Of a stretch of DNA of 59,978 bases, positions 1-59,978 are shown in pieces (the first letter of the stretch is position 1; every line of letters begins with the position of its first letter). The DNA comes from a virus. The stretch covers positions 1-59,978 of the IMG/VR virus record IMGVR_UViG_3300034101_003213; one strand, 5' to 3'. Under the pieces are notes generated by a model that worked only from the letters and a program-made list of their open reading frames with translations, did no database searches and was not told the origin of the DNA. The position numbers and the translations under genes are program-made.

Positions 1-234
1 AGGACCTTGGGCACCAGTGGCTCCTGTGGCTCCAGTGTTTCCTTGAGGACCTTGGGCACCAGTGGCTCCTGTGGCTCCAGTGTTTCCTTGAGGACCTTGG
101 GCACCAGTGGCTCCTGTGGCTCCAGTGTTTCCTTGAGGACCTTGGGCACCAGTGGCTCCTGTGGCTCCAGTGTTTCCTTGAGGACCTTGGGCACCAGTGG
201 CTCCTGTGGCTCCAGTGGCTCCAGTGTTTCCTTG
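1..234 (-). repeat. 45-bp tandem repeat encoding Gly-X-Y triplets
   Basis: Four identical 45-bp units lie at 1-45, 46-90, 91-135 and 136-180, followed by a 54-bp variant at 181-234 that carries a 9-bp insertion. Shorter degenerate units continue to about 350. DNA-level identity between copies, not just protein-level similarity, indicates recent expansion by slippage or recombination. The array probably continues left of the window. Confidence 0.95.
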
Positions 235-1311
235 GATGCCTTGAGCACCAGTGGCTCCGGTGTTTCCCTGAATGCCTTGGATGCCTTGGGGACCAGTTGC
301 ACCAGTTGCTCCTGTGTTTCCTTGGATTCCTTGGGGACCAGTGGCTCCTGTGTTTCCTTTTTCAGCAGTCAAAGATGTTACAGTAAATTTCAAAAATTCA
401 ACAGTTATACTATTTGTGGCAGTTTTGTTTTGAACAATAAAAAAGACTCTATCGCCATATGCAAGATCTAATATTGTTTGAATTACAGAAGAAACAGGTT
501 GAGCAGATGGATTTGCAGAGTTAGCATAAATTTCACTTTCACTAATTCTATCTGCATTTGGATCAAGGGTGGAACCTGCAACTGAATTTTTTCCAACATA
601 AAATCCACAAACATCTTGGCTTCCACTGTAAAAGTTAAAGTTTGCAATGATGTGGAATCGTCCACCAGACCCATCATATTTCAATGCATTTTTTGAACCA
701 TCTTTGGAAAAATTAAATAGTGTTCCAGTCTGTGCTGTTCCCCCAACTATTGCTCTTCCATTTATAGATGGTATAATTGTTGCTGTGGTATTTCCTTTCA
801 AATACATCACACCCACATCATTATTGCCAGGTGCACCAGATCCAGAAGGGCCTTGGGGGCCAGTTGGTCCGGTGGGCCCAATTGATCCCATCCCACTAGT
901 TGATGTTATAGTTAGTCCTTTTGGTCCTAAAGTTAAATTAATATTATTTCCAGCATACAGAGTAACACCACCAGTAAGACCATTAAGAGTTGCTACATAA
1001 TTTCCAGTAATCCCAGATACACCACCAGATATTGATTTCCAAACAAATCCGGTTCCGGTTTGTTGTCTTATGTAAAGAACATCATTTTCATCAAACCAAA
1101 ATTGATTTTCTTCTGGTTGTAGTGGTGCTTCGGCGTTTTGATATGGCTCAGTTAGTTGGGTTAGTTTCCAACTTTTGGGAGACTGAAAAGGAGAACTTTG
1201 AGTAACTTCAAGACACTCATAAACCTTTCCCTGAAATATCACAACATCACCTATGGCATAGGTATATGGTGTACCAGAGGCGTTTCTAAACTTAAACTTA
1301 CCCTTAAACAT
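1..1311 (-). CDS. Collagen-like tail fibre/adhesin, 3' end outside window
   Basis: 437 codons are visible and the frame is open to the window edge. The N-terminus (residues about 15-45) has a Y-x-x-GD-x-V-x-x-x-G-x-x-Y pattern like carbohydrate-binding modules. A short Gly-X-Y block follows at about 139-157. A beta-rich domain at about 160-315, with an LxYGDRVxFxVxN stretch, resembles C1q/TNF-like jelly rolls. A second Gly-X-Y block then runs from about 316 past the edge, built from a 15-residue unit [16 protein letters not shown] perfect TATAAATA late site lies 7 nt before the ATG at 1311. Phage collagen-like proteins are usually trimeric fibres; receptor binding is inferred. Gly-X-Thr triplets could carry O-glycans. 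Confidence 0.85.
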
Positions 1312-1318
1312 TCACAAA

Positions 1319-1326
1319 TATTTATA
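1319..1326 (-). promoter_or_regulatory. Late promoter TATAAATA (fibre gene)
   Basis: Exact T4-type late motif on the minus strand, ending 7 nt before the ATG at 1311. No Shine-Dalgarno fits in the remaining spacer. Confidence 0.75.
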
Positions 1327-3043
1327 CTTGTGACTTGATCCGGGAAAAGTTATTTTTCTTCTCAAATTGTAGTTGTTGATCAAATTTATCAGTCAAAGCA
1401 TCTGCTTTATGGCTAATTATGTAAATTGAACATTTATTCTTCATTTTGTTCAATAACTTCAAGAAAGCCTCAGTACCAGCTCCGTCCAAAGATGAATCCA
1501 ATATCTCATCAAAGATGAGAAGATTGCAGTTCAAACTGTTCTTCATTTTGGCAATCTCTCTCCATGTCAAGAGAATGGCCAAATCGATACGCTGTTTCTC
1601 TCCCTCAGAGAAAGAGGAATATGAGAATGCATCTCTATATCTTGACTTAATTGTTTCCTTGAACTCCTCATCGATGTTGAAGTCAACATAGAGGTTAAGT
1701 TTTCCGAGAAACTTGTTGACGAGTCCATTGATGATGGGAACATAATGTTTGATAATCCGGCTCTTAAGTCCACCATCTTTGAGCATATCATAGACAACAT
1801 CGTAGTGAATTTGGTCATTAATTGATTTTTGTAGATCTGATGCATGTTTATTCTTTTCTGCAACTGCCTCTTCGATCTTAGTATTGATTTCAGATTCACT
1901 TGAAGTTTTCTTTATTTTTGCAATTTTTTGATTTAAGGATAAAACTTCGTTATTGAACCCATTTTTACGGGTTACGGCTTGAGCCTGCATAACCGTTTTT
2001 TCCATTATCTGATTATTTAAATCTTCAACTTGAGTTTTTAAAATTTCAAGTTCTTTCAATTTTTTATCTGCAACTTGTAAAGATTTCTTACAACTTGCTA
2101 ATTTTTCTCTTTTTTCCTCCAAGTGCTTCTGTCGAGAATCTTCCGGTAGTGTTTGACCGCAGCAAGTGCACTTTGGATCTGTCTCCAAGGTCTTTATTTG
2201 CTCTATAAGCGTCTCTTGCAGTTCCAATGCCTTGGAGTGCATTGTTGGAACGCTGGCCAAGGAAGCCATTTTAGAGGCTTCCTGCTTCTTTAAAGATTCA
2301 ATCTCACTAATTTCTTTTACAATTTTTCTAATAAAAGACTCTTCAGAAACAATAGAATCTTTAATTTTTTGTAATTGTTCTTCGTACTCAGCAAGCTCTA
2401 AATTTTTATTATTATCTATTTGAGTTTTGAGTTCATTTAAAGACTTGACTTTTTCATGTCCAATTTTAAGAAAACTTTCTTGCTCTTTAATGTTTCCTTT
2501 AATACGAAGAAGTTCACTCTTGACATGTATATTCATGTCTGCCAAGATATCAAGGTCAAGTAGACCTTCAATAATCTTTCTTCGCTCTGCTGGAGAAAGT
2601 TGCATGAATGGCACAAAGTTTGACTTGCCAAGAATTACAACTTGTTTGAAAGCTTCAAAGTTAAATCCAAGTATTTGTTCTTCAAAGTAATCTTGTGAGT
2701 CTTTGGCTTTGGCGTGCTGATCCAGCATCTCACCATCTTTGTAAATCTCAAAAGTCTTGGGTGCCAAAGTACGACGAACTAGATACTTTGAATTTGATCT
2801 GACAAATTCCACTTCAACAACGCAGTTCTTTCCATTGACTGAATTTACAAGTTGTGGGAGATTAATCGATCTGAATGGCTTACCAAATAAACCGAAGCAC
2901 AATGAATCAAGAAGAGCAAATGATTTACCATGGCCATTGGTGCCGGTTACCAAAGTGGTCTTATTGTTATTGAGTATTATTTCAGAAAAATTATTTCCGA
3001 ATGATCCAAAATTTTTAAATCGAACACGCTGAAACTCAATCAT
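1322..3043 (-). CDS. 46: gp46-like recombination endonuclease subunit (Rad50/SbcC family)
   Basis: 573 aa, close to T4 gp46. The Walker A motif GTNGHGKS is at residues 34-41. A long coiled coil is interrupted by a CTCC zinc hook near 293-296. The ABC signature FSEGEKQR is near 478 and Walker B LLIFDE near 511. With gp47 it forms the SMC-type nuclease that resects DNA ends for recombination-dependent replication, and in T4 it degrades host DNA. The start codon overlaps the gp47 stop by 4 nt, so the two are translationally coupled, as expected for a fixed-ratio complex. Confidence 0.95.
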   Translation of the reverse strand: MIEFQRVRFKNFGSFGNNFSEIILNNNKTTLVTGTNGHGKSFALLDSLCFGLFGKPFRSINLPQLVNSVNGKNCVVEVEFVRSNSKYLVRRTLAPKTFEIYKDGEMLDQHAKAKDSQDYFEEQILGFNFEAFKQVVILGKSNFVPFMQLSPAERRKIIEGLLDLDILADMNIHVKSELLRIKGNIKEQESFLKIGHEKVKSLNELKTQIDNNKNLELAEYEEQLQKIKDSIVSEESFIRKIVKEISEIESLKKQEASKMASLASVPTMHSKALELQETLIEQIKTLETDPKCTCCGQTLPEDSRQKHLEEKREKLASCKKSLQVADKKLKELEILKTQVEDLNNQIMEKTVMQAQAVTRKNGFNNEVLSLNQKIAKIKKTSSESEINTKIEEAVAEKNKHASDLQKSINDQIHYDVVYDMLKDGGLKSRIIKHYVPIINGLVNKFLGKLNLYVDFNIDEEFKETIKSRYRDAFSYSSFSEGEKQRIDLAILLTWREIAKMKNSLNCNLLIFDEILDSSLDGAGTEAFLKLLNKMKNKCSIYIISHKADALTDKFDQQLQFEKKNNFSRIKSQV

Positions 3044-4086
3044 TCTTCTTCCTTAGACAGTGCACTATTATAAGCTGTGTTTATAATGTCTGCAAGTTGC
3101 TTTTTGTCAATGGACTTTTCTGTGATTGTATTAATTTCTTCGTGCAGCAGCTGTAGAGTATCTTTATGAATATCAACAGCAATGGTCTCTGGGTTTGTAG
3201 AAACCTCTTCTGCTACGGCTAATTCAGCAACACCAGCCTCATAAAACTTATCAAGATACTTTTCAAACATTGCTTGTTTGGTTTTCTTTTTAATAAAAAT
3301 TTTTACATAGCAATCTTTGTAAGAAATATAATCTAATATTTCTTTCTTATCTTCGTCATAATCCAAAGTGTAAAATAGTTTTTTAGGATTCTCTACAAAT
3401 TCTAGATTTCTCTCTTGGAAATCAAATACATGAAATCCCTTCTTTTCCCATACATCAGAAAAACTCATTTGGTATTGGGTTCCCAAATAGTGAATGCTAT
3501 CTCTACTGGACTTAATGTGATAATGTCCTGTTAGGACATACTCAAACTTATCAAAATGTTTTGATTCATATCCTTGATCGATAAACACACCACGAATGCT
3601 TTGAAAGCCACATAGTTCTAAGTGACCCAACAAAACCGTGCAAGATGTCTCAGAAAGAAACTTGGCGGCTGCTTCTTCGTTCTCTGGGTTTATCCACGGG
3701 AGTAACGCGACACAACCGCTGGAAAGATGAATCTCGGTGGGCTCTGAATATACTGACCAATTCGGATAATGTCCAGCGAGTTCTTGCAAGGAATTGATGG
3801 CATTGGTATTTCGATAATAGATATCGTGGTTTCCACAGATGATGTGTACTTTAATGCCCATTTCTTGTAGTGGCTCAAAAAACTCTTTTTGAACTCTATG
3901 CAGCGTTTTAAAATTGACATACTTTCTTCGGTCAAACAAATCCCCCAAATGAAAGATTGTTTTGATGTTGTGTTCCTTGAGGTAAGGAAACAATTGCTCT
4001 TTAAAGAAAGATAAAAAATAATCCATGACAATGCATGAATCATTTTTATATCCAAAATGCGTGTCGTTGAGAATTACTGCTTTCAT
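3040..4086 (-). CDS. 47: gp47-like recombination nuclease subunit (Mre11/SbcD family)
   Basis: 348 aa. The calcineurin-like phosphodiesterase motifs appear in order: LNDTHFG (D8, H10), GDLFDRR near residue 48, CGNHD near 86 and GHYH further on. These coordinate the two catalytic metals. It partners with gp46, encoded directly downstream. The gene overlaps gp55 by an ATGA and gp46 by 4 nt, making a 55-47-46 unit also seen in related marine T4-like phages. Confidence 0.95.
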   Translation of the reverse strand: MKAVILNDTHFGYKNDSCIVMDYFLSFFKEQLFPYLKEHNIKTIFHLGDLFDRRKYVNFKTLHRVQKEFFEPLQEMGIKVHIICGNHDIYYRNTNAINSLQELAGHYPNWSVYSEPTEIHLSSGCVALLPWINPENEEAAAKFLSETSCTVLLGHLELCGFQSIRGVFIDQGYESKHFDKFEYVLTGHYHIKSSRDSIHYLGTQYQMSFSDVWEKKGFHVFDFQERNLEFVENPKKLFYTLDYDEDKKEILDYISYKDCYVKIFIKKKTKQAMFEKYLDKFYEAGVAELAVAEEVSTNPETIAVDIHKDTLQLLHEEINTITEKSIDKKQLADIINTAYNSALSKEEE

Positions 4087-4649
4087 ACATCAAATGGTGA
4101 TTTAGTCTTGCGCTTCTTTCTTTTCTTTTTCTTTGGGGCGCACATCTCGTCAAATCTTTCCATATCCAAATCTGTAAGACCAAAGAAGTCTCTTCTTCCA
4201 ATGTCAACACCAGCATAAGTTTCATTAAACCAGTTATGGAAGTCTTTATCGTTCTGCTGTTCTGCAAATTTATATTGAATATACTTTTCTTTCTTTTCTT
4301 TGTTTATGATACGCACAAAAGAAAACCAGCATATTTGGGTTAGATAACCAAATGGGCTGGTTGATTTTTTTGGATCAAAGTTATCAATATAAGTTACGCA
4401 GTTTAATACAGCATCCGATACCATTTCTTCCCTATATGGATAGTTGGCAAAGTTTGGTCTATAAGATAATCTGGTTGCTATCTTTAGAATGCATTCACCA
4501 ATATAATCGGGAAGTTTGGGTTGCTTTCTTCCTGAATTTTCTGCGTCCCTGCACTTCTTTCGATATTCAACCAAAGAGTCATACAGTTGCTGATTGTCTA
4601 CATAATCAGCATCTGATGGTTTGAGTTTTTTCTTCTTTGGCTTTTTCAC
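4083..4649 (-). CDS. 55: gp55-like late-transcription sigma factor
   Basis: 188 aa, like T4 gp55 (185 aa). The central block (about residues 50-125: IGECILKIATRLSYRPNF, the FDPKK turn, then QICWFSFVRIINKEKKE) matches gp55. The C-terminus is lysine-rich, and the hydrophobic/acidic clamp-binding tail of T4 is replaced by a KKKKRKKRK stretch. It directs host core RNA polymerase to the TATAAATA-type sites seen throughout this window. The start is GTG at 4649, 14 nt after gmd, with no strong Shine-Dalgarno; it is probably coupled to gmd readthrough. Confidence 0.9.
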   Translation of the reverse strand: MKKPKKKKLKPSDADYVDNQQLYDSLVEYRKKCRDAENSGRKQPKLPDYIGECILKIATRLSYRPNFANYPYREEMVSDAVLNCVTYIDNFDPKKSTSPFGYLTQICWFSFVRIINKEKKEKYIQYKFAEQQNDKDFHNWFNETYAGVDIGRRDFFGLTDLDMERFDEMCAPKKKKRKKRKTKSPFDV

Positions 4650-4663
4650 GGTATTACTATAAC

Positions 4664-5668
4664 TCAGATTTCAACTAAATCAACTTTTTTGTTACTAAGT
4701 CTTACACTCCAGTAATCAACCATCTCTTCCATCATTTGATTAAATGATATCTTTGGTTTCCAATTTAACTCTTTTCTTGCCTTAGAAGAATCACCGCGCA
4801 AATAATGTAATTCTTCAGGTCTGTAATACTTTTCATCACTGAAAACATATTTGTTTTGATCTAAGCCTGCATAGTTGAAAACATAGGAAACCATTTCTCT
4901 GACAGACCTGGTTTCACCTGTGGCAATTACATAACTTTGTGGAGTTTGTTGCTGCAACATTAACCACATAGCTTCAACATAGTCCTTAGCGTGGCCCCAA
5001 TCACGATAAGAATCTAAATTGCCCAATGTCAGTCTATCAGCCAACCCCATTTTAATCTTGGCTACCTGCAACGCTACTTTATTTGTTACAAAGTTAATTC
5101 CTCTTCTTGGAGATTCGTGATTAAATAAAATTCCAGAGCAAGCAAAAATACCATATGCTTGACTATAGTTTCTGCATAATGTGTGGGCATACAACTTAGC
5201 ACAGCCATAGGGGCTTACTGGAATCATCGGGGTTGTTTCACGCTGATAACCGTCTGAGTCTTTTGAGTTGCCAAACATCTCGGATGTTGCAGCGTGATAA
5301 ATCTTAGAATGTGGTGAAAATCTTCTTACAGCCTCTAACACTGCTAGAGTCCCACCACCATTTACATCCAAAGTATATTGCGGAAGATCAAATGAAATTT
5401 GAACATGAGACTGTGCAGCAAGATGATAAACTTCATCTGGTTGAAGTTTTTGAATTGTGCTTTCTATGCTCAAAGCATCAGTCAAATCCGCATAGTGGAG
5501 AGTAATTAAATTTTTATCATGTAAATGTTGTATGCGGGTTGTTTGTGATTCTGGTACTGAATTTCTTCTTATTGTACCATGAACTGTGTATTGTTTTTCT
5601 AAAAGAAACTCTGCAAGATATGAAGCATCTTGCCCATTTGCGCCAATTATTAATGCAACTTTATTCAT
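4664..5668 (-). CDS. gmd: GDP-mannose 4,6-dehydratase
   Basis: 334 aa, the usual bacterial Gmd length. The Rossmann motif GANGQDASYLAE starts at residue 9. The SDR catalytic residues are T128, E130, Y154 and K158 (YxxxK). It converts GDP-D-mannose to GDP-4-keto-6-deoxymannose, the precursor of GDP-L-fucose, GDP-rhamnose, colitose and perosamine. The GDP-fucose synthase (Fcl) is not seen, so the host or another locus must finish the sugar. It has its own N16-type promoter and is transcribed together with gp55-gp47-gp46. Confidence 0.95.
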   Translation of the reverse strand: MNKVALIIGANGQDASYLAEFLLEKQYTVHGTIRRNSVPESQTTRIQHLHDKNLITLHYADLTDALSIESTIQKLQPDEVYHLAAQSHVQISFDLPQYTLDVNGGGTLAVLEAVRRFSPHSKIYHAATSEMFGNSKDSDGYQRETTPMIPVSPYGCAKLYAHTLCRNYSQAYGIFACSGILFNHESPRRGINFVTNKVALQVAKIKMGLADRLTLGNLDSYRDWGHAKDYVEAMWLMLQQQTPQSYVIATGETRSVREMVSYVFNYAGLDQNKYVFSDEKYYRPEELHYLRGDSSKARKELNWKPKISFNQMMEEMVDYWSVRLSNKKVDLVEI

Positions 5669-5674
5669 AATTTA

Positions 5675-5702
5675 ACTATACACAACAATAAGTATTAATC
5701 AA
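5675..5702 (-). promoter_or_regulatory. sigma70-like promoter (gmd-55-47-46)
   Basis: TTGATT, 16-bp spacer, TATAGT, ending 6 nt before the gmd start. The -35 overlaps the stop of the upstream methyltransferase, so the recombination/late-sigma unit can be expressed separately from the glycan cassette. Confidence 0.55.
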
Positions 5703-6325
5703 CTATTTTTTAAATAGAAAGCATCACCCCACGGATGATCTTCCCAAAGTTTTTTTTCTTTTCTAGAAAAATTGTAGTTAGAAAGAAATGAATCTATCTC
5801 GTTTAAAAGTCCGCAATCTTTGTACACTTCCTTCTCATTGATCTCCAAATAAATTGAGTTTACAATTGGTAGATGTTTTACAAATCCCTTTAAAGCCAAA
5901 AGTTCAGCTCCTTGAATATCAATGTTTACAAAATCTATTTCATTTAAAAATTTTGTTTCTTGTAAAAGAGTATCTAAAGTTTTAGTTTTTCTAACTTCTC
6001 TTCTAACATAAAAAATGTCAGGAAATAGAGATCTATGTTCTGCTAAATCTAGAATAGATGATGATTGATCTGAGTTTGCTATGTTAAAAACTACTTCATC
6101 ATCGTCCTTATCTGAAATAACTTCGTTGCTCAAATAATGTTGAGGGCCAGTAAGAATGTTTTTTAAATTTTCAAAAAGATTTACATTTGCTTCAACCCAA
6201 TGAATTTTATTAGCACCACAATCAATGTACGATTGTGATTCTTGGCCTTGATGTGCTCCGATATGGAGTATATTTTCAGTTTTAATATTGTATTTATTTT
6301 TTAGTTCAGATAATTCTATTAACAT
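5699..6325 (-). CDS. FkbM-family SAM-dependent methyltransferase
   Basis: 208 aa from the ATG at 6325; a longer frame begins at 6340 inside the upstream gene. SAM-binding motif I is ILHIGAHQGQES. Downstream, VNIDIQGAELLALKGF is the FkbM signature, and IYLEINEKEVYKDC near the end is also typical. FkbM enzymes O-methylate sugars or polyketides. Here it lies in a glycosyltransferase operon and probably caps a sugar. It overlaps its upstream neighbour by 7 nt. Confidence 0.85.
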   Translation of the reverse strand: MLIELSELKNKYNIKTENILHIGAHQGQESQSYIDCGANKIHWVEANVNLFENLKNILTGPQHYLSNEVISDKDDDEVVFNIANSDQSSSILDLAEHRSLFPDIFYVRREVRKTKTLDTLLQETKFLNEIDFVNIDIQGAELLALKGFVKHLPIVNSIYLEINEKEVYKDCGLLNEIDSFLSNYNFSRKEKKLWEDHPWGDAFYLKNS

Positions 6326-7002
6326 GATATTCCATTCCAATTGTTATATACAAAAATATCGCCGTGCCAATCTAAATAATTTTTTGGATAAAAAACATTT
6401 GATTTTTGGGATAAAAATCCAATCCACCAACTAAAAGTTCCTCCAGACAAAATAATATTTTCAAAATCTTTTGCAAATAAAATTGTATTCTCTGGTGTGT
6501 TTTCGTACATAGATAAATTATACTTTTGACAAAGATGATATATCATGGGGTGGTGAAGAGTATCTGAAGATACATATCCAAATTTTGGATTTAATTTATT
6601 CAAACACATTTCATAATATGGTATACCAGGATTTTTGGATGCAGCATCATCTAATCTAACATGCACAAAGACACCTTCTTTTTTATTATCATTTAAATTT
6701 AAGAAATGATTTTGTATTTCATTTTTAAAATTAGTTACAAAAAATTTTGTTTGAAAATATGTAGAAGATTCTAATCCGCAGTGCATTTCCTTTTTTTGTA
6801 AAATTTCATCTACATTATCATCTGTAATTGTAATGTAATTATCATTAATTACTCTGCTACCTTGATATAAATTTAATTTGATTTTATCATAATTTTTTTT
6901 ATAATTTTGAACATATAAGTCGTGTTTTTTAGCTAAAATGCTACAACCAATATCTTGAAGTAAATTATTACCTAACCGACCATAGTGATTTATTTTTATC
7001 AT
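6319..7002 (-). CDS. GT11-like (alpha-1,2-fucosyltransferase family) protein
   Basis: 227 aa, shorter than typical GT11 enzymes (about 290). The N-terminal GRLGNNLLQ corresponds to the family's GRLGNQ motif. VHVRLDD replaces the usual HxRRGDY-type donor motif. LSGGTFSWWIGFLS matches the NSSFSWWGA-type block near the C-terminus. The family moves L-fucose from GDP-fucose, but the weak HxRxGD motif leaves the donor uncertain. It overlaps its upstream neighbour by ATGA. Confidence 0.7.
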   Translation of the reverse strand: MIKINHYGRLGNNLLQDIGCSILAKKHDLYVQNYKKNYDKIKLNLYQGSRVINDNYITITDDNVDEILQKKEMHCGLESSTYFQTKFFVTNFKNEIQNHFLNLNDNKKEGVFVHVRLDDAASKNPGIPYYEMCLNKLNPKFGYVSSDTLHHPMIYHLCQKYNLSMYENTPENTILFAKDFENIILSGGTFSWWIGFLSQKSNVFYPKNYLDWHGDIFVYNNWNGISC

Positions 7003-7895
7003 ACAATGTTATTCAAAATGTATTTTGCCATTTGTTCAGTTGTACAAGTGTTTTTACAATAATTTAAAATAGCTTGCAATAGAGTTTTATATTTTTGTTC
7101 ATCAAAAACCATATCATTTATTTCTATAGATGGAATTAAATTCTTAGATAAACTAACACCAGGTAAATTTTTTGCTTCTATTAATAACTCTTTTGGCAAA
7201 AATGTTAATGTATTTTTTGGGCAACTTTCAATATCTGTAAAATACGGCATGCAGTTGTTAAATATAATTTCATAATGCCGCATGCAATCCCATCCACCTT
7301 TTTTATGTGTTATTGCGTAATATGAATTTTGATAATCTTTATAATAATCTTCTTCTTTATTAAAGATATAAGTTTCTTGATATCCGGGAACAACTGTGGC
7401 ATTTGTCTTTGTTTTATTGTAAACTGTACAAATTTTTTCTTTGGGAAAAGAAAATCCTATTGGTTTCATATTTTCATGTTGTCTGTAATCTAATTCTCTT
7501 TTAAAGTAACTGGCTCGCCAAGTAATGTGAGGTGCCATGTGGTGAACTTGGTGCTGGTCTTCTCCGTCTAAGAATATACATTTACTTCCAGAATCAATAG
7601 CAGAATAAAAATATGATAAATTTCTATGAATTGATCCCCATATGATTAAATCAAAATGCCTGTCATTTATTTTTTTAAAAATATAATTTCTATCAACATC
7701 AATATCTTCTAGCGTTCTAAAAATTGTAAAACCTCGGCCCCATGTTTTCATTTCTGATTCTGGAAAAGAATTAGAATACATGTAATCCATTTTGGGACAA
7801 TCTACAACATCAGTTCCATACAATGATCTGAGCCCATGAAATAGAGTGTCTGCCAAATAATCTGGAGATCCAGAATTCACATAAAGTATTTTCAT
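6999..7895 (-). CDS. Putative glycosyltransferase-like protein, glycan cassette
   Basis: 298 aa. I do not recognise a family with certainty. The N-terminus MKILYVNSGSPDYLADTL resembles GT-B starts. A C-terminal block with YYAITHKKGGWDCMRHYEI and then NNCMPYF-D looks like the acceptor/nucleotide region where glycosyltransferases re-address a bound sugar. ATGA-type overlaps on both sides place it firmly in the glycan operon. A sugar-transfer role is inferred mainly from context. Confidence 0.55.
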   Translation of the reverse strand: MKILYVNSGSPDYLADTLFHGLRSLYGTDVVDCPKMDYMYSNSFPESEMKTWGRGFTIFRTLEDIDVDRNYIFKKINDRHFDLIIWGSIHRNLSYFYSAIDSGSKCIFLDGEDQHQVHHMAPHITWRASYFKRELDYRQHENMKPIGFSFPKEKICTVYNKTKTNATVVPGYQETYIFNKEEDYYKDYQNSYYAITHKKGGWDCMRHYEIIFNNCMPYFTDIESCPKNTLTFLPKELLIEAKNLPGVSLSKNLIPSIEINDMVFDEQKYKTLLQAILNYCKNTCTTEQMAKYILNNIV

Positions 7896-8479
7896 TGTTT
7901 TTCTAAAATTGTCAAACCACTAGAAAAAGGATATACAAACTTTTTTGTCCATTGTGGATTTTGTTCTAGGAACTCATCGATTGCTGGATTTATTCCTTTT
8001 AGGTTTGTGTTTAAAGCATCGTCTTCAAAATCTTGACCATAGGTTCCAAATAATTCTGTGTCGTGAAAAACTAAGTATTTTTTTACCTTTGATGCGTGTC
8101 TCTCCAACTCACCTTTAACTTGGTTATATTCATGATATGTATCTAGAAACAGCAAATCAGTTTCTTCAATATCACAATCAAGTGTACTGGCTTCAATAAA
8201 TTTATAGTCAATATTGTTTGCTTTAGCCAAATCATATACCTCTTGGATATTTTGATTATGTTTCATTGGATTGACCAAATCAACTGAGACCATTTTTTTA
8301 GGACAGCCATACAAAAAAGCCCACGTGCTCACAATCGTCCTTACACCAAATTCAGTTACCGAATCACATTTTGATGATAAAAATGCTAGAATAGGTAAAT
8401 GCTCAAAAATGTCTGAACGATTATATACTTTATTTAAAAATTTATATTGTAATTCGATTGAAGGTATTCTATCTGTCAT
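7892..8479 (-). CDS. Class I SAM-dependent methyltransferase (Methyltransf_24-like)
   Basis: 195 aa from the ATG at 8479, which overlaps the upstream stop as ATGA and has GGAAGA 7 nt upstream; an in-frame TTG at 8494 is less likely. Motif I is VTEFGVRTIVSTW. DLLFLDTYHEYNQVKGEL is the motif II/III region, and YLVFHDTELFG follows. It resembles small methyltransferases near cephalosporin-hydroxylase-like enzymes in polysaccharide loci. The substrate is unknown. Confidence 0.75.
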   Translation of the reverse strand: MTDRIPSIELQYKFLNKVYNRSDIFEHLPILAFLSSKCDSVTEFGVRTIVSTWAFLYGCPKKMVSVDLVNPMKHNQNIQEVYDLAKANNIDYKFIEASTLDCDIEETDLLFLDTYHEYNQVKGELERHASKVKKYLVFHDTELFGTYGQDFEDDALNTNLKGINPAIDEFLEQNPQWTKKFVYPFSSGLTILEKQ

Positions 8480-9468
8480 TTGTTTGTCTTCCAAAAATTG
8501 TAAATTCCTTTTTCAAGTTCGTAGTTTTCCCACTCTTTTCTTTTTCTGATTGGTTGAGTCTGTGCCCAATTCCACATTGCTTGTAACCCATCTTTTAAAG
8601 ATGTTGGAGCATTGAAGTTTAAAGCTTTCTTTATTTTATCATGTGTGACCCACGCTTGTTTTACTTCATGCCTTTCTTCAAGATGAACGATTGGATAATT
8701 ACCAACTATATCAGTAAGAGTTTTTGCTGCATCATTTATTGTAATATGATCGTCACCACCCATATTAAATATTTCTTTTGAGCAAACTGGATTGACTGCC
8801 GCTTCCCATAAATAGGGCAAACAATCATCAATATAACTGAATGCTCTTTCTTGGTTGCCATCACCATAAATGGTTATGGGAATATCATTCAAAATATTAT
8901 ACATCCATATTCCTAAAACGTTTCTATATTTATCCCAAATATTTTGTTTTATTCCATATACATTGTGTGGTCTGATTATACACCAATCCAAACCATGTTG
9001 TTCTCCTGCGATTTGTAGATCCATTTCACAACCGTATTTTGCTATACCATATGGATCAATGGGGTTTGGAATATAGTCCTCCCTAAATGGTGCTACGGCT
9101 CTACCATAAACCGCCATGGACGATGTAAATACAAATCTTTTGACATCGTGTTTTATTGATTCATTAATCAATCTTGTTGTAGCAATCAAATTATTTTCAT
9201 AATTAAATTGTCTTATGAATGGACTTAAACCCTCTGCTGCATATGCGGCAAAGTGAAACACGTACTCTGGTTTGTGGTGTTCAAATACTTCATTCAATCT
9301 AGGTGCGTGTGCCAAATTTAAATTATAAAATTTTATTTGAGGGTTTACATTTTCTATGTAACCTCCGCTCAAATCATCAATACCAATAATGTAATGTTTA
9401 TTAGAAAGATAATCAGCTAAACGCGAACCAAGTAAACCAGCAACTCCAGTTATTAAAATTTTACTCAT
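8476..9468 (-). CDS. NAD-dependent sugar epimerase/dehydratase (UDP-glucose 4-epimerase-like)
   Basis: 330 aa extended SDR. The nucleotide-binding motif is ITGVAGLLGSRLADYL at the N-terminus, followed by FHFAAYAAEG and the catalytic SSMAVYG with the YGIAK YxxxK. It interconverts nucleotide-sugar epimers, probably GalE/WbpP type. It lacks the GHxGMVGSA-type start of GDP-fucose synthase, so it does not obviously complete the Gmd pathway. A strong GAGGA site precedes the ATG. Confidence 0.85.
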   Translation of the reverse strand: MSKILITGVAGLLGSRLADYLSNKHYIIGIDDLSGGYIENVNPQIKFYNLNLAHAPRLNEVFEHHKPEYVFHFAAYAAEGLSPFIRQFNYENNLIATTRLINESIKHDVKRFVFTSSMAVYGRAVAPFREDYIPNPIDPYGIAKYGCEMDLQIAGEQHGLDWCIIRPHNVYGIKQNIWDKYRNVLGIWMYNILNDIPITIYGDGNQERAFSYIDDCLPYLWEAAVNPVCSKEIFNMGGDDHITINDAAKTLTDIVGNYPIVHLEERHEVKQAWVTHDKIKKALNFNAPTSLKDGLQAMWNWAQTQPIRKRKEWENYELEKGIYNFWKTNK

Positions 9469-9469
9469 A

Positions 9470-10267
9470 TTAATTCCTCACAAGGTGTATATATTTATCA
9501 ATGTTTTCAAGAAGGTATTTTGGATATGTATCGTCTAAAGATACAACTTTTGCTGTCATTTTTCTAAAGAAGAGATCTTGTGTGTTGCAATCCATATTTT
9601 TATCCAAAGCATTTCTTACTTCATCAGTATTATACTCTTGATGTGCGTATGCATCAAGTTTTTCTAATATTTTTTCTTTACCACCAATAAAACTAAAATG
9701 CCAACCACCATCGGAAACATCGATGGAATATGGAAGCATCTGATCTCTGTTTCTAATAGAATTGACTTTTAAAAACTTAAATATTTCATAAGTACAAAGT
9801 CTTGTTCCATTCCATTTTTTTGTTCCAAAATAATCCTCTTCAATTAGATTGTTTATATAGTAATAATAAAAATTTTGTTTGAACACATATATCTTTTGTG
9901 GGTTCATATCTGACAAAACTTCTTTTACTTTTATTGGATTTGGTATTTCGTCTAAATCACTTATTAGGATCACATCATTATTAGAACAATTTTCTAAAGG
10001 ACGCAATATTGCATTTTTTTGAAATATTTCTCTTGAAGCGGTGTCATAGTCCTCTGGAGAATCCGAAACTATTGAGTAAATAATTTTGTCTTTAAATTTA
10101 CTAAATCTATCAATGTGTTTTTGAAAATGCAGTTCTTTGGGTTTGCCCGTAAATGTGTGAGTGCACTCTGATATTACGAAGTAATCAACAACATCGTTAA
10201 GTGTATTAAGTCTTATTTCTAATAAATCTAATTCATTAAAAAATGGAAAACAATCATATACCTTCAT
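9470..10267 (-). CDS. GT17-family glycosyltransferase
   Basis: 265 aa. The ATG at 10267 has GGAG 6 nt upstream; the longer frame begins with TTG at 10279. The N-terminus MKVYDCFPFFNELDLLEIRL and the following VDYFVISECTHTFTGKPKEL are the GT17 signature (beta-1,4-N-acetylglucosaminyltransferase III-like). A DLDEIP acidic metal/nucleotide motif follows. The family usually adds beta-1,4-GlcNAc. It overlaps the next upstream gene by 14 nt. Confidence 0.85.
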   Translation of the reverse strand: MKVYDCFPFFNELDLLEIRLNTLNDVVDYFVISECTHTFTGKPKELHFQKHIDRFSKFKDKIIYSIVSDSPEDYDTASREIFQKNAILRPLENCSNNDVILISDLDEIPNPIKVKEVLSDMNPQKIYVFKQNFYYYYINNLIEEDYFGTKKWNGTRLCTYEIFKFLKVNSIRNRDQMLPYSIDVSDGGWHFSFIGGKEKILEKLDAYAHQEYNTDEVRNALDKNMDCNTQDLFFRKMTAKVVSLDDTYPKYLLENIDKYIHLVRN

Positions 10268-10901
10268 TAGAGTCTCCAAAATTTTTATTAAAAATTTTCA
10301 TTGCATTTTCTAAATGATTACCACCATGAAACCCAAAATATTGATTTAAATCGTTTGATTGGTTTTCCATATCTCTTTCTAAACCCCACTTTAATGCTAC
10401 TTCTAAAGGAGCATATTTGCAACCATTCTCTAATAAAAAATCTCTTGCCAAATCACAAATAACAGCATCTTCGTTTCTTTCAATATACGGGACTTTGGTT
10501 AAAAGATACAAAAGTTTTTTTGACCTAAATGAAAACCCACCATTACCTACATGGTGTTTAAACCAAGGCCAAGGAGATCCAATGTAATCATAATTGTAAA
10601 AATTATCATCCCACAAATGCGGATTTAAAATAAATCCATCTGTTTGCATCCAAATAGAATAATCAGTTATTAAAAATGGATATACATTTTTTAAACAAAA
10701 ATTGTTAAATTCCCCGTAAGTCATAGGGTTTATTTTAAATGGAGTTACATAATCCAAAGTTGTTATTGGATTAACAGAAAAATGAAAAATGTTATCAAAT
10801 TTAATTTTTAAATTTGTTTTTGTAATAATATTACAAATTTTTTCTGTATCTTTACCAACACCATCAATAAAAATTGCTGTTATGTTTTTTAACTCAAGCA
10901 T
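10254..10901 (-). CDS. DUF5672-family protein (putative glycosyltransferase)
   Basis: 215 aa from the ATG at 10901, which overlaps the upstream stop by 8 nt. The block WMQTDGFILNPHLWDDNF, then YDYIGSPWPW and VGNGGFSFRSKKLL, is the conserved core of DUF5672. This family is found in polysaccharide loci of bacteria, giant viruses and marine phages and is thought to have a GT-A-like fold. QTDG probably supplies the acidic metal site. Substrate unknown. Confidence 0.8.
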   Translation of the reverse strand: MLELKNITAIFIDGVGKDTEKICNIITKTNLKIKFDNIFHFSVNPITTLDYVTPFKINPMTYGEFNNFCLKNVYPFLITDYSIWMQTDGFILNPHLWDDNFYNYDYIGSPWPWFKHHVGNGGFSFRSKKLLYLLTKVPYIERNEDAVICDLARDFLLENGCKYAPLEVALKWGLERDMENQSNDLNQYFGFHGGNHLENAMKIFNKNFGDSNEGI

Positions 10902-11448
10902 CTGGTTTTTCCATGTACCACACGTCACAAAAGGGAATAACTTTTGCATTAGGAATTATTTCATCTACTGCTTTTTTAACACTCTCAGCAGCTATATCGT
11001 GACCACCTATTATACCACCCTTTTTTAATTTTGGTAGCCAATGTATGATGTCTTCTTTGACATCTTTATATTCGTGGCTTGCATCTATAAAAATGAAATC
11101 CAACGATTCATCATCATATGTTTTTGATGCATTTTTTGATGAAAGTCTAATTGGATTAATTATATGCTTCACTGGTTCAATATTTTTAATAAACTCGTCA
11201 TAAAGTTTATCTTCAACTATAAATGGATCATTAATGTGTTCTACTGATCCTTTCCAAGTATCAACGCAATCAAATTTAATTAATTTTTTAGAATTAATTA
11301 TTTCTACCGCCATATGTACCGAACTTCTTCCTTTCCAAGAACCAATTTCTACAAAATGCGAACCCGAATCAAATACTTCCACCATTTTTTTATAAAATGG
11401 TGCATATGTAAACCAATCTTCTCCAATACTTTGATAAAAATGTTCCAT
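10894..11448 (-). CDS. Class I SAM-dependent methyltransferase
   Basis: 184 aa. Motif I FVEIGSWKGRSSVHMA, a DCVDTWKGS acidic loop and LDFIFIDASHEYKDVKEDI are typical of Methyltransf_24-like enzymes. GGHDIAAESVKKAVDE follows near the end. It starts on the TAATG junction with the upstream GT25 gene. It is the second of three methyltransferases in this cassette, consistent with O-methylated sugars in the final glycan. Confidence 0.82.
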   Translation of the reverse strand: MEHFYQSIGEDWFTYAPFYKKMVEVFDSGSHFVEIGSWKGRSSVHMAVEIINSKKLIKFDCVDTWKGSVEHINDPFIVEDKLYDEFIKNIEPVKHIINPIRLSSKNASKTYDDESLDFIFIDASHEYKDVKEDIIHWLPKLKKGGIIGGHDIAAESVKKAVDEIIPNAKVIPFCDVWYMEKPDA

Positions 11449-12212
11449 TATTCTAAGATCTCCACTTTTTCTTTTGATGATAATTCGATACCATTTAAAA
11501 TATATTGATGGATAAAATTTCCACTATGTGTAAACGAATACTTTGAATCTGAATCTAAACAAACATAATCATTTATGTTTGTTGGACATACTGATACCAA
11601 CCCATCAACATGACAAACCAAGTTGTCTATAGGGCCATCGTACCCATTTGTTTCAACATAATCAATTAATTTTTTGGCTCCTTGTTTTGATAAACAATAT
11701 CCTGCAAATCCTTCAAACATTAATCCTTTTTGTTTATCAATAACCTTTAACCGATTGTCCCAAATTGCAGTTGGATAGGTTTCAACTATGTGATTTTTAT
11801 TTTGATAGTGTGCTGTTTCTGCCTGTAAATATAAAAGATCATAATGATTTGGATCAAAAGATTTTAAAGAATCGAATGTAAATTTATCTGAAAATCTGCA
11901 ATCGTCTTCGCATATTAAATATGCTGAGTCGCTTTCATCATTTAACAATTCTTCCCATATGCTCTTATGGGCCATTAGCGCTGCTACTTCGCCAAAACGA
12001 ATCCAAAGTCTATTTGTATATTTTAATAAATTTTGCGTATTTATTAAATAGTTCTTATCTTTAAAAATGAATCCAGGTTGTTTAGTAAATTTTAAATTTT
12101 TATTATCTACACCTAATCTATATTGAAATTCGATATTTTTTGATTTAAATAACTCATCTATTTTTTTCTGTCTATCAAATGCTTCTGGCAAAGTTATTAC
12201 TCTGGTTTTCAT
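11448..12212 (-). CDS. GT25-family glycosyltransferase
   Basis: 254 aa. It begins VITLPEAFDRQKKIDELF, the GT25 start (LPS galactosyltransferase/procollagen galactosyltransferase family). GEVAALMAHKSIWEELL is followed by the acidic AYLICEDDCRF motif that holds the metal and nucleotide. GT25 members build LPS core or glycosylate collagen. The phage also encodes a collagen-like fibre, so either acceptor is conceivable. Confidence 0.88.
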   Translation of the reverse strand: MKTRVITLPEAFDRQKKIDELFKSKNIEFQYRLGVDNKNLKFTKQPGFIFKDKNYLINTQNLLKYTNRLWIRFGEVAALMAHKSIWEELLNDESDSAYLICEDDCRFSDKFTFDSLKSFDPNHYDLLYLQAETAHYQNKNHIVETYPTAIWDNRLKVIDKQKGLMFEGFAGYCLSKQGAKKLIDYVETNGYDGPIDNLVCHVDGLVSVCPTNINDYVCLDSDSKYSFTHSGNFIHQYILNGIELSSKEKVEILE

Positions 12213-13075
12213 AGTTGAATAGTTCTTTTAATTTTTTGTTTTATTGAATCTAATGATTGTGATATATCATATTTGAAGATAGGAGCATTTTTCATTCTTT
12301 GGTAAACATCCTCATTAGAATCAACATATTTTATATATTCTAAACACTCTTCATATGTTTTAAAATTGTTTACATAGATAAAACAATCTGGATTAAAATC
12401 ACTTAACACATAAGAATCACCCCAATATATGGGTATGCATCCTGCTGTCTTTGCTTGTAAAAATTTTTCTGTAACATAACCTGTTTTATATGTGTTCTCA
12501 AATGCCATAGCAAATCTAAAAGAACAAATGGCATCATATTTTCTTAATTGATTTCTATCATTATCACCATTACCAAATGGTAATCCAAACCCATAAGTTG
12601 TTTTATAGGTGTTTAAAATATTAAAAAAGTCTACTCTATTTTTGTGAATAGCAGAAAACGGAGCTACACAAAATTTATCTTTTGCAGTATTGAACCATTT
12701 GTTGTTGTTTAACTCATATTGGTTCATTGCTGGAATTGGATTTTTTTGATTTTGAAGATTATAAAAATTAATATAAATGTACCATAAAGGTAATCTTATA
12801 TTTTTTAAATCTTCTCTATCTGGGTCAAAAGATAAATGATAATCACCATCTTTATATTGAACTGGCTTTGGTTCGGCCATAAAGGTTAATATTTTTGTCT
12901 TTGACCTATCTATTTCAGATGGAACATAATTTTCTGCAACCAAGCACAAATTACAATCATTTACATTGTTAGTTACAATTAAATCCTCACCGTATATATC
13001 TTTTAAGGTTGAGATGAAAAAACTTTCATCGTAGTTAAAATCCGGCCAAAAATTATGAATACTTAATCGAATCAT
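12209..13075 (-). CDS. GT10-family (alpha-1,3/1,4-fucosyltransferase-like)
   Basis: 288 aa. The C-terminal half carries the GT10 motif: FRFAMAFENTYKTGYVTEKF, then AGCIPIYWGD and FIYVNNF. The invariant E of FEN, the Y-x-TEK and the YWG are all present. GT10 transfers L-fucose from GDP-fucose to GlcNAc or Gal. The N-terminus has the SIHNFWPDF-type start seen in bacterial GT10. It overlaps the next GT10 gene by 23 nt. Confidence 0.9.
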   Translation of the reverse strand: MIRLSIHNFWPDFNYDESFFISTLKDIYGEDLIVTNNVNDCNLCLVAENYVPSEIDRSKTKILTFMAEPKPVQYKDGDYHLSFDPDREDLKNIRLPLWYIYINFYNLQNQKNPIPAMNQYELNNNKWFNTAKDKFCVAPFSAIHKNRVDFFNILNTYKTTYGFGLPFGNGDNDRNQLRKYDAICSFRFAMAFENTYKTGYVTEKFLQAKTAGCIPIYWGDSYVLSDFNPDCFIYVNNFKTYEECLEYIKYVDSNEDVYQRMKNAPIFKYDISQSLDSIKQKIKRTIQL

Positions 13076-13889
13076 TAGTCACACTTTCATATAAACAATC
13101 ATCAGATGTTTTTAAGTTCATAACCTTTTCAAAGTTATGTTTAATAGCAGGCATCATATTTATATACCTTTCTTCTGTCAAGTCTTCAAATGATTTTAAA
13201 TCATCTAAAAAAATTATACCATTTGAATCAAAATCCTCACCAATTGAACGATCACCATAATAAATTGGGATTGTTCCTGTTGCAAAACAATCTAAAATTT
13301 TTTCTGTGTAATACTTTGGATAAACTGTGTTCTCCATTGCTATTGAAAATCGATAATCTTTAAGGCCATCTAGTTTATCTTTTAATGGGTTGCAATCTCT
13401 CCCATAAATATGTCCTTTAAACATTGGATTGTTTTCTAGATCTCTATATAACATGACTCTCTTTATATGACCCGAAGTAAAAGACTTAAAACTTGTTATA
13501 AAAGAACACGTTAAAGATTTGTCATATATTTTACAATCTTTAATCCAAGTCATATTAGATGCTGGTGGATTATATTCAAAAAAATCAGGATGCCTTTCTA
13601 TTAATCTTCTATCGTTAGTGTATATTTTTTTATATACTTTTTTGAAAGATTCTATGTTTCTTTCTATTGCTGCAATTAAATGGTGTATAACTTCGCTTGA
13701 TTCACCGAGCCACCCATATTTTGGCCCAGTATATCCATCATCAATATAATTAAATATGAAATCATCAAAATAAACTACTGGTTCATTATTTTCTGGTCGT
13801 TTGTTAAAAATCCATTTAAAATTTTTTGGTGGTTTGTTCAAACATGAATGATCTGTAAATGCGTTTGTAAAAATGTTCATTGTATTCAT
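13053..13889 (-). CDS. Second GT10-family fucosyltransferase-like protein
   Basis: 278 aa from the ATG at 13889, which forms ATGA with the upstream stop; the longer frame begins with TTG at 13910. YRFSIAMENTVYPKYYTEKI and GTIPIYYGDRSIGEDF match the GT10 donor-binding region. It is clearly a distant paralogue of the gene downstream, not a recent duplicate, since similarity is limited to the motif region. Two GT10 genes suggest two different fucosyl linkages or branched decoration. Confidence 0.88.
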   Translation of the reverse strand: MNTMNIFTNAFTDHSCLNKPPKNFKWIFNKRPENNEPVVYFDDFIFNYIDDGYTGPKYGWLGESSEVIHHLIAAIERNIESFKKVYKKIYTNDRRLIERHPDFFEYNPPASNMTWIKDCKIYDKSLTCSFITSFKSFTSGHIKRVMLYRDLENNPMFKGHIYGRDCNPLKDKLDGLKDYRFSIAMENTVYPKYYTEKILDCFATGTIPIYYGDRSIGEDFDSNGIIFLDDLKSFEDLTEERYINMMPAIKHNFEKVMNLKTSDDCLYESVTNDSIKYS

Positions 13890-14674
13890 ATAATAATCCA
13901 ATCTTTGCAATAAATGTCACTCCAGTTTTTTGGCATTTCTGGATTTTCACCAAACCAATTGTGTGGAGCAATTACTTTTTTACTCTCGCTCAACCACGCA
14001 CCCCACCAACTATAACTACTATTGGCGATTACATGATAATCACATAAAGTCATTGCACACATGTCTGTATATTGATCTTCTGGCTCTGTTATGAAATAAC
14101 TTCTGTTTAATGAATCAAAAATTTTTGATGCCTCATTTGGTTCATCACTGAATCCTATTATCAACAGATCTTTCGGAAGCAAGTCTAGGGCTTCTTTATA
14201 ATATTTTTCATCCATAATTGGATGTTTGCCAACTAAGTTTTTATAATCACCAATTCGTAGATGGACAGAAATAACAGGATCTTTTGTAATACTTCTTACT
14301 GTGGATGCTTTTTCTAAAATTGATTTTTTAAAAGTAAATTCTTTTTGTAAATCGTTTCTATAGTTTTGAAAATATTTTTCACTTTGAAAATATCCACAAA
14401 TATCTGTATTATCAGGTATTCCAAAAATGCCCGCATTGTATGTAAATACATTTTCTTGTGCTCTATGTATTGGAATAAAAGTTGAACTATCTTCGGCTGA
14501 TAATTTTTCAAATGCCTCGTCCAAACAAAAATTTAAATAAGCATTGTCTGATTTTATTTTATAAGGAACTCCAAATTTATACTTTTTAGTTTTTGCTATC
14601 GAATAAAGCGTAGCATATTGAAACATCTGATTGCCAAATCGACCATATCTTCCCATCATATTAAATGAAATCAT
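13886..14674 (-). CDS. GT11-family alpha-1,2-fucosyltransferase
   Basis: 262 aa with a complete family signature: GRYGRFGNQMFQYATLYSIA near the N-terminus, ISVHLRIGDY (donor-binding HxRxGDY type), and VIANSSYSWWGAWLSE near the C-terminus. It transfers L-fucose from GDP-fucose in alpha-1,2 linkage. This is the most convincing fucosyltransferase in the cassette and supports the idea that Gmd product flows into GDP-fucose. It starts inside a TGATG junction with the upstream gene. Confidence 0.92.
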   Translation of the reverse strand: MISFNMMGRYGRFGNQMFQYATLYSIAKTKKYKFGVPYKIKSDNAYLNFCLDEAFEKLSAEDSSTFIPIHRAQENVFTYNAGIFGIPDNTDICGYFQSEKYFQNYRNDLQKEFTFKKSILEKASTVRSITKDPVISVHLRIGDYKNLVGKHPIMDEKYYKEALDLLPKDLLIIGFSDEPNEASKIFDSLNRSYFITEPEDQYTDMCAMTLCDYHVIANSSYSWWGAWLSESKKVIAPHNWFGENPEMPKNWSDIYCKDWIII

Positions 14675-15306
14675 CAGAATTCACTATTCCTATCTGATAG
14701 TGGGCTGTCAGTTAAAGACTGCCATTTATTGGCATTTTCTCTAGCATTAGATTGATAAATCATCGGAATATTTGGAGTCAATATTAAATAATCATTTTGT
14801 AGAGCCGCTGTTCCAAGATCCCATGGTCTTTTTAATTCATCTAAACAATAATTTCCTACATCACACATTCTTTGTCTATATTCTGGATTTAAATATAAAA
14901 TTGCATGTGCAGCAAGAACACCACCTATTCTCATATAATTTTCATTGTATTTTTTTGTTTTATAAAAAACATTACCATGAGAAATTCCAAGATATATTCC
15001 ATCAGCTTCATCTGGTATTTCAATCACGGGGTTAAATGGTTCAACAAACTCAATATCATCTTCTAAAATAAGAAGTGGTGTAGTATACCTGCTGTCAGCT
15101 AAAATGTCTGTATGTGATTTGCCACAACCCATAAAGTGGGCTATAGATTGTTCTGTCCCTTCTGGTGGTGGGATAATTAAACCAGACTTTCTATGAGTAT
15201 TTTTAAACTCATATTTTTTAAATCTTTCTTCCATTATTTCCGCATTTGTTTTTGCGGAGTTTAAATTTATCCAAACAACTGGAATTTCACGCAAATCAAT
15301 AATCAT
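14674..15306 (-). CDS. GT25-like protein, first gene of the glycan operon
   Basis: 210 aa from the ATG at 15306, chosen over the in-frame GTG at 15318 because GAGGA lies 5 nt upstream of the ATG. IPVVWINLNSAK, IAHFMGCGKSHTDIL and the acidic LLILEDDIEF follow the GT25 layout, although overall similarity is weaker than for the 11448-12212 gene. It probably acts in the same glycan pathway. A sigma70-like promoter lies immediately upstream, so the mRNA leader would be only about 10 nt. Confidence 0.7.
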   Translation of the reverse strand: MIIDLREIPVVWINLNSAKTNAEIMEERFKKYEFKNTHRKSGLIIPPPEGTEQSIAHFMGCGKSHTDILADSRYTTPLLILEDDIEFVEPFNPVIEIPDEADGIYLGISHGNVFYKTKKYNENYMRIGGVLAAHAILYLNPEYRQRMCDVGNYCLDELKRPWDLGTAALQNDYLILTPNIPMIYQSNARENANKWQSLTDSPLSDRNSEF

Positions 15307-15322
15307 TATAGTCCTCACATTT

Positions 15323-15350
15323 AATATAGAGTATTATTAATAAATGTCAA
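15323..15350 (-). promoter_or_regulatory. sigma70-like promoter of the glycan operon
   Basis: TTGACA, 16-bp spacer, TATATT on the minus strand. The predicted start near 15316 leaves GAGGA and the ATG at 15306 almost at the 5' end. It diverges from the uvsY promoter 10 bp away. Confidence 0.7.
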
Positions 15351-15360
15351 ATATATTTAT

Positions 15361-15388
15361 TTGACTTTATCTAGAGTTACTTTATAGT
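15361..15388 (+). promoter_or_regulatory. sigma70-like promoter of uvsY-uvsW
   Basis: TTGACT, 16-bp spacer, TATAGT on the plus strand, about 21 nt before the uvsY ATG at 15410. Confidence 0.7.
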
Positions 15389-15409
15389 TCTCTATAAAAA
15401 GAACTTAAG

Positions 15410-15847
15410 ATGAATCTAGAGAACCTTAAAGAACATATTACTAAAGACTCTATAGTAGACTCTACAGAACTAGGTACAGAGGCTATTAAGATACCACAAA
15501 TACACGGTAAGTACATTAATTTACTTACAGACATGAAATTGCTTTTGACGAAGCAACAGCAAGAGTATGCCATTCTTCGTCTTCGTAAGTGGAAAATTTA
15601 TACAGGTAAAGCATCCAAAGAAGAACTAGAAATTTGGAAAGAAGATCCATTTGAATTGGATATTCTTAAAACTGATGTAGATAAATTTATGGATGCAGAT
15701 CCACAACTTACAGATTTAAAACTCAAAATTGCTTTGTCAGAAACAAAAGTAAAGATGGTTGAAGAATTTTTAAAATCACTCAACAACAGAAACTTTGTGA
15801 TCCGATCTGCCATCGATTGGCAAAAAATGATGAACGGTATAGTCTAA
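15410..15847 (+). CDS. uvsY: UvsY-like recombination mediator
   Basis: 145 aa (T4 UvsY 137 aa). The N-terminus MNLENLKEHITKDSIVDST matches T4 MRLEDLQEELKKDVFIDST in pattern. The rest is helical and charged. UvsY displaces gp32 from single-stranded DNA and loads the UvsX recombinase; UvsX itself is not in this window. It is followed after 7 nt by uvsW, the same pairing as in T4. Confidence 0.88.
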   Translation: MNLENLKEHITKDSIVDSTELGTEAIKIPQIHGKYINLLTDMKLLLTKQQQEYAILRLRKWKIYTGKASKEELEIWKEDPFELDILKTDVDKFMDADPQLTDLKLKIALSETKVKMVEEFLKSLNNRNFVIRSAIDWQKMMNGIV

Positions 15848-15854
15848 ATATTAT

Positions 15855-17363
15855 GTGGATATTGAAGTTGAATCTATTGATGAAGTTCGTTACTACATCA
15901 AAACAGAAAAAGCACTAAAACAAGAACTTAGGGACTATTTTTCTTTTATGGTTCCAGGTGCACAATATATGCCCATGTTCAAAAAAAGAATATGGGATGG
16001 TAAAATTCGACTGTTCGATATACTGTCTTGTACTCTCCCAAGAGGGTTAAAAACATATCTACAGAAGTTTTGCGAAGACCGGGGATACTCCATAAATATA
16101 AAGGAGACCAAAAATCCTCTATGCATAACGGAGGAGAAACTTACACAGTTCTACGATTCATTGCAGGTTTCCGTGAAGGGACAAGCAGTGAAGATGCACG
16201 ATCATCAGCAAAAGGCTATACTACATGCTTTGAATCATCACAGATGCGTGCTGATTTCTCCTACTGGTTCGGGCAAAAGTTTGATAATATACGCCTTGGT
16301 TCGGTTTCTTCAATCCGTATTAAAATCAGATCGCAAAATTTTAATTCTGGTGCCAACGGTGGGTCTTGTGACCCAAATGGAATCTGACTTTTTTGATTAT
16401 TCAAAGTTAGATAAGTCTTGGTCTTCAAGTAAAAATATACATAAAATTTCAGCAGGGGCAGATAAAGAAACAAAGAAACAAATTATTGTTTCCACTTGGC
16501 AGTCTATTTACAAACTTCCCAAAATTTGGTTCGATCAATTTGATGTTGTATTTTTTGATGAATGTCACCAAGCCAAAGCAGAGTCAATTAACTTCATAGG
16601 ACAGAAGCTCTCAAAGACTTGGTTTCGCATCGGGACCACCGGAACCCTAGATCAGGCACAAGCACACAGACTGAGCATAGAAGGCATCCTAGGGCCTGCT
16701 GTGCAGTTTATACAGACTAAGGGGCTAATGAACAAAGGATTGTTGGCTAAACTCGGTATAGATTGTATAATACTTAAATATAATGACGAAGAGCGTCAAT
16801 TCATCAAAAAACAAAAATACATAGATGAATTGAAATGGATCGTAACGAATGAGCAACGAAACGAATTCATCAAACAACTTGCACTCCGCACCAAAGGGAA
16901 TACCCTTATCCTCTTTAATTACGTCGAAGACCACGGGAAACCACTCGCAGCTCTCTTGGAAGCAGCGGGAACGGATCGCAAAATATATCTCATACACGGA
17001 AAAACAGAAGCAGAGTCAAGAGAGTATATCCGCAAAGTCATTGATAGAGAAACAAATGCCATTTTGGTTGCCAGTTTTGGCACGACTAGCACCGGCATCA
17101 ATATTGTCAATCTTGATAATATTATTTTTGCTTCACCTACTAAATCGATTATAAGGCTATTGCAGAGTATTGGCCGTGGACTCAGAGTATCTGCAAAAAA
17201 GAAAAATCTTAAAGTATATGACATCGTTGACGATCTTTGTTGGAAGTCACACAAGAATCACATCTTCCGTCACTTTGAAGAGCGTGTAAAGATTTACAAA
17301 AAAGAAAAATTTGATCATACAATACACGCAATGACCTTTAAAAATATCTCTGAAGATAAATAA
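15855..17363 (+). CDS. uvsW: UvsW-like superfamily 2 helicase
   Basis: 502 aa (T4 503 aa). The start is GTG at 15855; the resulting MDIEVES matches T4's MDI start, and the nearby ATG at 15853 is out of frame. Motif I is SPTGSGKS, motif II DECH, motif III a GTTG-type block, and motif VI QSIGRGLR near the C-terminus. It unwinds R-loops and branched recombination intermediates and shuts off origin-dependent replication. It also contains the N-terminal WDGRIRL-like segment (IWDGKIRLFD). Confidence 0.93.
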   Translation: MDIEVESIDEVRYYIKTEKALKQELRDYFSFMVPGAQYMPMFKKRIWDGKIRLFDILSCTLPRGLKTYLQKFCEDRGYSINIKETKNPLCITEEKLTQFYDSLQVSVKGQAVKMHDHQQKAILHALNHHRCVLISPTGSGKSLIIYALVRFLQSVLKSDRKILILVPTVGLVTQMESDFFDYSKLDKSWSSSKNIHKISAGADKETKKQIIVSTWQSIYKLPKIWFDQFDVVFFDECHQAKAESINFIGQKLSKTWFRIGTTGTLDQAQAHRLSIEGILGPAVQFIQTKGLMNKGLLAKLGIDCIILKYNDEERQFIKKQKYIDELKWIVTNEQRNEFIKQLALRTKGNTLILFNYVEDHGKPLAALLEAAGTDRKIYLIHGKTEAESREYIRKVIDRETNAILVASFGTTSTGINIVNLDNIIFASPTKSIIRLLQSIGRGLRVSAKKKNLKVYDIVDDLCWKSHKNHIFRHFEERVKIYKKEKFDHTIHAMTFKNISEDK

Positions 17364-17366
17364 TCT

Positions 17367-17374
17367 AAAGGAGG
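17367..17374 (+). promoter_or_regulatory. Strong Shine-Dalgarno AAAGGAGG
   Basis: One of the strongest ribosome-binding sites in the window, 7 nt before the ATG at 17382. It implies high translation of the Sm-like protein relative to uvsW upstream. Confidence 0.75.
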
Positions 17375-17381
17375 ACATTAA

Positions 17382-18014
17382 ATGTCCGACGAACCCGACA
17401 ATGTTTCTTCAGAGGATATTAAGGTTATTAAATTGGTAACGGGTGAAGAAATTGTGGGAATATTAACTAGCACAGAGAATGGAGTTTACAACGTATCTTT
17501 TCCAGCAAGAGTAGATGTTCAATATGGAAAAGGTCCCGGTGGAATGACTGAATTTGTTAAATTAAGTAATTATGCTGCTTCGGTAAATGATTACAAGGTA
17601 TCTTTACCTGTCACTGCTACAATTTTTATAGGTAAACCAAATGACGAACTTCGTATTATGTATTTGACATATTGTGAGTATATGAGAAAAGATCCAAAAA
17701 TGATAATAAGTTCGGCAGGAGAAGATTCTTCTTCTATTCAAGAAAACCAAGGTCTTGAATTATTAAATGAACTATTTACAAATGCAGACTTTGTGGAATT
17801 TGTAAATGATTTAATTGAAAATTATGAAGGCAATATAATTGAAGAAGAAGAGGAAGAAGGAGAAAAATTTATAATAGAAGAACCAGAAGAAAAAGAAATA
17901 AAGCCGAAGAAAAAGAAGAAAGTTAGACCAGAATCAAAAAAGTTACCTTATGACCCAGATGCAAATCCAAATACCGCAGAAGGGTGGTCAGATAATCCAA
18001 ATGATTATATTTGA
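17382..18014 (+). CDS. Sm-like (LSm/Hfq-fold) phage protein with charged tail
   Basis: 210 aa. The N-terminal half (VIKLVTGEEIVGILTSTENG, then PARV) has the beta-strand pattern of Sm1: a Gly-Glu-Glu turn after strand 1 and hydrophobic alternation. The second half is acidic then lysine-rich, ending SDNPNDYI. A shorter paralogue is at 50973-51281. Related proteins occur in marine T4-like phages without assigned function. RNA binding is inferred from the fold only. The 3' end overlaps the convergent structural gene by 10 nt. Confidence 0.65.
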   Translation: MSDEPDNVSSEDIKVIKLVTGEEIVGILTSTENGVYNVSFPARVDVQYGKGPGGMTEFVKLSNYAASVNDYKVSLPVTATIFIGKPNDELRIMYLTYCEYMRKDPKMIISSAGEDSSSIQENQGLELLNELFTNADFVEFVNDLIENYEGNIIEEEEEEGEKFIIEEPEEKEIKPKKKKKVRPESKKLPYDPDANPNTAEGWSDNPNDYI

Positions 18015-18556
18015 CGCTGTAAATTTGATGGAGCATCTGGTTCCATATTATAATAAGAATACTTGAAACTACATGATGCTTTTAGGTGTGGAGAATCATT
18101 TGAATCTGATTGAAACATTAAACCACTTAATTTTATTGGTATGAGATTTAAAAAATTAATTGTTAAAACAGGATCAACACAAGTTTCATATTTATTTAAA
18201 GGTGATATCAATTGAAGTTGGGCTGAATCATTATGCCAATTAGCATATGGTATATTATGAGAAGTAGAATCAGATATATTTGTAATATTTCTCATCCAAG
18301 AATAAATACTTTTCCAATTTGTTAAATCAGAATCTACTATAAACTCTACCGACAATGGTTCATATTGAATTGCCATTGTGGGTATTGGAATTGTTGTACC
18401 AAAAATGGTAGGTTGATTCTGATCTGGTATACTTACACCAGGTAAATTTGTTTTTGTTACCATTAACTCTAAAGGATCCGTGGTTCGATTGATAAACAAG
18501 CGGAAATAATTTCCATATAAAAAATTTATGTTATCTTTGCAAGGAGTTGAGGTCAT
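18005..18556 (-). CDS. Tail-tube-fold virion protein
   Basis: 183 aa. The pattern FRLFINR, LPGVSIPDQ, PTMAIQYEPLSVEFIVDSDL, then NWKSIYSWMRN is that of gp19-like tube-fold proteins (two antiparallel sheets and a helix). It lies beyond the gp23 terminator with its own CATAAATA late site 5 nt before the ATG. It is one of four such proteins in the window. It may be a tube initiator/terminator or gp3-type completion protein; this cannot be decided here. Confidence 0.6.
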   Translation of the reverse strand: MTSTPCKDNINFLYGNYFRLFINRTTDPLELMVTKTNLPGVSIPDQNQPTIFGTTIPIPTMAIQYEPLSVEFIVDSDLTNWKSIYSWMRNITNISDSTSHNIPYANWHNDSAQLQLISPLNKYETCVDPVLTINFLNLIPIKLSGLMFQSDSNDSPHLKASCSFKYSYYNMEPDAPSNLQRQI

Positions 18557-18561
18557 ACAAA

Positions 18562-18569
18562 TATTTATG
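18562..18569 (-). promoter_or_regulatory. Late promoter CATAAATA
   Basis: Minus-strand late motif 5 nt before the ATG at 18556. Confidence 0.65.
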
Positions 18570-18577
18570 GTAAAAAG

Positions 18578-18606
18578 AAAACCCTCCCGATTTCTCGGGA
18601 GGGTTT
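18578..18606 (-). terminator. Rho-independent terminator after gp23
   Basis: AAACCCTCCCGA, a 4-nt loop, then TCGGGAGGGTTT: a perfect 12-bp stem lying just after the major capsid gene, followed by a U-rich run on the minus strand. Confidence 0.9.
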
Positions 18607-18629
18607 CGTGGTTTACACGCAGTTAGTTA

Positions 18630-20078
18630 TTAGGCTACTGGAATGTATTGGCAGTTACCGTGTAGATTCTTAACTTGTGTCAAACGGTAGTATTGGTTTA
18701 GACCCTTTGTGAGGTTTTCACCGTCTGGTACTGGACCGTTTGCAGCAGTTACGTTAAGAACATATGGGTTTGCTACAACACCGTAGCGAGTCTTGAATCC
18801 AATACGTGGTTGGAACGTATTTGGATCTACTGCACGGACCATTTGTAGCGGTACGTATGGGCAGTAGAAGAGACCAGCATCGTATGGTGATTCTCCCTTA
18901 TATCCAACACAGAAGAAGTTAACTCCTGATGGTGAATATGGATCAATGTATACACGAATCTTGCCATTTAGGATACCTGCAAAGGTTGATTGTGTATCAT
19001 CAGCATTGATTTGAGGAGCGATTCCTGGGCTTAGGCTCATAAATCCAGACATTGCTAGAGCAGCAGCGGTATCGCTATCGCAGATGATAAAGTTACCCTT
19101 ACCACGACGAGTTTCCTTAGCGATTGCATTGCATTCTCTTTCAATTTGGAAAGTAAGACCACGGAAACGTTCAGCAGACCAACGACCATCTGAATCTGTG
19201 TTTAGATCATAAACACCCTTAGCGTCAAGGTCTCCTTGTTGTGAACCATCACGTGAAACATAGTAAACTGTCTTTACTAGTTCGCGGTTGATTTCAGCAA
19301 GAATTTCTGTGCTGAGGAGGTTAGCAAGTTCAGCTTCAGCGTCTAGACCGTGAACAGCCTTGAGGTCTTGAGCCAATTCAATTGTGTAGTTGCTAGATAG
19401 AGCGCGTGTACGAGCTTGTACGGCAACACGGTCAATTGAGAAGGCCATTTGGTTAAATGCACTGTAAGGATTACCAACACCAGCACCACCAAGGTTTTCA
19501 CCGCTGCTGGTCAACATTCCACGGAATTGTGAGAATTGAGCAGCGCTGAGTTGGCTCTTGATGAGGATTGGATTAGAGTTAGTATATCCAAAGGCGCAAA
19601 GACCATAACCAGCGGTAAAGCCCTTGAAGTCTGCTCCTAGTGTGTAACCAGAGCCACCGTATGCGGCTTGTGGTTCTTGGAACATGGCTTCGGCATAACT
19701 ACCTGTGGATGTATAGTTTTGACCAGCGTAATTTGCACGCATGGCAAAAATCAATCCTGTTGGGGCTGTCATTGGTTGAACGCCGCAGATATCGTATGCC
19801 ATTAGGTTTGGCATTGCACGACGAACAAGGCTGATTAGAACTGGATCATAACCTGCGACCCCACCGTTGTTGGAGAAGCTGGTTGGCATTCCGAGGTTGT
19901 TTGAGGTCATATCCTCTGTGAGGTGTTGTGCTCTAAGTGCTTGTTCTTGGTTTTCTAGAAGAACGGCTGTTACCTTTTTACGATAGTCGTCTTCGATTGA
20001 TGGAAGAGCATCATGGCTGAGAACTGGATTCCACTTCTCAGTTAAGATGTCATATGGTGTGTTTTCTTGAAAGTTCAT
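18630..20078 (-). CDS. 23: gp23-like major capsid protein
   Basis: 482 aa (T4 521 aa). VRRAMPNLMAYDICGVQPMTAPTG and GLIFAMRANY near residues 85-118 are diagnostic of gp23. The C-terminal FKTRYGVVANPY is also conserved. The first 60-odd residues should be removed by the gp21 protease; candidate sites are LTE|D and LLE|N. A strong AGGAG precedes the ATG, a late-type CCTAAATA is 28 nt upstream and a terminator follows directly. Confidence 0.97.
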   Translation of the reverse strand: MNFQENTPYDILTEKWNPVLSHDALPSIEDDYRKKVTAVLLENQEQALRAQHLTEDMTSNNLGMPTSFSNNGGVAGYDPVLISLVRRAMPNLMAYDICGVQPMTAPTGLIFAMRANYAGQNYTSTGSYAEAMFQEPQAAYGGSGYTLGADFKGFTAGYGLCAFGYTNSNPILIKSQLSAAQFSQFRGMLTSSGENLGGAGVGNPYSAFNQMAFSIDRVAVQARTRALSSNYTIELAQDLKAVHGLDAEAELANLLSTEILAEINRELVKTVYYVSRDGSQQGDLDAKGVYDLNTDSDGRWSAERFRGLTFQIERECNAIAKETRRGKGNFIICDSDTAAALAMSGFMSLSPGIAPQINADDTQSTFAGILNGKIRVYIDPYSPSGVNFFCVGYKGESPYDAGLFYCPYVPLQMVRAVDPNTFQPRIGFKTRYGVVANPYVLNVTAANGPVPDGENLTKGLNQYYRLTQVKNLHGNCQYIPVA

Positions 20079-20106
20079 TTTTTTAGTTTCTCCTGTGAGT
20101 TAAAAT

Positions 20107-20114
20107 TATTTAGG
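20107..20114 (-). promoter_or_regulatory. Late-type promoter CCTAAATA (gp23)
   Basis: A variant of the late motif on the minus strand, 28 nt before the gp23 ATG, leaving room for the AGGAG ribosome-binding site. Weaker match than the NATAAATA sites. Confidence 0.45.
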
Positions 20115-20125
20115 ATATTTTCCTT

Positions 20126-21181
20126 TTATAGTTTCTTGTTAAGTTTTCCGATAACATTTACGTAAGACTCAACAGTGTTGTTTTCGGGTTTTGCCACTGG
20201 TGAGAATGTCATTTCTTCATTAATTTGTTGAGGTACTGAACGAGCAGCACGAACAACAGATTGTGAAGAATTTAGATAATTTTCTTTAATGGTTACTAGT
20301 TTTTCTCTATATTCTTTTGGAGTTGTAAAAGCAACATTTTCCATTAGAGATTGGAGTTTAGCAACTTGAGTATCTGCTAAATCTTTGGTTTCAGCAACAA
20401 AGATACCAGCACACTCTGTCAAAGACATTTCTTTACGAAGATTAATATTTTCATTCAATGCTTTGTTGAGTGTATCGGTAAGTTCAACGTTGTGTGAATA
20501 CAATTCATCCAAAGCGTTGTACTTCTCGGCTGGAACATCAATGTAGTGATTTTCAAAAAGATTCTTGAGACCTGTGATGAAGTTTTCAGCAATTTGTGTT
20601 TTGATGCCTTGTTCAACTGCAACAGCATTTTCTTGCATCCATTCTTCAACAACATAGTCTAGATAATCATCAACTTTTTCTACCAAATTGCCTGTTACAT
20701 TTTCAAGATAGTTTTTAACACCTTCATCCAAAGAAACAATAGTCTTTGAAATTTCAGAGTTAACTTTTTCTTGTACTGCAGCTTCAAAAATGGCTTCAAG
20801 TTGAGTTACAAGAGTTGAATCGGCAACCTCTTCACCAAGAAGTTCGATCAAAGCGTTAGTAAACTTTGTTGTTGCTTCACTAGTTTCGACGGGCCCCTCT
20901 TCTTCTTCCTCTTCTTCTTCCTCTTCTACTGGTTCCTCTGGCTCATTTTGTGTTGGAGCAGGAGCAGACATTGGAGCACCACCCATTGGACCACCCATAC
21001 CACCAGCCATAGCAGCCATTGTAGTTGGGACTTGTGCCTTTGCGTAGTTGTTAGCAGTTACAATAGGCATTGGAGTCATATTACCACGACCATCTGGAGT
21101 GAAAGCAACTCCATTGGCAGGCATAGCCATTCCCATACCTTGTTCCATTTGTTCGTTTATTGTGTTTTTTGTTCTTTTCAT
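20126..21181 (-). CDS. 22: gp22-like prohead scaffolding core protein
   Basis: 351 aa, highly acidic, with a run of about ten Glu near residue 85 and long helices in the C-terminal two thirds, as in T4 gp22. Position between gp21 and gp23 supports this. The N-terminus reads MKRTKNTINEQ, where INE|Q could be a protease site like the MLKEQLIAE|A start of T4 gp22. It is destroyed by gp21 during maturation. An exact TATAAATA and AAGGAT lie upstream. The Gly/Met/Pro-rich segment at 14-75 is unusual. Confidence 0.9.
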   Translation of the reverse strand: MKRTKNTINEQMEQGMGMAMPANGVAFTPDGRGNMTPMPIVTANNYAKAQVPTTMAAMAGGMGGPMGGAPMSAPAPTQNEPEEPVEEEEEEEEEEGPVETSEATTKFTNALIELLGEEVADSTLVTQLEAIFEAAVQEKVNSEISKTIVSLDEGVKNYLENVTGNLVEKVDDYLDYVVEEWMQENAVAVEQGIKTQIAENFITGLKNLFENHYIDVPAEKYNALDELYSHNVELTDTLNKALNENINLRKEMSLTECAGIFVAETKDLADTQVAKLQSLMENVAFTTPKEYREKLVTIKENYLNSSQSVVRAARSVPQQINEEMTFSPVAKPENNTVESYVNVIGKLNKKL

Positions 21182-21203
21182 ATCAATAGATCCTTGATCT
21201 TTA

Positions 21204-21992
21204 TTATTTATAAATTCCTAATTGCTTACCTTTTTGTAAAAATCCACCTGCGGTTTCTGCATATGGAGCAGTGTCTGTATAAGATCTTCTTATCGTATCC
21301 GCAGCATTTTCTGCGCCAAATGATTTTAATGAAAGTGTCAGTGGGTTTTCACCAGCCATAGCCAAACGACTTAATCGTGTTGCTTGATATTTTCCTATTG
21401 GTCCCATTCTACCAGATGCAAATAAATTTGGTTCAAAGCCTAAATTAGCAGGATCGAGAACTTTACCAGCCATATTTTTTAATTCATTATAATAATTTTT
21501 TACAGCATCTGGAACTTCTATGTTATATGATGCTAATTCTTTTTCAAACATACCACCTATTCCTGCTATAGGGTCTACATCTGCGCCCAAATATGCTTTT
21601 GCTAGAGTAGTACGTAGTGCTTGTTTTACTGCGTATTCTACTGGTTTTCCAGCAACATCTACGACTTTTGCCACACCGCTTCCAGCTTTTTCCAATCCTT
21701 GTCCTGCAGCGGCTAACAATCCTTGACCACCACCTATGGTTTGTAAACCTCTATTAAGAAAAGAAGATCCACCCCTTAAAGCATCAGAAACCAATCCAGC
21801 AGTCATACCTTCTAACATTTTTTCAACAGTTTGGGCATAGTTCCACCAAGTTAATTGTTGATATGGATCTGCTCCTACAGGAATGTTTGATTGACTTGCT
21901 TTTTTATCAACCTTCATACCCATACCAGAACCTTTGCCCTCAGACAAAAATCCTTTAATTATATTTTGAGTATAGGGATCAAAAGTTTGCAT
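21204..21992 (-). CDS. Extra head-operon protein between gp21 and gp22
   Basis: 262 aa from the ATG at 21992 (TGATG junction with gp21); the longer frame starts with TTG. No T4 counterpart sits here. The N-terminus MQTFDPYTQNIIKGFLSE|G contains an LSE|G site at residues 16-19, which fits the T4 prohead protease rule (I/L)xE|(A/G). The rest is Gly/Ala-rich and helical, with a GQGLLAAAGQGLEKAGSGVAK stretch. I infer an internal head or core protein processed by gp21. Function unknown. Confidence 0.6.
   Translation of the reverse strand: MQTFDPYTQNIIKGFLSEGKGSGMGMKVDKKASQSNIPVGADPYQQLTWWNYAQTVEKMLEGMTAGLVSDALRGGSSFLNRGLQTIGGGQGLLAAAGQGLEKAGSGVAKVVDVAGKPVEYAVKQALRTTLAKAYLGADVDPIAGIGGMFEKELASYNIEVPDAVKNYYNELKNMAGKVLDPANLGFEPNLFASGRMGPIGKYQATRLSRLAMAGENPLTLSLKSFGAENAADTIRRSYTDTAPYAETAGGFLQKGKQLGIYK
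21205..21212 (-). promoter_or_regulatory. Late promoter TATAAATA (gp22)
   Basis: Exact late motif overlapping the end of the upstream gene, 23 nt before the gp22 ATG. It allows gp22 and gp23 to be transcribed separately from the long morphogenetic operon. Confidence 0.75.
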
Positions 21993-22636
21993 CAAATATC
22001 CTTAAAGTATTTCTCAAAAACCTTGACAATGTTTTTTTGTAAGTTTCTTTTTGAAGATGTTTGAATTACTTTTTTGGCTCTTGACAATTCTCTTTCTTGC
22101 CAGATACCACTTTCATAAATCCATTCTCTTCCTTCCATAATTCCATTTACAAATGCATTTGGTGCCGAAGGATCTGCAACAATATCAATTGCAGCAAGCA
22201 TGAAGTCTTCTTGTACTTCTTGATAACCATTTTTGGCTTTTAAAGAGCCCATTCCACGGGTTGAAACTCCAAGTTGAGCACCCTCTTCAATAAGATTTTT
22301 TACAATCCTTCCCATTGGGGTGTCCATTACTTTGGCTTTACCATAAACATTTTTTCCATCTTCATATAGTTCTTTAACGATATGTGAAACACGATCAAGA
22401 TTAACAGTTGGACCCGTTGGATGGTTTAATTCGCCTAAAGCACGACCTTTATTTACATACTCGTTAATGTATCTATTGGCTTCTTTAGCAAGAATATTTT
22501 TTGGATAAATTCTTCCGTTTTTATTTTTTACGTCGGATTGCATAAAAACGCCTTCAATGAAGTAGTTCTTATCTCCATTGCCAACGTTTTCTTTTACGTA
22601 TTTGATATCTTCTGTTAGTTCTGTGATTAGTTTCAT
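21992..22636 (-). CDS. 21: gp21-like prohead core protease
   Basis: 214 aa (T4 212 aa). The ATG at 22636 is preceded by AAGGA; a longer frame overlaps the upstream gene. GELNHPTG gives the catalytic His72 and LGVSTRGMGSL the catalytic Ser125, matching T4 H85/S140 in order and context. KNKNGRIYPKNI is another family block. It cleaves scaffold, capsid precursors and internal proteins at (I/L)xE sites before packaging. Confidence 0.95.
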   Translation of the reverse strand: MKLITELTEDIKYVKENVGNGDKNYFIEGVFMQSDVKNKNGRIYPKNILAKEANRYINEYVNKGRALGELNHPTGPTVNLDRVSHIVKELYEDGKNVYGKAKVMDTPMGRIVKNLIEEGAQLGVSTRGMGSLKAKNGYQEVQEDFMLAAIDIVADPSAPNAFVNGIMEGREWIYESGIWQERELSRAKKVIQTSSKRNLQKNIVKVFEKYFKDI

Positions 22637-22647
22637 TGATTGTTTCC

Positions 22648-23238
22648 TTAAACGGGTTGTTCTAACCATCTTTTTGGAAGTGGTTGACCATTATCTTCTC
22701 TTTGTCTGAATTCTTTCCACGATGGGAATCTAGTTGGGGAACTTCTTTCATCTTGTCTTCCACGTCTTTCGCGCCAACGTCTTTCACGATCCCACTGCTG
22801 CATCATCTCAATAAATTGCCTATAATACTCTTCCAACCATTTTGACCATTCTTCTCGACTATCAAAATCTTCCTTTTTTTTATGATATTTTTTAACAAAT
22901 TCTTCAAGAGTCATTCCTTGTTCACCATTGGGCCCAGTTGGAATTGGAGGAGCACCTTCACCTTGGTTTGCATTTGGTGACATTGGGGGTAATCCAAGTC
23001 CACCATCGGCTTGCATAGCATTTTCAGCCCCAACAACAGCAGTTGTATCACCCATTGCTATCGCTGGAGCTGATTCTTTTAAACCATTATCTCCAAATAA
23101 TCCTTTTGCAGTAGTTTTATATGCATCTTTTAATTTACTAGAAATTTTTTCATATAAAGCGTTTTGGGTGGATTGCTTAAAACCAATAGCATTCTCCTCC
23201 ACTACACTTTTTATCATTAGTTTAATATTATTATTCAT
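22648..23238 (-). CDS. Prohead core protein (gp67/68-like)
   Basis: 196 aa. The N-terminal helix has IGFKQSTQNALYEKISSKL, which resembles the AFKxxxxxALxxKLxEAL helix of the next gene and of T4-type core proteins. A flexible Gly/Pro-rich middle is followed by a charged region full of Trp, Arg and Glu (REEWSKWLEEYYRQFIEMM). Position between portal and protease fits T4 gp67/gp68. It overlaps gp21's long frame but not its true start. Confidence 0.65.
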   Translation of the reverse strand: MNNNIKLMIKSVVEENAIGFKQSTQNALYEKISSKLKDAYKTTAKGLFGDNGLKESAPAIAMGDTTAVVGAENAMQADGGLGLPPMSPNANQGEGAPPIPTGPNGEQGMTLEEFVKKYHKKKEDFDSREEWSKWLEEYYRQFIEMMQQWDRERRWRERRGRQDERSSPTRFPSWKEFRQREDNGQPLPKRWLEQPV

Positions 23239-23660
23239 TATATTAGTCCTTTTACATTTTCATAAAAATTTAAAGTGTTTTTAAATTTTGCTGAATTTTC
23301 TAACAATTCTTTTGCCATTATTTTTCTATTTTCTGAATTAAAAGAATTAAATAGTTTTTTGAGTTTACTTAAATCCTGTTCTGAAATATTTATGTTTACA
23401 TTATTTTTTAATTTTAAAGAATAATTAGTTTTTGGATTATAATTTTCAAAAAACTCTATTAATGTTTTAACATCTTCGGATATTTCGGTCTTTTCGTCTT
23501 TAAATAAAATATTAGAAGATAGTGATTTGTTTACTTCTTTGAGTGCTTCATTAAGTTTAAATGATAAAGTGTTTATTAAACTTCTTTTGAATGCATCATC
23601 ATTTTCATAAATTAAAGACTGCAAACCACTCTTTAAAATTATTTCTGATATGTTAGTCAT
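23238..23660 (-). CDS. Prohead core protein (gp68/67-like)
   Basis: 140 aa, helical. DDAFKRSLINTLSFKLNEAL near residues 21-40 is the motif shared with the next gene downstream. The gene overlaps the portal stop by 4 nt and the next start by 1 nt, so portal and core proteins are translationally coupled, as expected for prohead initiation. Assignment to gp67 or gp68 individually is not possible from sequence alone. Confidence 0.62.
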   Translation of the reverse strand: MTNISEIILKSGLQSLIYENDDAFKRSLINTLSFKLNEALKEVNKSLSSNILFKDEKTEISEDVKTLIEFFENYNPKTNYSLKLKNNVNINISEQDLSKLKKLFNSFNSENRKIMAKELLENSAKFKNTLNFYENVKGLI

Positions 23661-25228
23661 TGTTGTCCTTCTGGCGCTGCTTGCTGTTGTGCCATGGCTT
23701 GTTGTTGTGCCATCAACATCATCTGTTCTTGACGCATTCTTTCTCTATCAACTTCCATTTGCTTATCAAGTTCTTTTATTTCATTTTCAGTTTGTCGTAA
23801 AATTTTAGATTTTATGTAATCAGTTGAGAAATATTTCCCAACATAAGGTTCAACAATAGAAAGCATTTTAATTCTTTCAGACAATATTTCAGCCTCTTTA
23901 AGATCCCAGAAATAGTTATCCGTATTGTATACAAATTTAATATCTTTCTTTAAAACATTCCAATCTTCTTCAGTTATAACACCCTTGAGCAACAATTGCA
24001 CACGTAAAAAGTCTACAAACAACTTAGCAAAATGGTGTCTCAATCTATCAATAAATTTATAAAACTTAACTTCTTCTCTAGTAATTTCCAAAGATCGGCC
24101 CATGTTAAATCCAGTTTGCTCTGCAACCAAACGACTCAATGGGACATTTAAAGAGTTATATAATTTCTTTTTAAAGTAATCAACGTCCTCAATTTGAGAC
24201 ATAGCGTTGCCACCAGGCAAAACAGAAATCTGTGTTCCCTGAGATCCCTCTCGTCTTGGGAGCCAATAATCTTCAAGAACTGAAAGGTGATTTCTTTCGT
24301 CTCTTATCTCTCCAGTAGATTGATTGTAGATGATTCGATTGCGGAATCGACTCATCATATCTCTTAAATATTGTTCTGCTTTTTGTTTTGGTAGTTGACC
24401 AACATCGACATAAAACACTCTTCTCTCGGGTGCACGTGCTACACGGTAAACTAGAAGAGCATCTTCTAGTTGTCTAAGCATGTTTAAAGGTCGAATGGCC
24501 TTATGCAGATACCCCAAAACCCGCTTTGTGTTCATGTCAATCAATCCCGATGGAACATAAACAACGCTATCTAATGAAAGTTGAAGACCTGCAGGACCCG
24601 TCATTAAAAATGATTCTTTATCAGAATCAGTGTACATATAATATTCTTCAATTTCTTTTATTAAACTGACAGAACCACTTTTTGTTCTTTCTTGTTCTTT
24701 TTTAACTTTACGAACCTTTTTAATTTTTAATGGATCAATTGGTATAATTTCTTTAATACCATCGATAGGATTATCTTTATCAATTACAATATTATAAAAA
24801 AGACGCGAATCGATATACCATCTTCTAAAAATTTCATAGCCCTTGTGGTTAAAATCTAAAAGATGCAAGATGTTATCAAATTCTCTATAAATTTTTACTT
24901 TAATTGAATCTGGTATTGATAAATTTTTAAGATCCAATTTTATTGGGTTTACATCAGATCCCTTTACAATTGCAGCATTTATAATTTCTTCAATTGCATT
25001 GTCTACTTCAGGGTAGACAGACATGTTTCTGTATTGTATTACAGCACTGCTCTCGTCCTTTAGTGTTCCTGTATAATCTATAGCAGAACTAAAATAGCCA
25101 CCAGCCTCGACAGTAACGGTTCCGTCAAATGTCTCGGGTGCGGCTATTTTTTTCAATGCGATATCTTGAACTTCTTGTTTAGTTTTTTCTTTCTTTCCAA
25201 ATTCGAATCCAAATACTTCTATTTCCAT
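23657..25228 (-). CDS. 20: gp20-like portal vertex protein
   Basis: 523 aa (T4 524 aa). Diagnostic blocks: VYPEVDNAIEEIINAAIV, IPIDPLKIKKVRKVKKE, ALLVYRVARAPERRVFYVDV and LPGGNAMSQIEDVDYFKKKL. The dodecamer is the prohead initiator, DNA entry channel and terminase dock. The C-terminus is Gln-rich (QQQAMAQQQAAPEGQQ), a likely disordered tail. It starts 30 nt downstream of the gp19 gene. Confidence 0.97.
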   Translation of the reverse strand: MEIEVFGFEFGKKEKTKQEVQDIALKKIAAPETFDGTVTVEAGGYFSSAIDYTGTLKDESSAVIQYRNMSVYPEVDNAIEEIINAAIVKGSDVNPIKLDLKNLSIPDSIKVKIYREFDNILHLLDFNHKGYEIFRRWYIDSRLFYNIVIDKDNPIDGIKEIIPIDPLKIKKVRKVKKEQERTKSGSVSLIKEIEEYYMYTDSDKESFLMTGPAGLQLSLDSVVYVPSGLIDMNTKRVLGYLHKAIRPLNMLRQLEDALLVYRVARAPERRVFYVDVGQLPKQKAEQYLRDMMSRFRNRIIYNQSTGEIRDERNHLSVLEDYWLPRREGSQGTQISVLPGGNAMSQIEDVDYFKKKLYNSLNVPLSRLVAEQTGFNMGRSLEITREEVKFYKFIDRLRHHFAKLFVDFLRVQLLLKGVITEEDWNVLKKDIKFVYNTDNYFWDLKEAEILSERIKMLSIVEPYVGKYFSTDYIKSKILRQTENEIKELDKQMEVDRERMRQEQMMLMAQQQAMAQQQAAPEGQQ

Positions 25229-25257
25229 GGTTAATCTCTATAATAGTTATATCAACA

Positions 25258-25806
25258 TTAATCAGTAATTCCCGGTATCTCAAAATAGTCACAAACAAAA
25301 ACTACAGAAAATCTTACAATACTATTTGGTGTTTCCATATTAAAAGATATTGGTTCAATTGTTTTTGGCCAACAGCCCTTAAGCATAAATTTTTTATGAT
25401 CATTTTGGCTGGATTCACCATTTAGTGTTAAATGTCTAATAGTAAAATCTGTTTTATAAGTATTGCTTCCAGCTATTACATAACTTTTATTAGTAACGTG
25501 ATCGTTAATCCAGTTATGCCACTTAGAAAATATTTGCCACATATCTTTTCCTTGTCCAATATCGTCTAAAACAATAACAGACCAAGGACCATATTGTTTT
25601 TCTCCCGGATAATACGCTTTTCTTCCAAAATATTCATATTGGATTCGTTGAGAACTTACACTAGGTATTGTAGTAGTTTGAATGTGAAATTTACTAAATT
25701 CTGCAGTACCGCTTGGCTGTGGTATATTCCCTTCTACTAGAAATCTATTAGATCTTGTACCACCATTAAATGCATCTTTAAAACTTGAAATAGTTATTTC
25801 AGCCAT
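25258..25806 (-). CDS. 19: gp19-like tail tube protein (copy 1)
   Basis: 182 aa from the ATG at 25806; a GTG at 25815 extends the frame by three residues. FKDAFNGGTRSNRFLVEG, the PYPGEK-like YYPGEKQYGPWSVIVLDD, and CWPKTIEPISFNM match the gp19 tube fold. T4 gp19 is 163 aa. It polymerises inside the sheath to form the DNA channel. It directly follows a homologue that shares the FNGGTR-NRF opening, so one gene may be the tube and the other a cap or minor tube ring. Confidence 0.85.
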   Translation of the reverse strand: MAEITISSFKDAFNGGTRSNRFLVEGNIPQPSGTAEFSKFHIQTTTIPSVSSQRIQYEYFGRKAYYPGEKQYGPWSVIVLDDIGQGKDMWQIFSKWHNWINDHVTNKSYVIAGSNTYKTDFTIRHLTLNGESSQNDHKKFMLKGCWPKTIEPISFNMETPNSIVRFSVVFVCDYFEIPGITD

Positions 25807-25807
25807 A

Positions 25808-26386
25808 TTATGCACCTAATCCTTTTGTTATTTCATAGTAGTCGTACACCATATTTACTGTAAATTTCACAAAACCAGCAGAAGACATATCTAAATTTAT
25901 TTGTGTAATTAATTCTGGCCAACAATTTTTTAATACAAATGTTCTTATTGGTGTATCTCCGTTCAAAGGTAATTGATGTACCGTCCAATCTTTTTGTAAT
26001 CCTTTAAAATCAAATATATCAATCGCGGTTGATCCACCAACTTGGTGAGTTCTATGTCCATCTAATCTTTCTTTCCAATGCTGAAAACTTCGCCACAAGT
26101 TATCAGAATTGTTGTCATCGTATATTCCTATTGTCCAAGTAGAGTAATTTCTATCACCGGCTATGTTTAAAATTCTGCCCCTATAAGGTACTTGAATAGT
26201 TCCTAATTCTGCAGAGGGCAAACTAGCCGCGTATATTTTAAAACTCTCACTATCGTTTGGCTTATCAACAGCAAAGGTGCCACTAGGAAATGCGTTTAGC
26301 AACGAAACCGCAAATCTGTTTGCGCGGGTTCCACCATTAAACCCATTCTTAAAGGCTTCTATGGAATTCGATGATGGTGTGGTCAT
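25808..26386 (-). CDS. gp19-like tail tube protein (copy 2)
   Basis: 192 aa. FKNGFNGGTRANRFAVSL, DRNYSTWTIGIYDDN and LKNCWPELITQINLDM align in order with copy 1, but the two are well diverged. Four nt separate it from the sheath gene and its stop abuts copy 1. Tandem tube-fold genes suggest an early duplication with specialisation. Which copy forms the main tube cannot be told from sequence. Confidence 0.82.
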   Translation of the reverse strand: MTTPSSNSIEAFKNGFNGGTRANRFAVSLLNAFPSGTFAVDKPNDSESFKIYAASLPSAELGTIQVPYRGRILNIAGDRNYSTWTIGIYDDNNSDNLWRSFQHWKERLDGHRTHQVGGSTAIDIFDFKGLQKDWTVHQLPLNGDTPIRTFVLKNCWPELITQINLDMSSAGFVKFTVNMVYDYYEITKGLGA

Positions 26387-26390
26387 GTGT

Positions 26391-27671
26391 TTATGATATT
26401 GTTGATACGTTTATAACAAATTCATCAGATGCTATTAGTGGCTTAAATACAACTTGTGCATTGATTGTAGAACTAAAATCGGTGTTGTTGCTCTCATCAC
26501 AGAAAATTTGAGTATAAGTTGTATCCAAATATTGACTTAAATTATTCATATAAGTAGAAATTTGCGAAGATATTGCAGCTCTTGTATTTCTATCGTTTGT
26601 TTTGAATACATATAAAAGCAAAATATTTCTTACAGCAGTTTCGATGTCTTGCTTTATTTTAGAAGGACCGACTCTATCATTTGCAGAATATGTGTTTCCA
26701 ACAGCTGCAGTAGCCCCTACAAGATCTAAACCTAAAAAGTCTAAACCATTGGATGTTGTGTAAAAATTAACTCTATTTTGTTTATATATTTCTTTTTTAG
26801 TTTTTTCTGTCCATAGAATTGGTGTGGTTACCGCTCCATTCAATACATATGAATTAGAATTTCCAGCAATACTAAAATACAAAGTATTACTATTTTTAGC
26901 ACGCACAAATGCTCCTGCTGCATCACTAACCATAGATGTTACAACTTTATACATACTGTTTTCTTTTAATGTGCTTGTCACAAGATCTCTTGTGTTTGTT
27001 CCCGACACATTAAATATTCTTTGATAATATGTTGACCCAGAAACAAATGATGGATTTGTAAACAAAGAATCAAAATTAATAGCTGTAAATCCTTCACCGC
27101 CATTTATAGATGCAAAAATTCCTATAACTTGTGGTGTGGACTCAATATAATTCAATTCTCTAACACTACCGTTTTGGCCAATCAAAACATCTATTGGGTT
27201 GTTTGTATTCAATTCATATGAAACTAAACCTGCTGTAGATCCGGAAATTACTAAAGTTCCACCGTATGCCAAATATGTTATTGCATACATAAAGTCCATA
27301 CCATTTGTCAACCCAACTATGTTATTTCCATTGTATGTAAAAAATCCAAATGTTCCACCAGCATTGGGGGTCAACAAACAATAAGTAGTTCCTGCCAAAT
27401 TGTTTAAATCATTTACTAGATCAAAGGGATTGTCGTATACGATATAAGGATCGTATGTATTACCTTTAGTTGGTGTGGCTAAAGATGTTCTAGAATATAT
27501 CAACCAACCAAATAAGCCACCCGGATTTGTGCTAGCAGAACCAGAAACCCCCGCAAAAGTTGGACTCCTAAACGTAGACCCCGCCAACATTGCCGCATAC
27601 AGAGGGGCTACCGCTCTTTCTCTATTATAGTAGTTTGGTGAAATGAATGAATTTAATGATGGATTTGCCAT
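26391..27671 (-). CDS. 18: gp18-like tail sheath protein
   Basis: 426 aa, much shorter than T4 gp18 (659 aa), lacking the protruding domains. The C-terminal third (TYSANDRVGPSKIKQDIETA, then RNILLLYVFKTNDRNTRA and ISTYMNNLSQYLDTTYT) is the conserved sheath core. Order gp17-gp18-gp19 also supports this. It contracts to drive the tube through the envelope. A GAAGGCGG site and an exact TATAAATA lie upstream. Confidence 0.9.
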   Translation of the reverse strand: MANPSLNSFISPNYYNRERAVAPLYAAMLAGSTFRSPTFAGVSGSASTNPGGLFGWLIYSRTSLATPTKGNTYDPYIVYDNPFDLVNDLNNLAGTTYCLLTPNAGGTFGFFTYNGNNIVGLTNGMDFMYAITYLAYGGTLVISGSTAGLVSYELNTNNPIDVLIGQNGSVRELNYIESTPQVIGIFASINGGEGFTAINFDSLFTNPSFVSGSTYYQRIFNVSGTNTRDLVTSTLKENSMYKVVTSMVSDAAGAFVRAKNSNTLYFSIAGNSNSYVLNGAVTTPILWTEKTKKEIYKQNRVNFYTTSNGLDFLGLDLVGATAAVGNTYSANDRVGPSKIKQDIETAVRNILLLYVFKTNDRNTRAAISSQISTYMNNLSQYLDTTYTQIFCDESNNTDFSSTINAQVVFKPLIASDEFVINVSTIS

Positions 27672-27687
27672 TTTTCCGCCTTCAAAT

Positions 27688-27695
27688 TATTTATA
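27688..27695 (-). promoter_or_regulatory. Late promoter TATAAATA (gp18)
   Basis: Exact late motif on the minus strand, 16 nt before the sheath ATG. This is one of the few late sites that leaves room for a Shine-Dalgarno (GAAGGCGG). Confidence 0.75.
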
Positions 27696-27700
27696 ATTTT

Positions 27701-29347
27701 TTATGCAGGATACCAAACAACCCCGTTTGAGGTAAATTGGTCATCATCATTATCATTAGAATTTAACATGAATAAATTTGCGTCTTCTTCTGGGTTTTTG
27801 GCCTCTTCGTAGTTCAGACTGGCAGTTTCTATTAGATCTGAATAATATTCTTGCCTACACAACCAAGCAAAGAATACTAAAGTCATAACTAAATCATCGT
27901 TATGACCATCTTCTGCTTTAAATGTATTTGATTTGGAGACAAACGCCATCAACTCATGTATAATTCTATCATCATTAATTAAAATTTTATCGTGTTCGAC
28001 TAAATTTTTTAATATTGCACATCCTAATTTTTTTGTTTGGGTTGTGGTTCTGATACCCATTTCACTTTTTCCATTAGCAAAACCCTGAGAAAGTATTTGA
28101 CCTTTTCTCCCCATTATTTTTGTCATTAAAAGGTTTTCATAGTTTAAATCGTTATAAAGTATATTCGAAATTTGTCCACCAATGTCATTAGTTTCTACTA
28201 AAACATATGCATTGTTATAAAGTTCCCCAACTTTTTTAATTATATTTGGGAAGGCAAATGGGCTTATTGTATTGTTTCTAAAGGTAGCAACAATTTTATA
28301 TGGCGTTTCATTACCACTTATTACCGTGAATGCAGAATAATCAGACCCCTGTCCTCTAGCAACATCTGCCATTAAAAAATAAATTTTATCTTTATTTGGA
28401 TTTTCATAAATTCTCAATCCTTCAGAATCTTCTGATAAAAATTCCTCAGATGCAAGAACATTTAATTTTGTACTTGATATGAGTGTATTTGCAGAACCAA
28501 GAAAATTACATCCATATTCTTGTTCAAATTGTTCTGCACTTGTATTTGCTATTTGTTCTTGAGCCCATTTTTCATCCCGTAACTCTGGTCTACCCGGGCT
28601 AATTGGCGTTTCTTTCCAACCAACTTCAACCGGCACAAATTTGTTTTTTAATTTATGATCTTTTGACCTATTTGCATCAACCCAAAGTTTATGAAAGTGA
28701 TTAAGGCCGTTTGGTGTAGATACAATTATTAATTTTGTTGTTGTACCCGCAGAAATTGTTGGATATGTTGCTGTGTAAAATTCTTCTGCTACGTGACTAG
28801 GCAAGAATGCATATTCATCAAGTAGCAGCAGGTTATAGGAGCCACCACGAATGGCTGTAGACGATGTTGCATCGCACATGACCCTGGACCCGTTTTCTAG
28901 TTTAAAACTCGTCTTATTCCATTCTACGACCCCCTGTTGAAGAAAATGAGGTAGGTTCTCATAGGCTAGTTGCAATTTAGAAAAAAGTTCTTCTTTGGCC
29001 GTCTTTAATCTGTTTGCCAAAATAGCAACGTTAACACTTTGGTTAAATGTCACATAATGACAAATGTAACTAGTAACGCAGGTTGATTTACCACATTGTC
29101 TGGGCCATTTTGAAATTACAAAACGGTTTTTGTGAATTTCATTTATAAACTTTTTTTGATAATCATACAATTTAAAAGGTACAACACCCTTATCCAATGT
29201 TTTTACTTTTATGTATTTTTCACAAAAATAAACAGGGTCATTGGCGCATTTGACATATTCTTCTAACTCTTCTTTGGTATATTGAAGTTCTACACCGGGA
29301 AGTTTTAAATTAGGATTGTTTCGATATCCTTGTTGATTGTTGTTCAT
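27701..29347 (-). CDS. 17: gp17-like terminase large subunit
   Basis: 548 aa (T4 610 aa). Walker A WPRQCGKST is at residues 81-89 and Walker B LLLLDEYA at about 173-180. The nuclease acidic residues are in DVARGQGSDYSAF, VETNDIGGQ and GHNDDLVMTL. It packages DNA by ATP hydrolysis and cuts concatemers. The start lies 38 nt inside gp16, the same overlap style as in T4. Confidence 0.97.
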   Translation of the reverse strand: MNNNQQGYRNNPNLKLPGVELQYTKEELEEYVKCANDPVYFCEKYIKVKTLDKGVVPFKLYDYQKKFINEIHKNRFVISKWPRQCGKSTCVTSYICHYVTFNQSVNVAILANRLKTAKEELFSKLQLAYENLPHFLQQGVVEWNKTSFKLENGSRVMCDATSSTAIRGGSYNLLLLDEYAFLPSHVAEEFYTATYPTISAGTTTKLIIVSTPNGLNHFHKLWVDANRSKDHKLKNKFVPVEVGWKETPISPGRPELRDEKWAQEQIANTSAEQFEQEYGCNFLGSANTLISSTKLNVLASEEFLSEDSEGLRIYENPNKDKIYFLMADVARGQGSDYSAFTVISGNETPYKIVATFRNNTISPFAFPNIIKKVGELYNNAYVLVETNDIGGQISNILYNDLNYENLLMTKIMGRKGQILSQGFANGKSEMGIRTTTQTKKLGCAILKNLVEHDKILINDDRIIHELMAFVSKSNTFKAEDGHNDDLVMTLVFFAWLCRQEYYSDLIETASLNYEEAKNPEEDANLFMLNSNDNDDDQFTSNGVVWYPA

Positions 29348-29771
29348 TATTCACTACCTCCACATCCACAACACCCTTTTCAGTGCTTCTTTCTTTATTT
29401 AATAAATTTTGTAGATCTTTAGTTGATCCAACAAACACAGAATTATTTGTTTGTTTGACTTCAATTTTAGAATTTGTTGTATCTTTTGCTTTTTTATGAA
29501 CATCCAATACATTGTTATTCAGATCGGCCATTGTTTTTAACAATATAGCGACCACCTCAAAAGCACGTGGGCTATCAGATTCTGTTGCTACCTTTAAAGC
29601 ACTCTCTAAAGCCAAATTGCCTGTTCCTAATAAATTTTTAAAATTGCCTTGTACTAATTCATAATCTTTTTGAAAATTTTGAGAATCAAAAGTTCCACCC
29701 GAAATAGGTTTACTACTTTGGATTTCGTTTGGTACATTAAAAAAGGATGATAAATTTTTATTGATATTCAT
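29310..29771 (-). CDS. 16: gp16-like terminase small subunit
   Basis: 153 aa (T4 164 aa). The central coiled helix with SDSPRAFEVVAILLKTMADLNN matches T4 NADSPRHMEVFATLMGQM, followed by VLDVHKKAKD. NNSVFVGSTKDLQNLL matches the T4 NATVFMGSPTELMDE block. It recognises DNA and stimulates gp17 ATPase. It overlaps gp15 by 4 nt and gp17 by 38 nt. Confidence 0.9.
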   Translation of the reverse strand: MNINKNLSSFFNVPNEIQSSKPISGGTFDSQNFQKDYELVQGNFKNLLGTGNLALESALKVATESDSPRAFEVVAILLKTMADLNNNVLDVHKKAKDTTNSKIEVKQTNNSVFVGSTKDLQNLLNKERSTEKGVVDVEVVNNEQQSTRISKQS

Positions 29772-30433
29772 GTCTCTTCAATATCTACGTCACCAACTCC
29801 AGTAATTCTGGTAACACTTCTTACTGGACCATAAATGTATGATTTTGCTAAAAAACTAAAAGAAGAAATGTTTATTCTTCTTGTGGTCAAATCACCATCA
29901 TATTTTTCAGTAATATTGTTATCCAACATCACAATTGGAATTCTTATACTTTGTTGAGCCGCATTTAAATCCATTTCAATTATGTGATCTGGATTAAAAT
30001 ATGGAATAATTTGCTCGGCAATCTGCAGAGTATCATCAATGTGTCTTGTATATATAAACAAAGAAAAAGAAATGTTTACAGGAACTTGTTCAAAAATTTG
30101 ATTTGCTGTTCCTGAACATTCATCTTGAACTAATGTTGATGAAGACAGCGGTAACGTTTTGTTTCTTCGTCTTGATGCATCTGGTTTTATGGTTGTCATT
30201 ATATAACTCAATTTAGGCAATTGAGTTTCGATTCTGGTACCGTTTGCAATAGAAGATGGTTCCAATAATCTTCTAATAAATTTTTCTTGGGGTGCATAGG
30301 TTATGGGCACTCTTATTTTTACAGGTTGATTTATATTATCTGGATTTGCATGTTCAACATATATTGAATTAAAAAGTGTACCAAATCCAACTACCAGTTT
30401 TCTGAGACTTTCATTATAAAAATAATTAAACAT
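29768..30433 (-). CDS. 15: gp15-like tail sheath stabiliser/completion protein
   Basis: 221 aa. The start MFNYFYNESLRKLVVGFGTL matches T4 gp15 MFGYFYNSSFRRYATLMGDL. KIRVPITYAPQEKF, FSLFIYTRHIDDTLQIAEQI and LTTRRINISSFSF are further conserved blocks. The hexamer caps the tail tube and sheath and joins the neck. It lies directly after gp13, whereas T4 has gp14 between them. Confidence 0.93.
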   Translation of the reverse strand: MFNYFYNESLRKLVVGFGTLFNSIYVEHANPDNINQPVKIRVPITYAPQEKFIRRLLEPSSIANGTRIETQLPKLSYIMTTIKPDASRRRNKTLPLSSSTLVQDECSGTANQIFEQVPVNISFSLFIYTRHIDDTLQIAEQIIPYFNPDHIIEMDLNAAQQSIRIPIVMLDNNITEKYDGDLTTRRINISSFSFLAKSYIYGPVRSVTRITGVGDVDIEET

Positions 30434-30435
30434 TT

Positions 30436-31263
30436 TTATCCTATAAGAGGATCTGGTGGCAATTCTTGCGTTTTAACCAGACTTTGTTCTATTTGATTCA
30501 ATTCATTTACCGCATCCGCCATTATTGCACCAGCGTTCAATTGGGCACCACCTGGTAGCGGTACACCAGCGAATTTCATTAAATTTTGAGCCCATTGTTT
30601 TTTAAGTAGCGCTGTATAATACTTTTTAAAGATACGATCATTCCAAACTCTTGAATATTGGCTTGGGTCTATTTGAACATACGCTTCAACTAACATGTAT
30701 TGGCCGGGGATCATTTTTGAACTTTCTAGTTCTAAAAATAATCTTTGTGTTGTTCTGGAGAAAGTATATGAACAAGGATAGTTAAAAACATCATTTACCA
30801 ATTTGAGATAACTCATAGACTCCATATATTGGGCCATAGGTCCAGTTGAGAGTCCACCTTGATTAAAGTACAATCCAAAGAAATCAAACAAAGTTAATTG
30901 ATATCTAAGATCAAACATATAGTCACCAGAAATATCTGATGGTCTGTAAACTTTGGTAATTGTTCTGATATCAGATGCAACAGGCCACATGCCTGTATTT
31001 CCATTTGCAAAGGTAAATCCTTTTGCGCCAACCGCATCACCAAATGTCGAGGTATCAAAATAACCACGTGCTTTATCAGTTTCAGTTACTGGATACAAAA
31101 ACCAAGCTCTTTGATTAAAATCAAAGTGTCTTTCATACATATATTCCAATGCTTCATTTAATCTATCTTCTGCTTGCTCCGGATCAATGTTTACTTGAAT
31201 TACGGGGGCACCCAATGATCTAAAGCAATAGTCTATGAATTCCTGTTTAGTGGTCGGCTGCAT
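30436..31263 (-). CDS. 13: gp13-like neck (head completion) protein
   Basis: 275 aa from the ATG at 31263; a longer frame begins at 31278, but GATAAATA-N5-ATG marks 31263. CFRSLGAPVIQVNIDPEQAEDRLNEAL matches T4 [25 protein letters not shown] in order (long block abbreviated here). MLVEAYVQIDPSQYSRVWN and MKFAGVPLPGGAQLNAGAI are also gp13-like. It seals the portal after packaging and docks the tail. Confidence 0.9.
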   Translation of the reverse strand: MQPTTKQEFIDYCFRSLGAPVIQVNIDPEQAEDRLNEALEYMYERHFDFNQRAWFLYPVTETDKARGYFDTSTFGDAVGAKGFTFANGNTGMWPVASDIRTITKVYRPSDISGDYMFDLRYQLTLFDFFGLYFNQGGLSTGPMAQYMESMSYLKLVNDVFNYPCSYTFSRTTQRLFLELESSKMIPGQYMLVEAYVQIDPSQYSRVWNDRIFKKYYTALLKKQWAQNLMKFAGVPLPGGAQLNAGAIMADAVNELNQIEQSLVKTQELPPDPLIG

Positions 31264-31268
31264 AAAAA

Positions 31269-31276
31269 TATTTATC
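31269..31276 (-). promoter_or_regulatory. Late promoter GATAAATA (gp13)
   Basis: Minus-strand late motif 5 nt before the ATG at 31263, in the same GATAAATATTTTTATG context as the sites at 38659 and 58330. Confidence 0.75.
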
Positions 31277-31715
31277 AATTTTTTATTATATTGTTTACTC
31301 GTTCAAATATTTCTTCTTTTTCTTTATCAACCGAGACTGTAAGTGTTATCAATTTTAAATTATCAAAATTCATACTTTCAATTTGTTTTTTTCTTTCATT
31401 TTCTTCTAATGGAGAATTAGGATCATAGTTTGTAAATCCTGGCATTTTTAAAGGGCAATTAAGTTGTGGATAATCTAGCTTTGAGTAAATTCCATCTTCT
31501 CTTTCAAGCCAAGTGTGTGGGTGATCTCCACAATTGCATGCTTTACAATAAAAATGGTTTGATTTATCGCTTTTTGTTAGATATTTGCAAGGCGATATAT
31601 CATTTAAACCATAACAAGAAACATGTCTTAATTTTTTAGTTTCAACATCAATTTTATTGTTTTTTAATCCTCTAGATGCAATAGCCATCGCAAAGGACAT
31701 TATTTTGCTGAACAT
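31275..31715 (-). CDS. Cys/His-rich hypothetical protein
   Basis: 146 aa, not recognised. Clusters CYGLNDISPCKYL, CKACNCGDHPHTW and NCPLKMPGF give at least seven Cys plus His, suggesting one or two zinc sites. A short basic N-terminus precedes them. The layout resembles the Cys-rich protein at 46369-47028 (CxxC plus CxGGCGC plus SCPKKK-F). It sits between gp13 and the wedge genes where a structural or assembly role is possible. Confidence 0.6.
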   Translation of the reverse strand: MFSKIMSFAMAIASRGLKNNKIDVETKKLRHVSCYGLNDISPCKYLTKSDKSNHFYCKACNCGDHPHTWLEREDGIYSKLDYPQLNCPLKMPGFTNYDPNSPLEENERKKQIESMNFDNLKLITLTVSVDKEKEEIFERVNNIIKN

Positions 31716-31717
31716 TT

Positions 31718-32338
31718 TTATACACTCTCATAAATAATTTTCATCCCGGCTGGATAAACAGATTTATTTAAAAAATCCTTATATTGATCAGGAACATTTG
31801 CTCTTACAATTATAAAACCTGGGCTACCTGTTACAACTTCACATAAATCGTAAGGCAGACCAAGTAAAGTAATTAAAAGATATTGTATTGCGTCTGGTGT
31901 TCCCTTTTTTCTAAAATAGTTTTCTTCAACTTTTAAGGAAAATACTTTTAAATTTGGTAACAATGGTTTTAAATTATCAGAAGAAAAATCTTGTTCTGGA
32001 AAATATAAGTCTGCCAAACCTAAAAGCATTTTATCCGAAAGTTTGTGTGGAACATGAATAGTTTCCCAAGGAACTGCAGCACCATAACCTCTTTCAACAT
32101 CAAATAGCCATCGCTGATAACTTTTTATAATTTGAACAATTAAAACACTATTTGGATCATCATTTGATTTTTTAATAATCCATTTTGGAAACAATGAATT
32201 TGTTGTTAGTTTGTCTCCAAACCATCTTGATCCTTGAACATTAAAAAATTCAGATCCTAAAATAGATTTAACTTTAGAGATCATCAACTCTATTTTTTTA
32301 TTTAATTTAACAGGTATTTTATTAAATAGTAAAATCAT
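31718..32338 (-). CDS. Baseplate wedge protein, P2 gpI/gp7-like
   Basis: 206 aa. The segment NYFRKKGTPDAIQYLLITLLGL is like the RRKGT-x-xx-I-x-x-LL-x-LLG helix of the P2 gpI/tail protein I family, which is the reduced counterpart of T4 gp7. It directly follows the gp6-like gene with a 4-nt overlap, which matches the J-I order of simple baseplates. Full-length gp7 of T4 is far longer, so this phage has a simpler wedge. Confidence 0.6.
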   Translation of the reverse strand: MILLFNKIPVKLNKKIELMISKVKSILGSEFFNVQGSRWFGDKLTTNSLFPKWIIKKSNDDPNSVLIVQIIKSYQRWLFDVERGYGAAVPWETIHVPHKLSDKMLLGLADLYFPEQDFSSDNLKPLLPNLKVFSLKVEENYFRKKGTPDAIQYLLITLLGLPYDLCEVVTGSPGFIIVRANVPDQYKDFLNKSVYPAGMKIIYESV

Positions 32339-33405
32339 TGTGAATATATTAAATTGATACCAGCAACTGCTTTTGTTCCGAGATAAATCATTAATTCATT
32401 TTTTCTATTTTCTGGCAAGTCTTGGACAAAAATTTTAATTCGACTTGGAACTGTATCATTTGCTACTGTAATTTTAGATATATCATCTGTTCCTGAAATT
32501 CCAGATTGTAAAATTGCATTTTCATAGTCTGCCAATGTTACACACCGATTTTCAGCAGAAATAGAGAATTGAACTTTAGATCTTGCTAATTCTACACTTA
32601 GTGAATCGTATCCACCAGTTGGTGTATTAAAAGTTTCAAATTTTAAATTTGAAGGAAGTTTTAAAGATGCATTGTTTCCGAGAACTCCATTACTTGTAAT
32701 TGCTCGGACATATACAGTTTGATCTGCAGCAATGTCTGCAGATTCTGGCAATTTAGCAGTTACTAAGTAACCATTTACTGTGTTCAAGACAGTAAAGTAA
32801 TTACCAATGTCTCTATTAAAATCGGTTTTGTCTACTCTCTCCCATACAGTTTCTTCTCCAATAACGTTGGTAGTGTATAGAGAAATTGTCGATGGATCAA
32901 CTGTTAGAGGAACTGTAAGAGATTGAGTATTAAAATCCCAGTCTGTATATTGAACTAGATTTAATCCAGAATATAAAGTTAATGATGTAGTTGTATTTGG
33001 GGATACTTCTTTTAAATTAAAAAAGTAAATTGTAGAATTATCTGGTGTTATTGCTTGTATTGGAGTATATGGTGCCAGTGTGCTTCCGGTAACTGTAACC
33101 GTATTGGTTACACTAGCAGATTTTTTAGCCTCTAGCAATACTGAACTATTTGAAGCCAATCCAAATATTGATTCTAATAAATTTGCAGTGCTTAAAAAGG
33201 ATTCATGATATCCAAATTGTGCATACACACCGTTATATGCTGCTCCTGTTGCAAGAATATTGCAAATCATGCTTATAGCGCTGCTGTCATTATCAAAATC
33301 TAAAGATTTTAAATTTGGTTCAGATCGTAAAAAGTTTTTTAGAGATCGTATGATGTCATTATAGTTAAGAGACACCACATTTAATTTTTTAAAGTCCAAA
33401 GTCAT
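32335..33405 (-). CDS. 6: gp6-like baseplate wedge (baseplate J family)
   Basis: 356 aa, shorter than T4 gp6 (660 aa). IIRSLKNFLRSEPNLKSLDF, the ILATGAAYNGVYAQFGYHES segment and FLSTANLLESIFGLASNSS match the N-terminal gp6/J pattern. ENRCVTLADYENAILQ matches the conserved RCVTxxDYE block. Gp6 forms the inner wedge ring with gp7 and gp53. Coupled by 4-nt overlaps on both sides to gp25 and the gpI-like gene. Confidence 0.88.
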   Translation of the reverse strand: MTLDFKKLNVVSLNYNDIIRSLKNFLRSEPNLKSLDFDNDSSAISMICNILATGAAYNGVYAQFGYHESFLSTANLLESIFGLASNSSVLLEAKKSASVTNTVTVTGSTLAPYTPIQAITPDNSTIYFFNLKEVSPNTTTSLTLYSGLNLVQYTDWDFNTQSLTVPLTVDPSTISLYTTNVIGEETVWERVDKTDFNRDIGNYFTVLNTVNGYLVTAKLPESADIAADQTVYVRAITSNGVLGNNASLKLPSNLKFETFNTPTGGYDSLSVELARSKVQFSISAENRCVTLADYENAILQSGISGTDDISKITVANDTVPSRIKIFVQDLPENRKNELMIYLGTKAVAGINLIYSQ

Positions 33406-33782
33406 ACTAGTTCTACCTCGATTTTACATGTTGTTGTTGTTTGTTGCATTTTGTTTCCAGCTGTAAATGTAACATTTAAAATTATTATATTATCATCATA
33501 ATATGCAATTTGTGTTCTAGCTTTGCTAATATCTTTTATGCCCGCTTTAATTGCAACAGATATGCTGTTTTCGATTGAAGCCTTAAATGATATAGGATCA
33601 AAAATAAATGAGTAATAGTCAACACCCAGATCCGGAGCAGATGGTATTTCGCCACGTTGTAAACGACAAATGTTTTCTATTTTTTGAACATAAGAATTGA
33701 TATCTGTAACAAAAGAAACGTCTTTTTTATTATTAGACGAATCTATTAGCAATCCTAGGATATTAAAATCTTTGTTATACAT
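33402..33782 (-). CDS. 25: gp25-like baseplate wedge protein
   Basis: 126 aa (T4 132 aa). DINSYVQKIENICRLQRGE, followed by PDLGVDYYSFIFDP, is the GPW/gp25 signature (LL-T-GER-P-FG-L). It initiates sheath assembly on the baseplate. An exact TATAAATA is 6 nt before its ATG, so it starts the gp25-6-7-like-13 transcription block. Confidence 0.92.
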   Translation of the reverse strand: MYNKDFNILGLLIDSSNNKKDVSFVTDINSYVQKIENICRLQRGEIPSAPDLGVDYYSFIFDPISFKASIENSISVAIKAGIKDISKARTQIAYYDDNIIILNVTFTAGNKMQQTTTTCKIEVELV

Positions 33783-33788
33783 TCTTAA

Positions 33789-33796
33789 TATTTATA
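33789..33796 (-). promoter_or_regulatory. Late promoter TATAAATA (gp25)
   Basis: Exact late motif on the minus strand, 6 nt before the ATG at 33782; no room for a Shine-Dalgarno. Confidence 0.78.
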
Positions 33797-33815
33797 AGAG
33801 TTTTGTCTTATTTTA

Positions 33816-34595
33816 TTATGCTTCGGCGTTTTTTCTAATATTACAGATTTCCAAAGTTGTTGTATGAGATCCGGAATTTAATATGTTATGTTTTACAGAT
33901 AAAACGTAATAATCTCTAGTTAACACAGATTGTCCTGGTTGGGATGTAGAAGGACCTGACATTGATGCCATGTTATCTACTTTAAGACGAACAATATCTC
34001 CTGGTGTTATAGATAAATCACCAGCAATAGAAATTGTAACACGCTCACCATATTGGACTGAATCTAAAAATTCTTGTCTTTGTGCTGGTACTTCTATTGG
34101 TGTTTTCCAAAATGTCGCAACATTCAATCTTAATTTTAAATAATCTGCAAATCTCTCTCCTATATCGGGACATGTGCAACTGAAAGAAGCCATAGGAGAA
34201 CCCCAAAGACATCCTAGCCATGCAGTTCCCAACATGACCTCACCATCTTTATCGCTATAAAATGGTGGAAATGTGCCACCTGTAATTTCATTACATTCGT
34301 CTGATGTTATTCCAGTAAGCAAGTCGTAAAATGGACTTATAGCCGCACAAAATCCTTCTACATTTGGTCCATACCAATAGTTACCACCACACACACCCAT
34401 TGCATCGGCTATAACTTTTATATTTGGAAATTTATCAAGACATTCTGTTATAGATATAGGAGGATTTGTAAAACCTCTTGTTATTTGTGCATTAGCACAT
34501 GTATAAGAATGCTTCGATGAAAGAGTGGTGTTTGCAATTTGAACTTCACTTGCACCAACAGTTACAATTTGATTTGGTTTATTATTTAATCGCAT
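33816..34595 (-). CDS. Baseplate hub-associated protein, C-terminal hub domain-like
   Basis: 259 aa. The C-terminal 110 residues (LRLNVATFWKTPIEVPAQRQ, then GDLSITPGDIVRLKVDN and RDYYVLSVKHNI) look like the last beta domain of contractile-tail hub proteins (gp27/gpD/gp44 family). The N-terminal half is Cys-rich. It starts 10 nt inside the 800-aa gene. Together they could be one hub polypeptide split into two, or two interacting subunits. Confidence 0.6.
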   Translation of the reverse strand: MRLNNKPNQIVTVGASEVQIANTTLSSKHSYTCANAQITRGFTNPPISITECLDKFPNIKVIADAMGVCGGNYWYGPNVEGFCAAISPFYDLLTGITSDECNEITGGTFPPFYSDKDGEVMLGTAWLGCLWGSPMASFSCTCPDIGERFADYLKLRLNVATFWKTPIEVPAQRQEFLDSVQYGERVTISIAGDLSITPGDIVRLKVDNMASMSGPSTSQPGQSVLTRDYYVLSVKHNILNSGSHTTTLEICNIRKNAEA

Positions 34596-36988
34596 GGCCC
34601 ATCCATTATATTTTGTGCATCAAACCAATAAATAAATTTTCCATCATAGAACCGTAGTAAGGCTTGATCTGTTATATTTGAATCTCTCAAAAGTTTTATA
34701 ACTGGAATTTTATACATTTTAACGATGTGTAATTTTTTAAATTCATAAAAGGCACAAGATCCAGTGGGATACACAGGTAATTGTTTTTCATCAGCCGCAT
34801 CTTGACTATAAAGTGGAGGAAATGTTATTCCTTTAGGTTCTACTCCAATAGTGCCTGCTGTTAAATCTATTATTGGATGACCGATTGGGCGATATTTTAT
34901 TTTTTGGAATCCCTCATCTATTACACTTTGTGCATGCCAACCTGGAGAATAATACCCACCTTCATCTCCTGTAGTTCCTTGACCTAAGAATGGGAATAAA
35001 GGAAATCCACTATAAGTTAATCCTGTTGCAGAATACCAATTAGTTCTTTCACTTATATTAATAGCAAAATTGAATCTTAAATCTTGGAAAGGCCATCCAG
35101 ACCATTCTCCGTTGGGTTTTCTAGTAACCGGATCATAAAGCGGATCACCCACATCTAAAACCCATAATCTATTTTCTGGTGTTGAAAATATTTCATATTC
35201 ATTTCCATACATCCAATCTGGCTCTGTTTGTTTTAAGTTTAACTTGATTGCTGTTGGATCATCTATTAATTTTAATTTTGCCCAAGCATATCTGTATTTT
35301 AATGGTTCCCCGTTTACACCTTTTTGTTTAAAATATGGATCCCAACCAGATTGGTCTCTACCTAACAGAGCAGCAAAAAAAGTTTCTTCCTTGGCTTCTT
35401 TGATACAACATAAAACATAAGAAATAAAATTTTGTCTTTCTATTTTTCTAATATGTTCTAGTTGTTTTGAAACACCTTTTAATTTATCAAAAGTATTATA
35501 ACGTATTAAAGCAATTCGATTTAAATAATTTAATTCAGGCCCACCTGAAACTGCACCAGCATCATAATTTATTTTTTCTCCCAAATTGGGATCTACAGGA
35601 GTTAAATCAAATTGATTTTTCCACATTTCCGCACAGTCAACATAAGGCATATATCCAGTATCACCCATAAAATTGGTATCATAATAAGCACCACCATAAC
35701 CAAAATCTCTACCTATATGAGTAGTGTTACTGACATTATCCAATGGATTCATAGAATCATAAAAACCCCAAAAATTTTTATAAATTAATTCATTTGCTCC
35801 TTGAGGTACTTTATTTACAACTCCCTCCGAAGAAACAATTTGATAATCATATTTTTGACCTTCATCTTGGAATTGAAATGATAATTTAGCAAATGTGTTA
35901 CCGTCAAATGTAGTGTTACCACTTACATCATTTAAAAATTTAGGAGTTTTTCTTACATAAAAATATTTCTTTGACATGAATTGATCTGCGGGACTAGTAG
36001 CCAAAGAATATATTTTTTTAAACTTTGCTTCTTCTCCATCAACTTCTATTTGAATGTATGTATTATCTGAATCATACACAGCATAATTAAATTCTTTTAC
36101 TTTTCTTTTAGCTTGAGCTATTTTATCTTTTTTCAAATCTTGATAAAAATATTTGAATATTATGGTTTCAAACCAACCTGTCCAAAATAAAAATCTTGGA
36201 AAATTTGAATCATAAATTATTTCTCCAACAAAAATGTTGTTTTGAGTAAAAAAACCTAAGTCTCTTGCTTCTATTGGTTCATCTGGATTGTATGCTTTTG
36301 GTATAGAATATGAACTCAAATACGAAAGATATTGAATTGTATTGTCTATTGGATAGTGTGTTCTATCTTCAACTCCATTCAACCCAACATAAAAAGATAA
36401 ATTTTCTGTTTTATCCGCGAAGTACGGAAAAAAGTCTTCTTTTCTATTTGGTGAATTTAAGTCTAAAGAAAAATTTCTAAATGGAGAATCTACACTGGTT
36501 GTAACGCTTTCATATATAGCACTAACAAGTCTAAAATTTTTATGTATTGGTCTTGAATAAGGAACAGGACCTTCAATTTGAGAAAAGGAAGATTGTTCTG
36601 CCAGTTTATAGATATAATTTGTAAAATTAATTGAAACAAATGTTTGTTCTGTTTCTGCAGCAGCATTGTTTATGTAACTTGTGCTGGTTATATAAAAACA
36701 CCAACGATTACCATTTACGTCAAACATTATTATAGTATCTATCTCATTACTTTTGATATATGATACTATATCTTGAATATCTCTAAGTATTAAACTCCCT
36801 TTAGGATATGGTTCAAAAACACTTTCAATCAATTCTATTTTTTCAAATTGACAATAAACATTTTTATTTCTATCAAATAATCTAATTCCTTTTGTCAATT
36901 CATCTCCAGCCTCAGAAATGAGACCATCAACTTTATCATTTACTAAAAGAATATCACTGATTTGCGAGGTTAAAGGATTGGTTGCCAT
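34586..36988 (-). CDS. Baseplate hub protein (gp27-like N-terminal domain)
   Basis: 800 aa. The N-terminal 250 residues (CQFEKIELIESVFEPYPKGS, IVSYIKSNEIDTIIMFDVNG, QTFVSINFTNYIYKLAEQ) follow the tube-like barrel of hub proteins such as T4 gp27. The rest is a large domain of unknown family with many aromatic residues (WPFQDLRFNFAINISERTNW). It likely forms the central hub under the tube. Lysozyme motifs of T4 gp5 are not present here. Confidence 0.68.
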   Translation of the reverse strand: MATNPLTSQISDILLVNDKVDGLISEAGDELTKGIRLFDRNKNVYCQFEKIELIESVFEPYPKGSLILRDIQDIVSYIKSNEIDTIIMFDVNGNRWCFYITSTSYINNAAAETEQTFVSINFTNYIYKLAEQSSFSQIEGPVPYSRPIHKNFRLVSAIYESVTTSVDSPFRNFSLDLNSPNRKEDFFPYFADKTENLSFYVGLNGVEDRTHYPIDNTIQYLSYLSSYSIPKAYNPDEPIEARDLGFFTQNNIFVGEIIYDSNFPRFLFWTGWFETIIFKYFYQDLKKDKIAQAKRKVKEFNYAVYDSDNTYIQIEVDGEEAKFKKIYSLATSPADQFMSKKYFYVRKTPKFLNDVSGNTTFDGNTFAKLSFQFQDEGQKYDYQIVSSEGVVNKVPQGANELIYKNFWGFYDSMNPLDNVSNTTHIGRDFGYGGAYYDTNFMGDTGYMPYVDCAEMWKNQFDLTPVDPNLGEKINYDAGAVSGGPELNYLNRIALIRYNTFDKLKGVSKQLEHIRKIERQNFISYVLCCIKEAKEETFFAALLGRDQSGWDPYFKQKGVNGEPLKYRYAWAKLKLIDDPTAIKLNLKQTEPDWMYGNEYEIFSTPENRLWVLDVGDPLYDPVTRKPNGEWSGWPFQDLRFNFAINISERTNWYSATGLTYSGFPLFPFLGQGTTGDEGGYYSPGWHAQSVIDEGFQKIKYRPIGHPIIDLTAGTIGVEPKGITFPPLYSQDAADEKQLPVYPTGSCAFYEFKKLHIVKMYKIPVIKLLRDSNITDQALLRFYDGKFIYWFDAQNIMDGPCD

Positions 36989-36993
36989 GTATA

Positions 36994-37830
36994 TTAAACT
37001 CTATAATTTTGGGTTATTTTTTTGAAGAAAGAATCTTTTAGAGATCCGTTCAAATACATTTGTATTTTGGGAATAGTATTTTTAATAGTCTCTGAATTAC
37101 TTATAACAACCCCACCTGTGCCTACTGGTTCATATGGTGATTGACCACTTCCCTTTTTCAAAAGGGGATATTCAGAATTAACCTTTATTAGGTCTTTAAC
37201 TTCATTAAAGGAATATTCGATTTTACTGGCCACACCAAGTTCTTGGGTTATTCCATAAATTCCTGCTTGTTTGTCGTACCAAGTATATCCTGTTGAAGAA
37301 CCTACAATGCCTTTTAATGGACCCATATCATTAGCATTTGCAAAGGTAAAGCCTTCTAGATATTTTATTACTGCTCGCTTTGAAAATGGATTGTAAGACT
37401 CAATCAAAGCAAAACCACCATTTAAATCAAATTCTCCTGTACTACCATACTCCCAGTTAGCACCAGTATTTTCTGTGCGAGGAAATATCAATGATCCATT
37501 AGTAAAAATTGCATCTTCAGCGCTGTTATAAACTAAAAGTTGTAATCCAGTAAATCCAGCTACAGTATTTTCTTGTACAGAGTTGTTAGGTTCTAATAAA
37601 TCAAACGGATTTATTTTTTTATTTGCAAATAAAAATAGCCAAAAAGAATCAATGTTATCATAAATTTTTTTAGATGTTTCTATAAGTGTGTCATTACTAT
37701 CGATTACCAATTCTGTCAACACAAATTTAGAATCGTTTACTGTATAATAGGATGTCATGTCAACAATATTAAAATTGCCTATTGTTGTTGTATAAGATCT
37801 TGTTGGTAAACTATTAAAATAATTAATCAT
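36994..37830 (-). CDS. 53: gp53-like baseplate wedge protein
   Basis: 278 aa from the ATG at 37830, which overlaps the upstream stop by 8 nt; the longer frame starts at 37914. The N-terminal half has the YFNSLP...YYTVNDSK...DSFWLFLFANKKINPFD pattern, which matches T4 gp53 (YWVLLMCNDNYDPYYGW region). The C-terminal part (GYTWYDKQAGIYGITQEL, VNSEYPLLKKG) is longer than in T4. It links wedge and hub through a LysM-like fold. Confidence 0.72.
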   Translation of the reverse strand: MINYFNSLPTRSYTTTIGNFNIVDMTSYYTVNDSKFVLTELVIDSNDTLIETSKKIYDNIDSFWLFLFANKKINPFDLLEPNNSVQENTVAGFTGLQLLVYNSAEDAIFTNGSLIFPRTENTGANWEYGSTGEFDLNGGFALIESYNPFSKRAVIKYLEGFTFANANDMGPLKGIVGSSTGYTWYDKQAGIYGITQELGVASKIEYSFNEVKDLIKVNSEYPLLKKGSGQSPYEPVGTGGVVISNSETIKNTIPKIQMYLNGSLKDSFFKKITQNYRV

Positions 37831-38653
37831 TGGGGAATTCTTTTGCAGAAAGTTCAGACTTTGATAAAATAGATTGTGTTTCGGGATCCCATGTTCCGGT
37901 TTCAAATTCCTCAAAAGCCACAGAAAGAAGAGTTATATTTGAATGCCCTGTAGGTAATAAACGAACTACGGGGTCTGCTTTATCGTTCTTTTTAACTGTA
38001 ACAGATGTTAATACACATACTAGTGGGTCCCCCAACCAATCTGATGTATAATCTACGTTAGTAGCCACTAAACCTGTATTTGGAATAATTTCCATTGACC
38101 ATAAATTTTGAGGGAATGTTCTTTCTGGTAACCCAGCAACTGCGGTTGGATATGATGTCTTTTTAAATGTTCCACAAATTTGTTCAACAGTCACCGCTTC
38201 TCTTTGATTTTTTGGAGCAAATATGTATTTGAATTCATATCTCTTTCTAGCCTCGGATACCATTGTTAATTCGGTTACGTTGGAAAACTTTTTAAATGTT
38301 GAACTTTGAAGGTTTTGTAACTCTTGTATGAAAGATACTGAACTGTATTCTCTTCCCGCGTCATAGTTGCTAGTATCAATCTCTCCATTTTTCATCTTTC
38401 CACCATTATTTAATATGTTTGGTGTAAACCCAGTAATTGGTGCTATAGGAGTCCAGCCTTGGCCGAATTCATGTGCTGCAGCATAACCGACATCGCTTGG
38501 TAGAGGCAATGTAATGGTATATGCTGCACGATTTTGTACTGAATTTCTTGTTCTTTCTGTATTCTTTACGGAGTAAGTTGAAACAAAAAACTTTAAAAAT
38601 AGTGGTTGATCTTGAACATATGGCCACAAAGGATATGCGTAGTTTACTGGCAT
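37823..38653 (-). CDS. 48: gp48-like baseplate tail-tube cap protein
   Basis: 276 aa; the start at 38653 is fixed by GATAAATA 5 nt upstream, rather than the longer frame from 38695. YTITLPLPSDVGYAAAHEFG, KRYEFKYIFAPKNQREAVTV and the C-terminal PLVCVLTSVTVKKN-TLLSVAFEEFET follow the gp48 tube-fold layout. It connects the hub to the first tail-tube ring and starts a hub-wedge gene run. Confidence 0.68.
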   Translation of the reverse strand: MPVNYAYPLWPYVQDQPLFLKFFVSTYSVKNTERTRNSVQNRAAYTITLPLPSDVGYAAAHEFGQGWTPIAPITGFTPNILNNGGKMKNGEIDTSNYDAGREYSSVSFIQELQNLQSSTFKKFSNVTELTMVSEARKRYEFKYIFAPKNQREAVTVEQICGTFKKTSYPTAVAGLPERTFPQNLWSMEIIPNTGLVATNVDYTSDWLGDPLVCVLTSVTVKKNDKADPVVRLLPTGHSNITLLSVAFEEFETGTWDPETQSILSKSELSAKEFPND

Positions 38654-38658
38654 AAAAA

Positions 38659-38666
38659 TATTTATC
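38659..38666 (-). promoter_or_regulatory. Late promoter GATAAATA (gp48), left half of a bidirectional pair
   Basis: Minus-strand motif 5 nt before the ATG at 38653. It shares base 38666 with the plus-strand site 38666-38673. Confidence 0.78.
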
Positions 38667-38673
38667 ATAAATA
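38666..38673 (+). promoter_or_regulatory. Late promoter CATAAATA (gp4), right half of a bidirectional pair
   Basis: Plus-strand motif 6 nt before the gp4 ATG at 38680. With the minus site it makes the 15-bp near-palindrome TATTTATCATAAATA. Confidence 0.75.
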
Positions 38674-38679
38674 TTTTAT

Positions 38680-39105
38680 ATGGCCTACAAAACAAAATTT
38701 AATCCCAAAAATACGTCGAAGTATATTGGTGATGTATCAAAAATAAACTGTAGATCATTATGGGAGCGAAATATATGTAAATTTTGTGATGAAAATCCAA
38801 ATATAAAAAAATGGACATTTGAGGAAATAGTCATTCCTTATATGAGTCCTCTTGATAAAAAAATTCACAATTACTTTCCAGATTTTTTAATAGAATTTGA
38901 TCAAAAGGGAAAAACTACTACTTGGATGATTGAAGTTAAGCCATCAAAACAAACTTATTTAAAAGAAAACGCATCTAAAAAAGAAAAATTAACTTGGATT
39001 ATCAATCAAGCTAAATGGCAAGCCGCAGAAAACTATTGTAAAAAACACAATATGGAATTTAAAATAATTACAGAAAAAGAAATATTTAAAAATGGCAGAG
39101 AATAA
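38680..39105 (+). CDS. 4: gp4-like head completion protein (nuclease fold)
   Basis: 141 aa (T4 gp4/50 150 aa). FNPKNTSKYIGDVSKINCRS, then LWERNICKFCDENPNIKKW, YMSPLDKKIHNYFPDFLIEF, MIEVKP and AKWQAAENYCKKHNMEFKII match T4 gp4 along its length. The D...D-F-x-EVKP pattern is that of PD-(D/E)xK nucleases such as Tn7 TnsA-like proteins. It repairs or stabilises packaged DNA ends. It overlaps the following gene by 14 nt. Confidence 0.95.
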   Translation: MAYKTKFNPKNTSKYIGDVSKINCRSLWERNICKFCDENPNIKKWTFEEIVIPYMSPLDKKIHNYFPDFLIEFDQKGKTTTWMIEVKPSKQTYLKENASKKEKLTWIINQAKWQAAENYCKKHNMEFKIITEKEIFKNGRE

Positions 39106-39679
39106 TAACTCAATAGAAACAATAAAAACATACTTTGCAAACCACAATGGTTTGCAATTAAGTAATAGATTTAGTGTTGCATTTCGCAATCTGCCTTTTC
39201 AATTTAGAGACCAAAATGGAAGATCCCCGGTAGTTCAAGCACAAGAAGTAGTATTCCCTCCTAGATCGCTAGAAACTGTTGTTGATGGATTGCAAGGATA
39301 TGGACCGGGTAGATATGTTCCAAGATATCAAAAAATATTAACCAGTGGTATTATTATCACATTTCCTATCACAAATGATTCATTTATACTAGACTTAATG
39401 GATCAGTGGTTTAATTACTTTTATTCAAGTAACTTTGCTAATAATAGAGTCAACCAATCAAGAAATTACATTTTGCCATTTTATGATGATGCTGTTCTTC
39501 CTGTTTTTATGGATATATCAATTTTAGATCCTAATGGAAATCCAAATTTAACAATTACTCTAAGTGAAGTATTTCCGGTAGAAACACAACCATTTCTACT
39601 GTCCATGAAAACTGAAAACACCTATTTAACATATCCAGTGGTATTTGGTTATAGAGATTATCAATATAATATTGCTTAA
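39092..39679 (+). CDS. 54: Tail-tube-fold protein (gp54-like tube initiator candidate)
   Basis: 195 aa. LQLSNRFSVAFRNLPFQF, VVFPPRSLETVVDG, then RYVPRYQKILTSGIIITFPI and LMDQWFNYFY are tube-fold features (gp19/gp48/gp54 clade). T4 gp54 is longer (320 aa). Location beside gp4 and gp26 and the central ITFPITNDSFILDLMDQW block favour gp54, the tube initiator, over gp19. gp3 is a less likely alternative. Confidence 0.6.
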   Translation: MAENNNSIETIKTYFANHNGLQLSNRFSVAFRNLPFQFRDQNGRSPVVQAQEVVFPPRSLETVVDGLQGYGPGRYVPRYQKILTSGIIITFPITNDSFILDLMDQWFNYFYSSNFANNRVNQSRNYILPFYDDAVLPVFMDISILDPNGNPNLTITLSEVFPVETQPFLLSMKTENTYLTYPVVFGYRDYQYNIA

Positions 39680-39694
39680 AGGTGGATATAATAT

Positions 39695-40354
39695 ATGAAA
39701 GAGTTATTAAAACAAATACAAGAGTCGTTGCCAACATATGACGCAGTGCTTCCATTTTCAAAACAGGAAGTATCCTTTACACCATTCAGAGTAAAAGATT
39801 CAAAAAATATATCGATCATTCTTCAAGAAGACAATAAAAAACTTGCATTAAAAGCAATGGTAGATCTTCTAAAGAATTGCTGTGTAAAGGTTAATCCTTT
39901 AGATCTTTGCTTGGCTGATGCTGAATATCTATTTTTGCTTATAAGATCTAAGAGCGTTGAGGAAAACATAAATTTAGTTGTAAACAATAATCACGTTAAA
40001 ATTAATATCTTTAATATAGAAACCAAAAATAATTTTATAGATACAGAAATAAAGGTATCTCCAAAATTGATTTTAAAAATTGAAACACCAAAAGTGAAAA
40101 ACATTTTACAATTAAATGATCTTTCAAGAAAGAACATGCTGCTGGCATCAATTAAAGAAATTGTGGTAAACAAAGAAATTTACAATGTAGAAAAGTTTGT
40201 TCCAAATGAAATATCTGAATTTTTAGAAAATTTGCCTTTAAATATTTTAAATGAGTTAGAAAAAATAAAACATCCTGAACTTCATTTTTCAGTAAAAGTA
40301 GATAATGAAGAAAGTGAGGTAACAGGTTTTCTAAGTTTTTTTACCTTTCAATGA
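39695..40354 (+). CDS. 26: gp26-like baseplate hub assembly protein
   Basis: 219 aa (T4 gp26 208 aa). FRVKDSKNISIILQEDNKKL, then KAMVDLLKNCCVKVNPLDLC and ADAEYLFLLIRSKSVEENI follow the gp26 layout (a KTF-E...LL-C...L--E-L-Y-W-S-E pattern). The following insert lacks the Cys pairs of T4 gp26. It is part of the late hub-assembly group. Preceded by AAAGGTGG. Confidence 0.72.
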   Translation: MKELLKQIQESLPTYDAVLPFSKQEVSFTPFRVKDSKNISIILQEDNKKLALKAMVDLLKNCCVKVNPLDLCLADAEYLFLLIRSKSVEENINLVVNNNHVKINIFNIETKNNFIDTEIKVSPKLILKIETPKVKNILQLNDLSRKNMLLASIKEIVVNKEIYNVEKFVPNEISEFLENLPLNILNELEKIKHPELHFSVKVDNEESEVTGFLSFFTFQ

Positions 40355-40542
40355 AATTTTTTGATTTAAAAAATTATTACGTTACTAATTTTAATTTGTT
40401 GAATGTTGGAAACATGAATTTAGGTGATATTGAAAATATGTTATTTTGGGAAAGAGACATATATACAAATCTTCTCATTCAACACAATAAAAAAATAAAA
40501 AATAGTTTTTCAGAAAACCCATTAAATAACATATATGAATGA
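40351..40542 (+). CDS. Small hub-assembly-associated protein
   Basis: 63 aa. MNLGDIENMLFWERDIYTNLL has a W-(E/x)-RD-x-Y-x-x-LL helix typical of short proteins encoded just after gp26-like or tail-assembly genes. It overlaps gp26 by 4 nt (ATGA) and the next gene by 8 nt, so it is translated as part of the same unit. Possibly a tail or tape-measure assembly chaperone; not established. Confidence 0.55.
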   Translation: MKFFDLKNYYVTNFNLLNVGNMNLGDIENMLFWERDIYTNLLIQHNKKIKNSFSENPLNNIYE

Positions 40543-41143
40543 TTTACCAGAAAATAATAAAAACAGATTTGATCAAGTTGCAAGATACGATGATATATCT
40601 GCGCCACAACCGAATTTAGGTAGAACAACAAAAATTGATTCTTCTGCTGAAGCAGATGTTTTGGGTATTAAATCTGGTGAAGGTTTAATAAAAGATGAAA
40701 TGTCCAAAACCGTTTTTAAAGATGGTAGAGATATAAATTTAATGGATGTTTTATCTGGTAAGGCTAATATAACCAGATTGTCCATGGAAGACCCTAGATC
40801 TACAACAACTAGTGGGACTGGTGGTGTTATGCCTACTGTGGCAACTGGAACACCAACACCATCTACATCTGGTCCGGATTTAACTAAAGAAATAGGTTTG
40901 ATGGATGCAGAGATTGAAACTCTTGTGGATGAAATAAAAAAGTTAAAAGAAGAATTAAAAGTTCATCAAAAAATAAATGATAAACAGAAGTCAGATATAG
41001 ATGCTGTTCAAGAGGTAATAAATAACATGTTAATTCAAGACTCAAAAATTTTTGATGAAGAAGCAGTTAAAACCGTAAATAGTCAAAAATTTTTCTTTGA
41101 TCTAAGAAACAAAGAAGCATCAATGCCCCCTGAGTGGGCTTAA
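40535..41143 (+). CDS. Hypothetical coiled-coil protein downstream of gp26
   Basis: 202 aa, not recognised. A low-complexity Thr/Ser/Pro/Gly linker (residues about 87-113) precedes a strong coiled coil at about 118-170 (MDAEIETLVDEIKKLKEELK). The C-terminus ends KEASMPPEWA, a tail that looks like a docking peptide. A perfect hairpin terminator follows the stop. Probably virion assembly or hub-related from context. Confidence 0.6.
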   Translation: MNDLPENNKNRFDQVARYDDISAPQPNLGRTTKIDSSAEADVLGIKSGEGLIKDEMSKTVFKDGRDINLMDVLSGKANITRLSMEDPRSTTTSGTGGVMPTVATGTPTPSTSGPDLTKEIGLMDAEIETLVDEIKKLKEELKVHQKINDKQKSDIDAVQEVINNMLIQDSKIFDEEAVKTVNSQKFFFDLRNKEASMPPEWA

Positions 41144-41147
41144 ATAA

Positions 41148-41170
41148 AAAAGCCCCCTTTCGGGGGCTTT
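41148..41170. terminator. Bidirectional terminator between the gp26 group and gp32
   Basis: AAAAGCCCCC, a 4-nt loop, GGGGGCTTT: a GC-rich stem flanked by A and T runs on both sides, lying between convergent genes. Confidence 0.9.
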
Positions 41171-41171
41171 C

Positions 41172-42029
41172 TCAATCCTGATCCATTTCTGAGAAATACT
41201 TCAGTGGATCTTTCTCCTCCACATCATCCGTTACTGTAGTCTCCTCTACATCGTCCTCAATGCTCTTGGACTCTGTATACTGAGCACGGATGTCATCACC
41301 AACAGCCTTCTTGAATCTTGCATTCAGTTCTTCAAAACTCTTAAACTGACTCTTATCAACGAAAGGCTTGAGAGGATACTGCTTCTTCCAGATCTCTTCC
41401 AGCTTCTTGTCTTCTCCACCGAGAAGAGGCGCTGGAGCAGCAAACTCGCTTCTGTCGTAGTTTACATAACCACCGACATTGCGAATTTTAATCTTGAAGT
41501 CTGCACCCGTCCAAAAATTGAACGGATCAACTGCAACTTCATCTTGGAACTCAGGGTGAGCAAGGCCCTGAATCTTCTGAAAGATCTTAGTTCCATACTG
41601 ATAAAGGAAAACCTTTCCCTTATTCTCTGGGTTGGCAGGATCCTCAAGAACAAGAATATTTGAAATGTAAGTCAACTTACGCTTACGGTTTCTTGCAATA
41701 TTCTTATCATCCTCAATACCACTGTTCCACAGTTCACTATTGGCAGCACAGATTGGGCACTTCTCACCAATGGTGGTTGGGCAGTTCTCATACAACCAGC
41801 CTCCCTTGCCCTTAAAGGTGTGGCTATAAACCGCTACAAACGGAGTGTCCTCACCTTCAATCTCAGGGAGGAACCGAATTACTGCATATCCATTGCCAGC
41901 CTTATCGATTCCCGGCTTCCAAATACGGTCATCCTTATAACCGTCCTTCGCAGACAACTTTTCAAGTTTCTCCGAAAGTGATGCGATTGAATTCTTACTC
42001 TTCTTTTTAAAATCTGAAAAATTACCCAT
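41172..42029 (-). CDS. 32: gp32-like single-stranded DNA-binding protein
   Basis: 285 aa (T4 301 aa). The zinc ligands H70, C83, C91, C94 match T4 H64, C77, C87, C90. The N-terminus has the basic FKKKSKNS (LAST-like) cooperativity motif and the C-terminus is acidic. It coats ssDNA and organises the replication and recombination machinery. The leader has a GC hairpin directly before the ATG and a strong early promoter. Confidence 0.97.
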   Translation of the reverse strand: MGNFSDFKKKSKNSIASLSEKLEKLSAKDGYKDDRIWKPGIDKAGNGYAVIRFLPEIEGEDTPFVAVYSHTFKGKGGWLYENCPTTIGEKCPICAANSELWNSGIEDDKNIARNRKRKLTYISNILVLEDPANPENKGKVFLYQYGTKIFQKIQGLAHPEFQDEVAVDPFNFWTGADFKIKIRNVGGYVNYDRSEFAAPAPLLGGEDKKLEEIWKKQYPLKPFVDKSQFKSFEELNARFKKAVGDDIRAQYTESKSIEDDVEETTVTDDVEEKDPLKYFSEMDQD

Positions 42030-42036
42030 AATATTC

Positions 42037-42053
42037 CCGAGGGTCTACCTCGG
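42037..42053 (-). promoter_or_regulatory. Leader hairpin upstream of gp32 (possible autoregulatory element)
   Basis: CCGAGG, a 5-nt loop, CCTCGG form a 6-bp GC stem whose end is 7 nt before the gp32 ATG. T4 gp32 represses its own translation by binding a structured leader; this hairpin is in the right place but has not been tested. Confidence 0.5.
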
Positions 42054-42069
42054 CCTTTCTTGTTAGATC

Positions 42070-42097
42070 ATTATACGATGACTATTAGTTTAGTCAA
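42070..42097 (-). promoter_or_regulatory. sigma70-like promoter of gp32
   Basis: TTGACT, 16-bp spacer, TATAAT, the best consensus in the window. The -35 lies inside the end of gp33, so gp32 has its own promoter. Confidence 0.82.
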
Positions 42098-42323
42098 CAG
42101 GAAGTTTTTTGGTTTTTCTTTTTTTTATAAAATTAAGATCTTTAGCTTCCATCTCAATTTTTTCTATTAAAGGTTTTGTTAATAGTTTGCCGGATGCAGA
42201 TGGGTCTAATCCCATTTCATCACTAAGTTCCAAAACACACTCCATGAACGATAAATTTGTAGATTTAACTCGTTCAATTACTTTTGATGAAAATTTTTCT
42301 TTTGCTGAATCGTCCATGTACAT
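42090..42323 (-). CDS. 33: gp33-like late-transcription co-activator
   Basis: 77 aa (T4 gp33 112 aa). SFMECVLELSDEMGLDPSAS and LIEKIEMEAKDLNFIKKRK align in order with T4's SYLEATTAFLEENSIPETQF and IIEKIQSEAIDENLL. It ties gp55-RNAP to the sliding clamp. The 33-32 order is also that of T4. The first ATG (42323) is only 4 nt from a -10, so the second ATG (42317) may be the real start of a leaderless message. Confidence 0.8.
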   Translation of the reverse strand: MYMDDSAKEKFSSKVIERVKSTNLSFMECVLELSDEMGLDPSASGKLLTKPLIEKIEMEAKDLNFIKKRKTKKLPVD

Positions 42324-42327
42324 GACT

Positions 42328-42355
42328 AATATATCTCACTCTCTGATAAAATCAA
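42328..42355 (-). promoter_or_regulatory. sigma70-like promoter of gp33
   Basis: TTGATT, 16-bp spacer, TATATT, ending 4 nt before the first ATG. The predicted start falls between the two in-frame ATGs. Confidence 0.55.
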
Positions 42356-42366
42356 TATTATTTCCT

Positions 42367-42374
42367 TCTAAATA
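42367..42374 (+). promoter_or_regulatory. Late-type promoter TCTAAATA
   Basis: A weak variant late motif 27 nt before the ATG at 42402, which is preceded by AGGAAC. A minus-strand TATAAATA at 42383-42390 also occurs but has no obvious downstream start nearby. Confidence 0.35.
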
Positions 42375-42401
42375 TTCTAGAACTATTTATAGGAACAAAT
42401 A

Positions 42402-43385
42402 ATGGCCTCTGACACAGACAACAACATTATTATAGAAACTTCCGGCTTAACTGCAGCAATTGCAACAGATGTTGTCCAATTTAGTGGATCTACATCACAT
42501 TTTCAATTTTTTAAACTTGCATATGGAATATGCGGTACTGCAAGCATAGTTTCAAACTCTAATCCTCTTCCTGTTGCTTTTACTGCAGGAGTAACAGCAA
42601 CTGTGGGTGGTCTAATCACTGTTCAGGGTACTGCAGGAGGCTATCCTGTTCCAGTAAGCGGAACAATCATAGCAACAGGCATAACAGGCTCACCTGTTTA
42701 TGTTAAAACATTCACGGGTTCACAAATTGAAGTTACAGGTGGAAGACTATATACCACAGCCGATTCTATTTCAGTATATGGCCCAAGTGGTGCTACATTT
42801 CTACCTGTAAGATTGGTTGGCACTACTGGTTGGGGAATCGGTACAATAGGTGATGCAATTAAAGTTGCAATTACAGGAGCCACCTTTGAGGCAACAATCG
42901 GCACAAGCATGGCCGTATTTGGTATTTCGGGTGCAACAGCTATTTCTGTTAGAACCAATGGAAATACATTGGCCATCAATGACACAAACATTACAAATGG
43001 ATTGACAGCAATCTATGTTAATATTAATAATGTTAGAACAGACTTGGCTGGAATTTCATCTGCTCTTGGAACGCTTAATACCAATTTAGGAACTCTTGGA
43101 ATTTCTGTTCCATCCTTGCTAAAGACAGGTAGAGTTACAGCTGTTTCTGCCAGCGTTACACAAATGGATCCTGCAGGATTTAGTTGTCAAAATGGTATAC
43201 AATTAAAAGCATTATCATCAAACACAAATATAGTTTATTTTGGTAACACATCTGGTTTAGTTGGAGCCTCTTTTGGATATTCAATCGATCCTGGAGAGTC
43301 TTTATTCTTAAAATTAAATAATACAAATTTGATTTACCTAATATCATCAAGTGGTAGTCAAGTAGTAACATATGTTGCATCTTAA
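42402..43385 (+). CDS. Repetitive beta-rich virion protein (fibre/adhesin-like)
   Basis: 327 aa. Dense Gly/Thr/Val/Ile with alternating hydrophobic residues and repeated segments of the type V-x-x-(G/S)-x-T-x-G-x-x-V-x-V, suggesting a beta-helix or beta-prism fibre. The C-terminus (IDPGESLFLKLNNTNLIYL) resembles globular caps of head or tail fibres. Followed by another virion-like gene after 5 nt. The receptor role is inferred. Confidence 0.6.
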   Translation: MASDTDNNIIIETSGLTAAIATDVVQFSGSTSHFQFFKLAYGICGTASIVSNSNPLPVAFTAGVTATVGGLITVQGTAGGYPVPVSGTIIATGITGSPVYVKTFTGSQIEVTGGRLYTTADSISVYGPSGATFLPVRLVGTTGWGIGTIGDAIKVAITGATFEATIGTSMAVFGISGATAISVRTNGNTLAINDTNITNGLTAIYVNINNVRTDLAGISSALGTLNTNLGTLGISVPSLLKTGRVTAVSASVTQMDPAGFSCQNGIQLKALSSNTNIVYFGNTSGLVGASFGYSIDPGESLFLKLNNTNLIYLISSSGSQVVTYVAS

Positions 43386-43390
43386 TAATC

Positions 43391-44668
43391 ATGTTTACTT
43401 CAAAATTTACATTAAACAATCTAAGAACTCTTAGAAATTATGGATTATATGTAACTGGGAATACACTAGATCCTATTTTTTCAAAAGGTTGGATCAAAAC
43501 TAAACCAAATATTTTAATAAAAAATAACAAATGTTATTTTGATTATTCACATGCTTTTAATACGTCTGATTTGATTTATTTAAATCAAACGTTTAGCAAA
43601 ATTGGTGTAGGTGCCACATTTTATATGGAGTCTTCATCTTATTATGATGAAGAAAAAGACATTTTAAAAAATTTAGGCGGTACATTTTGTGTAACTGCGT
43701 TATTAAATGAAGATAGAGTAATAGTAGCAGATATATCAAGTGGTATGTGTGGTTCATCTAACTATGATTATTTTGAAAAAAATAATTTTACAAGTACCCC
43801 TCAATTTAAATTTGAAAATTATGCGTCTTTTACTGGCTACTATCTAGTAAATTCTTTATCACAAACATCACCAACTACTTTTGAAAGTATGGGAATTTTA
43901 GGTGAAGCATTTGGTTACGAAGAATACATTGATCTAACAGCAGGAATATGTGAAAACTCTGAAAGAATAAAAGTTTTAGGATCTACCGTATTAAAAGACT
44001 CTCAAGAAATTTTATATTTTTCAAGTGGTGGTACTTTTCAAGATATGGGAAATACACTATGTTCTGTAAATTTATATATTCGTGGAGATCCAGATTTATT
44101 ACAATCACCAAAAAATACAAGTGTCACTGGAATTTATACGGTATCAAATGATATATCAAATGCTATTCTCTATTGTTTTGAAAATCAAACATTAAACCAA
44201 TCAATATTAAGAAGAGCAAGCCTAGATACTCCATTTACAGGATCATTTTTAAATTGTAAAAATTGCGCAGAATTAATTTATGGTTTAGCCAATACGATGA
44301 CTTTTGATAGCGTTGGATATGCTTTTGATAATCTTATATTTTTATACGTTATAAATGGATCTTCGGTTAACGCATCTTCTGCTTTAACTGGTTCTTTTGT
44401 TACAAATAGTACAGGAACCGTAAGAGTTACAAGTTCAATTAACAAAATTATAAAAATTGATATAAGTCATCCAACTCTAATTGATTATGATTTGACAATA
44501 TATTCTGATGCAAATAGAACAACATTAGTTGCAGAAAATACTTTTATGAAATATGGAACTCTTGGTTATAACAATTCTTTTGCTATTATAAAAAATTATC
44601 AATCAAATTCACAATTATATTGTACGCTACAAGGTCCTTCTACAATTTATTTTACAATACAAGTATAA
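43391..44668 (+). CDS. Hypothetical virion-associated protein
   Basis: 425 aa, not recognised. Rich in Asn, Ser, Thr, Tyr and Phe, low in charge, with paired Cys (CGSS, CENS, FLNCKNCAEL). It resembles extracellular or virion structural proteins rather than enzymes. It lies in a late plus-strand pair with the beta-rich protein upstream and ends at a strong terminator. Candidate fibre or base attachment partner. Confidence 0.5.
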   Translation: MFTSKFTLNNLRTLRNYGLYVTGNTLDPIFSKGWIKTKPNILIKNNKCYFDYSHAFNTSDLIYLNQTFSKIGVGATFYMESSSYYDEEKDILKNLGGTFCVTALLNEDRVIVADISSGMCGSSNYDYFEKNNFTSTPQFKFENYASFTGYYLVNSLSQTSPTTFESMGILGEAFGYEEYIDLTAGICENSERIKVLGSTVLKDSQEILYFSSGGTFQDMGNTLCSVNLYIRGDPDLLQSPKNTSVTGIYTVSNDISNAILYCFENQTLNQSILRRASLDTPFTGSFLNCKNCAELIYGLANTMTFDSVGYAFDNLIFLYVINGSSVNASSALTGSFVTNSTGTVRVTSSINKIIKIDISHPTLIDYDLTIYSDANRTTLVAENTFMKYGTLGYNNSFAIIKNYQSNSQLYCTLQGPSTIYFTIQV

Positions 44669-44672
44669 AAAA

Positions 44673-44700
44673 ATCACTGCCTATTTTCATAGGCAGTGAT
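44673..44700. terminator. Bidirectional terminator
   Basis: ATCACTGCCTA, loop TTTTCA, TAGGCAGTGAT: a perfect 11-bp stem after the 43391 gene with an A-rich 5' flank. It lies between convergent genes. Confidence 0.85.
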
Positions 44701-44727
44701 CATGACCCTAAACAAAAATTATAGAAC

Positions 44728-44964
44728 TTAACGAGTTCTATTCTTCACAAGTCTGTAGTAAGATCGTCCATTACGTGAACTACGAACTACGTTGTAGTTC
44801 ATGTCGAAGCGATCAAACGCCTCTCGGAGGTCGTGCATCGTGGCGCGCATGTTCTGAACGCGGAAGCGCTTACGGGCCTCTCCGGCAGTCAGTGGCGAAC
44901 CTGAACGCATAAAATCGAACACTCTCTGAATCTTTGTAGGACGATCAACTGTAGTAATTTCCAT
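44728..44964 (-). CDS. Small helix-turn-helix DNA-binding protein
   Basis: 78 aa. IQRVFDFMRSGSPLTAGEAR and FRVQNMRATMHDLREAFDRF form a winged-helix/HTH pattern; RSSRNGRSYYRLVKN is the likely wing. The DNA is more GC-rich than its neighbours (CGGAGG, GGCGCGC). It has AAGAAAGGAAATG upstream and a near-consensus early promoter, so it is probably an early-expressed regulator. The target is unknown. Confidence 0.72.
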   Translation of the reverse strand: MEITTVDRPTKIQRVFDFMRSGSPLTAGEARKRFRVQNMRATMHDLREAFDRFDMNYNVVRSSRNGRSYYRLVKNRTR

Positions 44965-44992
44965 AACATTTCCTTTCTTAAGAAGTTTTATT

Positions 44993-45020
44993 ATAATAGC
45001 ATGTTATTCTTGACTGTCAA
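44993..45020 (-). promoter_or_regulatory. sigma70-like promoter of the HTH gene
   Basis: TTGACA, 16-bp spacer, TATTAT (an overlapping TATAAT gives a 19-bp spacer). The -35 lies in the inverted sequence TTGACTGTCAA, a possible operator. Confidence 0.72.
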
Positions 45021-45027
45021 GTAATAT

Positions 45028-45035
45028 GATAAATA
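45028..45035 (+). promoter_or_regulatory. Late promoter GATAAATA (metallopeptidase gene)
   Basis: Plus-strand late motif 21 nt before the ATG at 45057. A GAGGA ribosome-binding site fits between them. Confidence 0.6.
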
Positions 45036-45056
45036 ATTCTGACTGAGGATTTCCCT

Positions 45057-45656
45057 ATGGGCACTAGGAACCATCAGTTTGTCAGTCATGTGAAAAATCA
45101 TCTGGCACAATATGGAATGCGTCTAGTAATAGGCCGTGGAAAATTATTAAATTGTGGTGGTTATAGATGTGAAGGTTATTTTTCTGATAAAGAAAAAGTT
45201 ATAAAAATTGCAAGATTTGGAACCAATTTTATGGAAACTTTGGTTCATGAATACTCACATTTTTTACAATATATCAATAATTCTAAAATTTACAATAAAT
45301 CAGATAAAGCAATTTTAATGGTAGATGCTTGGTTTAACGGTACAAATTTTGATCAACAAAAATTGCGTAGATCTTTTTTTATTATTCGTGCTATGGAAAG
45401 AGACTGTGAAAAAAGAGCTATAAAAGTAATTAAACAATTTAATTTGCAAATAGACACCAAACTATATGCAAAAAGAGCAAACTGCTATATCTACAGTCAC
45501 TTCCTTATGGAAAAGACTCGTAAGTTCTATGCCTATAAGAAGAGTCCTTACAGAAGTCCCGTTGTGCTAAAAATTATGCCATCTTCTATGGCAGTGCTTA
45601 GTCATAAATCCATACCACCAAAGATTTATTCTATGTTGGAATCATTTACAATTTGA
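45057..45656 (+). CDS. HExxH zinc metallopeptidase-like protein
   Basis: 199 aa. METLVHEYSHFLQY places HEYSH at residues 64-68, a clear gluzincin-type zinc motif; an acidic third ligand may be E in AMERDCEKRA. It has no signal peptide, so it would act inside the cell or the virion. Such small putative peptidases occur in several T4-like phages with no assigned substrate. Its 3' end overlaps the convergent gene by 31 nt. Confidence 0.72.
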   Translation: MGTRNHQFVSHVKNHLAQYGMRLVIGRGKLLNCGGYRCEGYFSDKEKVIKIARFGTNFMETLVHEYSHFLQYINNSKIYNKSDKAILMVDAWFNGTNFDQQKLRRSFFIIRAMERDCEKRAIKVIKQFNLQIDTKLYAKRANCYIYSHFLMEKTRKFYAYKKSPYRSPVVLKIMPSSMAVLSHKSIPPKIYSMLESFTI

Positions 45657-45991
45657 GATTTTAAATACTTTGAAACAAATTTTGTAAATGGTTGATCTCC
45701 GTAAGGCCAACGGTCTTCTTCAGATAAAAAATCATAATGCACCAAAGCATCAAGATGCTCTTCAAGCATCTTTAACGTAACATCATCAACATTCCATTTG
45801 ATTTCATCATCAGTATTGACTGCCGGTGATTCTGCTGCATTGTGTTCTGCAACAGCAAGATCCGCAATCTTTGCAACATTTCCCAAAATCTCTAATGACT
45901 TGGCGCATTGATAAAAAAGATCCTTTTTGACAGGATCTTCTTCTTTGCGAGCCAAGTTTCGTACTTCATAAACTAACTCAGGGATTTTCAT
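45626..45991 (-). CDS. Hypothetical acidic helical protein
   Basis: 121 aa from the ATG at 45991, chosen because AAGGAGA is just upstream; the longer frame overlaps the next gene. Not recognised. Helical, acidic (pI clearly low), with LVYEVRNLARKEEDPVKKDL and MLEEHLDALVHYDFL. The C-terminal KFVSKYLKSQIVND is basic-hydrophobic. In a unit with the Dps-like and Cys-rich genes. Confidence 0.6.
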   Translation of the reverse strand: MKIPELVYEVRNLARKEEDPVKKDLFYQCAKSLEILGNVAKIADLAVAEHNAAESPAVNTDDEIKWNVDDVTLKMLEEHLDALVHYDFLSEEDRWPYGDQPFTKFVSKYLKSQIVNDSNIE

Positions 45992-46001
45992 GATTGTCTC
46001 C

Positions 46002-46364
46002 TTACGACAGTGTGAGGAGATACTTGGTCTTCTGAACAAGGGCCAGCATCTCATCTCTAATATTTAACAATGCTGTTTGATCAGAACCAATTTCTTTTTC
46101 TATTTCATTTTGTAAGTAATCTTCAAAAGATTCGATTACCGTATTTACATTAATTTTAAAACTTCCATTCAATTGAAGATTTTCTATTCCCTTCAATTCA
46201 CCTCTTCCCTTAACACCCATATATGTTTCTGTAAACGCATCTAAAAGCGGGTCAAGCCCCTCGTATAAAGCACCTAAAGCTTTATGGGCAGAGTAAGATT
46301 GAGTACCCCAATGATGTAGTCTCACTTCGTTTTGAAAATTTAATATTTTGTGTATGCAGTTCAT
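46002..46364 (-). CDS. Dps/ferritin-like helical protein (DUF5856-type)
   Basis: 120 aa; the ATG at 46364 is 5 nt after GATAAATA, while the frame's longer start is within the upstream gene. LNFQNEVRLHHWGTQSYSAH, then LYEGLDPLLDAFTETYMG resembles the first two helices of Dps-like proteins (L-HW-...-H...L-E-...D-..E). The usual ferroxidase set is incomplete, so iron oxidation is doubtful. Conserved in T4-like phages with unknown function. Confidence 0.62.
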   Translation of the reverse strand: MNCIHKILNFQNEVRLHHWGTQSYSAHKALGALYEGLDPLLDAFTETYMGVKGRGELKGIENLQLNGSFKINVNTVIESFEDYLQNEIEKEIGSDQTALLNIRDEMLALVQKTKYLLTLS

Positions 46365-46368
46365 AAAG

Positions 46369-47028
46369 TTATTTATCTTTCTCAAAAAGATTCTTTACAG
46401 AAGTAATTATTCCTTTTACAGAATCTTTAGCATCATTTATATTAAAACCCTCTCCCTTTTCTGGTCCAAATTTTTTCTTTGGGCAAGAGAGAGTAGGCAT
46501 ATAAAGTTTTTGAGATAGTGCTGCTCTTGGGTTTCCAACAGTGCACCCACAACCACCTTTACACCAACCAATTTCATCTTTAATTTTTTTTGCTTCAGGA
46601 ACTCTAAATTCACAGCTCATGCATATTTTTTTTCTTTTTTCAAAAACTTCATTACTAACCTTCCCTTGAAGTATTTGAGAAGTTTCTGCAGCCCCATAAG
46701 ACATTGCTTTTTCTGTAAATGATTTTTCTTCTTCAGAATTTTGTTTTTCTTCATTTACAACTTTATAAGCATTATGCTGGGGTAATTTTTCTCTCATTTG
46801 TTTTACAAATGGATGTGTATTATCATTTTTATTTTGAAATGGATCTACGATAGGATCTCTTTCTTGGCATCCCCTACATGTTGGAAAATTTACATTTGTA
46901 TTTTTTAATTTACAAAATGGTTTACAAGACTCATTTTCTAAATTCCAATGTTTGCAGTTTATTTGAATGTGAGATACGCTATCGTTTGTTTCACAAATTT
47001 TAAATTGATTTAAAGTTACAACTCTCAT
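46369..47028 (-). CDS. Cys-rich zinc-ribbon-like protein
   Basis: 219 aa with 12 Cys. The N-terminal cluster has CKHWNLENESCKPFCKL and FPTCRGCQER; the C-terminal cluster has ICMSCEFR, WCKGGCGC and SCPKKKFG, a zinc-ribbon layout. A charged linker separates the two halves. It starts at the last base of the 1179-residue Cys-rich gene, so the two are coupled. Function unknown; it may bind metal or the large protein. Confidence 0.62.
   Translation of the reverse strand: MRVVTLNQFKICETNDSVSHIQINCKHWNLENESCKPFCKLKNTNVNFPTCRGCQERDPIVDPFQNKNDNTHPFVKQMREKLPQHNAYKVVNEEKQNSEEEKSFTEKAMSYGAAETSQILQGKVSNEVFEKRKKICMSCEFRVPEAKKIKDEIGWCKGGCGCTVGNPRAALSQKLYMPTLSCPKKKFGPEKGEGFNINDAKDSVKGIITSVKNLFEKDK
46370..46377 (-). 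promoter_or_regulatory. Late promoter GATAAATA (Dps-like gene)
   Basis: Minus-strand late motif 5 nt before the ATG at 46364, inside the 3' end of the upstream gene. Confidence 0.68.
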
Positions 47029-50000
47029 TAGTCTAAACCTTTTGCTGTAATAACAATATGTGATCTATTTTTTGAACTTGGCAAAGAAATTCTTCCCGGA
47101 TTTGGTTCATATTTTGTATTCCAAGGCAACCAACCATCTGCATCTCTACCACTTGTTGGTACATCATATTTTGAAAACTCTACTTTTATGGAAACATCTC
47201 TATCTCTTGATTCAAAAGTATCACATAAAAATGTTGAAAAGGGAATTATAGGTTCTTGGAATCCAGCGTTTGTGAACCAAAGATGATCGCATGCATCAGA
47301 TACGTCTGGATTTGGTGGTGCTCCAGTGGTGGGAGAAACACAAGAACTTTTATTTACAGTACATTCAAATTTTATTTTTTCAATTTCTTTTACATCTGGT
47401 AATGTATTTTCTTTTGTTCTCTTCTGACACAGATATTTTCTCCAATTGAAGAACATATCTCCCAAACCAGTTCCAAGATTTTGAGCAGTTCCCTCACAAT
47501 AATCACATTTTGTTGTTGATGAATTGCAGTTTGGTGGTTCACAATATTCAAAAAAACAATTTGAATTTATAACAGGATCAAAACATGAGCATGCTTTTTT
47601 GCAATCTTTGTTTCCTAAGAAACCTCTTGCGATTGCACCACCCTCCGTTCTGAAATAAATTCTTTCAGAATCCATTCCTAACCAATGTTCAACTTCTGGA
47701 TTTCCAAAAAATATTGGCACAATATTTCCATCTTGCCATCTTGGAAAACATGTCCAATAAGGATCTTCCTGACCTCTTCCTTCTATTCTTGATGCATTAG
47801 CACCACAGTTCCAATTTGCATTTCTGTATGGCCCATATCTAGCAGGATCTATACCAGTTGGTAGAGTACAAGGAAAATCTGGATTTGGTTCTTGACATTC
47901 GCAGCGACACTCTGGAGGTGGTGGCTCAAAACCACAAATTTGCACTAAAGGTGGAAATGTATTTGGTTGTGTTTCACAACAACCTATTAAAAATGGATCA
48001 AGTTCAGGACAATTTAATGGATCATTATTAAATTGAGGATCTTGTAAATCACAACATGGACAAGGGAATGGAGGACAATCTGGACCACCGGGTGGATCAT
48101 TTCCGTTACAATCTGCACACCGCCTATCTGTTTTTATTTTACAATCACAATCTATTACACAATTTCCTATAGGTGCTTTTGTTGGGAAATCTTCAGCTTT
48201 TACATTAAAAGATGCCCAAGTATAAATTTCAAATGGATCATATGTATCTGGTCTATTGCAATAACCATCTGCAGTCCAAGTACAATAAGAATCACCATAC
48301 AGATGCGGATAGTAGCCAAATGGAACTACTCTATCTCTTTCAAATTGACTTGAAGATTCTGCTTGCTGTATTGCAGTATAGTTATTTCTATATCTTTTAC
48401 CACCAACAGGCGAACCAACAGATCCGGCTGGGAATGGCAAATCTGCAAGAGCACCACAATATCTTGGTGCATGTATTCTATACATGGAATAAACTTCACC
48501 CGGTGGAATTATTGCTGAACCACTTCCATCAAGATAAATTGTTGGAAAAGATCCGTCTATAACACCATTTTGACAGACACAATTTGGTGTTGAACTTTCA
48601 GAATTCCATGGTCCTAAATCAGCATAAATCAAAGAATTCAATGGTCTCACTACAGTTTCATATGGTAGATTATTCGCATATATTCCAGAATTAATTACAA
48701 ACTTAGCCCCCTCGTATTCTGGTCCATTTCCTGTTTGTTTACTAGAACCACCTACAGTTTCTTGGCAACCTATTTCAGGAGAAAGAGAATTTCCACAAAC
48801 CAAACAACCAATTCCAGATGTTTCTACATCCATTTTTAATACAATAGGTCCTCTTTCTGCAAAAGAAATTTTGGTGCCATTTAAATTATTCATGCAGTGC
48901 AAATGGTTTGTAGCAGTGAGTCCACCACATGATCTTTGATCGCCTTCACCCTCATATCCTGGAATTGAGTCATCACAAGAAGAAGGTAGTATTCTTTCAA
49001 GTTCATTATCTTCATTTACTCTGTATCCAGATGGGCAATCACATCCCAAACTTGAAAGATGTTTTTCTTCAACTACTTGTTTAATTGTTATTCTAAATTT
49101 AGTTTCTTCTGGAGTGTCTTTATTAAATGTTTTTACATATTGATTTACAGAAACATTCCAATCTTTAAAAACTCTCCAAACTTTACCTTGATTTAAATCC
49201 GCGTGATCTAATGTAAACAAAACTCGCAAAGCATCTGTCGGTGTTTTATGAATCCAAATTCCATCATCTTCTCTTCCATTGGACCAAGGAAATCCTGCAC
49301 TTTCTAAAGCAGAAATTTCCCCAGATTTTGATTCATAATCCATTCCAAATGACCATTCTCCAAAAGATCTTCCAGCAGATGGATCATAATCACAAAAACC
49401 AAACGTTGGATTTTTAAATTGAGTTGGGACTAAAACATGCAAACTCATTTTTTTGAATTCACCAGATTCAATATCTTCAACATCCCATTCTGGGGTGGTA
49501 TATCTATTTGCTTGCTCAAGCCAACCAAAGAATTTTAATTTTTGACTTTCAGCATCTGATCCATGATTTGAATAATTAAAACAAACAGAAGGACAATCTT
49601 CCCAACCAAAAGGGGTTCCCTCTTCATCTAATTGATCGCAAAGTTCTTTTGAGCTTAAATATTCTTTATTACAGCATCCCTCTTGTGCGTTTGTACATTC
49701 ACTTTCCACAACATCACACTGAAGTATATTTTCACGGGGAGTTCCTATTACAGATGAAGGGTTTGCTTTGGCTGCTTTTACTTCATCAACCGTATATGCT
49801 GCACCCGTTTCTGGATTATAGCAATGCTCTATATCTCCTCTATTGACATCAAAATATCTTTTGAATCTATAAGGCCACGGTCCTCTTGGCATTCGGGCAA
49901 AATCTTGAATACATGGATTTTTATTTCCATTTGCATCTGTTCCATTTTCTAAGAACACACCACAACCAGATTGGAATTCCCACATAAGGTGATCAACAGC

Positions 50001-50567
50001 AACATTGTAAGATCTTATTGTATCCGGATGTGGTCTAATATTTCTTGCTGGACCATTTATTTTTTTATCTATAATAGTTTGATAATTACTTCCAATTAAT
50101 TTTTCTATTTTTAATTCAAAAGTTAAATTAAAAAATATATCATCATCATTTTCAATATTTGTCATATTGATGCCGTTAAACCAGCATGGGGTTACATCAC
50201 CATAATAAGGATCTTGACCCCACTTATATGATGTAGAATTTAATCCAGCAGAGGGTGTTCTAAATGAATTTTTTAAAACTGGAATTGGATTAGTTGGTGT
50301 CTGTTCTTGATATCTTCCTGCTTCTGGATTTGGAATTCTTTGAGAGCAAGAAAAATTTTGACACAAATAATTGGTCATTGGATGACCTACACTTGGTAAT
50401 TCTGTTGTTAAAGTTCCAAGTGTTCTCCAATTTGGTTGTTTACACTGCCTTAATTGACCTTCATCATAGGATGGATTATTGGGATCATACCAATCAATAA
50501 AATAATGATCATGATCACACCAAAATCCAAGAAGATCTTCTTTGCAACAACACTTTTTGCTCGTCAT
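47028..50567 (-). CDS. Very large Cys-rich protein (1179 aa)
   Basis: 1179 aa with about 64 Cys. It begins TSKKCCCKED and contains a Pro/Cys-rich segment at about residues 775-865 (CDCKIKTDRRCADC, CPPFPCPCCDL, CRCECQEP). The rest is aromatic- and Gly-rich like exported or virion proteins; no signal peptide or membrane segment is seen. Several FGW, WNV and YxY blocks suggest beta-sandwich folds. A late-type site lies upstream. Disulfide- or metal-stabilised virion protein is a guess; no known family recognised. Confidence 0.6.
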   Translation of the reverse strand: MTSKKCCCKEDLLGFWCDHDHYFIDWYDPNNPSYDEGQLRQCKQPNWRTLGTLTTELPSVGHPMTNYLCQNFSCSQRIPNPEAGRYQEQTPTNPIPVLKNSFRTPSAGLNSTSYKWGQDPYYGDVTPCWFNGINMTNIENDDDIFFNLTFELKIEKLIGSNYQTIIDKKINGPARNIRPHPDTIRSYNVAVDHLMWEFQSGCGVFLENGTDANGNKNPCIQDFARMPRGPWPYRFKRYFDVNRGDIEHCYNPETGAAYTVDEVKAAKANPSSVIGTPRENILQCDVVESECTNAQEGCCNKEYLSSKELCDQLDEEGTPFGWEDCPSVCFNYSNHGSDAESQKLKFFGWLEQANRYTTPEWDVEDIESGEFKKMSLHVLVPTQFKNPTFGFCDYDPSAGRSFGEWSFGMDYESKSGEISALESAGFPWSNGREDDGIWIHKTPTDALRVLFTLDHADLNQGKVWRVFKDWNVSVNQYVKTFNKDTPEETKFRITIKQVVEEKHLSSLGCDCPSGYRVNEDNELERILPSSCDDSIPGYEGEGDQRSCGGLTATNHLHCMNNLNGTKISFAERGPIVLKMDVETSGIGCLVCGNSLSPEIGCQETVGGSSKQTGNGPEYEGAKFVINSGIYANNLPYETVVRPLNSLIYADLGPWNSESSTPNCVCQNGVIDGSFPTIYLDGSGSAIIPPGEVYSMYRIHAPRYCGALADLPFPAGSVGSPVGGKRYRNNYTAIQQAESSSQFERDRVVPFGYYPHLYGDSYCTWTADGYCNRPDTYDPFEIYTWASFNVKAEDFPTKAPIGNCVIDCDCKIKTDRRCADCNGNDPPGGPDCPPFPCPCCDLQDPQFNNDPLNCPELDPFLIGCCETQPNTFPPLVQICGFEPPPPECRCECQEPNPDFPCTLPTGIDPARYGPYRNANWNCGANASRIEGRGQEDPYWTCFPRWQDGNIVPIFFGNPEVEHWLGMDSERIYFRTEGGAIARGFLGNKDCKKACSCFDPVINSNCFFEYCEPPNCNSSTTKCDYCEGTAQNLGTGLGDMFFNWRKYLCQKRTKENTLPDVKEIEKIKFECTVNKSSCVSPTTGAPPNPDVSDACDHLWFTNAGFQEPIIPFSTFLCDTFESRDRDVSIKVEFSKYDVPTSGRDADGWLPWNTKYEPNPGRISLPSSKNRSHIVITAKGLD

Positions 50568-50591
50568 GAAATAACCTAGTAATTACTAGAT

Positions 50592-50599
50592 TATTTAGA
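50592..50599 (-). promoter_or_regulatory. Late-type promoter TCTAAATA
   Basis: Variant late motif 24 nt before the ATG of the 1179-residue gene, overlapping the end of the deaminase-like gene. Confidence 0.4.
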
Positions 50600-50969
50600 G
50601 ACGAATTATTCCGTCATCTGTGGTATAATAAATCTTGTGAAATATTTCACTGCACCACTTTTCACATATACAGCAGGGCTTTGAATTTCTAAAACTACCA
50701 AATCTGTTGAATCTAAAATTCAACAATATAAGTTTTTCACCACGCAGAGACTTTGGAATTTTTCTATATGCATCAAGTTCTGCATGCATTTCAGCAAACT
50801 TATATCCCAAACGAACAGCATCTGGGTGGGTCTTAAAAACATTTTGACCCACCGAGATGATCTTTCGCTTATGAATAATGAGAGAGATGTGCTTCTTCTG
50901 TCGCTCCATTGCCATAGACAGAGGCTTGGCAATAGGCATGTAATTTTCAATAACAGTTTCTATATTCAT
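50595..50969 (-). CDS. Cytidine/dCMP deaminase-fold protein
   Basis: 124 aa. HAE at residues 62-64 and PCCIC at 98-102 (C99 and C102) are the three zinc ligands and catalytic Glu of the cytidine deaminase superfamily. It is shorter than T4 dCMP deaminase (193 aa) and lacks its extra zinc site. It may act on dCMP/cytidine or on a nucleic acid. It lies 3 nt after the Sm-like gene, suggesting one early operon. Confidence 0.72.
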   Translation of the reverse strand: MNIETVIENYMPIAKPLSMAMERQKKHISLIIHKRKIISVGQNVFKTHPDAVRLGYKFAEMHAELDAYRKIPKSLRGEKLILLNFRFNRFGSFRNSKPCCICEKWCSEIFHKIYYTTDDGIIRL

Positions 50970-50972
50970 TCA

Positions 50973-51281
50973 TTACGTCGTCAACTTCAATCCCGGCTTA
51001 TTGCTCACAGCCTTGGTTGAAGTGACGAGTCCCTTATTCAAACTCGCATCATACTGCGACTTGAGTTCATCAAGAGGTTCAATAGTAAAAGCAATAAAAG
51101 ACTTAGAAATTTCAACACCCTTCGAAGCCTTAGTATACATCATCCAAGGCATCAAACCAATTTGACCTTGACCAACTGGAACCAGAATTGCTGGATCCTT
51201 TAGAAGCCAAGTGGTTTCTTTTTCTTCAAATCTTGCTAAAATTTCTTCGCCTGAGTTTAGTCTAAATACTTTTACGTTCAT
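50973..51281 (-). CDS. Small Sm-like (LSm) phage protein
   Basis: 102 aa from the ATG at 51281, preceded by AAAGGAT; the longer frame runs into the divergent gene. VKVFRLNSGEEILARFEEKE parallels VIKLVTGEEIVGILTSTENG of the 17382 gene, and ISKSFIAFTIEPLDEL could be the second strand set. A stand-alone version of the Sm-like domain. Expressed from an early promoter with the deaminase-like gene. Confidence 0.65.
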   Translation of the reverse strand: MNVKVFRLNSGEEILARFEEKETTWLLKDPAILVPVGQGQIGLMPWMMYTKASKGVEISKSFIAFTIEPLDELKSQYDASLNKGLVTSTKAVSNKPGLKLTT

Positions 51282-51303
51282 GTTGAATCCTTTATGTTCT
51301 GTG

Positions 51304-51331
51304 ATTATAACCCTTCTTTTAGGATATACAA
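51304..51331 (-). promoter_or_regulatory. sigma70-like promoter (Sm-like/deaminase operon)
   Basis: TTGTAT, 16-bp spacer, TATAAT on the minus strand, in the 55-bp gap between divergent genes. Confidence 0.6.
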
Positions 51332-51336
51332 ATAAT

Positions 51337-52125
51337 ATGCCTCTAAAATCTTTTAAAACATTTTTAATCGAACAGCAAGAAACAATTAAGTGTGATGTCA
51401 ACAACATTTGCACTGTTATCCGAGGGTATGAATCTTCTGGAAAAGTTTCAGAAAAAATTCAAAGTCCATATAAAGATAGCAAAGGACTTCTTACAATTGG
51501 TCATGGTCATTTAATTACACCAGAATCTGAATCAATATTTTCTGAAGTATTTCCAGAAGAGCAAAAGAGAAATCCAGATTTTGCTAAACAAATTTTATCT
51601 GGTCAAACAAAAATGACACCAGAACAAGTTGAAAGATTATTTGAAAGAGATGTTAAAGTTCGTTTACCAAAAGTAAAACAAATTGCCCCGGAATTTGAAA
51701 CTTATTCACCAGAACTACAAGCTGAACTTACTTCAGAGTATTTTAGAGGGATGGTTGGCAAATCACCAACTGCGATGAAACTTTTAAGAGCAGGTGACTT
51801 TGAAGGTGCTGCAACAGAGTTTTTAAATGCCGAAGATTATAGAAAATCAGTACAAGAAAAAACTGGAATCTCTGGTAGGATGAGAAATCTTGCCGATGCA
51901 ATGCGTAGAGAAGGTCAACTTAGAAAAGCACCGGAAGAAACTAAACCAGTTGAAGAACCTGAAACCACACAAACATCAACTGAAAAAGAATATGAAGTAA
52001 AACCCGGTGATACCGTTTGGAAAATAGGCGGTGGAGCATCTGGTGTTGAAAAAATTAAACAACTAAATCCTGGCTTAGACCCAAATAAGATAAAGCCCGG
52101 TCAAAAAATTAAAGTTCCAAATTAA
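51337..52125 (+). CDS. T4-lysozyme-family (GH24) protein with C-terminal LysM and head-targeting-like N-terminus
   Basis: 262 aa from the ATG at 51337 (AGGA upstream); the longer frame runs back through the divergent gene. GYESSG holds the catalytic Glu32. YKDSKGLLTIGHGHL gives D47 and T53, spaced exactly as T4 D20/T26. The last 45 residues (YEVKPGDTVWKIG to KIKPGQKIKVP) form a LysM peptidoglycan-binding domain. There is no signal peptide. The N-terminus MPLKSFKTFLIE|Q resembles the T4 capsid targeting sequence MKTYQEFIAE|A. Confidence 0.82.
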   Translation: MPLKSFKTFLIEQQETIKCDVNNICTVIRGYESSGKVSEKIQSPYKDSKGLLTIGHGHLITPESESIFSEVFPEEQKRNPDFAKQILSGQTKMTPEQVERLFERDVKVRLPKVKQIAPEFETYSPELQAELTSEYFRGMVGKSPTAMKLLRAGDFEGAATEFLNAEDYRKSVQEKTGISGRMRNLADAMRREGQLRKAPEETKPVEEPETTQTSTEKEYEVKPGDTVWKIGGGASGVEKIKQLNPGLDPNKIKPGQKIKVPN

Positions 52126-52162
52126 AAAGGAACTAACTTATATTATCTTAAATAAAAATAAT

Positions 52163-52750
52163 TTAAACTTTTAGTTCAAATTTATAAGATGGCATACCAT
52201 CGATTTCATAATCTGATATTGTATAAAATTGTAAAATTTTTGGTTTTAATGTGTTTTCGAAGAAATAAGGTCCAGTTGGTATTTCTGTTGTAGAATCATA
52301 ATCATGGGGCCAGATTTCACAATTTATTTCTTCAATTTTATATTTTAAAAAATCAATTGAATTTATTAGAGAATAATCATACCCCTCACAGTCAATTGAT
52401 AATTTTTTTATATTATTAATGTTATATTTACTACATAACTCATCAAAAGTTATAGTATCAATATTTTTAATATTATTTGATTTTATAAAATGATTTCTGT
52501 TAATAAATGAGTTATTAACAGAACTTGGATAAATTATAAATTTTTTTATTTTTTTATCATGAACTATACCCAAATTTAAAAAATGTATATCATGAATATT
52601 TTTTAATTCTTTATAGCATTCAATTAACTCTTTGAACGCATCTTCATCTGGCTCAATTAAAATAATTTTACTCTTTTTTTCAAGAGCACACATTTCTTTA
52701 AAAAAACAATCATTTCCTACATTTGAACCAAATTGAATGTAAACATCCAT
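52163..52750 (-). CDS. FkbM-family methyltransferase (stand-alone)
   Basis: 195 aa. VYIQFGSNVGND is SAM motif I; ILIEPDEDAFKEL the acidic loop; LSIDCEGYDYSLINSIDF is the FkbM signature, followed by IEEINCEIWPHDYD. It is distinct from the FkbM gene in the glycan cassette and has its own CATAAATA late site 5 nt before the ATG. A late-expressed FkbM could decorate a virion glycan. Confidence 0.8.
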   Translation of the reverse strand: MDVYIQFGSNVGNDCFFKEMCALEKKSKIILIEPDEDAFKELIECYKELKNIHDIHFLNLGIVHDKKIKKFIIYPSSVNNSFINRNHFIKSNNIKNIDTITFDELCSKYNINNIKKLSIDCEGYDYSLINSIDFLKYKIEEINCEIWPHDYDSTTEIPTGPYFFENTLKPKILQFYTISDYEIDGMPSYKFELKV

Positions 52751-52755
52751 TCAAA

Positions 52756-52763
52756 TATTTATG
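52756..52763 (-). promoter_or_regulatory. Late promoter CATAAATA (FkbM gene)
   Basis: Minus-strand late motif 5 nt before the ATG at 52750. Confidence 0.68.
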
Positions 52764-52764
52764 C

Positions 52765-53331
52765 TTAAAACGGAACAGGTTCGTAAAGCATGTTGTATGG
52801 GTCTTTAGCAGTGAACCATTCTGGTTCTTCACTATACTGCCATTTAGCGAATCTAGTCTTCTCGCCCAGATAATACTTTCTATAAGCAACAACTGCATCA
52901 CCATCTTTGTATTCATCGGGCATGGCTTGTGCAAATGGTGTAAGAGTATTAGTTTTGTTGATATTTTTTGGTGGATTATAAAGACCATCCATCAACATCT
53001 TTTCCATTACATGAACTTTACCATAACGCCGAGTATATTCTTTGCACAAAGCATGAGCATGCTTCCACAGCCAAAGATAATTTTTACGACTGGCCCGAGT
53101 CCAAATAGTACAAGGATGATTGATCATAGTGCAACGGCAGATGTTTGTATTGCCATTACTGTAAGTCTTGTATTCTTTCTTCTTACCTTTGGTCATAACT
53201 ACATCACCGTCAAGAACATGGTGAGTAGTTGAGAGCAACTGGCAAGATTCAAGAATCATTTTAACCACATGCTTGTCACACATCATGCGAGCAGCGGTAG
53301 CAGCATCATTATCCAAAACAAAAATATTCAT
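52765..53331 (-). CDS. Conserved phage protein, MNIFVLDND type
   Basis: 188 aa. The N-terminus MNIFVLDNDAATAARMMCDK, then HVVKMILESCQLLSTTHH is a pattern seen in many marine phages and bacteria without an assigned function. WTRASRKNYLWLWKHAHALC and YGKVHVMEKM follow. His, Cys and Asp are plentiful, so metal binding is possible. It overlaps the GMP reductase stop by ATGA and should be co-expressed with it. Confidence 0.7.
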   Translation of the reverse strand: MNIFVLDNDAATAARMMCDKHVVKMILESCQLLSTTHHVLDGDVVMTKGKKKEYKTYSNGNTNICRCTMINHPCTIWTRASRKNYLWLWKHAHALCKEYTRRYGKVHVMEKMLMDGLYNPPKNINKTNTLTPFAQAMPDEYKDGDAVVAYRKYYLGEKTRFAKWQYSEEPEWFTAKDPYNMLYEPVPF

Positions 53332-54362
53332 ATTTCGTTGTTTTCAAAAATATTGTTGATTGTGCGATTAACTTGTATCAACATACCACGCGAATAAAGG
53401 TCAGGCAAATTAAAAGCGCCAACATAAGAGCAAGCTGACCTAATACCACCAAAAATTTCTTGTATCGTATTTCGTACAGATCCACGGTAAGGCACCTCCA
53501 CAGTACGTCCCTCTGAAGCACGATAATCTGAAAGTCCACCGTTGTATTTTTCATTTGCAGTTCTGCTGCTCATTCCATAATGCAACATTGTAAGCTCTCC
53601 GTGCTCTTTGTGTCTAATTTCTCCACCACACTCATCATGGCCCGTTAACATTCCACCCGCCATAACAAATGCAGCACCAGCAACATATGCTTTTGCAAAG
53701 TCACCGGGATAGGTTATTCCACCATCAGCAACGATCCCAATACCGCATGCTTCGGCTGTTGCTACACACTCTATAACCGCCGATAGTTGTGGATAACCCA
53801 CGCCTGCCACTCGCCGGGTCAGACACATCGACCCCGATCCTATTCCCACCTTTACCAAATCTACTCCAGCATTTGACAATGCCTCTACCCCCGTTGGGGT
53901 CACGATATTCCCTGCAATCAATATTGACTTCGGCCATTTTTCTCTTACCTTTCTTGTAAAATTGTGAAACTCTGTCATGTAACCATTTGCCACATCAAGA
54001 CAAATGAAAGTCGGGTCATGAATCTCGGAGGTATCAACGAACAGTTTGCTGTCGGAATCCAATCCAAGTGTCAGAGAAACATATTGTTCTTTGTCTGGGT
54101 GCATATTCACAAAAGCAGAATAATAATTTCCACCCTTTCGAAGGCATGTTACGACTCCATATTCCGAAAGAACCTCTGCCATCTTGTGAGTCCCAACCGT
54201 TGACATGTTTGCTGCCATGATTGGAATGCCCTTCCATTTCGATCCACATTTAAATGTGGTCTCCACTTCAAGACTTACATCTTTGCGAGACTTAACATCC
54301 GAGAGGGTCGGCATGATAAGCACATCGGAATAATCCAATTTGGGTTCAGTGTTCAAAATCAT
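53328..54362 (-). CDS. guaC: GMP reductase (IMPDH/GMPR family)
   Basis: 344 aa from the ATG at 54362; an in-frame TTG at 54383 is unlikely. VKVGIGSGSMC puts the catalytic Cys at 180. LTRRVAGVGYPQLSAVIEC and GIVADGGITYPGDFAKAYVA, then GAAFVMAGGMLTGHDECGG are GMPR-like, and there is no CBS domain. It would convert GMP to IMP (NADPH), redirecting guanine nucleotides. IMP dehydrogenase activity is the alternative. Confidence 0.85.
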   Translation of the reverse strand: MILNTEPKLDYSDVLIMPTLSDVKSRKDVSLEVETTFKCGSKWKGIPIMAANMSTVGTHKMAEVLSEYGVVTCLRKGGNYYSAFVNMHPDKEQYVSLTLGLDSDSKLFVDTSEIHDPTFICLDVANGYMTEFHNFTRKVREKWPKSILIAGNIVTPTGVEALSNAGVDLVKVGIGSGSMCLTRRVAGVGYPQLSAVIECVATAEACGIGIVADGGITYPGDFAKAYVAGAAFVMAGGMLTGHDECGGEIRHKEHGELTMLHYGMSSRTANEKYNGGLSDYRASEGRTVEVPYRGSVRNTIQEIFGGIRSACSYVGAFNLPDLYSRGMLIQVNRTINNIFENNEI

Positions 54363-54369
54363 TTTAAAA

Positions 54370-54397
54370 AGAATATCATACAAACATTGTTAGTCAA
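54370..54397 (-). promoter_or_regulatory. sigma70-like promoter (GMP reductase)
   Basis: TTGACT, 16-bp spacer, TATTCT, ending 7 nt before the ATG at 54362, which would make the message leaderless. Confidence 0.55.
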
Positions 54398-54400
54398 CAA

Positions 54401-54574
54401 TCACTTTGAGTTTTCAATTCTTTGAATTGCATCACGAAGATTTAACATCTTTTTTGCAAGATCTTTAGAGGTCATCTTTCCTCGCAAATAATCTTCATAA
54501 TTAGAAATAATTATCTTGGCTTCTCTAAAGAGAACCGCATACATGTGAGGAACATCGTCTTTTTCTTCTTCCAT
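54401..54574 (-). CDS. Small helical hypothetical protein (57 aa)
   Basis: 57 aa, from the ATG at 54574. Acidic start MEEEKDDVPHMY, then two helices (REAKIIISNYEDYLRG and TSKDLAKKMLNLRDAIQRIE). An out-of-frame ATG overlaps 4 nt upstream. An AATAAATA late-type motif lies 6 nt before the ATG. Codon usage fits its neighbours. Not recognised. Confidence 0.68.
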   Translation of the reverse strand: MEEEKDDVPHMYAVLFREAKIIISNYEDYLRGKMTSKDLAKKMLNLRDAIQRIENSK

Positions 54575-54580
54575 CCATGA

Positions 54581-54588
54581 TATTTATT
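54581..54588 (-). promoter_or_regulatory. Late-type promoter AATAAATA (57-aa gene)
   Basis: Minus-strand motif 6 nt before the ATG at 54574; one of the N-variant late sites. Confidence 0.5.
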
Positions 54589-55159
54589 GCAATTCTGTTG
54601 TGTCATCTCTAATAAATCTTTTTATATTTGGAATATAAACTGAAGACCAGTCTTGTTTTGTAACATCCCACAATAAAATTCTTTTTCCACCAAAAAAACC
54701 AAACGCCTTTTGTCTGGTTTCATATTGACTAGAGGGGATTACTGATTTTTTTAAAGTTCCAAACATCTGTGCAGCGTTTCCATCTACTTTAAAATATTGT
54801 ATCGTAGATACACCATCTATGACCTCCATAAACAATTCTGGACTTGAAATGAAGTTAGTTTTCAAATATTCTTCTTTAGTTACAATTTCTACTTCCATAT
54901 CATAATCATTCAATGGGTCATAAATTCTTTCTTCCTCTAACTGAGGATTAAATTTATAAAAATTTTCTAAGGACCCATATTTCAATTTAATATATTCTTC
55001 AAAATTATCATCTTCACTTGCAAGTTTTTTATACTTTTCTTTTTTAAATTCAGAAGTCATGTAATCTTTTGGTAGCCCAAGATATGACCTATAATTTAAA
55101 TCTGTATTCAAAAATACATTTAACAAATCCATCTGGAATTGTTCTTCAGGGTTTTCCAT
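54584..55159 (-). CDS. Conserved hypothetical phage protein
   Basis: 191 aa, not recognised. The N-terminal half is helical and acidic (LNYRSYLGLPKDYMTSEFKK, YGSLENFYKFNPQ). The C-terminal half is beta-rich (IQYFKVDGNAAQMFG, RQKAFGFFGGKRILLWDVTK). It overlaps the 80-aa gene upstream by 1 nt. The order with two short genes suggests a small late operon expressed from 55598. Confidence 0.58.
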   Translation of the reverse strand: MENPEEQFQMDLLNVFLNTDLNYRSYLGLPKDYMTSEFKKEKYKKLASEDDNFEEYIKLKYGSLENFYKFNPQLEEERIYDPLNDYDMEVEIVTKEEYLKTNFISSPELFMEVIDGVSTIQYFKVDGNAAQMFGTLKKSVIPSSQYETRQKAFGFFGGKRILLWDVTKQDWSSVYIPNIKRFIRDDTTELQ

Positions 55160-55401
55160 TAAAAGGATATACGGAAAATATCATTTTTGATTTCCGCTTC
55201 TTTGTAATTTTCTTTTTTTGATCTGAGCATTTCCCAAAATTTTACATAATACCTTGAAGGCATTTGTAAAATTATTTCATGAAATGGAAGTTTTTTATAT
55301 TCTTTAATTTTGATGAATAAATTTTCTATAGAATCTTTTAAAAAATCTTCTTCTTTATCCAATAGAATAACAACATTTTTTAAAGTTTCTTTAATTTGCA
55401 T
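55159..55401 (-). CDS. Small helical hypothetical protein (80 aa)
   Basis: 80 aa, not recognised. Mostly helical and charged (LLDKEEDFLKDSIENLFIKI, RSKKENYKEAEIKND). It is joined by single-base TAATG overlaps to the genes on both sides, so it is part of the same translational unit. No enzymatic motif is visible. Confidence 0.55.
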   Translation of the reverse strand: MQIKETLKNVVILLDKEEDFLKDSIENLFIKIKEYKKLPFHEIILQMPSRYYVKFWEMLRSKKENYKEAEIKNDIFRISF

Positions 55402-55592
55402 TAGAAAGATCTCGGTGTTGGTCTAAACCCACTTATAAGTTGATTTCTTGGATCTTGTCTTGGTGTTACTTGTGGTGGAGTTACAGCAATATTTTCTCTA
55501 AATTTTAATGCAGCATCGGAAAGTGGAGATGGAACATTCTTATATTTTTGTTGCAAAAGTTTAATTGTGTCTTCTAAAGATTTTTTCTGCAT
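55401..55592 (-). CDS. Small hypothetical protein with Pro/Arg tail (63 aa)
   Basis: 63 aa from the ATG at 55592, which is 5 nt after a TATAAATA; the longer frame overlaps the divergent promoter. N-terminal helix QKKSLEDTIKLLQQKYKNVP, then SDAALKFRENIAV and a TPRQDPRNQLISGFRPTPRS tail. It is the first gene of a three-gene late operon. Confidence 0.6.
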   Translation of the reverse strand: MQKKSLEDTIKLLQQKYKNVPSPLSDAALKFRENIAVTPPQVTPRQDPRNQLISGFRPTPRSF

Positions 55593-55597
55593 GCAAA

Positions 55598-55605
55598 TAT
55601 TTATA
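55598..55605 (-). promoter_or_regulatory. Late promoter TATAAATA (minus half of palindrome)
   Basis: With the plus site it forms the perfect 12-bp palindrome TATTTATAAATA (55598-55609). It is 5 nt from the minus ATG at 55592. Confidence 0.85.
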
Positions 55606-55609
55606 AATA
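55602..55609 (+). promoter_or_regulatory. Late promoter TATAAATA (plus half of palindrome)
   Basis: Shares four bases with the minus site and is likewise 5 nt from its ATG at 55615, so the two genes are arranged symmetrically. Confidence 0.85.
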
Positions 55610-55614
55610 ATTTC

Positions 55615-56580
55615 ATGGATTACCTAACAAACTATTACAAGAATCTTTGCGAGCAACTTCAAGAAAAAATTAATCTTTTAGAGGCAAAAGCCAAAAAGAA
55701 GAAGAAGGCTAAGAAAGATTATGATGGAGATGGTAAAGTTGAATCATCCACCGATGAATGGAAAGGTTCAAGAGACCGAGCCATTAAGCAAGCAATGAGT
55801 GAAGCCAAGATCAACAGACCAACTCACACTATTATCGGTGACGTTTTTCGATCAGACGAACAACAAGACAGACGCATTAGAAACAGAACACAAGTAATGT
55901 CAGATCTTCATGCTCTTAGATCTTTTGAGGGTGCCAGTGATGAAGAACGGACTGCAGCAGAAAAAGTTTTAAAAGACATGGAAACAACTGACACCAACAC
56001 AGGAGCAATTGGAACTGATGCAACCACTCAAGATGTTTTTGCTGCACGCAGAGCCCTAAAAGGATACCAAGGATCGGATGCTTTTAAAGGACATGCAGCA
56101 AAAACTCTTTCCGGATTTGAGGATACCGGAATGTACAATTATACTGTAGGTAGCAACGACATGGATTTTAAAAGAGTTTATAAAAGAACTACCGATGTTG
56201 GTACAGGTTTAGAGGCTTTGGCAAAAGGAATTGACAATACTTGGTATTGGGCAAGATATATGGGAAATCCAGCTGTAAATGATATGACAAGACAAATAGC
56301 AATTGAGATGAATCCCAGTGGTAAATCGTTTCAACAAATAGGAATGCATCCTTCTGGAAAAGCTTTTAGAGGCACAAAGGTTACGCCATTTACATCATCA
56401 ACTGATGAATTCAGAGCCAGACTTGAAAATCCTGCAGTTCAAAAAGAAATTGGCGTTCAAACACCAAGAAGAAGCGAAGCAGGGCAGGCTGAAACAGCAG
56501 CAGAAATAACCAAAAACTTCCCAGCAGATTTTGAATCAACAATTCTTGGTAAATACGTAAAGCCAAGAAAATTAACATAA
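55615..56580 (+). CDS. Putative internal head protein, MDYLTNYYK family (321 aa)
   Basis: 321 aa; the ATG at 55615 is fixed by the late palindrome. The N-terminus MDYLTNYYKNLCEQLQEKIN, followed by LLE|A (residues 21-24), is shared with the 58343 gene and partly the 57157 gene and looks like an extended head-targeting peptide. Next come a KKKKKAKKD block, an EF-hand-like DYDGDGKVES and GSRDRAIKQAM. The rest is polar, with little enzyme character. Internal virion protein is inferred. Confidence 0.65.
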   Translation: MDYLTNYYKNLCEQLQEKINLLEAKAKKKKKAKKDYDGDGKVESSTDEWKGSRDRAIKQAMSEAKINRPTHTIIGDVFRSDEQQDRRIRNRTQVMSDLHALRSFEGASDEERTAAEKVLKDMETTDTNTGAIGTDATTQDVFAARRALKGYQGSDAFKGHAAKTLSGFEDTGMYNYTVGSNDMDFKRVYKRTTDVGTGLEALAKGIDNTWYWARYMGNPAVNDMTRQIAIEMNPSGKSFQQIGMHPSGKAFRGTKVTPFTSSTDEFRARLENPAVQKEIGVQTPRRSEAGQAETAAEITKNFPADFESTILGKYVKPRKLT

Positions 56581-56601
56581 AAATTTAATACAAGACAAAA
56601 G

Positions 56602-56633
56602 AAAAACCCAGACCTCAAAAGTCTGGGTTTTTT
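56602..56633. terminator. Bidirectional terminator
   Basis: AAAAACCCAGAC, a short loop, GTCTGGGTTTTTT; a 12-bp-class stem with U and A runs, between the 55615 gene and the convergent small membrane gene. Confidence 0.88.
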
Positions 56634-56652
56634 CGTTTTTGTACGGAGCCTT

Positions 56653-56823
56653 TTATTTGGCTTCTACGGCCTTGGGAGCCTCATGCTCACCACGGGGTCC
56701 CTTGTGTCCGGGACGCTTTCCATGAGCGCTAAAAGCGACTACAAGGGCTGCTACTGCGACACCAAAGAGAACCCATTCAATAATTGTGACTTTAGATAAC
56801 AAATTTTTAATTTTTGTGAGCAT
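56653..56823 (-). CDS. Small membrane protein with basic tail (56 aa)
   Basis: 56 aa. One transmembrane segment at about 15-32 (IEWVLFGVAVAALVVAF) follows a short amphipathic start MLTKIKNLLSK. The tail HGKRPGHKGPRGEHEAPKAV is basic and Pro/Gly-rich. AAGGA precedes the ATG. Size and topology resemble phage inner-membrane proteins (holin- or spanin-like or host-membrane remodelling), but nothing identifies it. Confidence 0.72.
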   Translation of the reverse strand: MLTKIKNLLSKVTIIEWVLFGVAVAALVVAFSAHGKRPGHKGPRGEHEAPKAVEAK

Positions 56824-56844
56824 AAGTTTCCTTTTTAATATTTA

Positions 56845-56852
56845 GATAAATA
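56845..56852 (+). promoter_or_regulatory. Late promoter GATAAATA (97-aa gene)
   Basis: Plus-strand late motif 8 nt before the ATG at 56861. Confidence 0.65.
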
Positions 56853-56860
56853 GTAATACC

Positions 56861-57154
56861 ATGAAGAAATTTATTGAATTTTTAAAAGAACAAGAAAATA
56901 AAGTTTCTACTTCAGAAATTAAAGAAGTGGATGTTGTTCCAACAGCACAAGAATCAGAACAAAAAAATGAAAAGAATTGGAATAAGGTAGTAAAAGAATT
57001 CAAAAAGAATGTGAAAGAACCATCATACTCGGCCACTAAAAAATTTATTCAAGGTGATAAAAAATCTTCAGAAGGTGCAATAGAATTGGATCTCACACCA
57101 AAGCCAAAGATTGAGGCACCATTGCCTCAACCTGAGACACCATCTACAACTTAA
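56861..57154 (+). CDS. Putative internal head protein (97 aa, T4 CTS-like start)
   Basis: 97 aa. The N-terminus MKKFIEFLKE|Q closely parallels the T4 internal-protein capsid targeting sequence MKTYQEFIAE|A in length, spacing and the final E at residue 10. The remainder is hydrophilic and basic-acidic (NKVVKEFKKNVKEPSYSATK), like small DNA-associated T4 internal proteins. I infer encapsidation, processing by gp21 and ejection with the DNA. Confidence 0.65.
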   Translation: MKKFIEFLKEQENKVSTSEIKEVDVVPTAQESEQKNEKNWNKVVKEFKKNVKEPSYSATKKFIQGDKKSSEGAIELDLTPKPKIEAPLPQPETPSTT

Positions 57155-57156
57155 TT

Positions 57157-58290
57157 TTACTTAAGTTTTCCGCGCTTCATCAATTCGGCTTTGGCAGCAC
57201 GATATTCGACTGATTGTTTCTCATCAGGAATAGCGGGACCAAACATATTGCTTCTCTTGTTACGGAACATCATTTCTTCTAATTCTTTATCAGTGTGCAA
57301 TCTGGCTTGACCGTGGCCCTTTTTCTTCCAGAATTCAGAGAAGTCTTCACCTGCTGGAACTGGTGCTTTGGCTGGGGCTGGGGCTGGTGGCTTTCTGAAT
57401 GAAGGATTTACAACACTGGATCTTGGATTTACAACATCTGCAACAGGTGGTCTGAGTGTATCTTTGGCAACAGGCATAACTTGATTCATAACTTTATTTC
57501 TGTTTGGATCGATGCTTATGTCTGAAGAAGCTACTGGAGCACCAATATCTGGGTTGGAAGTTGCAAGTGAGGTATTTGTTGGTGTATATTGGCCACTTGG
57601 TGGTGTTGCAAACAGTGAAGTTGGAATCCATGCTGGTGGTGGAACTTGTGATGTTGCTGGAGCACCTGTTTGAATTCTAACTGGAGAAGGGGCCATTGGT
57701 GAAGCTGCTGGAGCAGATGCTTGTGCTGATGGAGCATATTTTCCCATTCCCATGGCTCTTTGTTCCAAATCTTTACGGGCTTCGGGGGTATTTGCACTTG
57801 GTCTGACTGCACTCAAAGAAGGAGCATTTCCACCCAAAGTTCCGGGACTAAATGTTTGACGAGCAACGCTTCCGGGCATGCTCATTGTTCTGGAAATCAT
57901 GTCTTGGTCAGCACTCGTTCTTGGTTGGGCTCTTGCTGGTGCTTCTGAATAGTTTGGTTCATAGACGCTTTGAACATACCCACCTTGACCTTTTTTATAA
58001 TTTCCACCTGCTTCTGCGGCTCTAGCGGCAAATTCTACAGGATCCATTGCTGGTTTAAAGTTAACATTCCCTGTTTTCATAGTATAATCAGGTTCATAAA
58101 CACTTTGTAAATAACCGCTACCTGAATCTTTCTTATACTCACCACCTGCTTCGGCAGCATATGCAGAAAATTCCAAAGGATCCATTCGTTTTGCTCGCTC
58201 AATCAAATAATTTAACTTCTGTTCTAAAATGAATGCTTTTTCAGAAAGTTCTTCGGATTTTTGTTTATAGAATTTGGTGATGTAGTCCAT
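57157..58290 (-). CDS. Putative internal head protein with internal duplication (377 aa)
   Basis: 377 aa. The start MDYITKFYKQKSEELSEKAF, then ILE|Q at 21-24, is a diverged version of the MxYLTxYYK peptide. Residues about 36-112 hold two copies of a unit: DPxEFxAxAAEAGGxYKK then QSVYEPxY. The rest is Pro/Ser/Ala-rich (APAPAKAPVPAG) and largely disordered. A perfect TATAAATA 5 nt upstream marks late expression. Convergent with the 56861 gene with a 2-nt gap. Confidence 0.62.
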   Translation of the reverse strand: MDYITKFYKQKSEELSEKAFILEQKLNYLIERAKRMDPLEFSAYAAEAGGEYKKDSGSGYLQSVYEPDYTMKTGNVNFKPAMDPVEFAARAAEAGGNYKKGQGGYVQSVYEPNYSEAPARAQPRTSADQDMISRTMSMPGSVARQTFSPGTLGGNAPSLSAVRPSANTPEARKDLEQRAMGMGKYAPSAQASAPAASPMAPSPVRIQTGAPATSQVPPPAWIPTSLFATPPSGQYTPTNTSLATSNPDIGAPVASSDISIDPNRNKVMNQVMPVAKDTLRPPVADVVNPRSSVVNPSFRKPPAPAPAKAPVPAGEDFSEFWKKKGHGQARLHTDKELEEMMFRNKRSNMFGPAIPDEKQSVEYRAAKAELMKRGKLK

Positions 58291-58295
58291 GTAGT

Positions 58296-58303
58296 TATTT
58301 ATA
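58296..58303 (-). promoter_or_regulatory. Late promoter TATAAATA (57157 gene)
   Basis: Exact minus-strand late motif 5 nt before the ATG at 58290. Confidence 0.8.
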
Positions 58304-58329
58304 TTGAGATTTTTTTGAAATTTTTTGTT

Positions 58330-58337
58330 GATAAATA
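58330..58337 (+). promoter_or_regulatory. Late promoter GATAAATA (58343 gene)
   Basis: Plus-strand late motif 5 nt before the ATG at 58343, in the same GATAAATATTTTTATG context as gp13 and gp48. Confidence 0.78.
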
Positions 58338-58342
58338 TTTTT

Positions 58343-59101
58343 ATGAACTATTTGACCCAATACTACAAAGACCTCTGTGAGCAACTTGAAAAGAAAATAA
58401 ATTTTTTGGAGGCTCTTGATCCAAAATTGCAAGCACAACTTGCCGAACTTGATCGCAGAAAAAAAGAACGAGAAAACAATCCAAAATTGAAAGCACAGTT
58501 GGATGCGGCCTTTGCTGAGAAGAACAGAAAAGAAGAGGCACCCTATAACATTCCCAACATGCCAAACTTGTCAGCCAACATAGAATTTTCAAGTCAGAGC
58601 CGTGCAAGGTCTGGATCTGGCATTCCAACCCCAACAAGTGAACTTGATGCCTTCACCACATTGGGCGCAGATAAGCAAGGAAGAATTGCTTCAGGTCTTT
58701 CTACCTCCACACTCAAGGGAATGCAACAAGCCCAATATGACAGATCAAAAGGAATTCTCGGTGGAAGATCAATTTCTCCTGTAAACCCTGCATTGAATAG
58801 AAATAGCGTAGCAACACAAAATTTAATATCAAAAACTTTGGATGACAGAAAAGGACCTCTCGGTGGAAGAGCAGGGGCACAATCATATGTGGATACATTA
58901 AACCGAACAGGTGATACCAAATCTCTCTATGGAAAAAGTTATGATGAACTAAAAGCAATGAGAGATGAATTGGATCAACAAATCCGTGCTGGATTCAAAT
59001 CAGGAAATAAAACAATAGATCCTACAAAAAGAAGAACTCTAATGGATTTGAATACTGCAATAGATACATCTTTAAAATCAAAAATTAAAAGAAATTTTTA
59101 A
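58343..59101 (+). CDS. Putative internal head protein, MNYLTQYYK family (252 aa)
   Basis: 252 aa from the ATG at 58343. MNYLTQYYKDLCEQLEKKIN then FLE|A (21-24) is almost identical in pattern to the 55615 protein, while the rest differs. A repeated DPKLxAQL/NPKLKAQLD unit at 26-55 and two ILGGR/PLGGR motifs follow. Polar, charged and without enzyme motifs. A terminator follows. Confidence 0.62.
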   Translation: MNYLTQYYKDLCEQLEKKINFLEALDPKLQAQLAELDRRKKERENNPKLKAQLDAAFAEKNRKEEAPYNIPNMPNLSANIEFSSQSRARSGSGIPTPTSELDAFTTLGADKQGRIASGLSTSTLKGMQQAQYDRSKGILGGRSISPVNPALNRNSVATQNLISKTLDDRKGPLGGRAGAQSYVDTLNRTGDTKSLYGKSYDELKAMRDELDQQIRAGFKSGNKTIDPTKRRTLMDLNTAIDTSLKSKIKRNF

Positions 59102-59131
59102 AGAATAATATAAAAATTTTATAGTGAACCT

Positions 59132-59163
59132 TTTCCGGCTCTTTTGGGGCCGGAAATTTTTTT
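59132..59163 (+). terminator. Rho-independent terminator after the 58343 gene
   Basis: TTTCCGGC, a 9-nt loop, GCCGGAAA, then seven T residues on the plus strand. Confidence 0.88.
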
Positions 59164-59395
59164 GACCATCCCATGTAATTTGAAAAAGGGGGTCATGGGG
59201 GGTGGGGGTATTTTTGAAGAAAATTTAAAATTATTAGAGGGGTCGGTGGGCTAGCCGCTCCGATAACCCCCCGGAGTATGGGACCCAAATCACTGTTTGG
59301 ACCGCTGTACCCTTAGCTAAATTAATATTTGAAATTAATAATAAAGCCCCCTGTTCGGGGGCCCAACCTGCCGGTTGTAGTTTGTTATTAGCTCT
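59164..59395. other. Gene-free segment with a GC-rich, hairpin-forming block and probable sequence junction
   Basis: No credible ORF. At 59240-59300 a GC-rich block in AT-rich surroundings can form GGGTC/GACCC (59240-59244 with 59282-59286), CTCCG/CGGAG (59258-59262 with 59272-59276) and CCAAA/TTTGG (59285-59289 with 59296-59300; the first two cannot all coexist with the third). At 59346-59362, GCCCCC-TGTTC-GGGGGC resembles a terminator but lacks a U-run on its right. To its right the composition becomes GC-rich. Confidence 0.5.
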
Positions 59396-59620
59396 TCACA
59401 TTTCCCCCCATCCCGCCGAAGCGAGCCAATCGTTATCGGCATCCCAATCCTCGCGGGTCATCTGCCCGCAGGCATCCGCGAAGGAATCGTTATTCGCATC
59501 GCGTTCATCGATAACGGCGTTCATTTCCTCGGTGCAACTGACGCACATTTCGGTAGCGTCAATCGGGGCCACACGGCCACACGCGCAGCACTCGCCTTCG
59601 TGATGGTTGGGGTTGCTCAT
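59396..59620 (-). CDS. Small CxxC zinc-ribbon-like protein, actinophage-like region
   Basis: 74 aa from the ATG at 59620. CCACGRVAPIDATEMCVSC gives two CxxC pairs, a likely zinc ribbon, followed by an acidic tail (DANNDSFADACG, DWDADNDWLASAG). The DNA is about 58% GC, unlike anything to the left. TTGCAT-N18-TACAAT-N6-ATG marks a leaderless start. It looks like a gene from an actinobacteriophage rather than from the T4-like phage. Confidence 0.65.
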   Translation of the reverse strand: MSNPNHHEGECCACGRVAPIDATEMCVSCTEEMNAVIDERDANNDSFADACGQMTREDWDADNDWLASAGWGEM

Positions 59621-59626
59621 GCGTCC

Positions 59627-59656
59627 ATTGTAGCACACGACTACCCTGGAATGCAA
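59627..59656 (-). promoter_or_regulatory. Promoter TTGCAT-N18-TACAAT (left-going, leaderless)
   Basis: Minus-strand promoter ending 6 nt before the ATG at 59620, mirror image of the one on the other side. Confidence 0.68.
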
Positions 59657-59700
59657 GCGCCTAGCAAACTTTATAATATTCTACGATACGCTTGCATTCC
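59648..59700. repeat. 12-bp inverted repeat spanning both -35 elements
   Basis: GGAATGCAAGCG (59648-59659) and CGCTTGCATTCC (59689-59700), a perfect pair with a 29-nt centre. Each arm contains one -35 (TTGCAT), so a dimeric repressor or activator could control both genes. Confidence 0.8.
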
Positions 59701-59721
59701 TGCCGGTGGCCGTGGTATCAT
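59692..59721 (+). promoter_or_regulatory. Promoter TTGCAT-N18-TATCAT (right-going, leaderless)
   Basis: Plus-strand promoter ending 6 nt before the ATG at 59728, with the same spacer and the same distance as the left-going promoter. Confidence 0.68.
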
Positions 59722-59727
59722 TGGGGC

Positions 59728-59978
59728 ATGACCCCCACCGCCAATCGTTACGAATCCATCCGCGCCACGGCCATCGAAGCCTTCATCGGCCACCTTGCAT
59801 CGGCTACCCTCTTCGACCTGCGCGCTGCCGAGACTTGGTACGCCGAGGCCCGGGAGTTTGCGGAGTCGCTGCGCGGCCATCGGCCCGATTGGTCGCTGGA
59901 AGTTTCGGCCTCTGTCGTGTCGGCCTTCTCGCCCCGTGTGACGTGGGGCCATAATAAGGCTAAGGCCCTACAGTACGC
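59728..59978 (+). CDS. DUF7178-like actinophage protein, 3' end outside window
   Basis: 84 residues are visible. FDLRAAETWYAEAREFAESL and VVSAFSPRVTWGHNKAKAL follow a pattern common in actinobacteriophages (helix with TWY-A-A, then a SP-x-x-x-W-x-x-N turn). The function is unknown in that group. GC content and codon use are unlike the T4-like genes. The reading frame is open to the window edge. Confidence 0.6.
   Translation, partial: MTPTANRYESIRATAIEAFIGHLASATLFDLRAAETWYAEAREFAESLRGHRPDWSLEVSASVVSAFSPRVTWGHNKAKALQY

Follow-up and report, generated by a model that had tools for sequence, protein, structure and literature searches.

Putative capsid-targeting tags of two kinds at the N-termini of unrelated proteins in an uncultured clade of T4-like phages

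In this study, we report five proteins of a T4-like phage that probably carry cleavable capsid-targeting propeptides, the cargo behind them probably being packaged and ejected. The tags are of two kinds. By its sequence, the short one adds a further member to the capsid-targeting sequence known from T4, and the long one is most likely an undescribed second kind of capsid-targeting tag, in which the predicted cut site lies well downstream of an invariant start. The original prediction, a head-sorting tag on unrelated proteins that is cut by a T4-type protease, is strongly supported at sequence level: the tags are modular, the long tag has an amphipathic pattern and precedes 41 cargo families, its cut site is enriched, the gp21-23 set is present, tags are exchanged on related cargo and the carriers form a single clade. 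From these observations we infer docking on the prohead core, cleavage, packaging and ejection.

The window, that is, the whole stretch of DNA analysed, measures 59,978 bp; it is a virus fragment that belongs to a T4-like phage and carries the gp20-23 head module. Matches to PHROG 207, 237, 138 and 213 revealed that the protease (gp21), the scaffold (gp22) and the capsid protein (gp23) are co-encoded. The gp21-type prohead protease (21992..22669, minus strand; PHROG 207, E 4.3e-82) is the presumed processing enzyme and the gp22-type scaffold (20126..21181, minus strand; PHROG 237, E 2.3e-59) the presumed docking partner of the tags, while the gp23 major capsid protein (18630..20078, minus strand; PHROG 138, E 5.7e-150) and the portal (23657-25228, minus strand) complete this T4-type head module. 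Judging from its sequence, the gp23 propeptide probably ends at HLTE55|D. The motif HLxE|D was present in gp23 of 10/11 clade members, and the gp23 proteins of P-SSM2, S-CREM1 and S-BM3 have A at the position after the cut, where the clade has D. Additionally, the product of the gene between gp21 and gp22 (21204..21995, minus strand), which had no PHROG match, has NIIKGFLSE|G within its N-terminus and is a candidate further head-targeted protein. When cultured phages were searched at DNA level with the window's 50-60 kb region, no match was obtained.

The five N-termini originally described were all found at the coordinates given here. Three of them share the start M[DN]Y[LI]Tx[YF]YK (55615, 57157 and 58343), and the corresponding codon pattern ATG-RAY-TAY-HTN-ACN-NNN-TWY-TAY-AAR occurs in the window exactly three times, at 55615 (plus strand), 58290 (minus strand) and 58343 (plus strand), with no occurrence in 100 dinucleotide shuffles. 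The first protein (55615..56580, plus strand, 321 aa) belongs to a 7-member family in which every member is long-tagged, and its cargo showed no significant Pfam or PHROG match. Its putative tag, MDYLTNYYKNLCEQLQEKINLLE|A (residues 1-23; 55615..55683, plus strand), was assigned from the pattern match, the site enrichment and a modelled helix over residues 2-38. A AKAKKKKKAKKDYDGDGKVESSTDEWKGSRDRAIKQAMSE module (55684..55803, plus strand) lies between tag and cargo; at its end, MSE|A (residue 63) offers another possible cut site. In two relatives (L004:3789 and L162) the cargo stands directly behind the tag and this module, inserted in the window protein as KKDYDGDGKVESS..GSRDRAIKQAMSE, is absent; it is present in a third (L004:3001), and a similar one was found in cyanophage ORFs.

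The second protein (58343..59101, plus strand, 252 aa) has a putative tag ending in INFLE|A (residues 1-23; 58343..58411, plus strand). The third (57157..58290, minus strand, 377 aa) shares with its relatives L143 and L101 a RSNMFGPAIPDEKQSxEYRAAKAEL-like segment, which is C-terminal in the window protein and follows soon after the tag in those relatives. A cut site xLE|(A/Q) at residue 23 had been proposed for all three proteins. This holds for the first two, which have LE|A there. In the third, the site ILE|Q23 is not conserved in relatives, whose Glu aligns at residue 31 (LIE|R in the window protein; IDE|A and LNE|Q in relatives), so that a cut after E31 is more likely from the alignment. 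Its putative tag is thus MDYITKFYK...NYLIE|R (residues 1-31; 58198..58290, minus strand).

IMG/VR was scanned once with the pattern for residues 1-9, which yielded 91 stretches, several of them with 2-5 copies, and 119 distinct ORFs. When clustered on residues 41 onward, 108 long-tag proteins fell into 41 C-terminal families (22 of them singletons), some of which could be merged by remote homology. In other T4-like phages, then, the domains that follow the peptide are indeed unrelated, a point that the original prediction had raised. Pfam and PHROG scans of the 41 cargo representatives gave few names, and the cargo is mostly unannotated. It must be noted that the scan pattern partly forces residues 1-9, and therefore only residues 10 onward represent independent conservation. 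Outside the searched residues, N10 (0.97), E13 (0.89), L15 (0.95), Q16 (0.83) and L22 (0.96) were conserved; conservation was strong up to L22 and decayed soon after. The resulting consensus, M-D/N-Y-L-T-x-Y-Y-K-N-L-x-E-Q-L-Q..helix..(I/L)xE|A, is clade-specific and spans 23-31 residues.

The end of the long tag is marked by a site resembling that of T4 gp21. The motif (I/L/V/M/F)xE(A/G/S) occurred at 0.0565 per position at residues 21-30 vs. 0-0.0025 beyond residue 30, and within residues 20-38 it was found in 23.1 families compared with 3.8 ± 1.5 when these residues were shuffled (maximum of 9.5 in 1000 shuffles), the strict form (I/L/V/M/F)xE|(A/G/S) being about six times more common in long tags than in shuffles. 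A, in particular, followed the site Glu at 4.5 times its background frequency. Some (I/L/V/M/F)xE was present within residues 21-38 in 40/41 families; the remaining family had none in this range, which counts against the cleavage reading. No Glu-ended site was found near residue 10 of the long tag, unlike in the T4-type 10-residue tag. Across the clade the site Glu is mostly residue 23, 27, 28 or 31. Hence, the original description of an undescribed 23-residue form was too narrow as regards length (E23/E27/E28/E31), and as regards novelty it agrees with our finding no description: an exact-peptide literature search across 5.39 million papers, with most subscription journals outside its reach, gave no mention of the long tag.

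The short tag, MxxFxxFLxE, starts the other two proteins, which are the lysozyme at 51337, with MPLKSFKTFLIE|Q (51337..51372, plus strand), and a small protein of 97 aa (56861..57154, plus strand) with MKKFIEFLKE|Q (56861..56890, plus strand), whose ortholog G020:39810 has MKRFKEFLEE|Q. In 14 related contigs, short-tag starts were found at 38 Met codons vs. 1 in reversed proteins. A total of 36 short-tag ORFs was kept (34 of the 38 matches plus two close variants, their Glu-ended site being forced by the search pattern), representing 24 cargo families that include lysozymes and a methyltransferase. The same pattern also recovered the MKTYQEFIAE proteins of T4, plus a few in P-SSM2 and S-CREM1. 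Aromatic residues (F/Y) occupy positions 4 and 7 in 34/36 short tags; the protein at 56861 has F4/F7, and in the lysozyme they are shifted by two (F6/F9). The targeting of T4 IPIII depends on residues 4 and 7, and its processing on residues 8 and 10 (PMC9026906). A Glu-to-Asp change has also been published to prevent the cutting of IPIII. Behind the short tags one often finds Q, N or E in place of A/G, which counts against the cleavage reading, and Q stands directly after the tag in 8/36, several of them orthologs. The original prediction had suggested that the protease may also accept Q after the cut. The published specificity of T4 gp21 is L/I-x-E with no strict residue after the cut (PMC9026906), and therefore already allows Q with no need for a new specificity. 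A relaxed post-cut residue was accordingly rejected as a novelty, the more so as the gp23 of the clade itself mostly has D after its predicted cut site.

The lysozyme (51337..52125, plus strand, 262 aa; PF00959) bears a LysM domain (PF01476), and all nine members of its family in the clade are short-tagged. Its cultured relatives include domains inside the N4-like virion RNA polymerases of Vibrio phages. The N4 virion RNA polymerase is an encapsidated and ejected protein, and the position of these relatives thus fits a packaged lysozyme. To our knowledge, T4-like phages do not usually package lysozymes of this kind, which counts against the packaging reading.

Both tags were found on related cargo. 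The cargo of 58343, long-tagged, is related to that of the short-tagged G009:42966 (MQSFKQFLLNE|A; blastp, 33% over 175 aa, E 3e-15), and the long-tagged L111 to the short-tagged G019:38634 (39% over 148 aa, E 9e-30). Given that related cargo bears either one, long and short tags are probably functionally equivalent, and these alignments suggest that both most likely share one job, capsid targeting followed by gp21 cleavage.

The long tag is probably an N-terminal amphipathic helix with its predicted cut site at a variable distance. In 55615 and 58343 its hydrophobic moment was 0.54, within the top 0.5% of shuffles; neither the short tags nor 57157 reached significance in this test. An AF2 model of the 55615 family gave residues 2-38 as one helix, a poor model (pLDDT 51.7) that does no more than agree with a helical tag. 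These traits would also suit an oligomerisation or coiled-coil helix that docks onto neck, tail, baseplate or membrane and ends in LxE by coincidence. We consider this very unlikely, given that the enrichment of LxE|A is almost wholly confined to the point where the conserved helix ends, and that a T4-type head tag can take its place on related cargo.

Another explanation would not involve a protein signal at all: the shared N-terminus could be an exchangeable 5' cassette of late promoter, start and first codons, spread by recombination or kept for expression. In this regard, the upstream regions must be considered. The late-promoter octamer NATAAATA starts 13 nt upstream of the ATG in 55615, 57157 and 58343 and 16 nt upstream in 56861, as TATAAATA before 55615 (55602..55609, plus strand) and before 57157-58290 (58296..58303, minus strand), and in the late-promoter-like form GATAAATA before 58343 (58330..58337, plus strand) and 56861 (56845..56852, plus strand). 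The lysozyme gene has no such octamer within 80 nt. Late promoters had been attributed to all five genes, and this attribution was borne out in the other four. Across the clade, the octamer lies just upstream of most long-tag genes, several being without it. The TATA box of a T4 late promoter precedes the transcription start by about one helical turn (PMC2988020), so that the promoter spacing seen here predicts leaderless late mRNAs, starting at the ATG or directly beside it. As would be expected of an exchanged cassette, ATAAATA stands at exactly -12 in 24 of the 29 promoter matches that the tag genes of the clade gave, and the A/T tracts in front of their ATG are often alike. However, about 70 untagged starts have the identical promoter spacing, and several tag genes lack the promoter. 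Elsewhere, ATAAATA at -12 was counted 0 times in T4, 0-1 times in the cyanophages tested and 8 times in HTVC008M. Moreover, identity between long-tag families was 0.81 at second and 0.52 at third codon positions, and this greater variation at third positions indicates that the peptide, not the DNA, is conserved. An expression cassette does not predict the (I/L)xE|A site at the tag end either, and we regard this explanation as even less probable than the docking helix. Least probable of all are ordinary paralogues, derived from one ancestral protein by many duplications with C-termini diverged beyond recognition: true within-genome pairs do exist (27913/28609 in G017) and the 57157 family shows segment rearrangement, but cargo length and composition differ widely, with an endolysin/peptidase-like domain (L155) and a DGDG module among the cargo, the same cargo can bear a wholly different tag, and conservation falls soon after L22.

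All 14 long-tag carriers in which gp23 was available fall into one clade (support 100/99), in an uncultured group next to Kyanoviridae, the best gp23 identity to a cultured phage being 54%. The long tag was absent from nine records at 52-59% gp23 identity (466 kb in total), from a profile search of six cultured phages (P-SSM2, S-CREM1, S-BM3, B23, T4 and HTVC008M), from a tblastn search of the consensus in 50,697 phage records and from a pattern scan of bacterial genomes. The idea that it might be a general cyanophage feature was dropped on the outcome of the last three of these searches. Since most records are fragments, absence of the tag within the clade is uninformative. A gp21 (67-94% identity) was found in 11/40 carrier fragments; its absence from the rest counts against the cleavage reading but may only reflect incompleteness.

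According to the mechanism that we propose, late in infection the tag would draw its cargo into the prohead by binding to the core, with the gp22 scaffold as the probable partner. The gp21 protease would then cut after the Glu of the (I/L)-x-E site that closes the tag, and the freed cargo would stay in the head with the DNA and probably enter the next host by ejection, to serve there as an early effector. Tentatively, the T4 superfamily might have in the long tag a second address code, independent of the first, with a different core partner and two effector pools that differ in position, number or timing, a possibility that we hold to be rather doubtful. If true, one phage would sort into two pools the anti-defence or takeover proteins of dozens of families. 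In practical terms, the long tag offers a nearly invariant, searchable mark of probably injected proteins in an environmental T4-like clade. It points to about 41 families, mostly of unknown proteins, which are open to screening for a part in counter-defence or in the takeover of the host, and the tag set is a natural sequence collection for mapping the requirements of capsid-targeting tags.

The closest known system is the T4 capsid-targeting sequence, carried by IPI-III (MKTYQEFIAE) and Alt and cut by gp21. The short tag agrees with it in being N-terminal and about 10 residues long, in its aromatic residues 4 and 7, hydrophobic residue 8 and Glu at 10, in preceding unrelated cargo and in the presence of T4-type gp21, gp22 and gp23 in the same phage. 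The long tag shares its N-terminal location, the unrelated cargo and an (I/L)xE at its end. However, it has no evident sequence similarity to the T4 sequence, is 23-31 residues long, has its predicted cut site 13-20 residues beyond that of the T4 sequence, favours A behind this site and precedes 41 cargo families in one uncultured clade. Unlike the T4 system, the window phage has both kinds of tag. The three tagged internal proteins of T4 are inhibitors of GmrSD restriction systems (PMC12373910). A further likeness is found in gp53, gp54 and gp47 of SPN3US and in the inner body of phiKZ, whose propeptides are cut by a gp21-related protease after a short Glu-ended motif and have been proposed, as here for the long tag, to target proteins to the head. 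Nevertheless, the SPN3US propeptides have 111-130 residues (PMC7411985), whereas the long tag is short, hardly varies at its start and is common to dozens of cargo types. Finally, in the N4-like virion RNA polymerase (Schitoviridae, e.g., Vibrio phage pVa5) a lysozyme domain related to that of 51337 lies within a large encapsidated protein, while in the window phage it is a separate lysozyme of 262 aa with LysM and a T4-type tag.

In protein 55615-56580 (+), the segment between the head-targeting tag and the cargo is a DYDGDGK..ES..GSRDRAIK module (55684-55803) that occurs also in ORFs of cyanophages and other viruses; it is perhaps a removable middle segment flanked by two possible cut sites. 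The gene located between those of the prohead protease gp21 and the scaffold gp22 (21204-21995, minus strand) encodes an N-terminus reading ..NIIKGFLSE/G (slash, possible cut site) and had no match in the PHROG comparison; its product is possibly a further head-targeted core protein. The tagged protein 57157-58290 (-) contains the motif MDP(L/V)EFxAxAAEAGGxYKK twice. In several members of its family, which includes the long-tag carriers L092, L101, L104, L144, L149, and L158, there were long glycine/alanine-rich stretches that look membrane-inserting.

At the right end of the window (~59300-59978), the GC content climbs from ~0.35 to 0.54. The ORFs of this region look foreign, one of them without a match in phage records, and the region may represent acquired DNA or a chimeric join.

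The divergent intergenic gap between the ATGs at 55592 (-) and 55615 (+) is 22 bp long (55593-55614) and contains a single palindrome, TATTTATAAATA, each strand of which bears one late-promoter octamer. This 22-bp gap is found again in the related contigs G028 (2739/2762), G024 (10799/10822), G009 (40203/40226), and G037 (4478/4501), where it adjoins a conserved small ORF (SLEDTIR..KYKNRPSPL). The octamers upstream of the three long-tag genes (55602-55609 and 58330-58337 on the plus strand, 58296-58303 on the minus strand) occupy precisely positions −13 to −6 relative to the ATG, as do those at many late operon heads of G005, G009, G011, G014, G017, and G024. From this spacing, leaderless late mRNAs are predicted. 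The same spacing is frequent in the clade of the window phage and in Pelagibacter phage HTVC008M, but hardly ever occurs in T4 or in the tested cyanophages.
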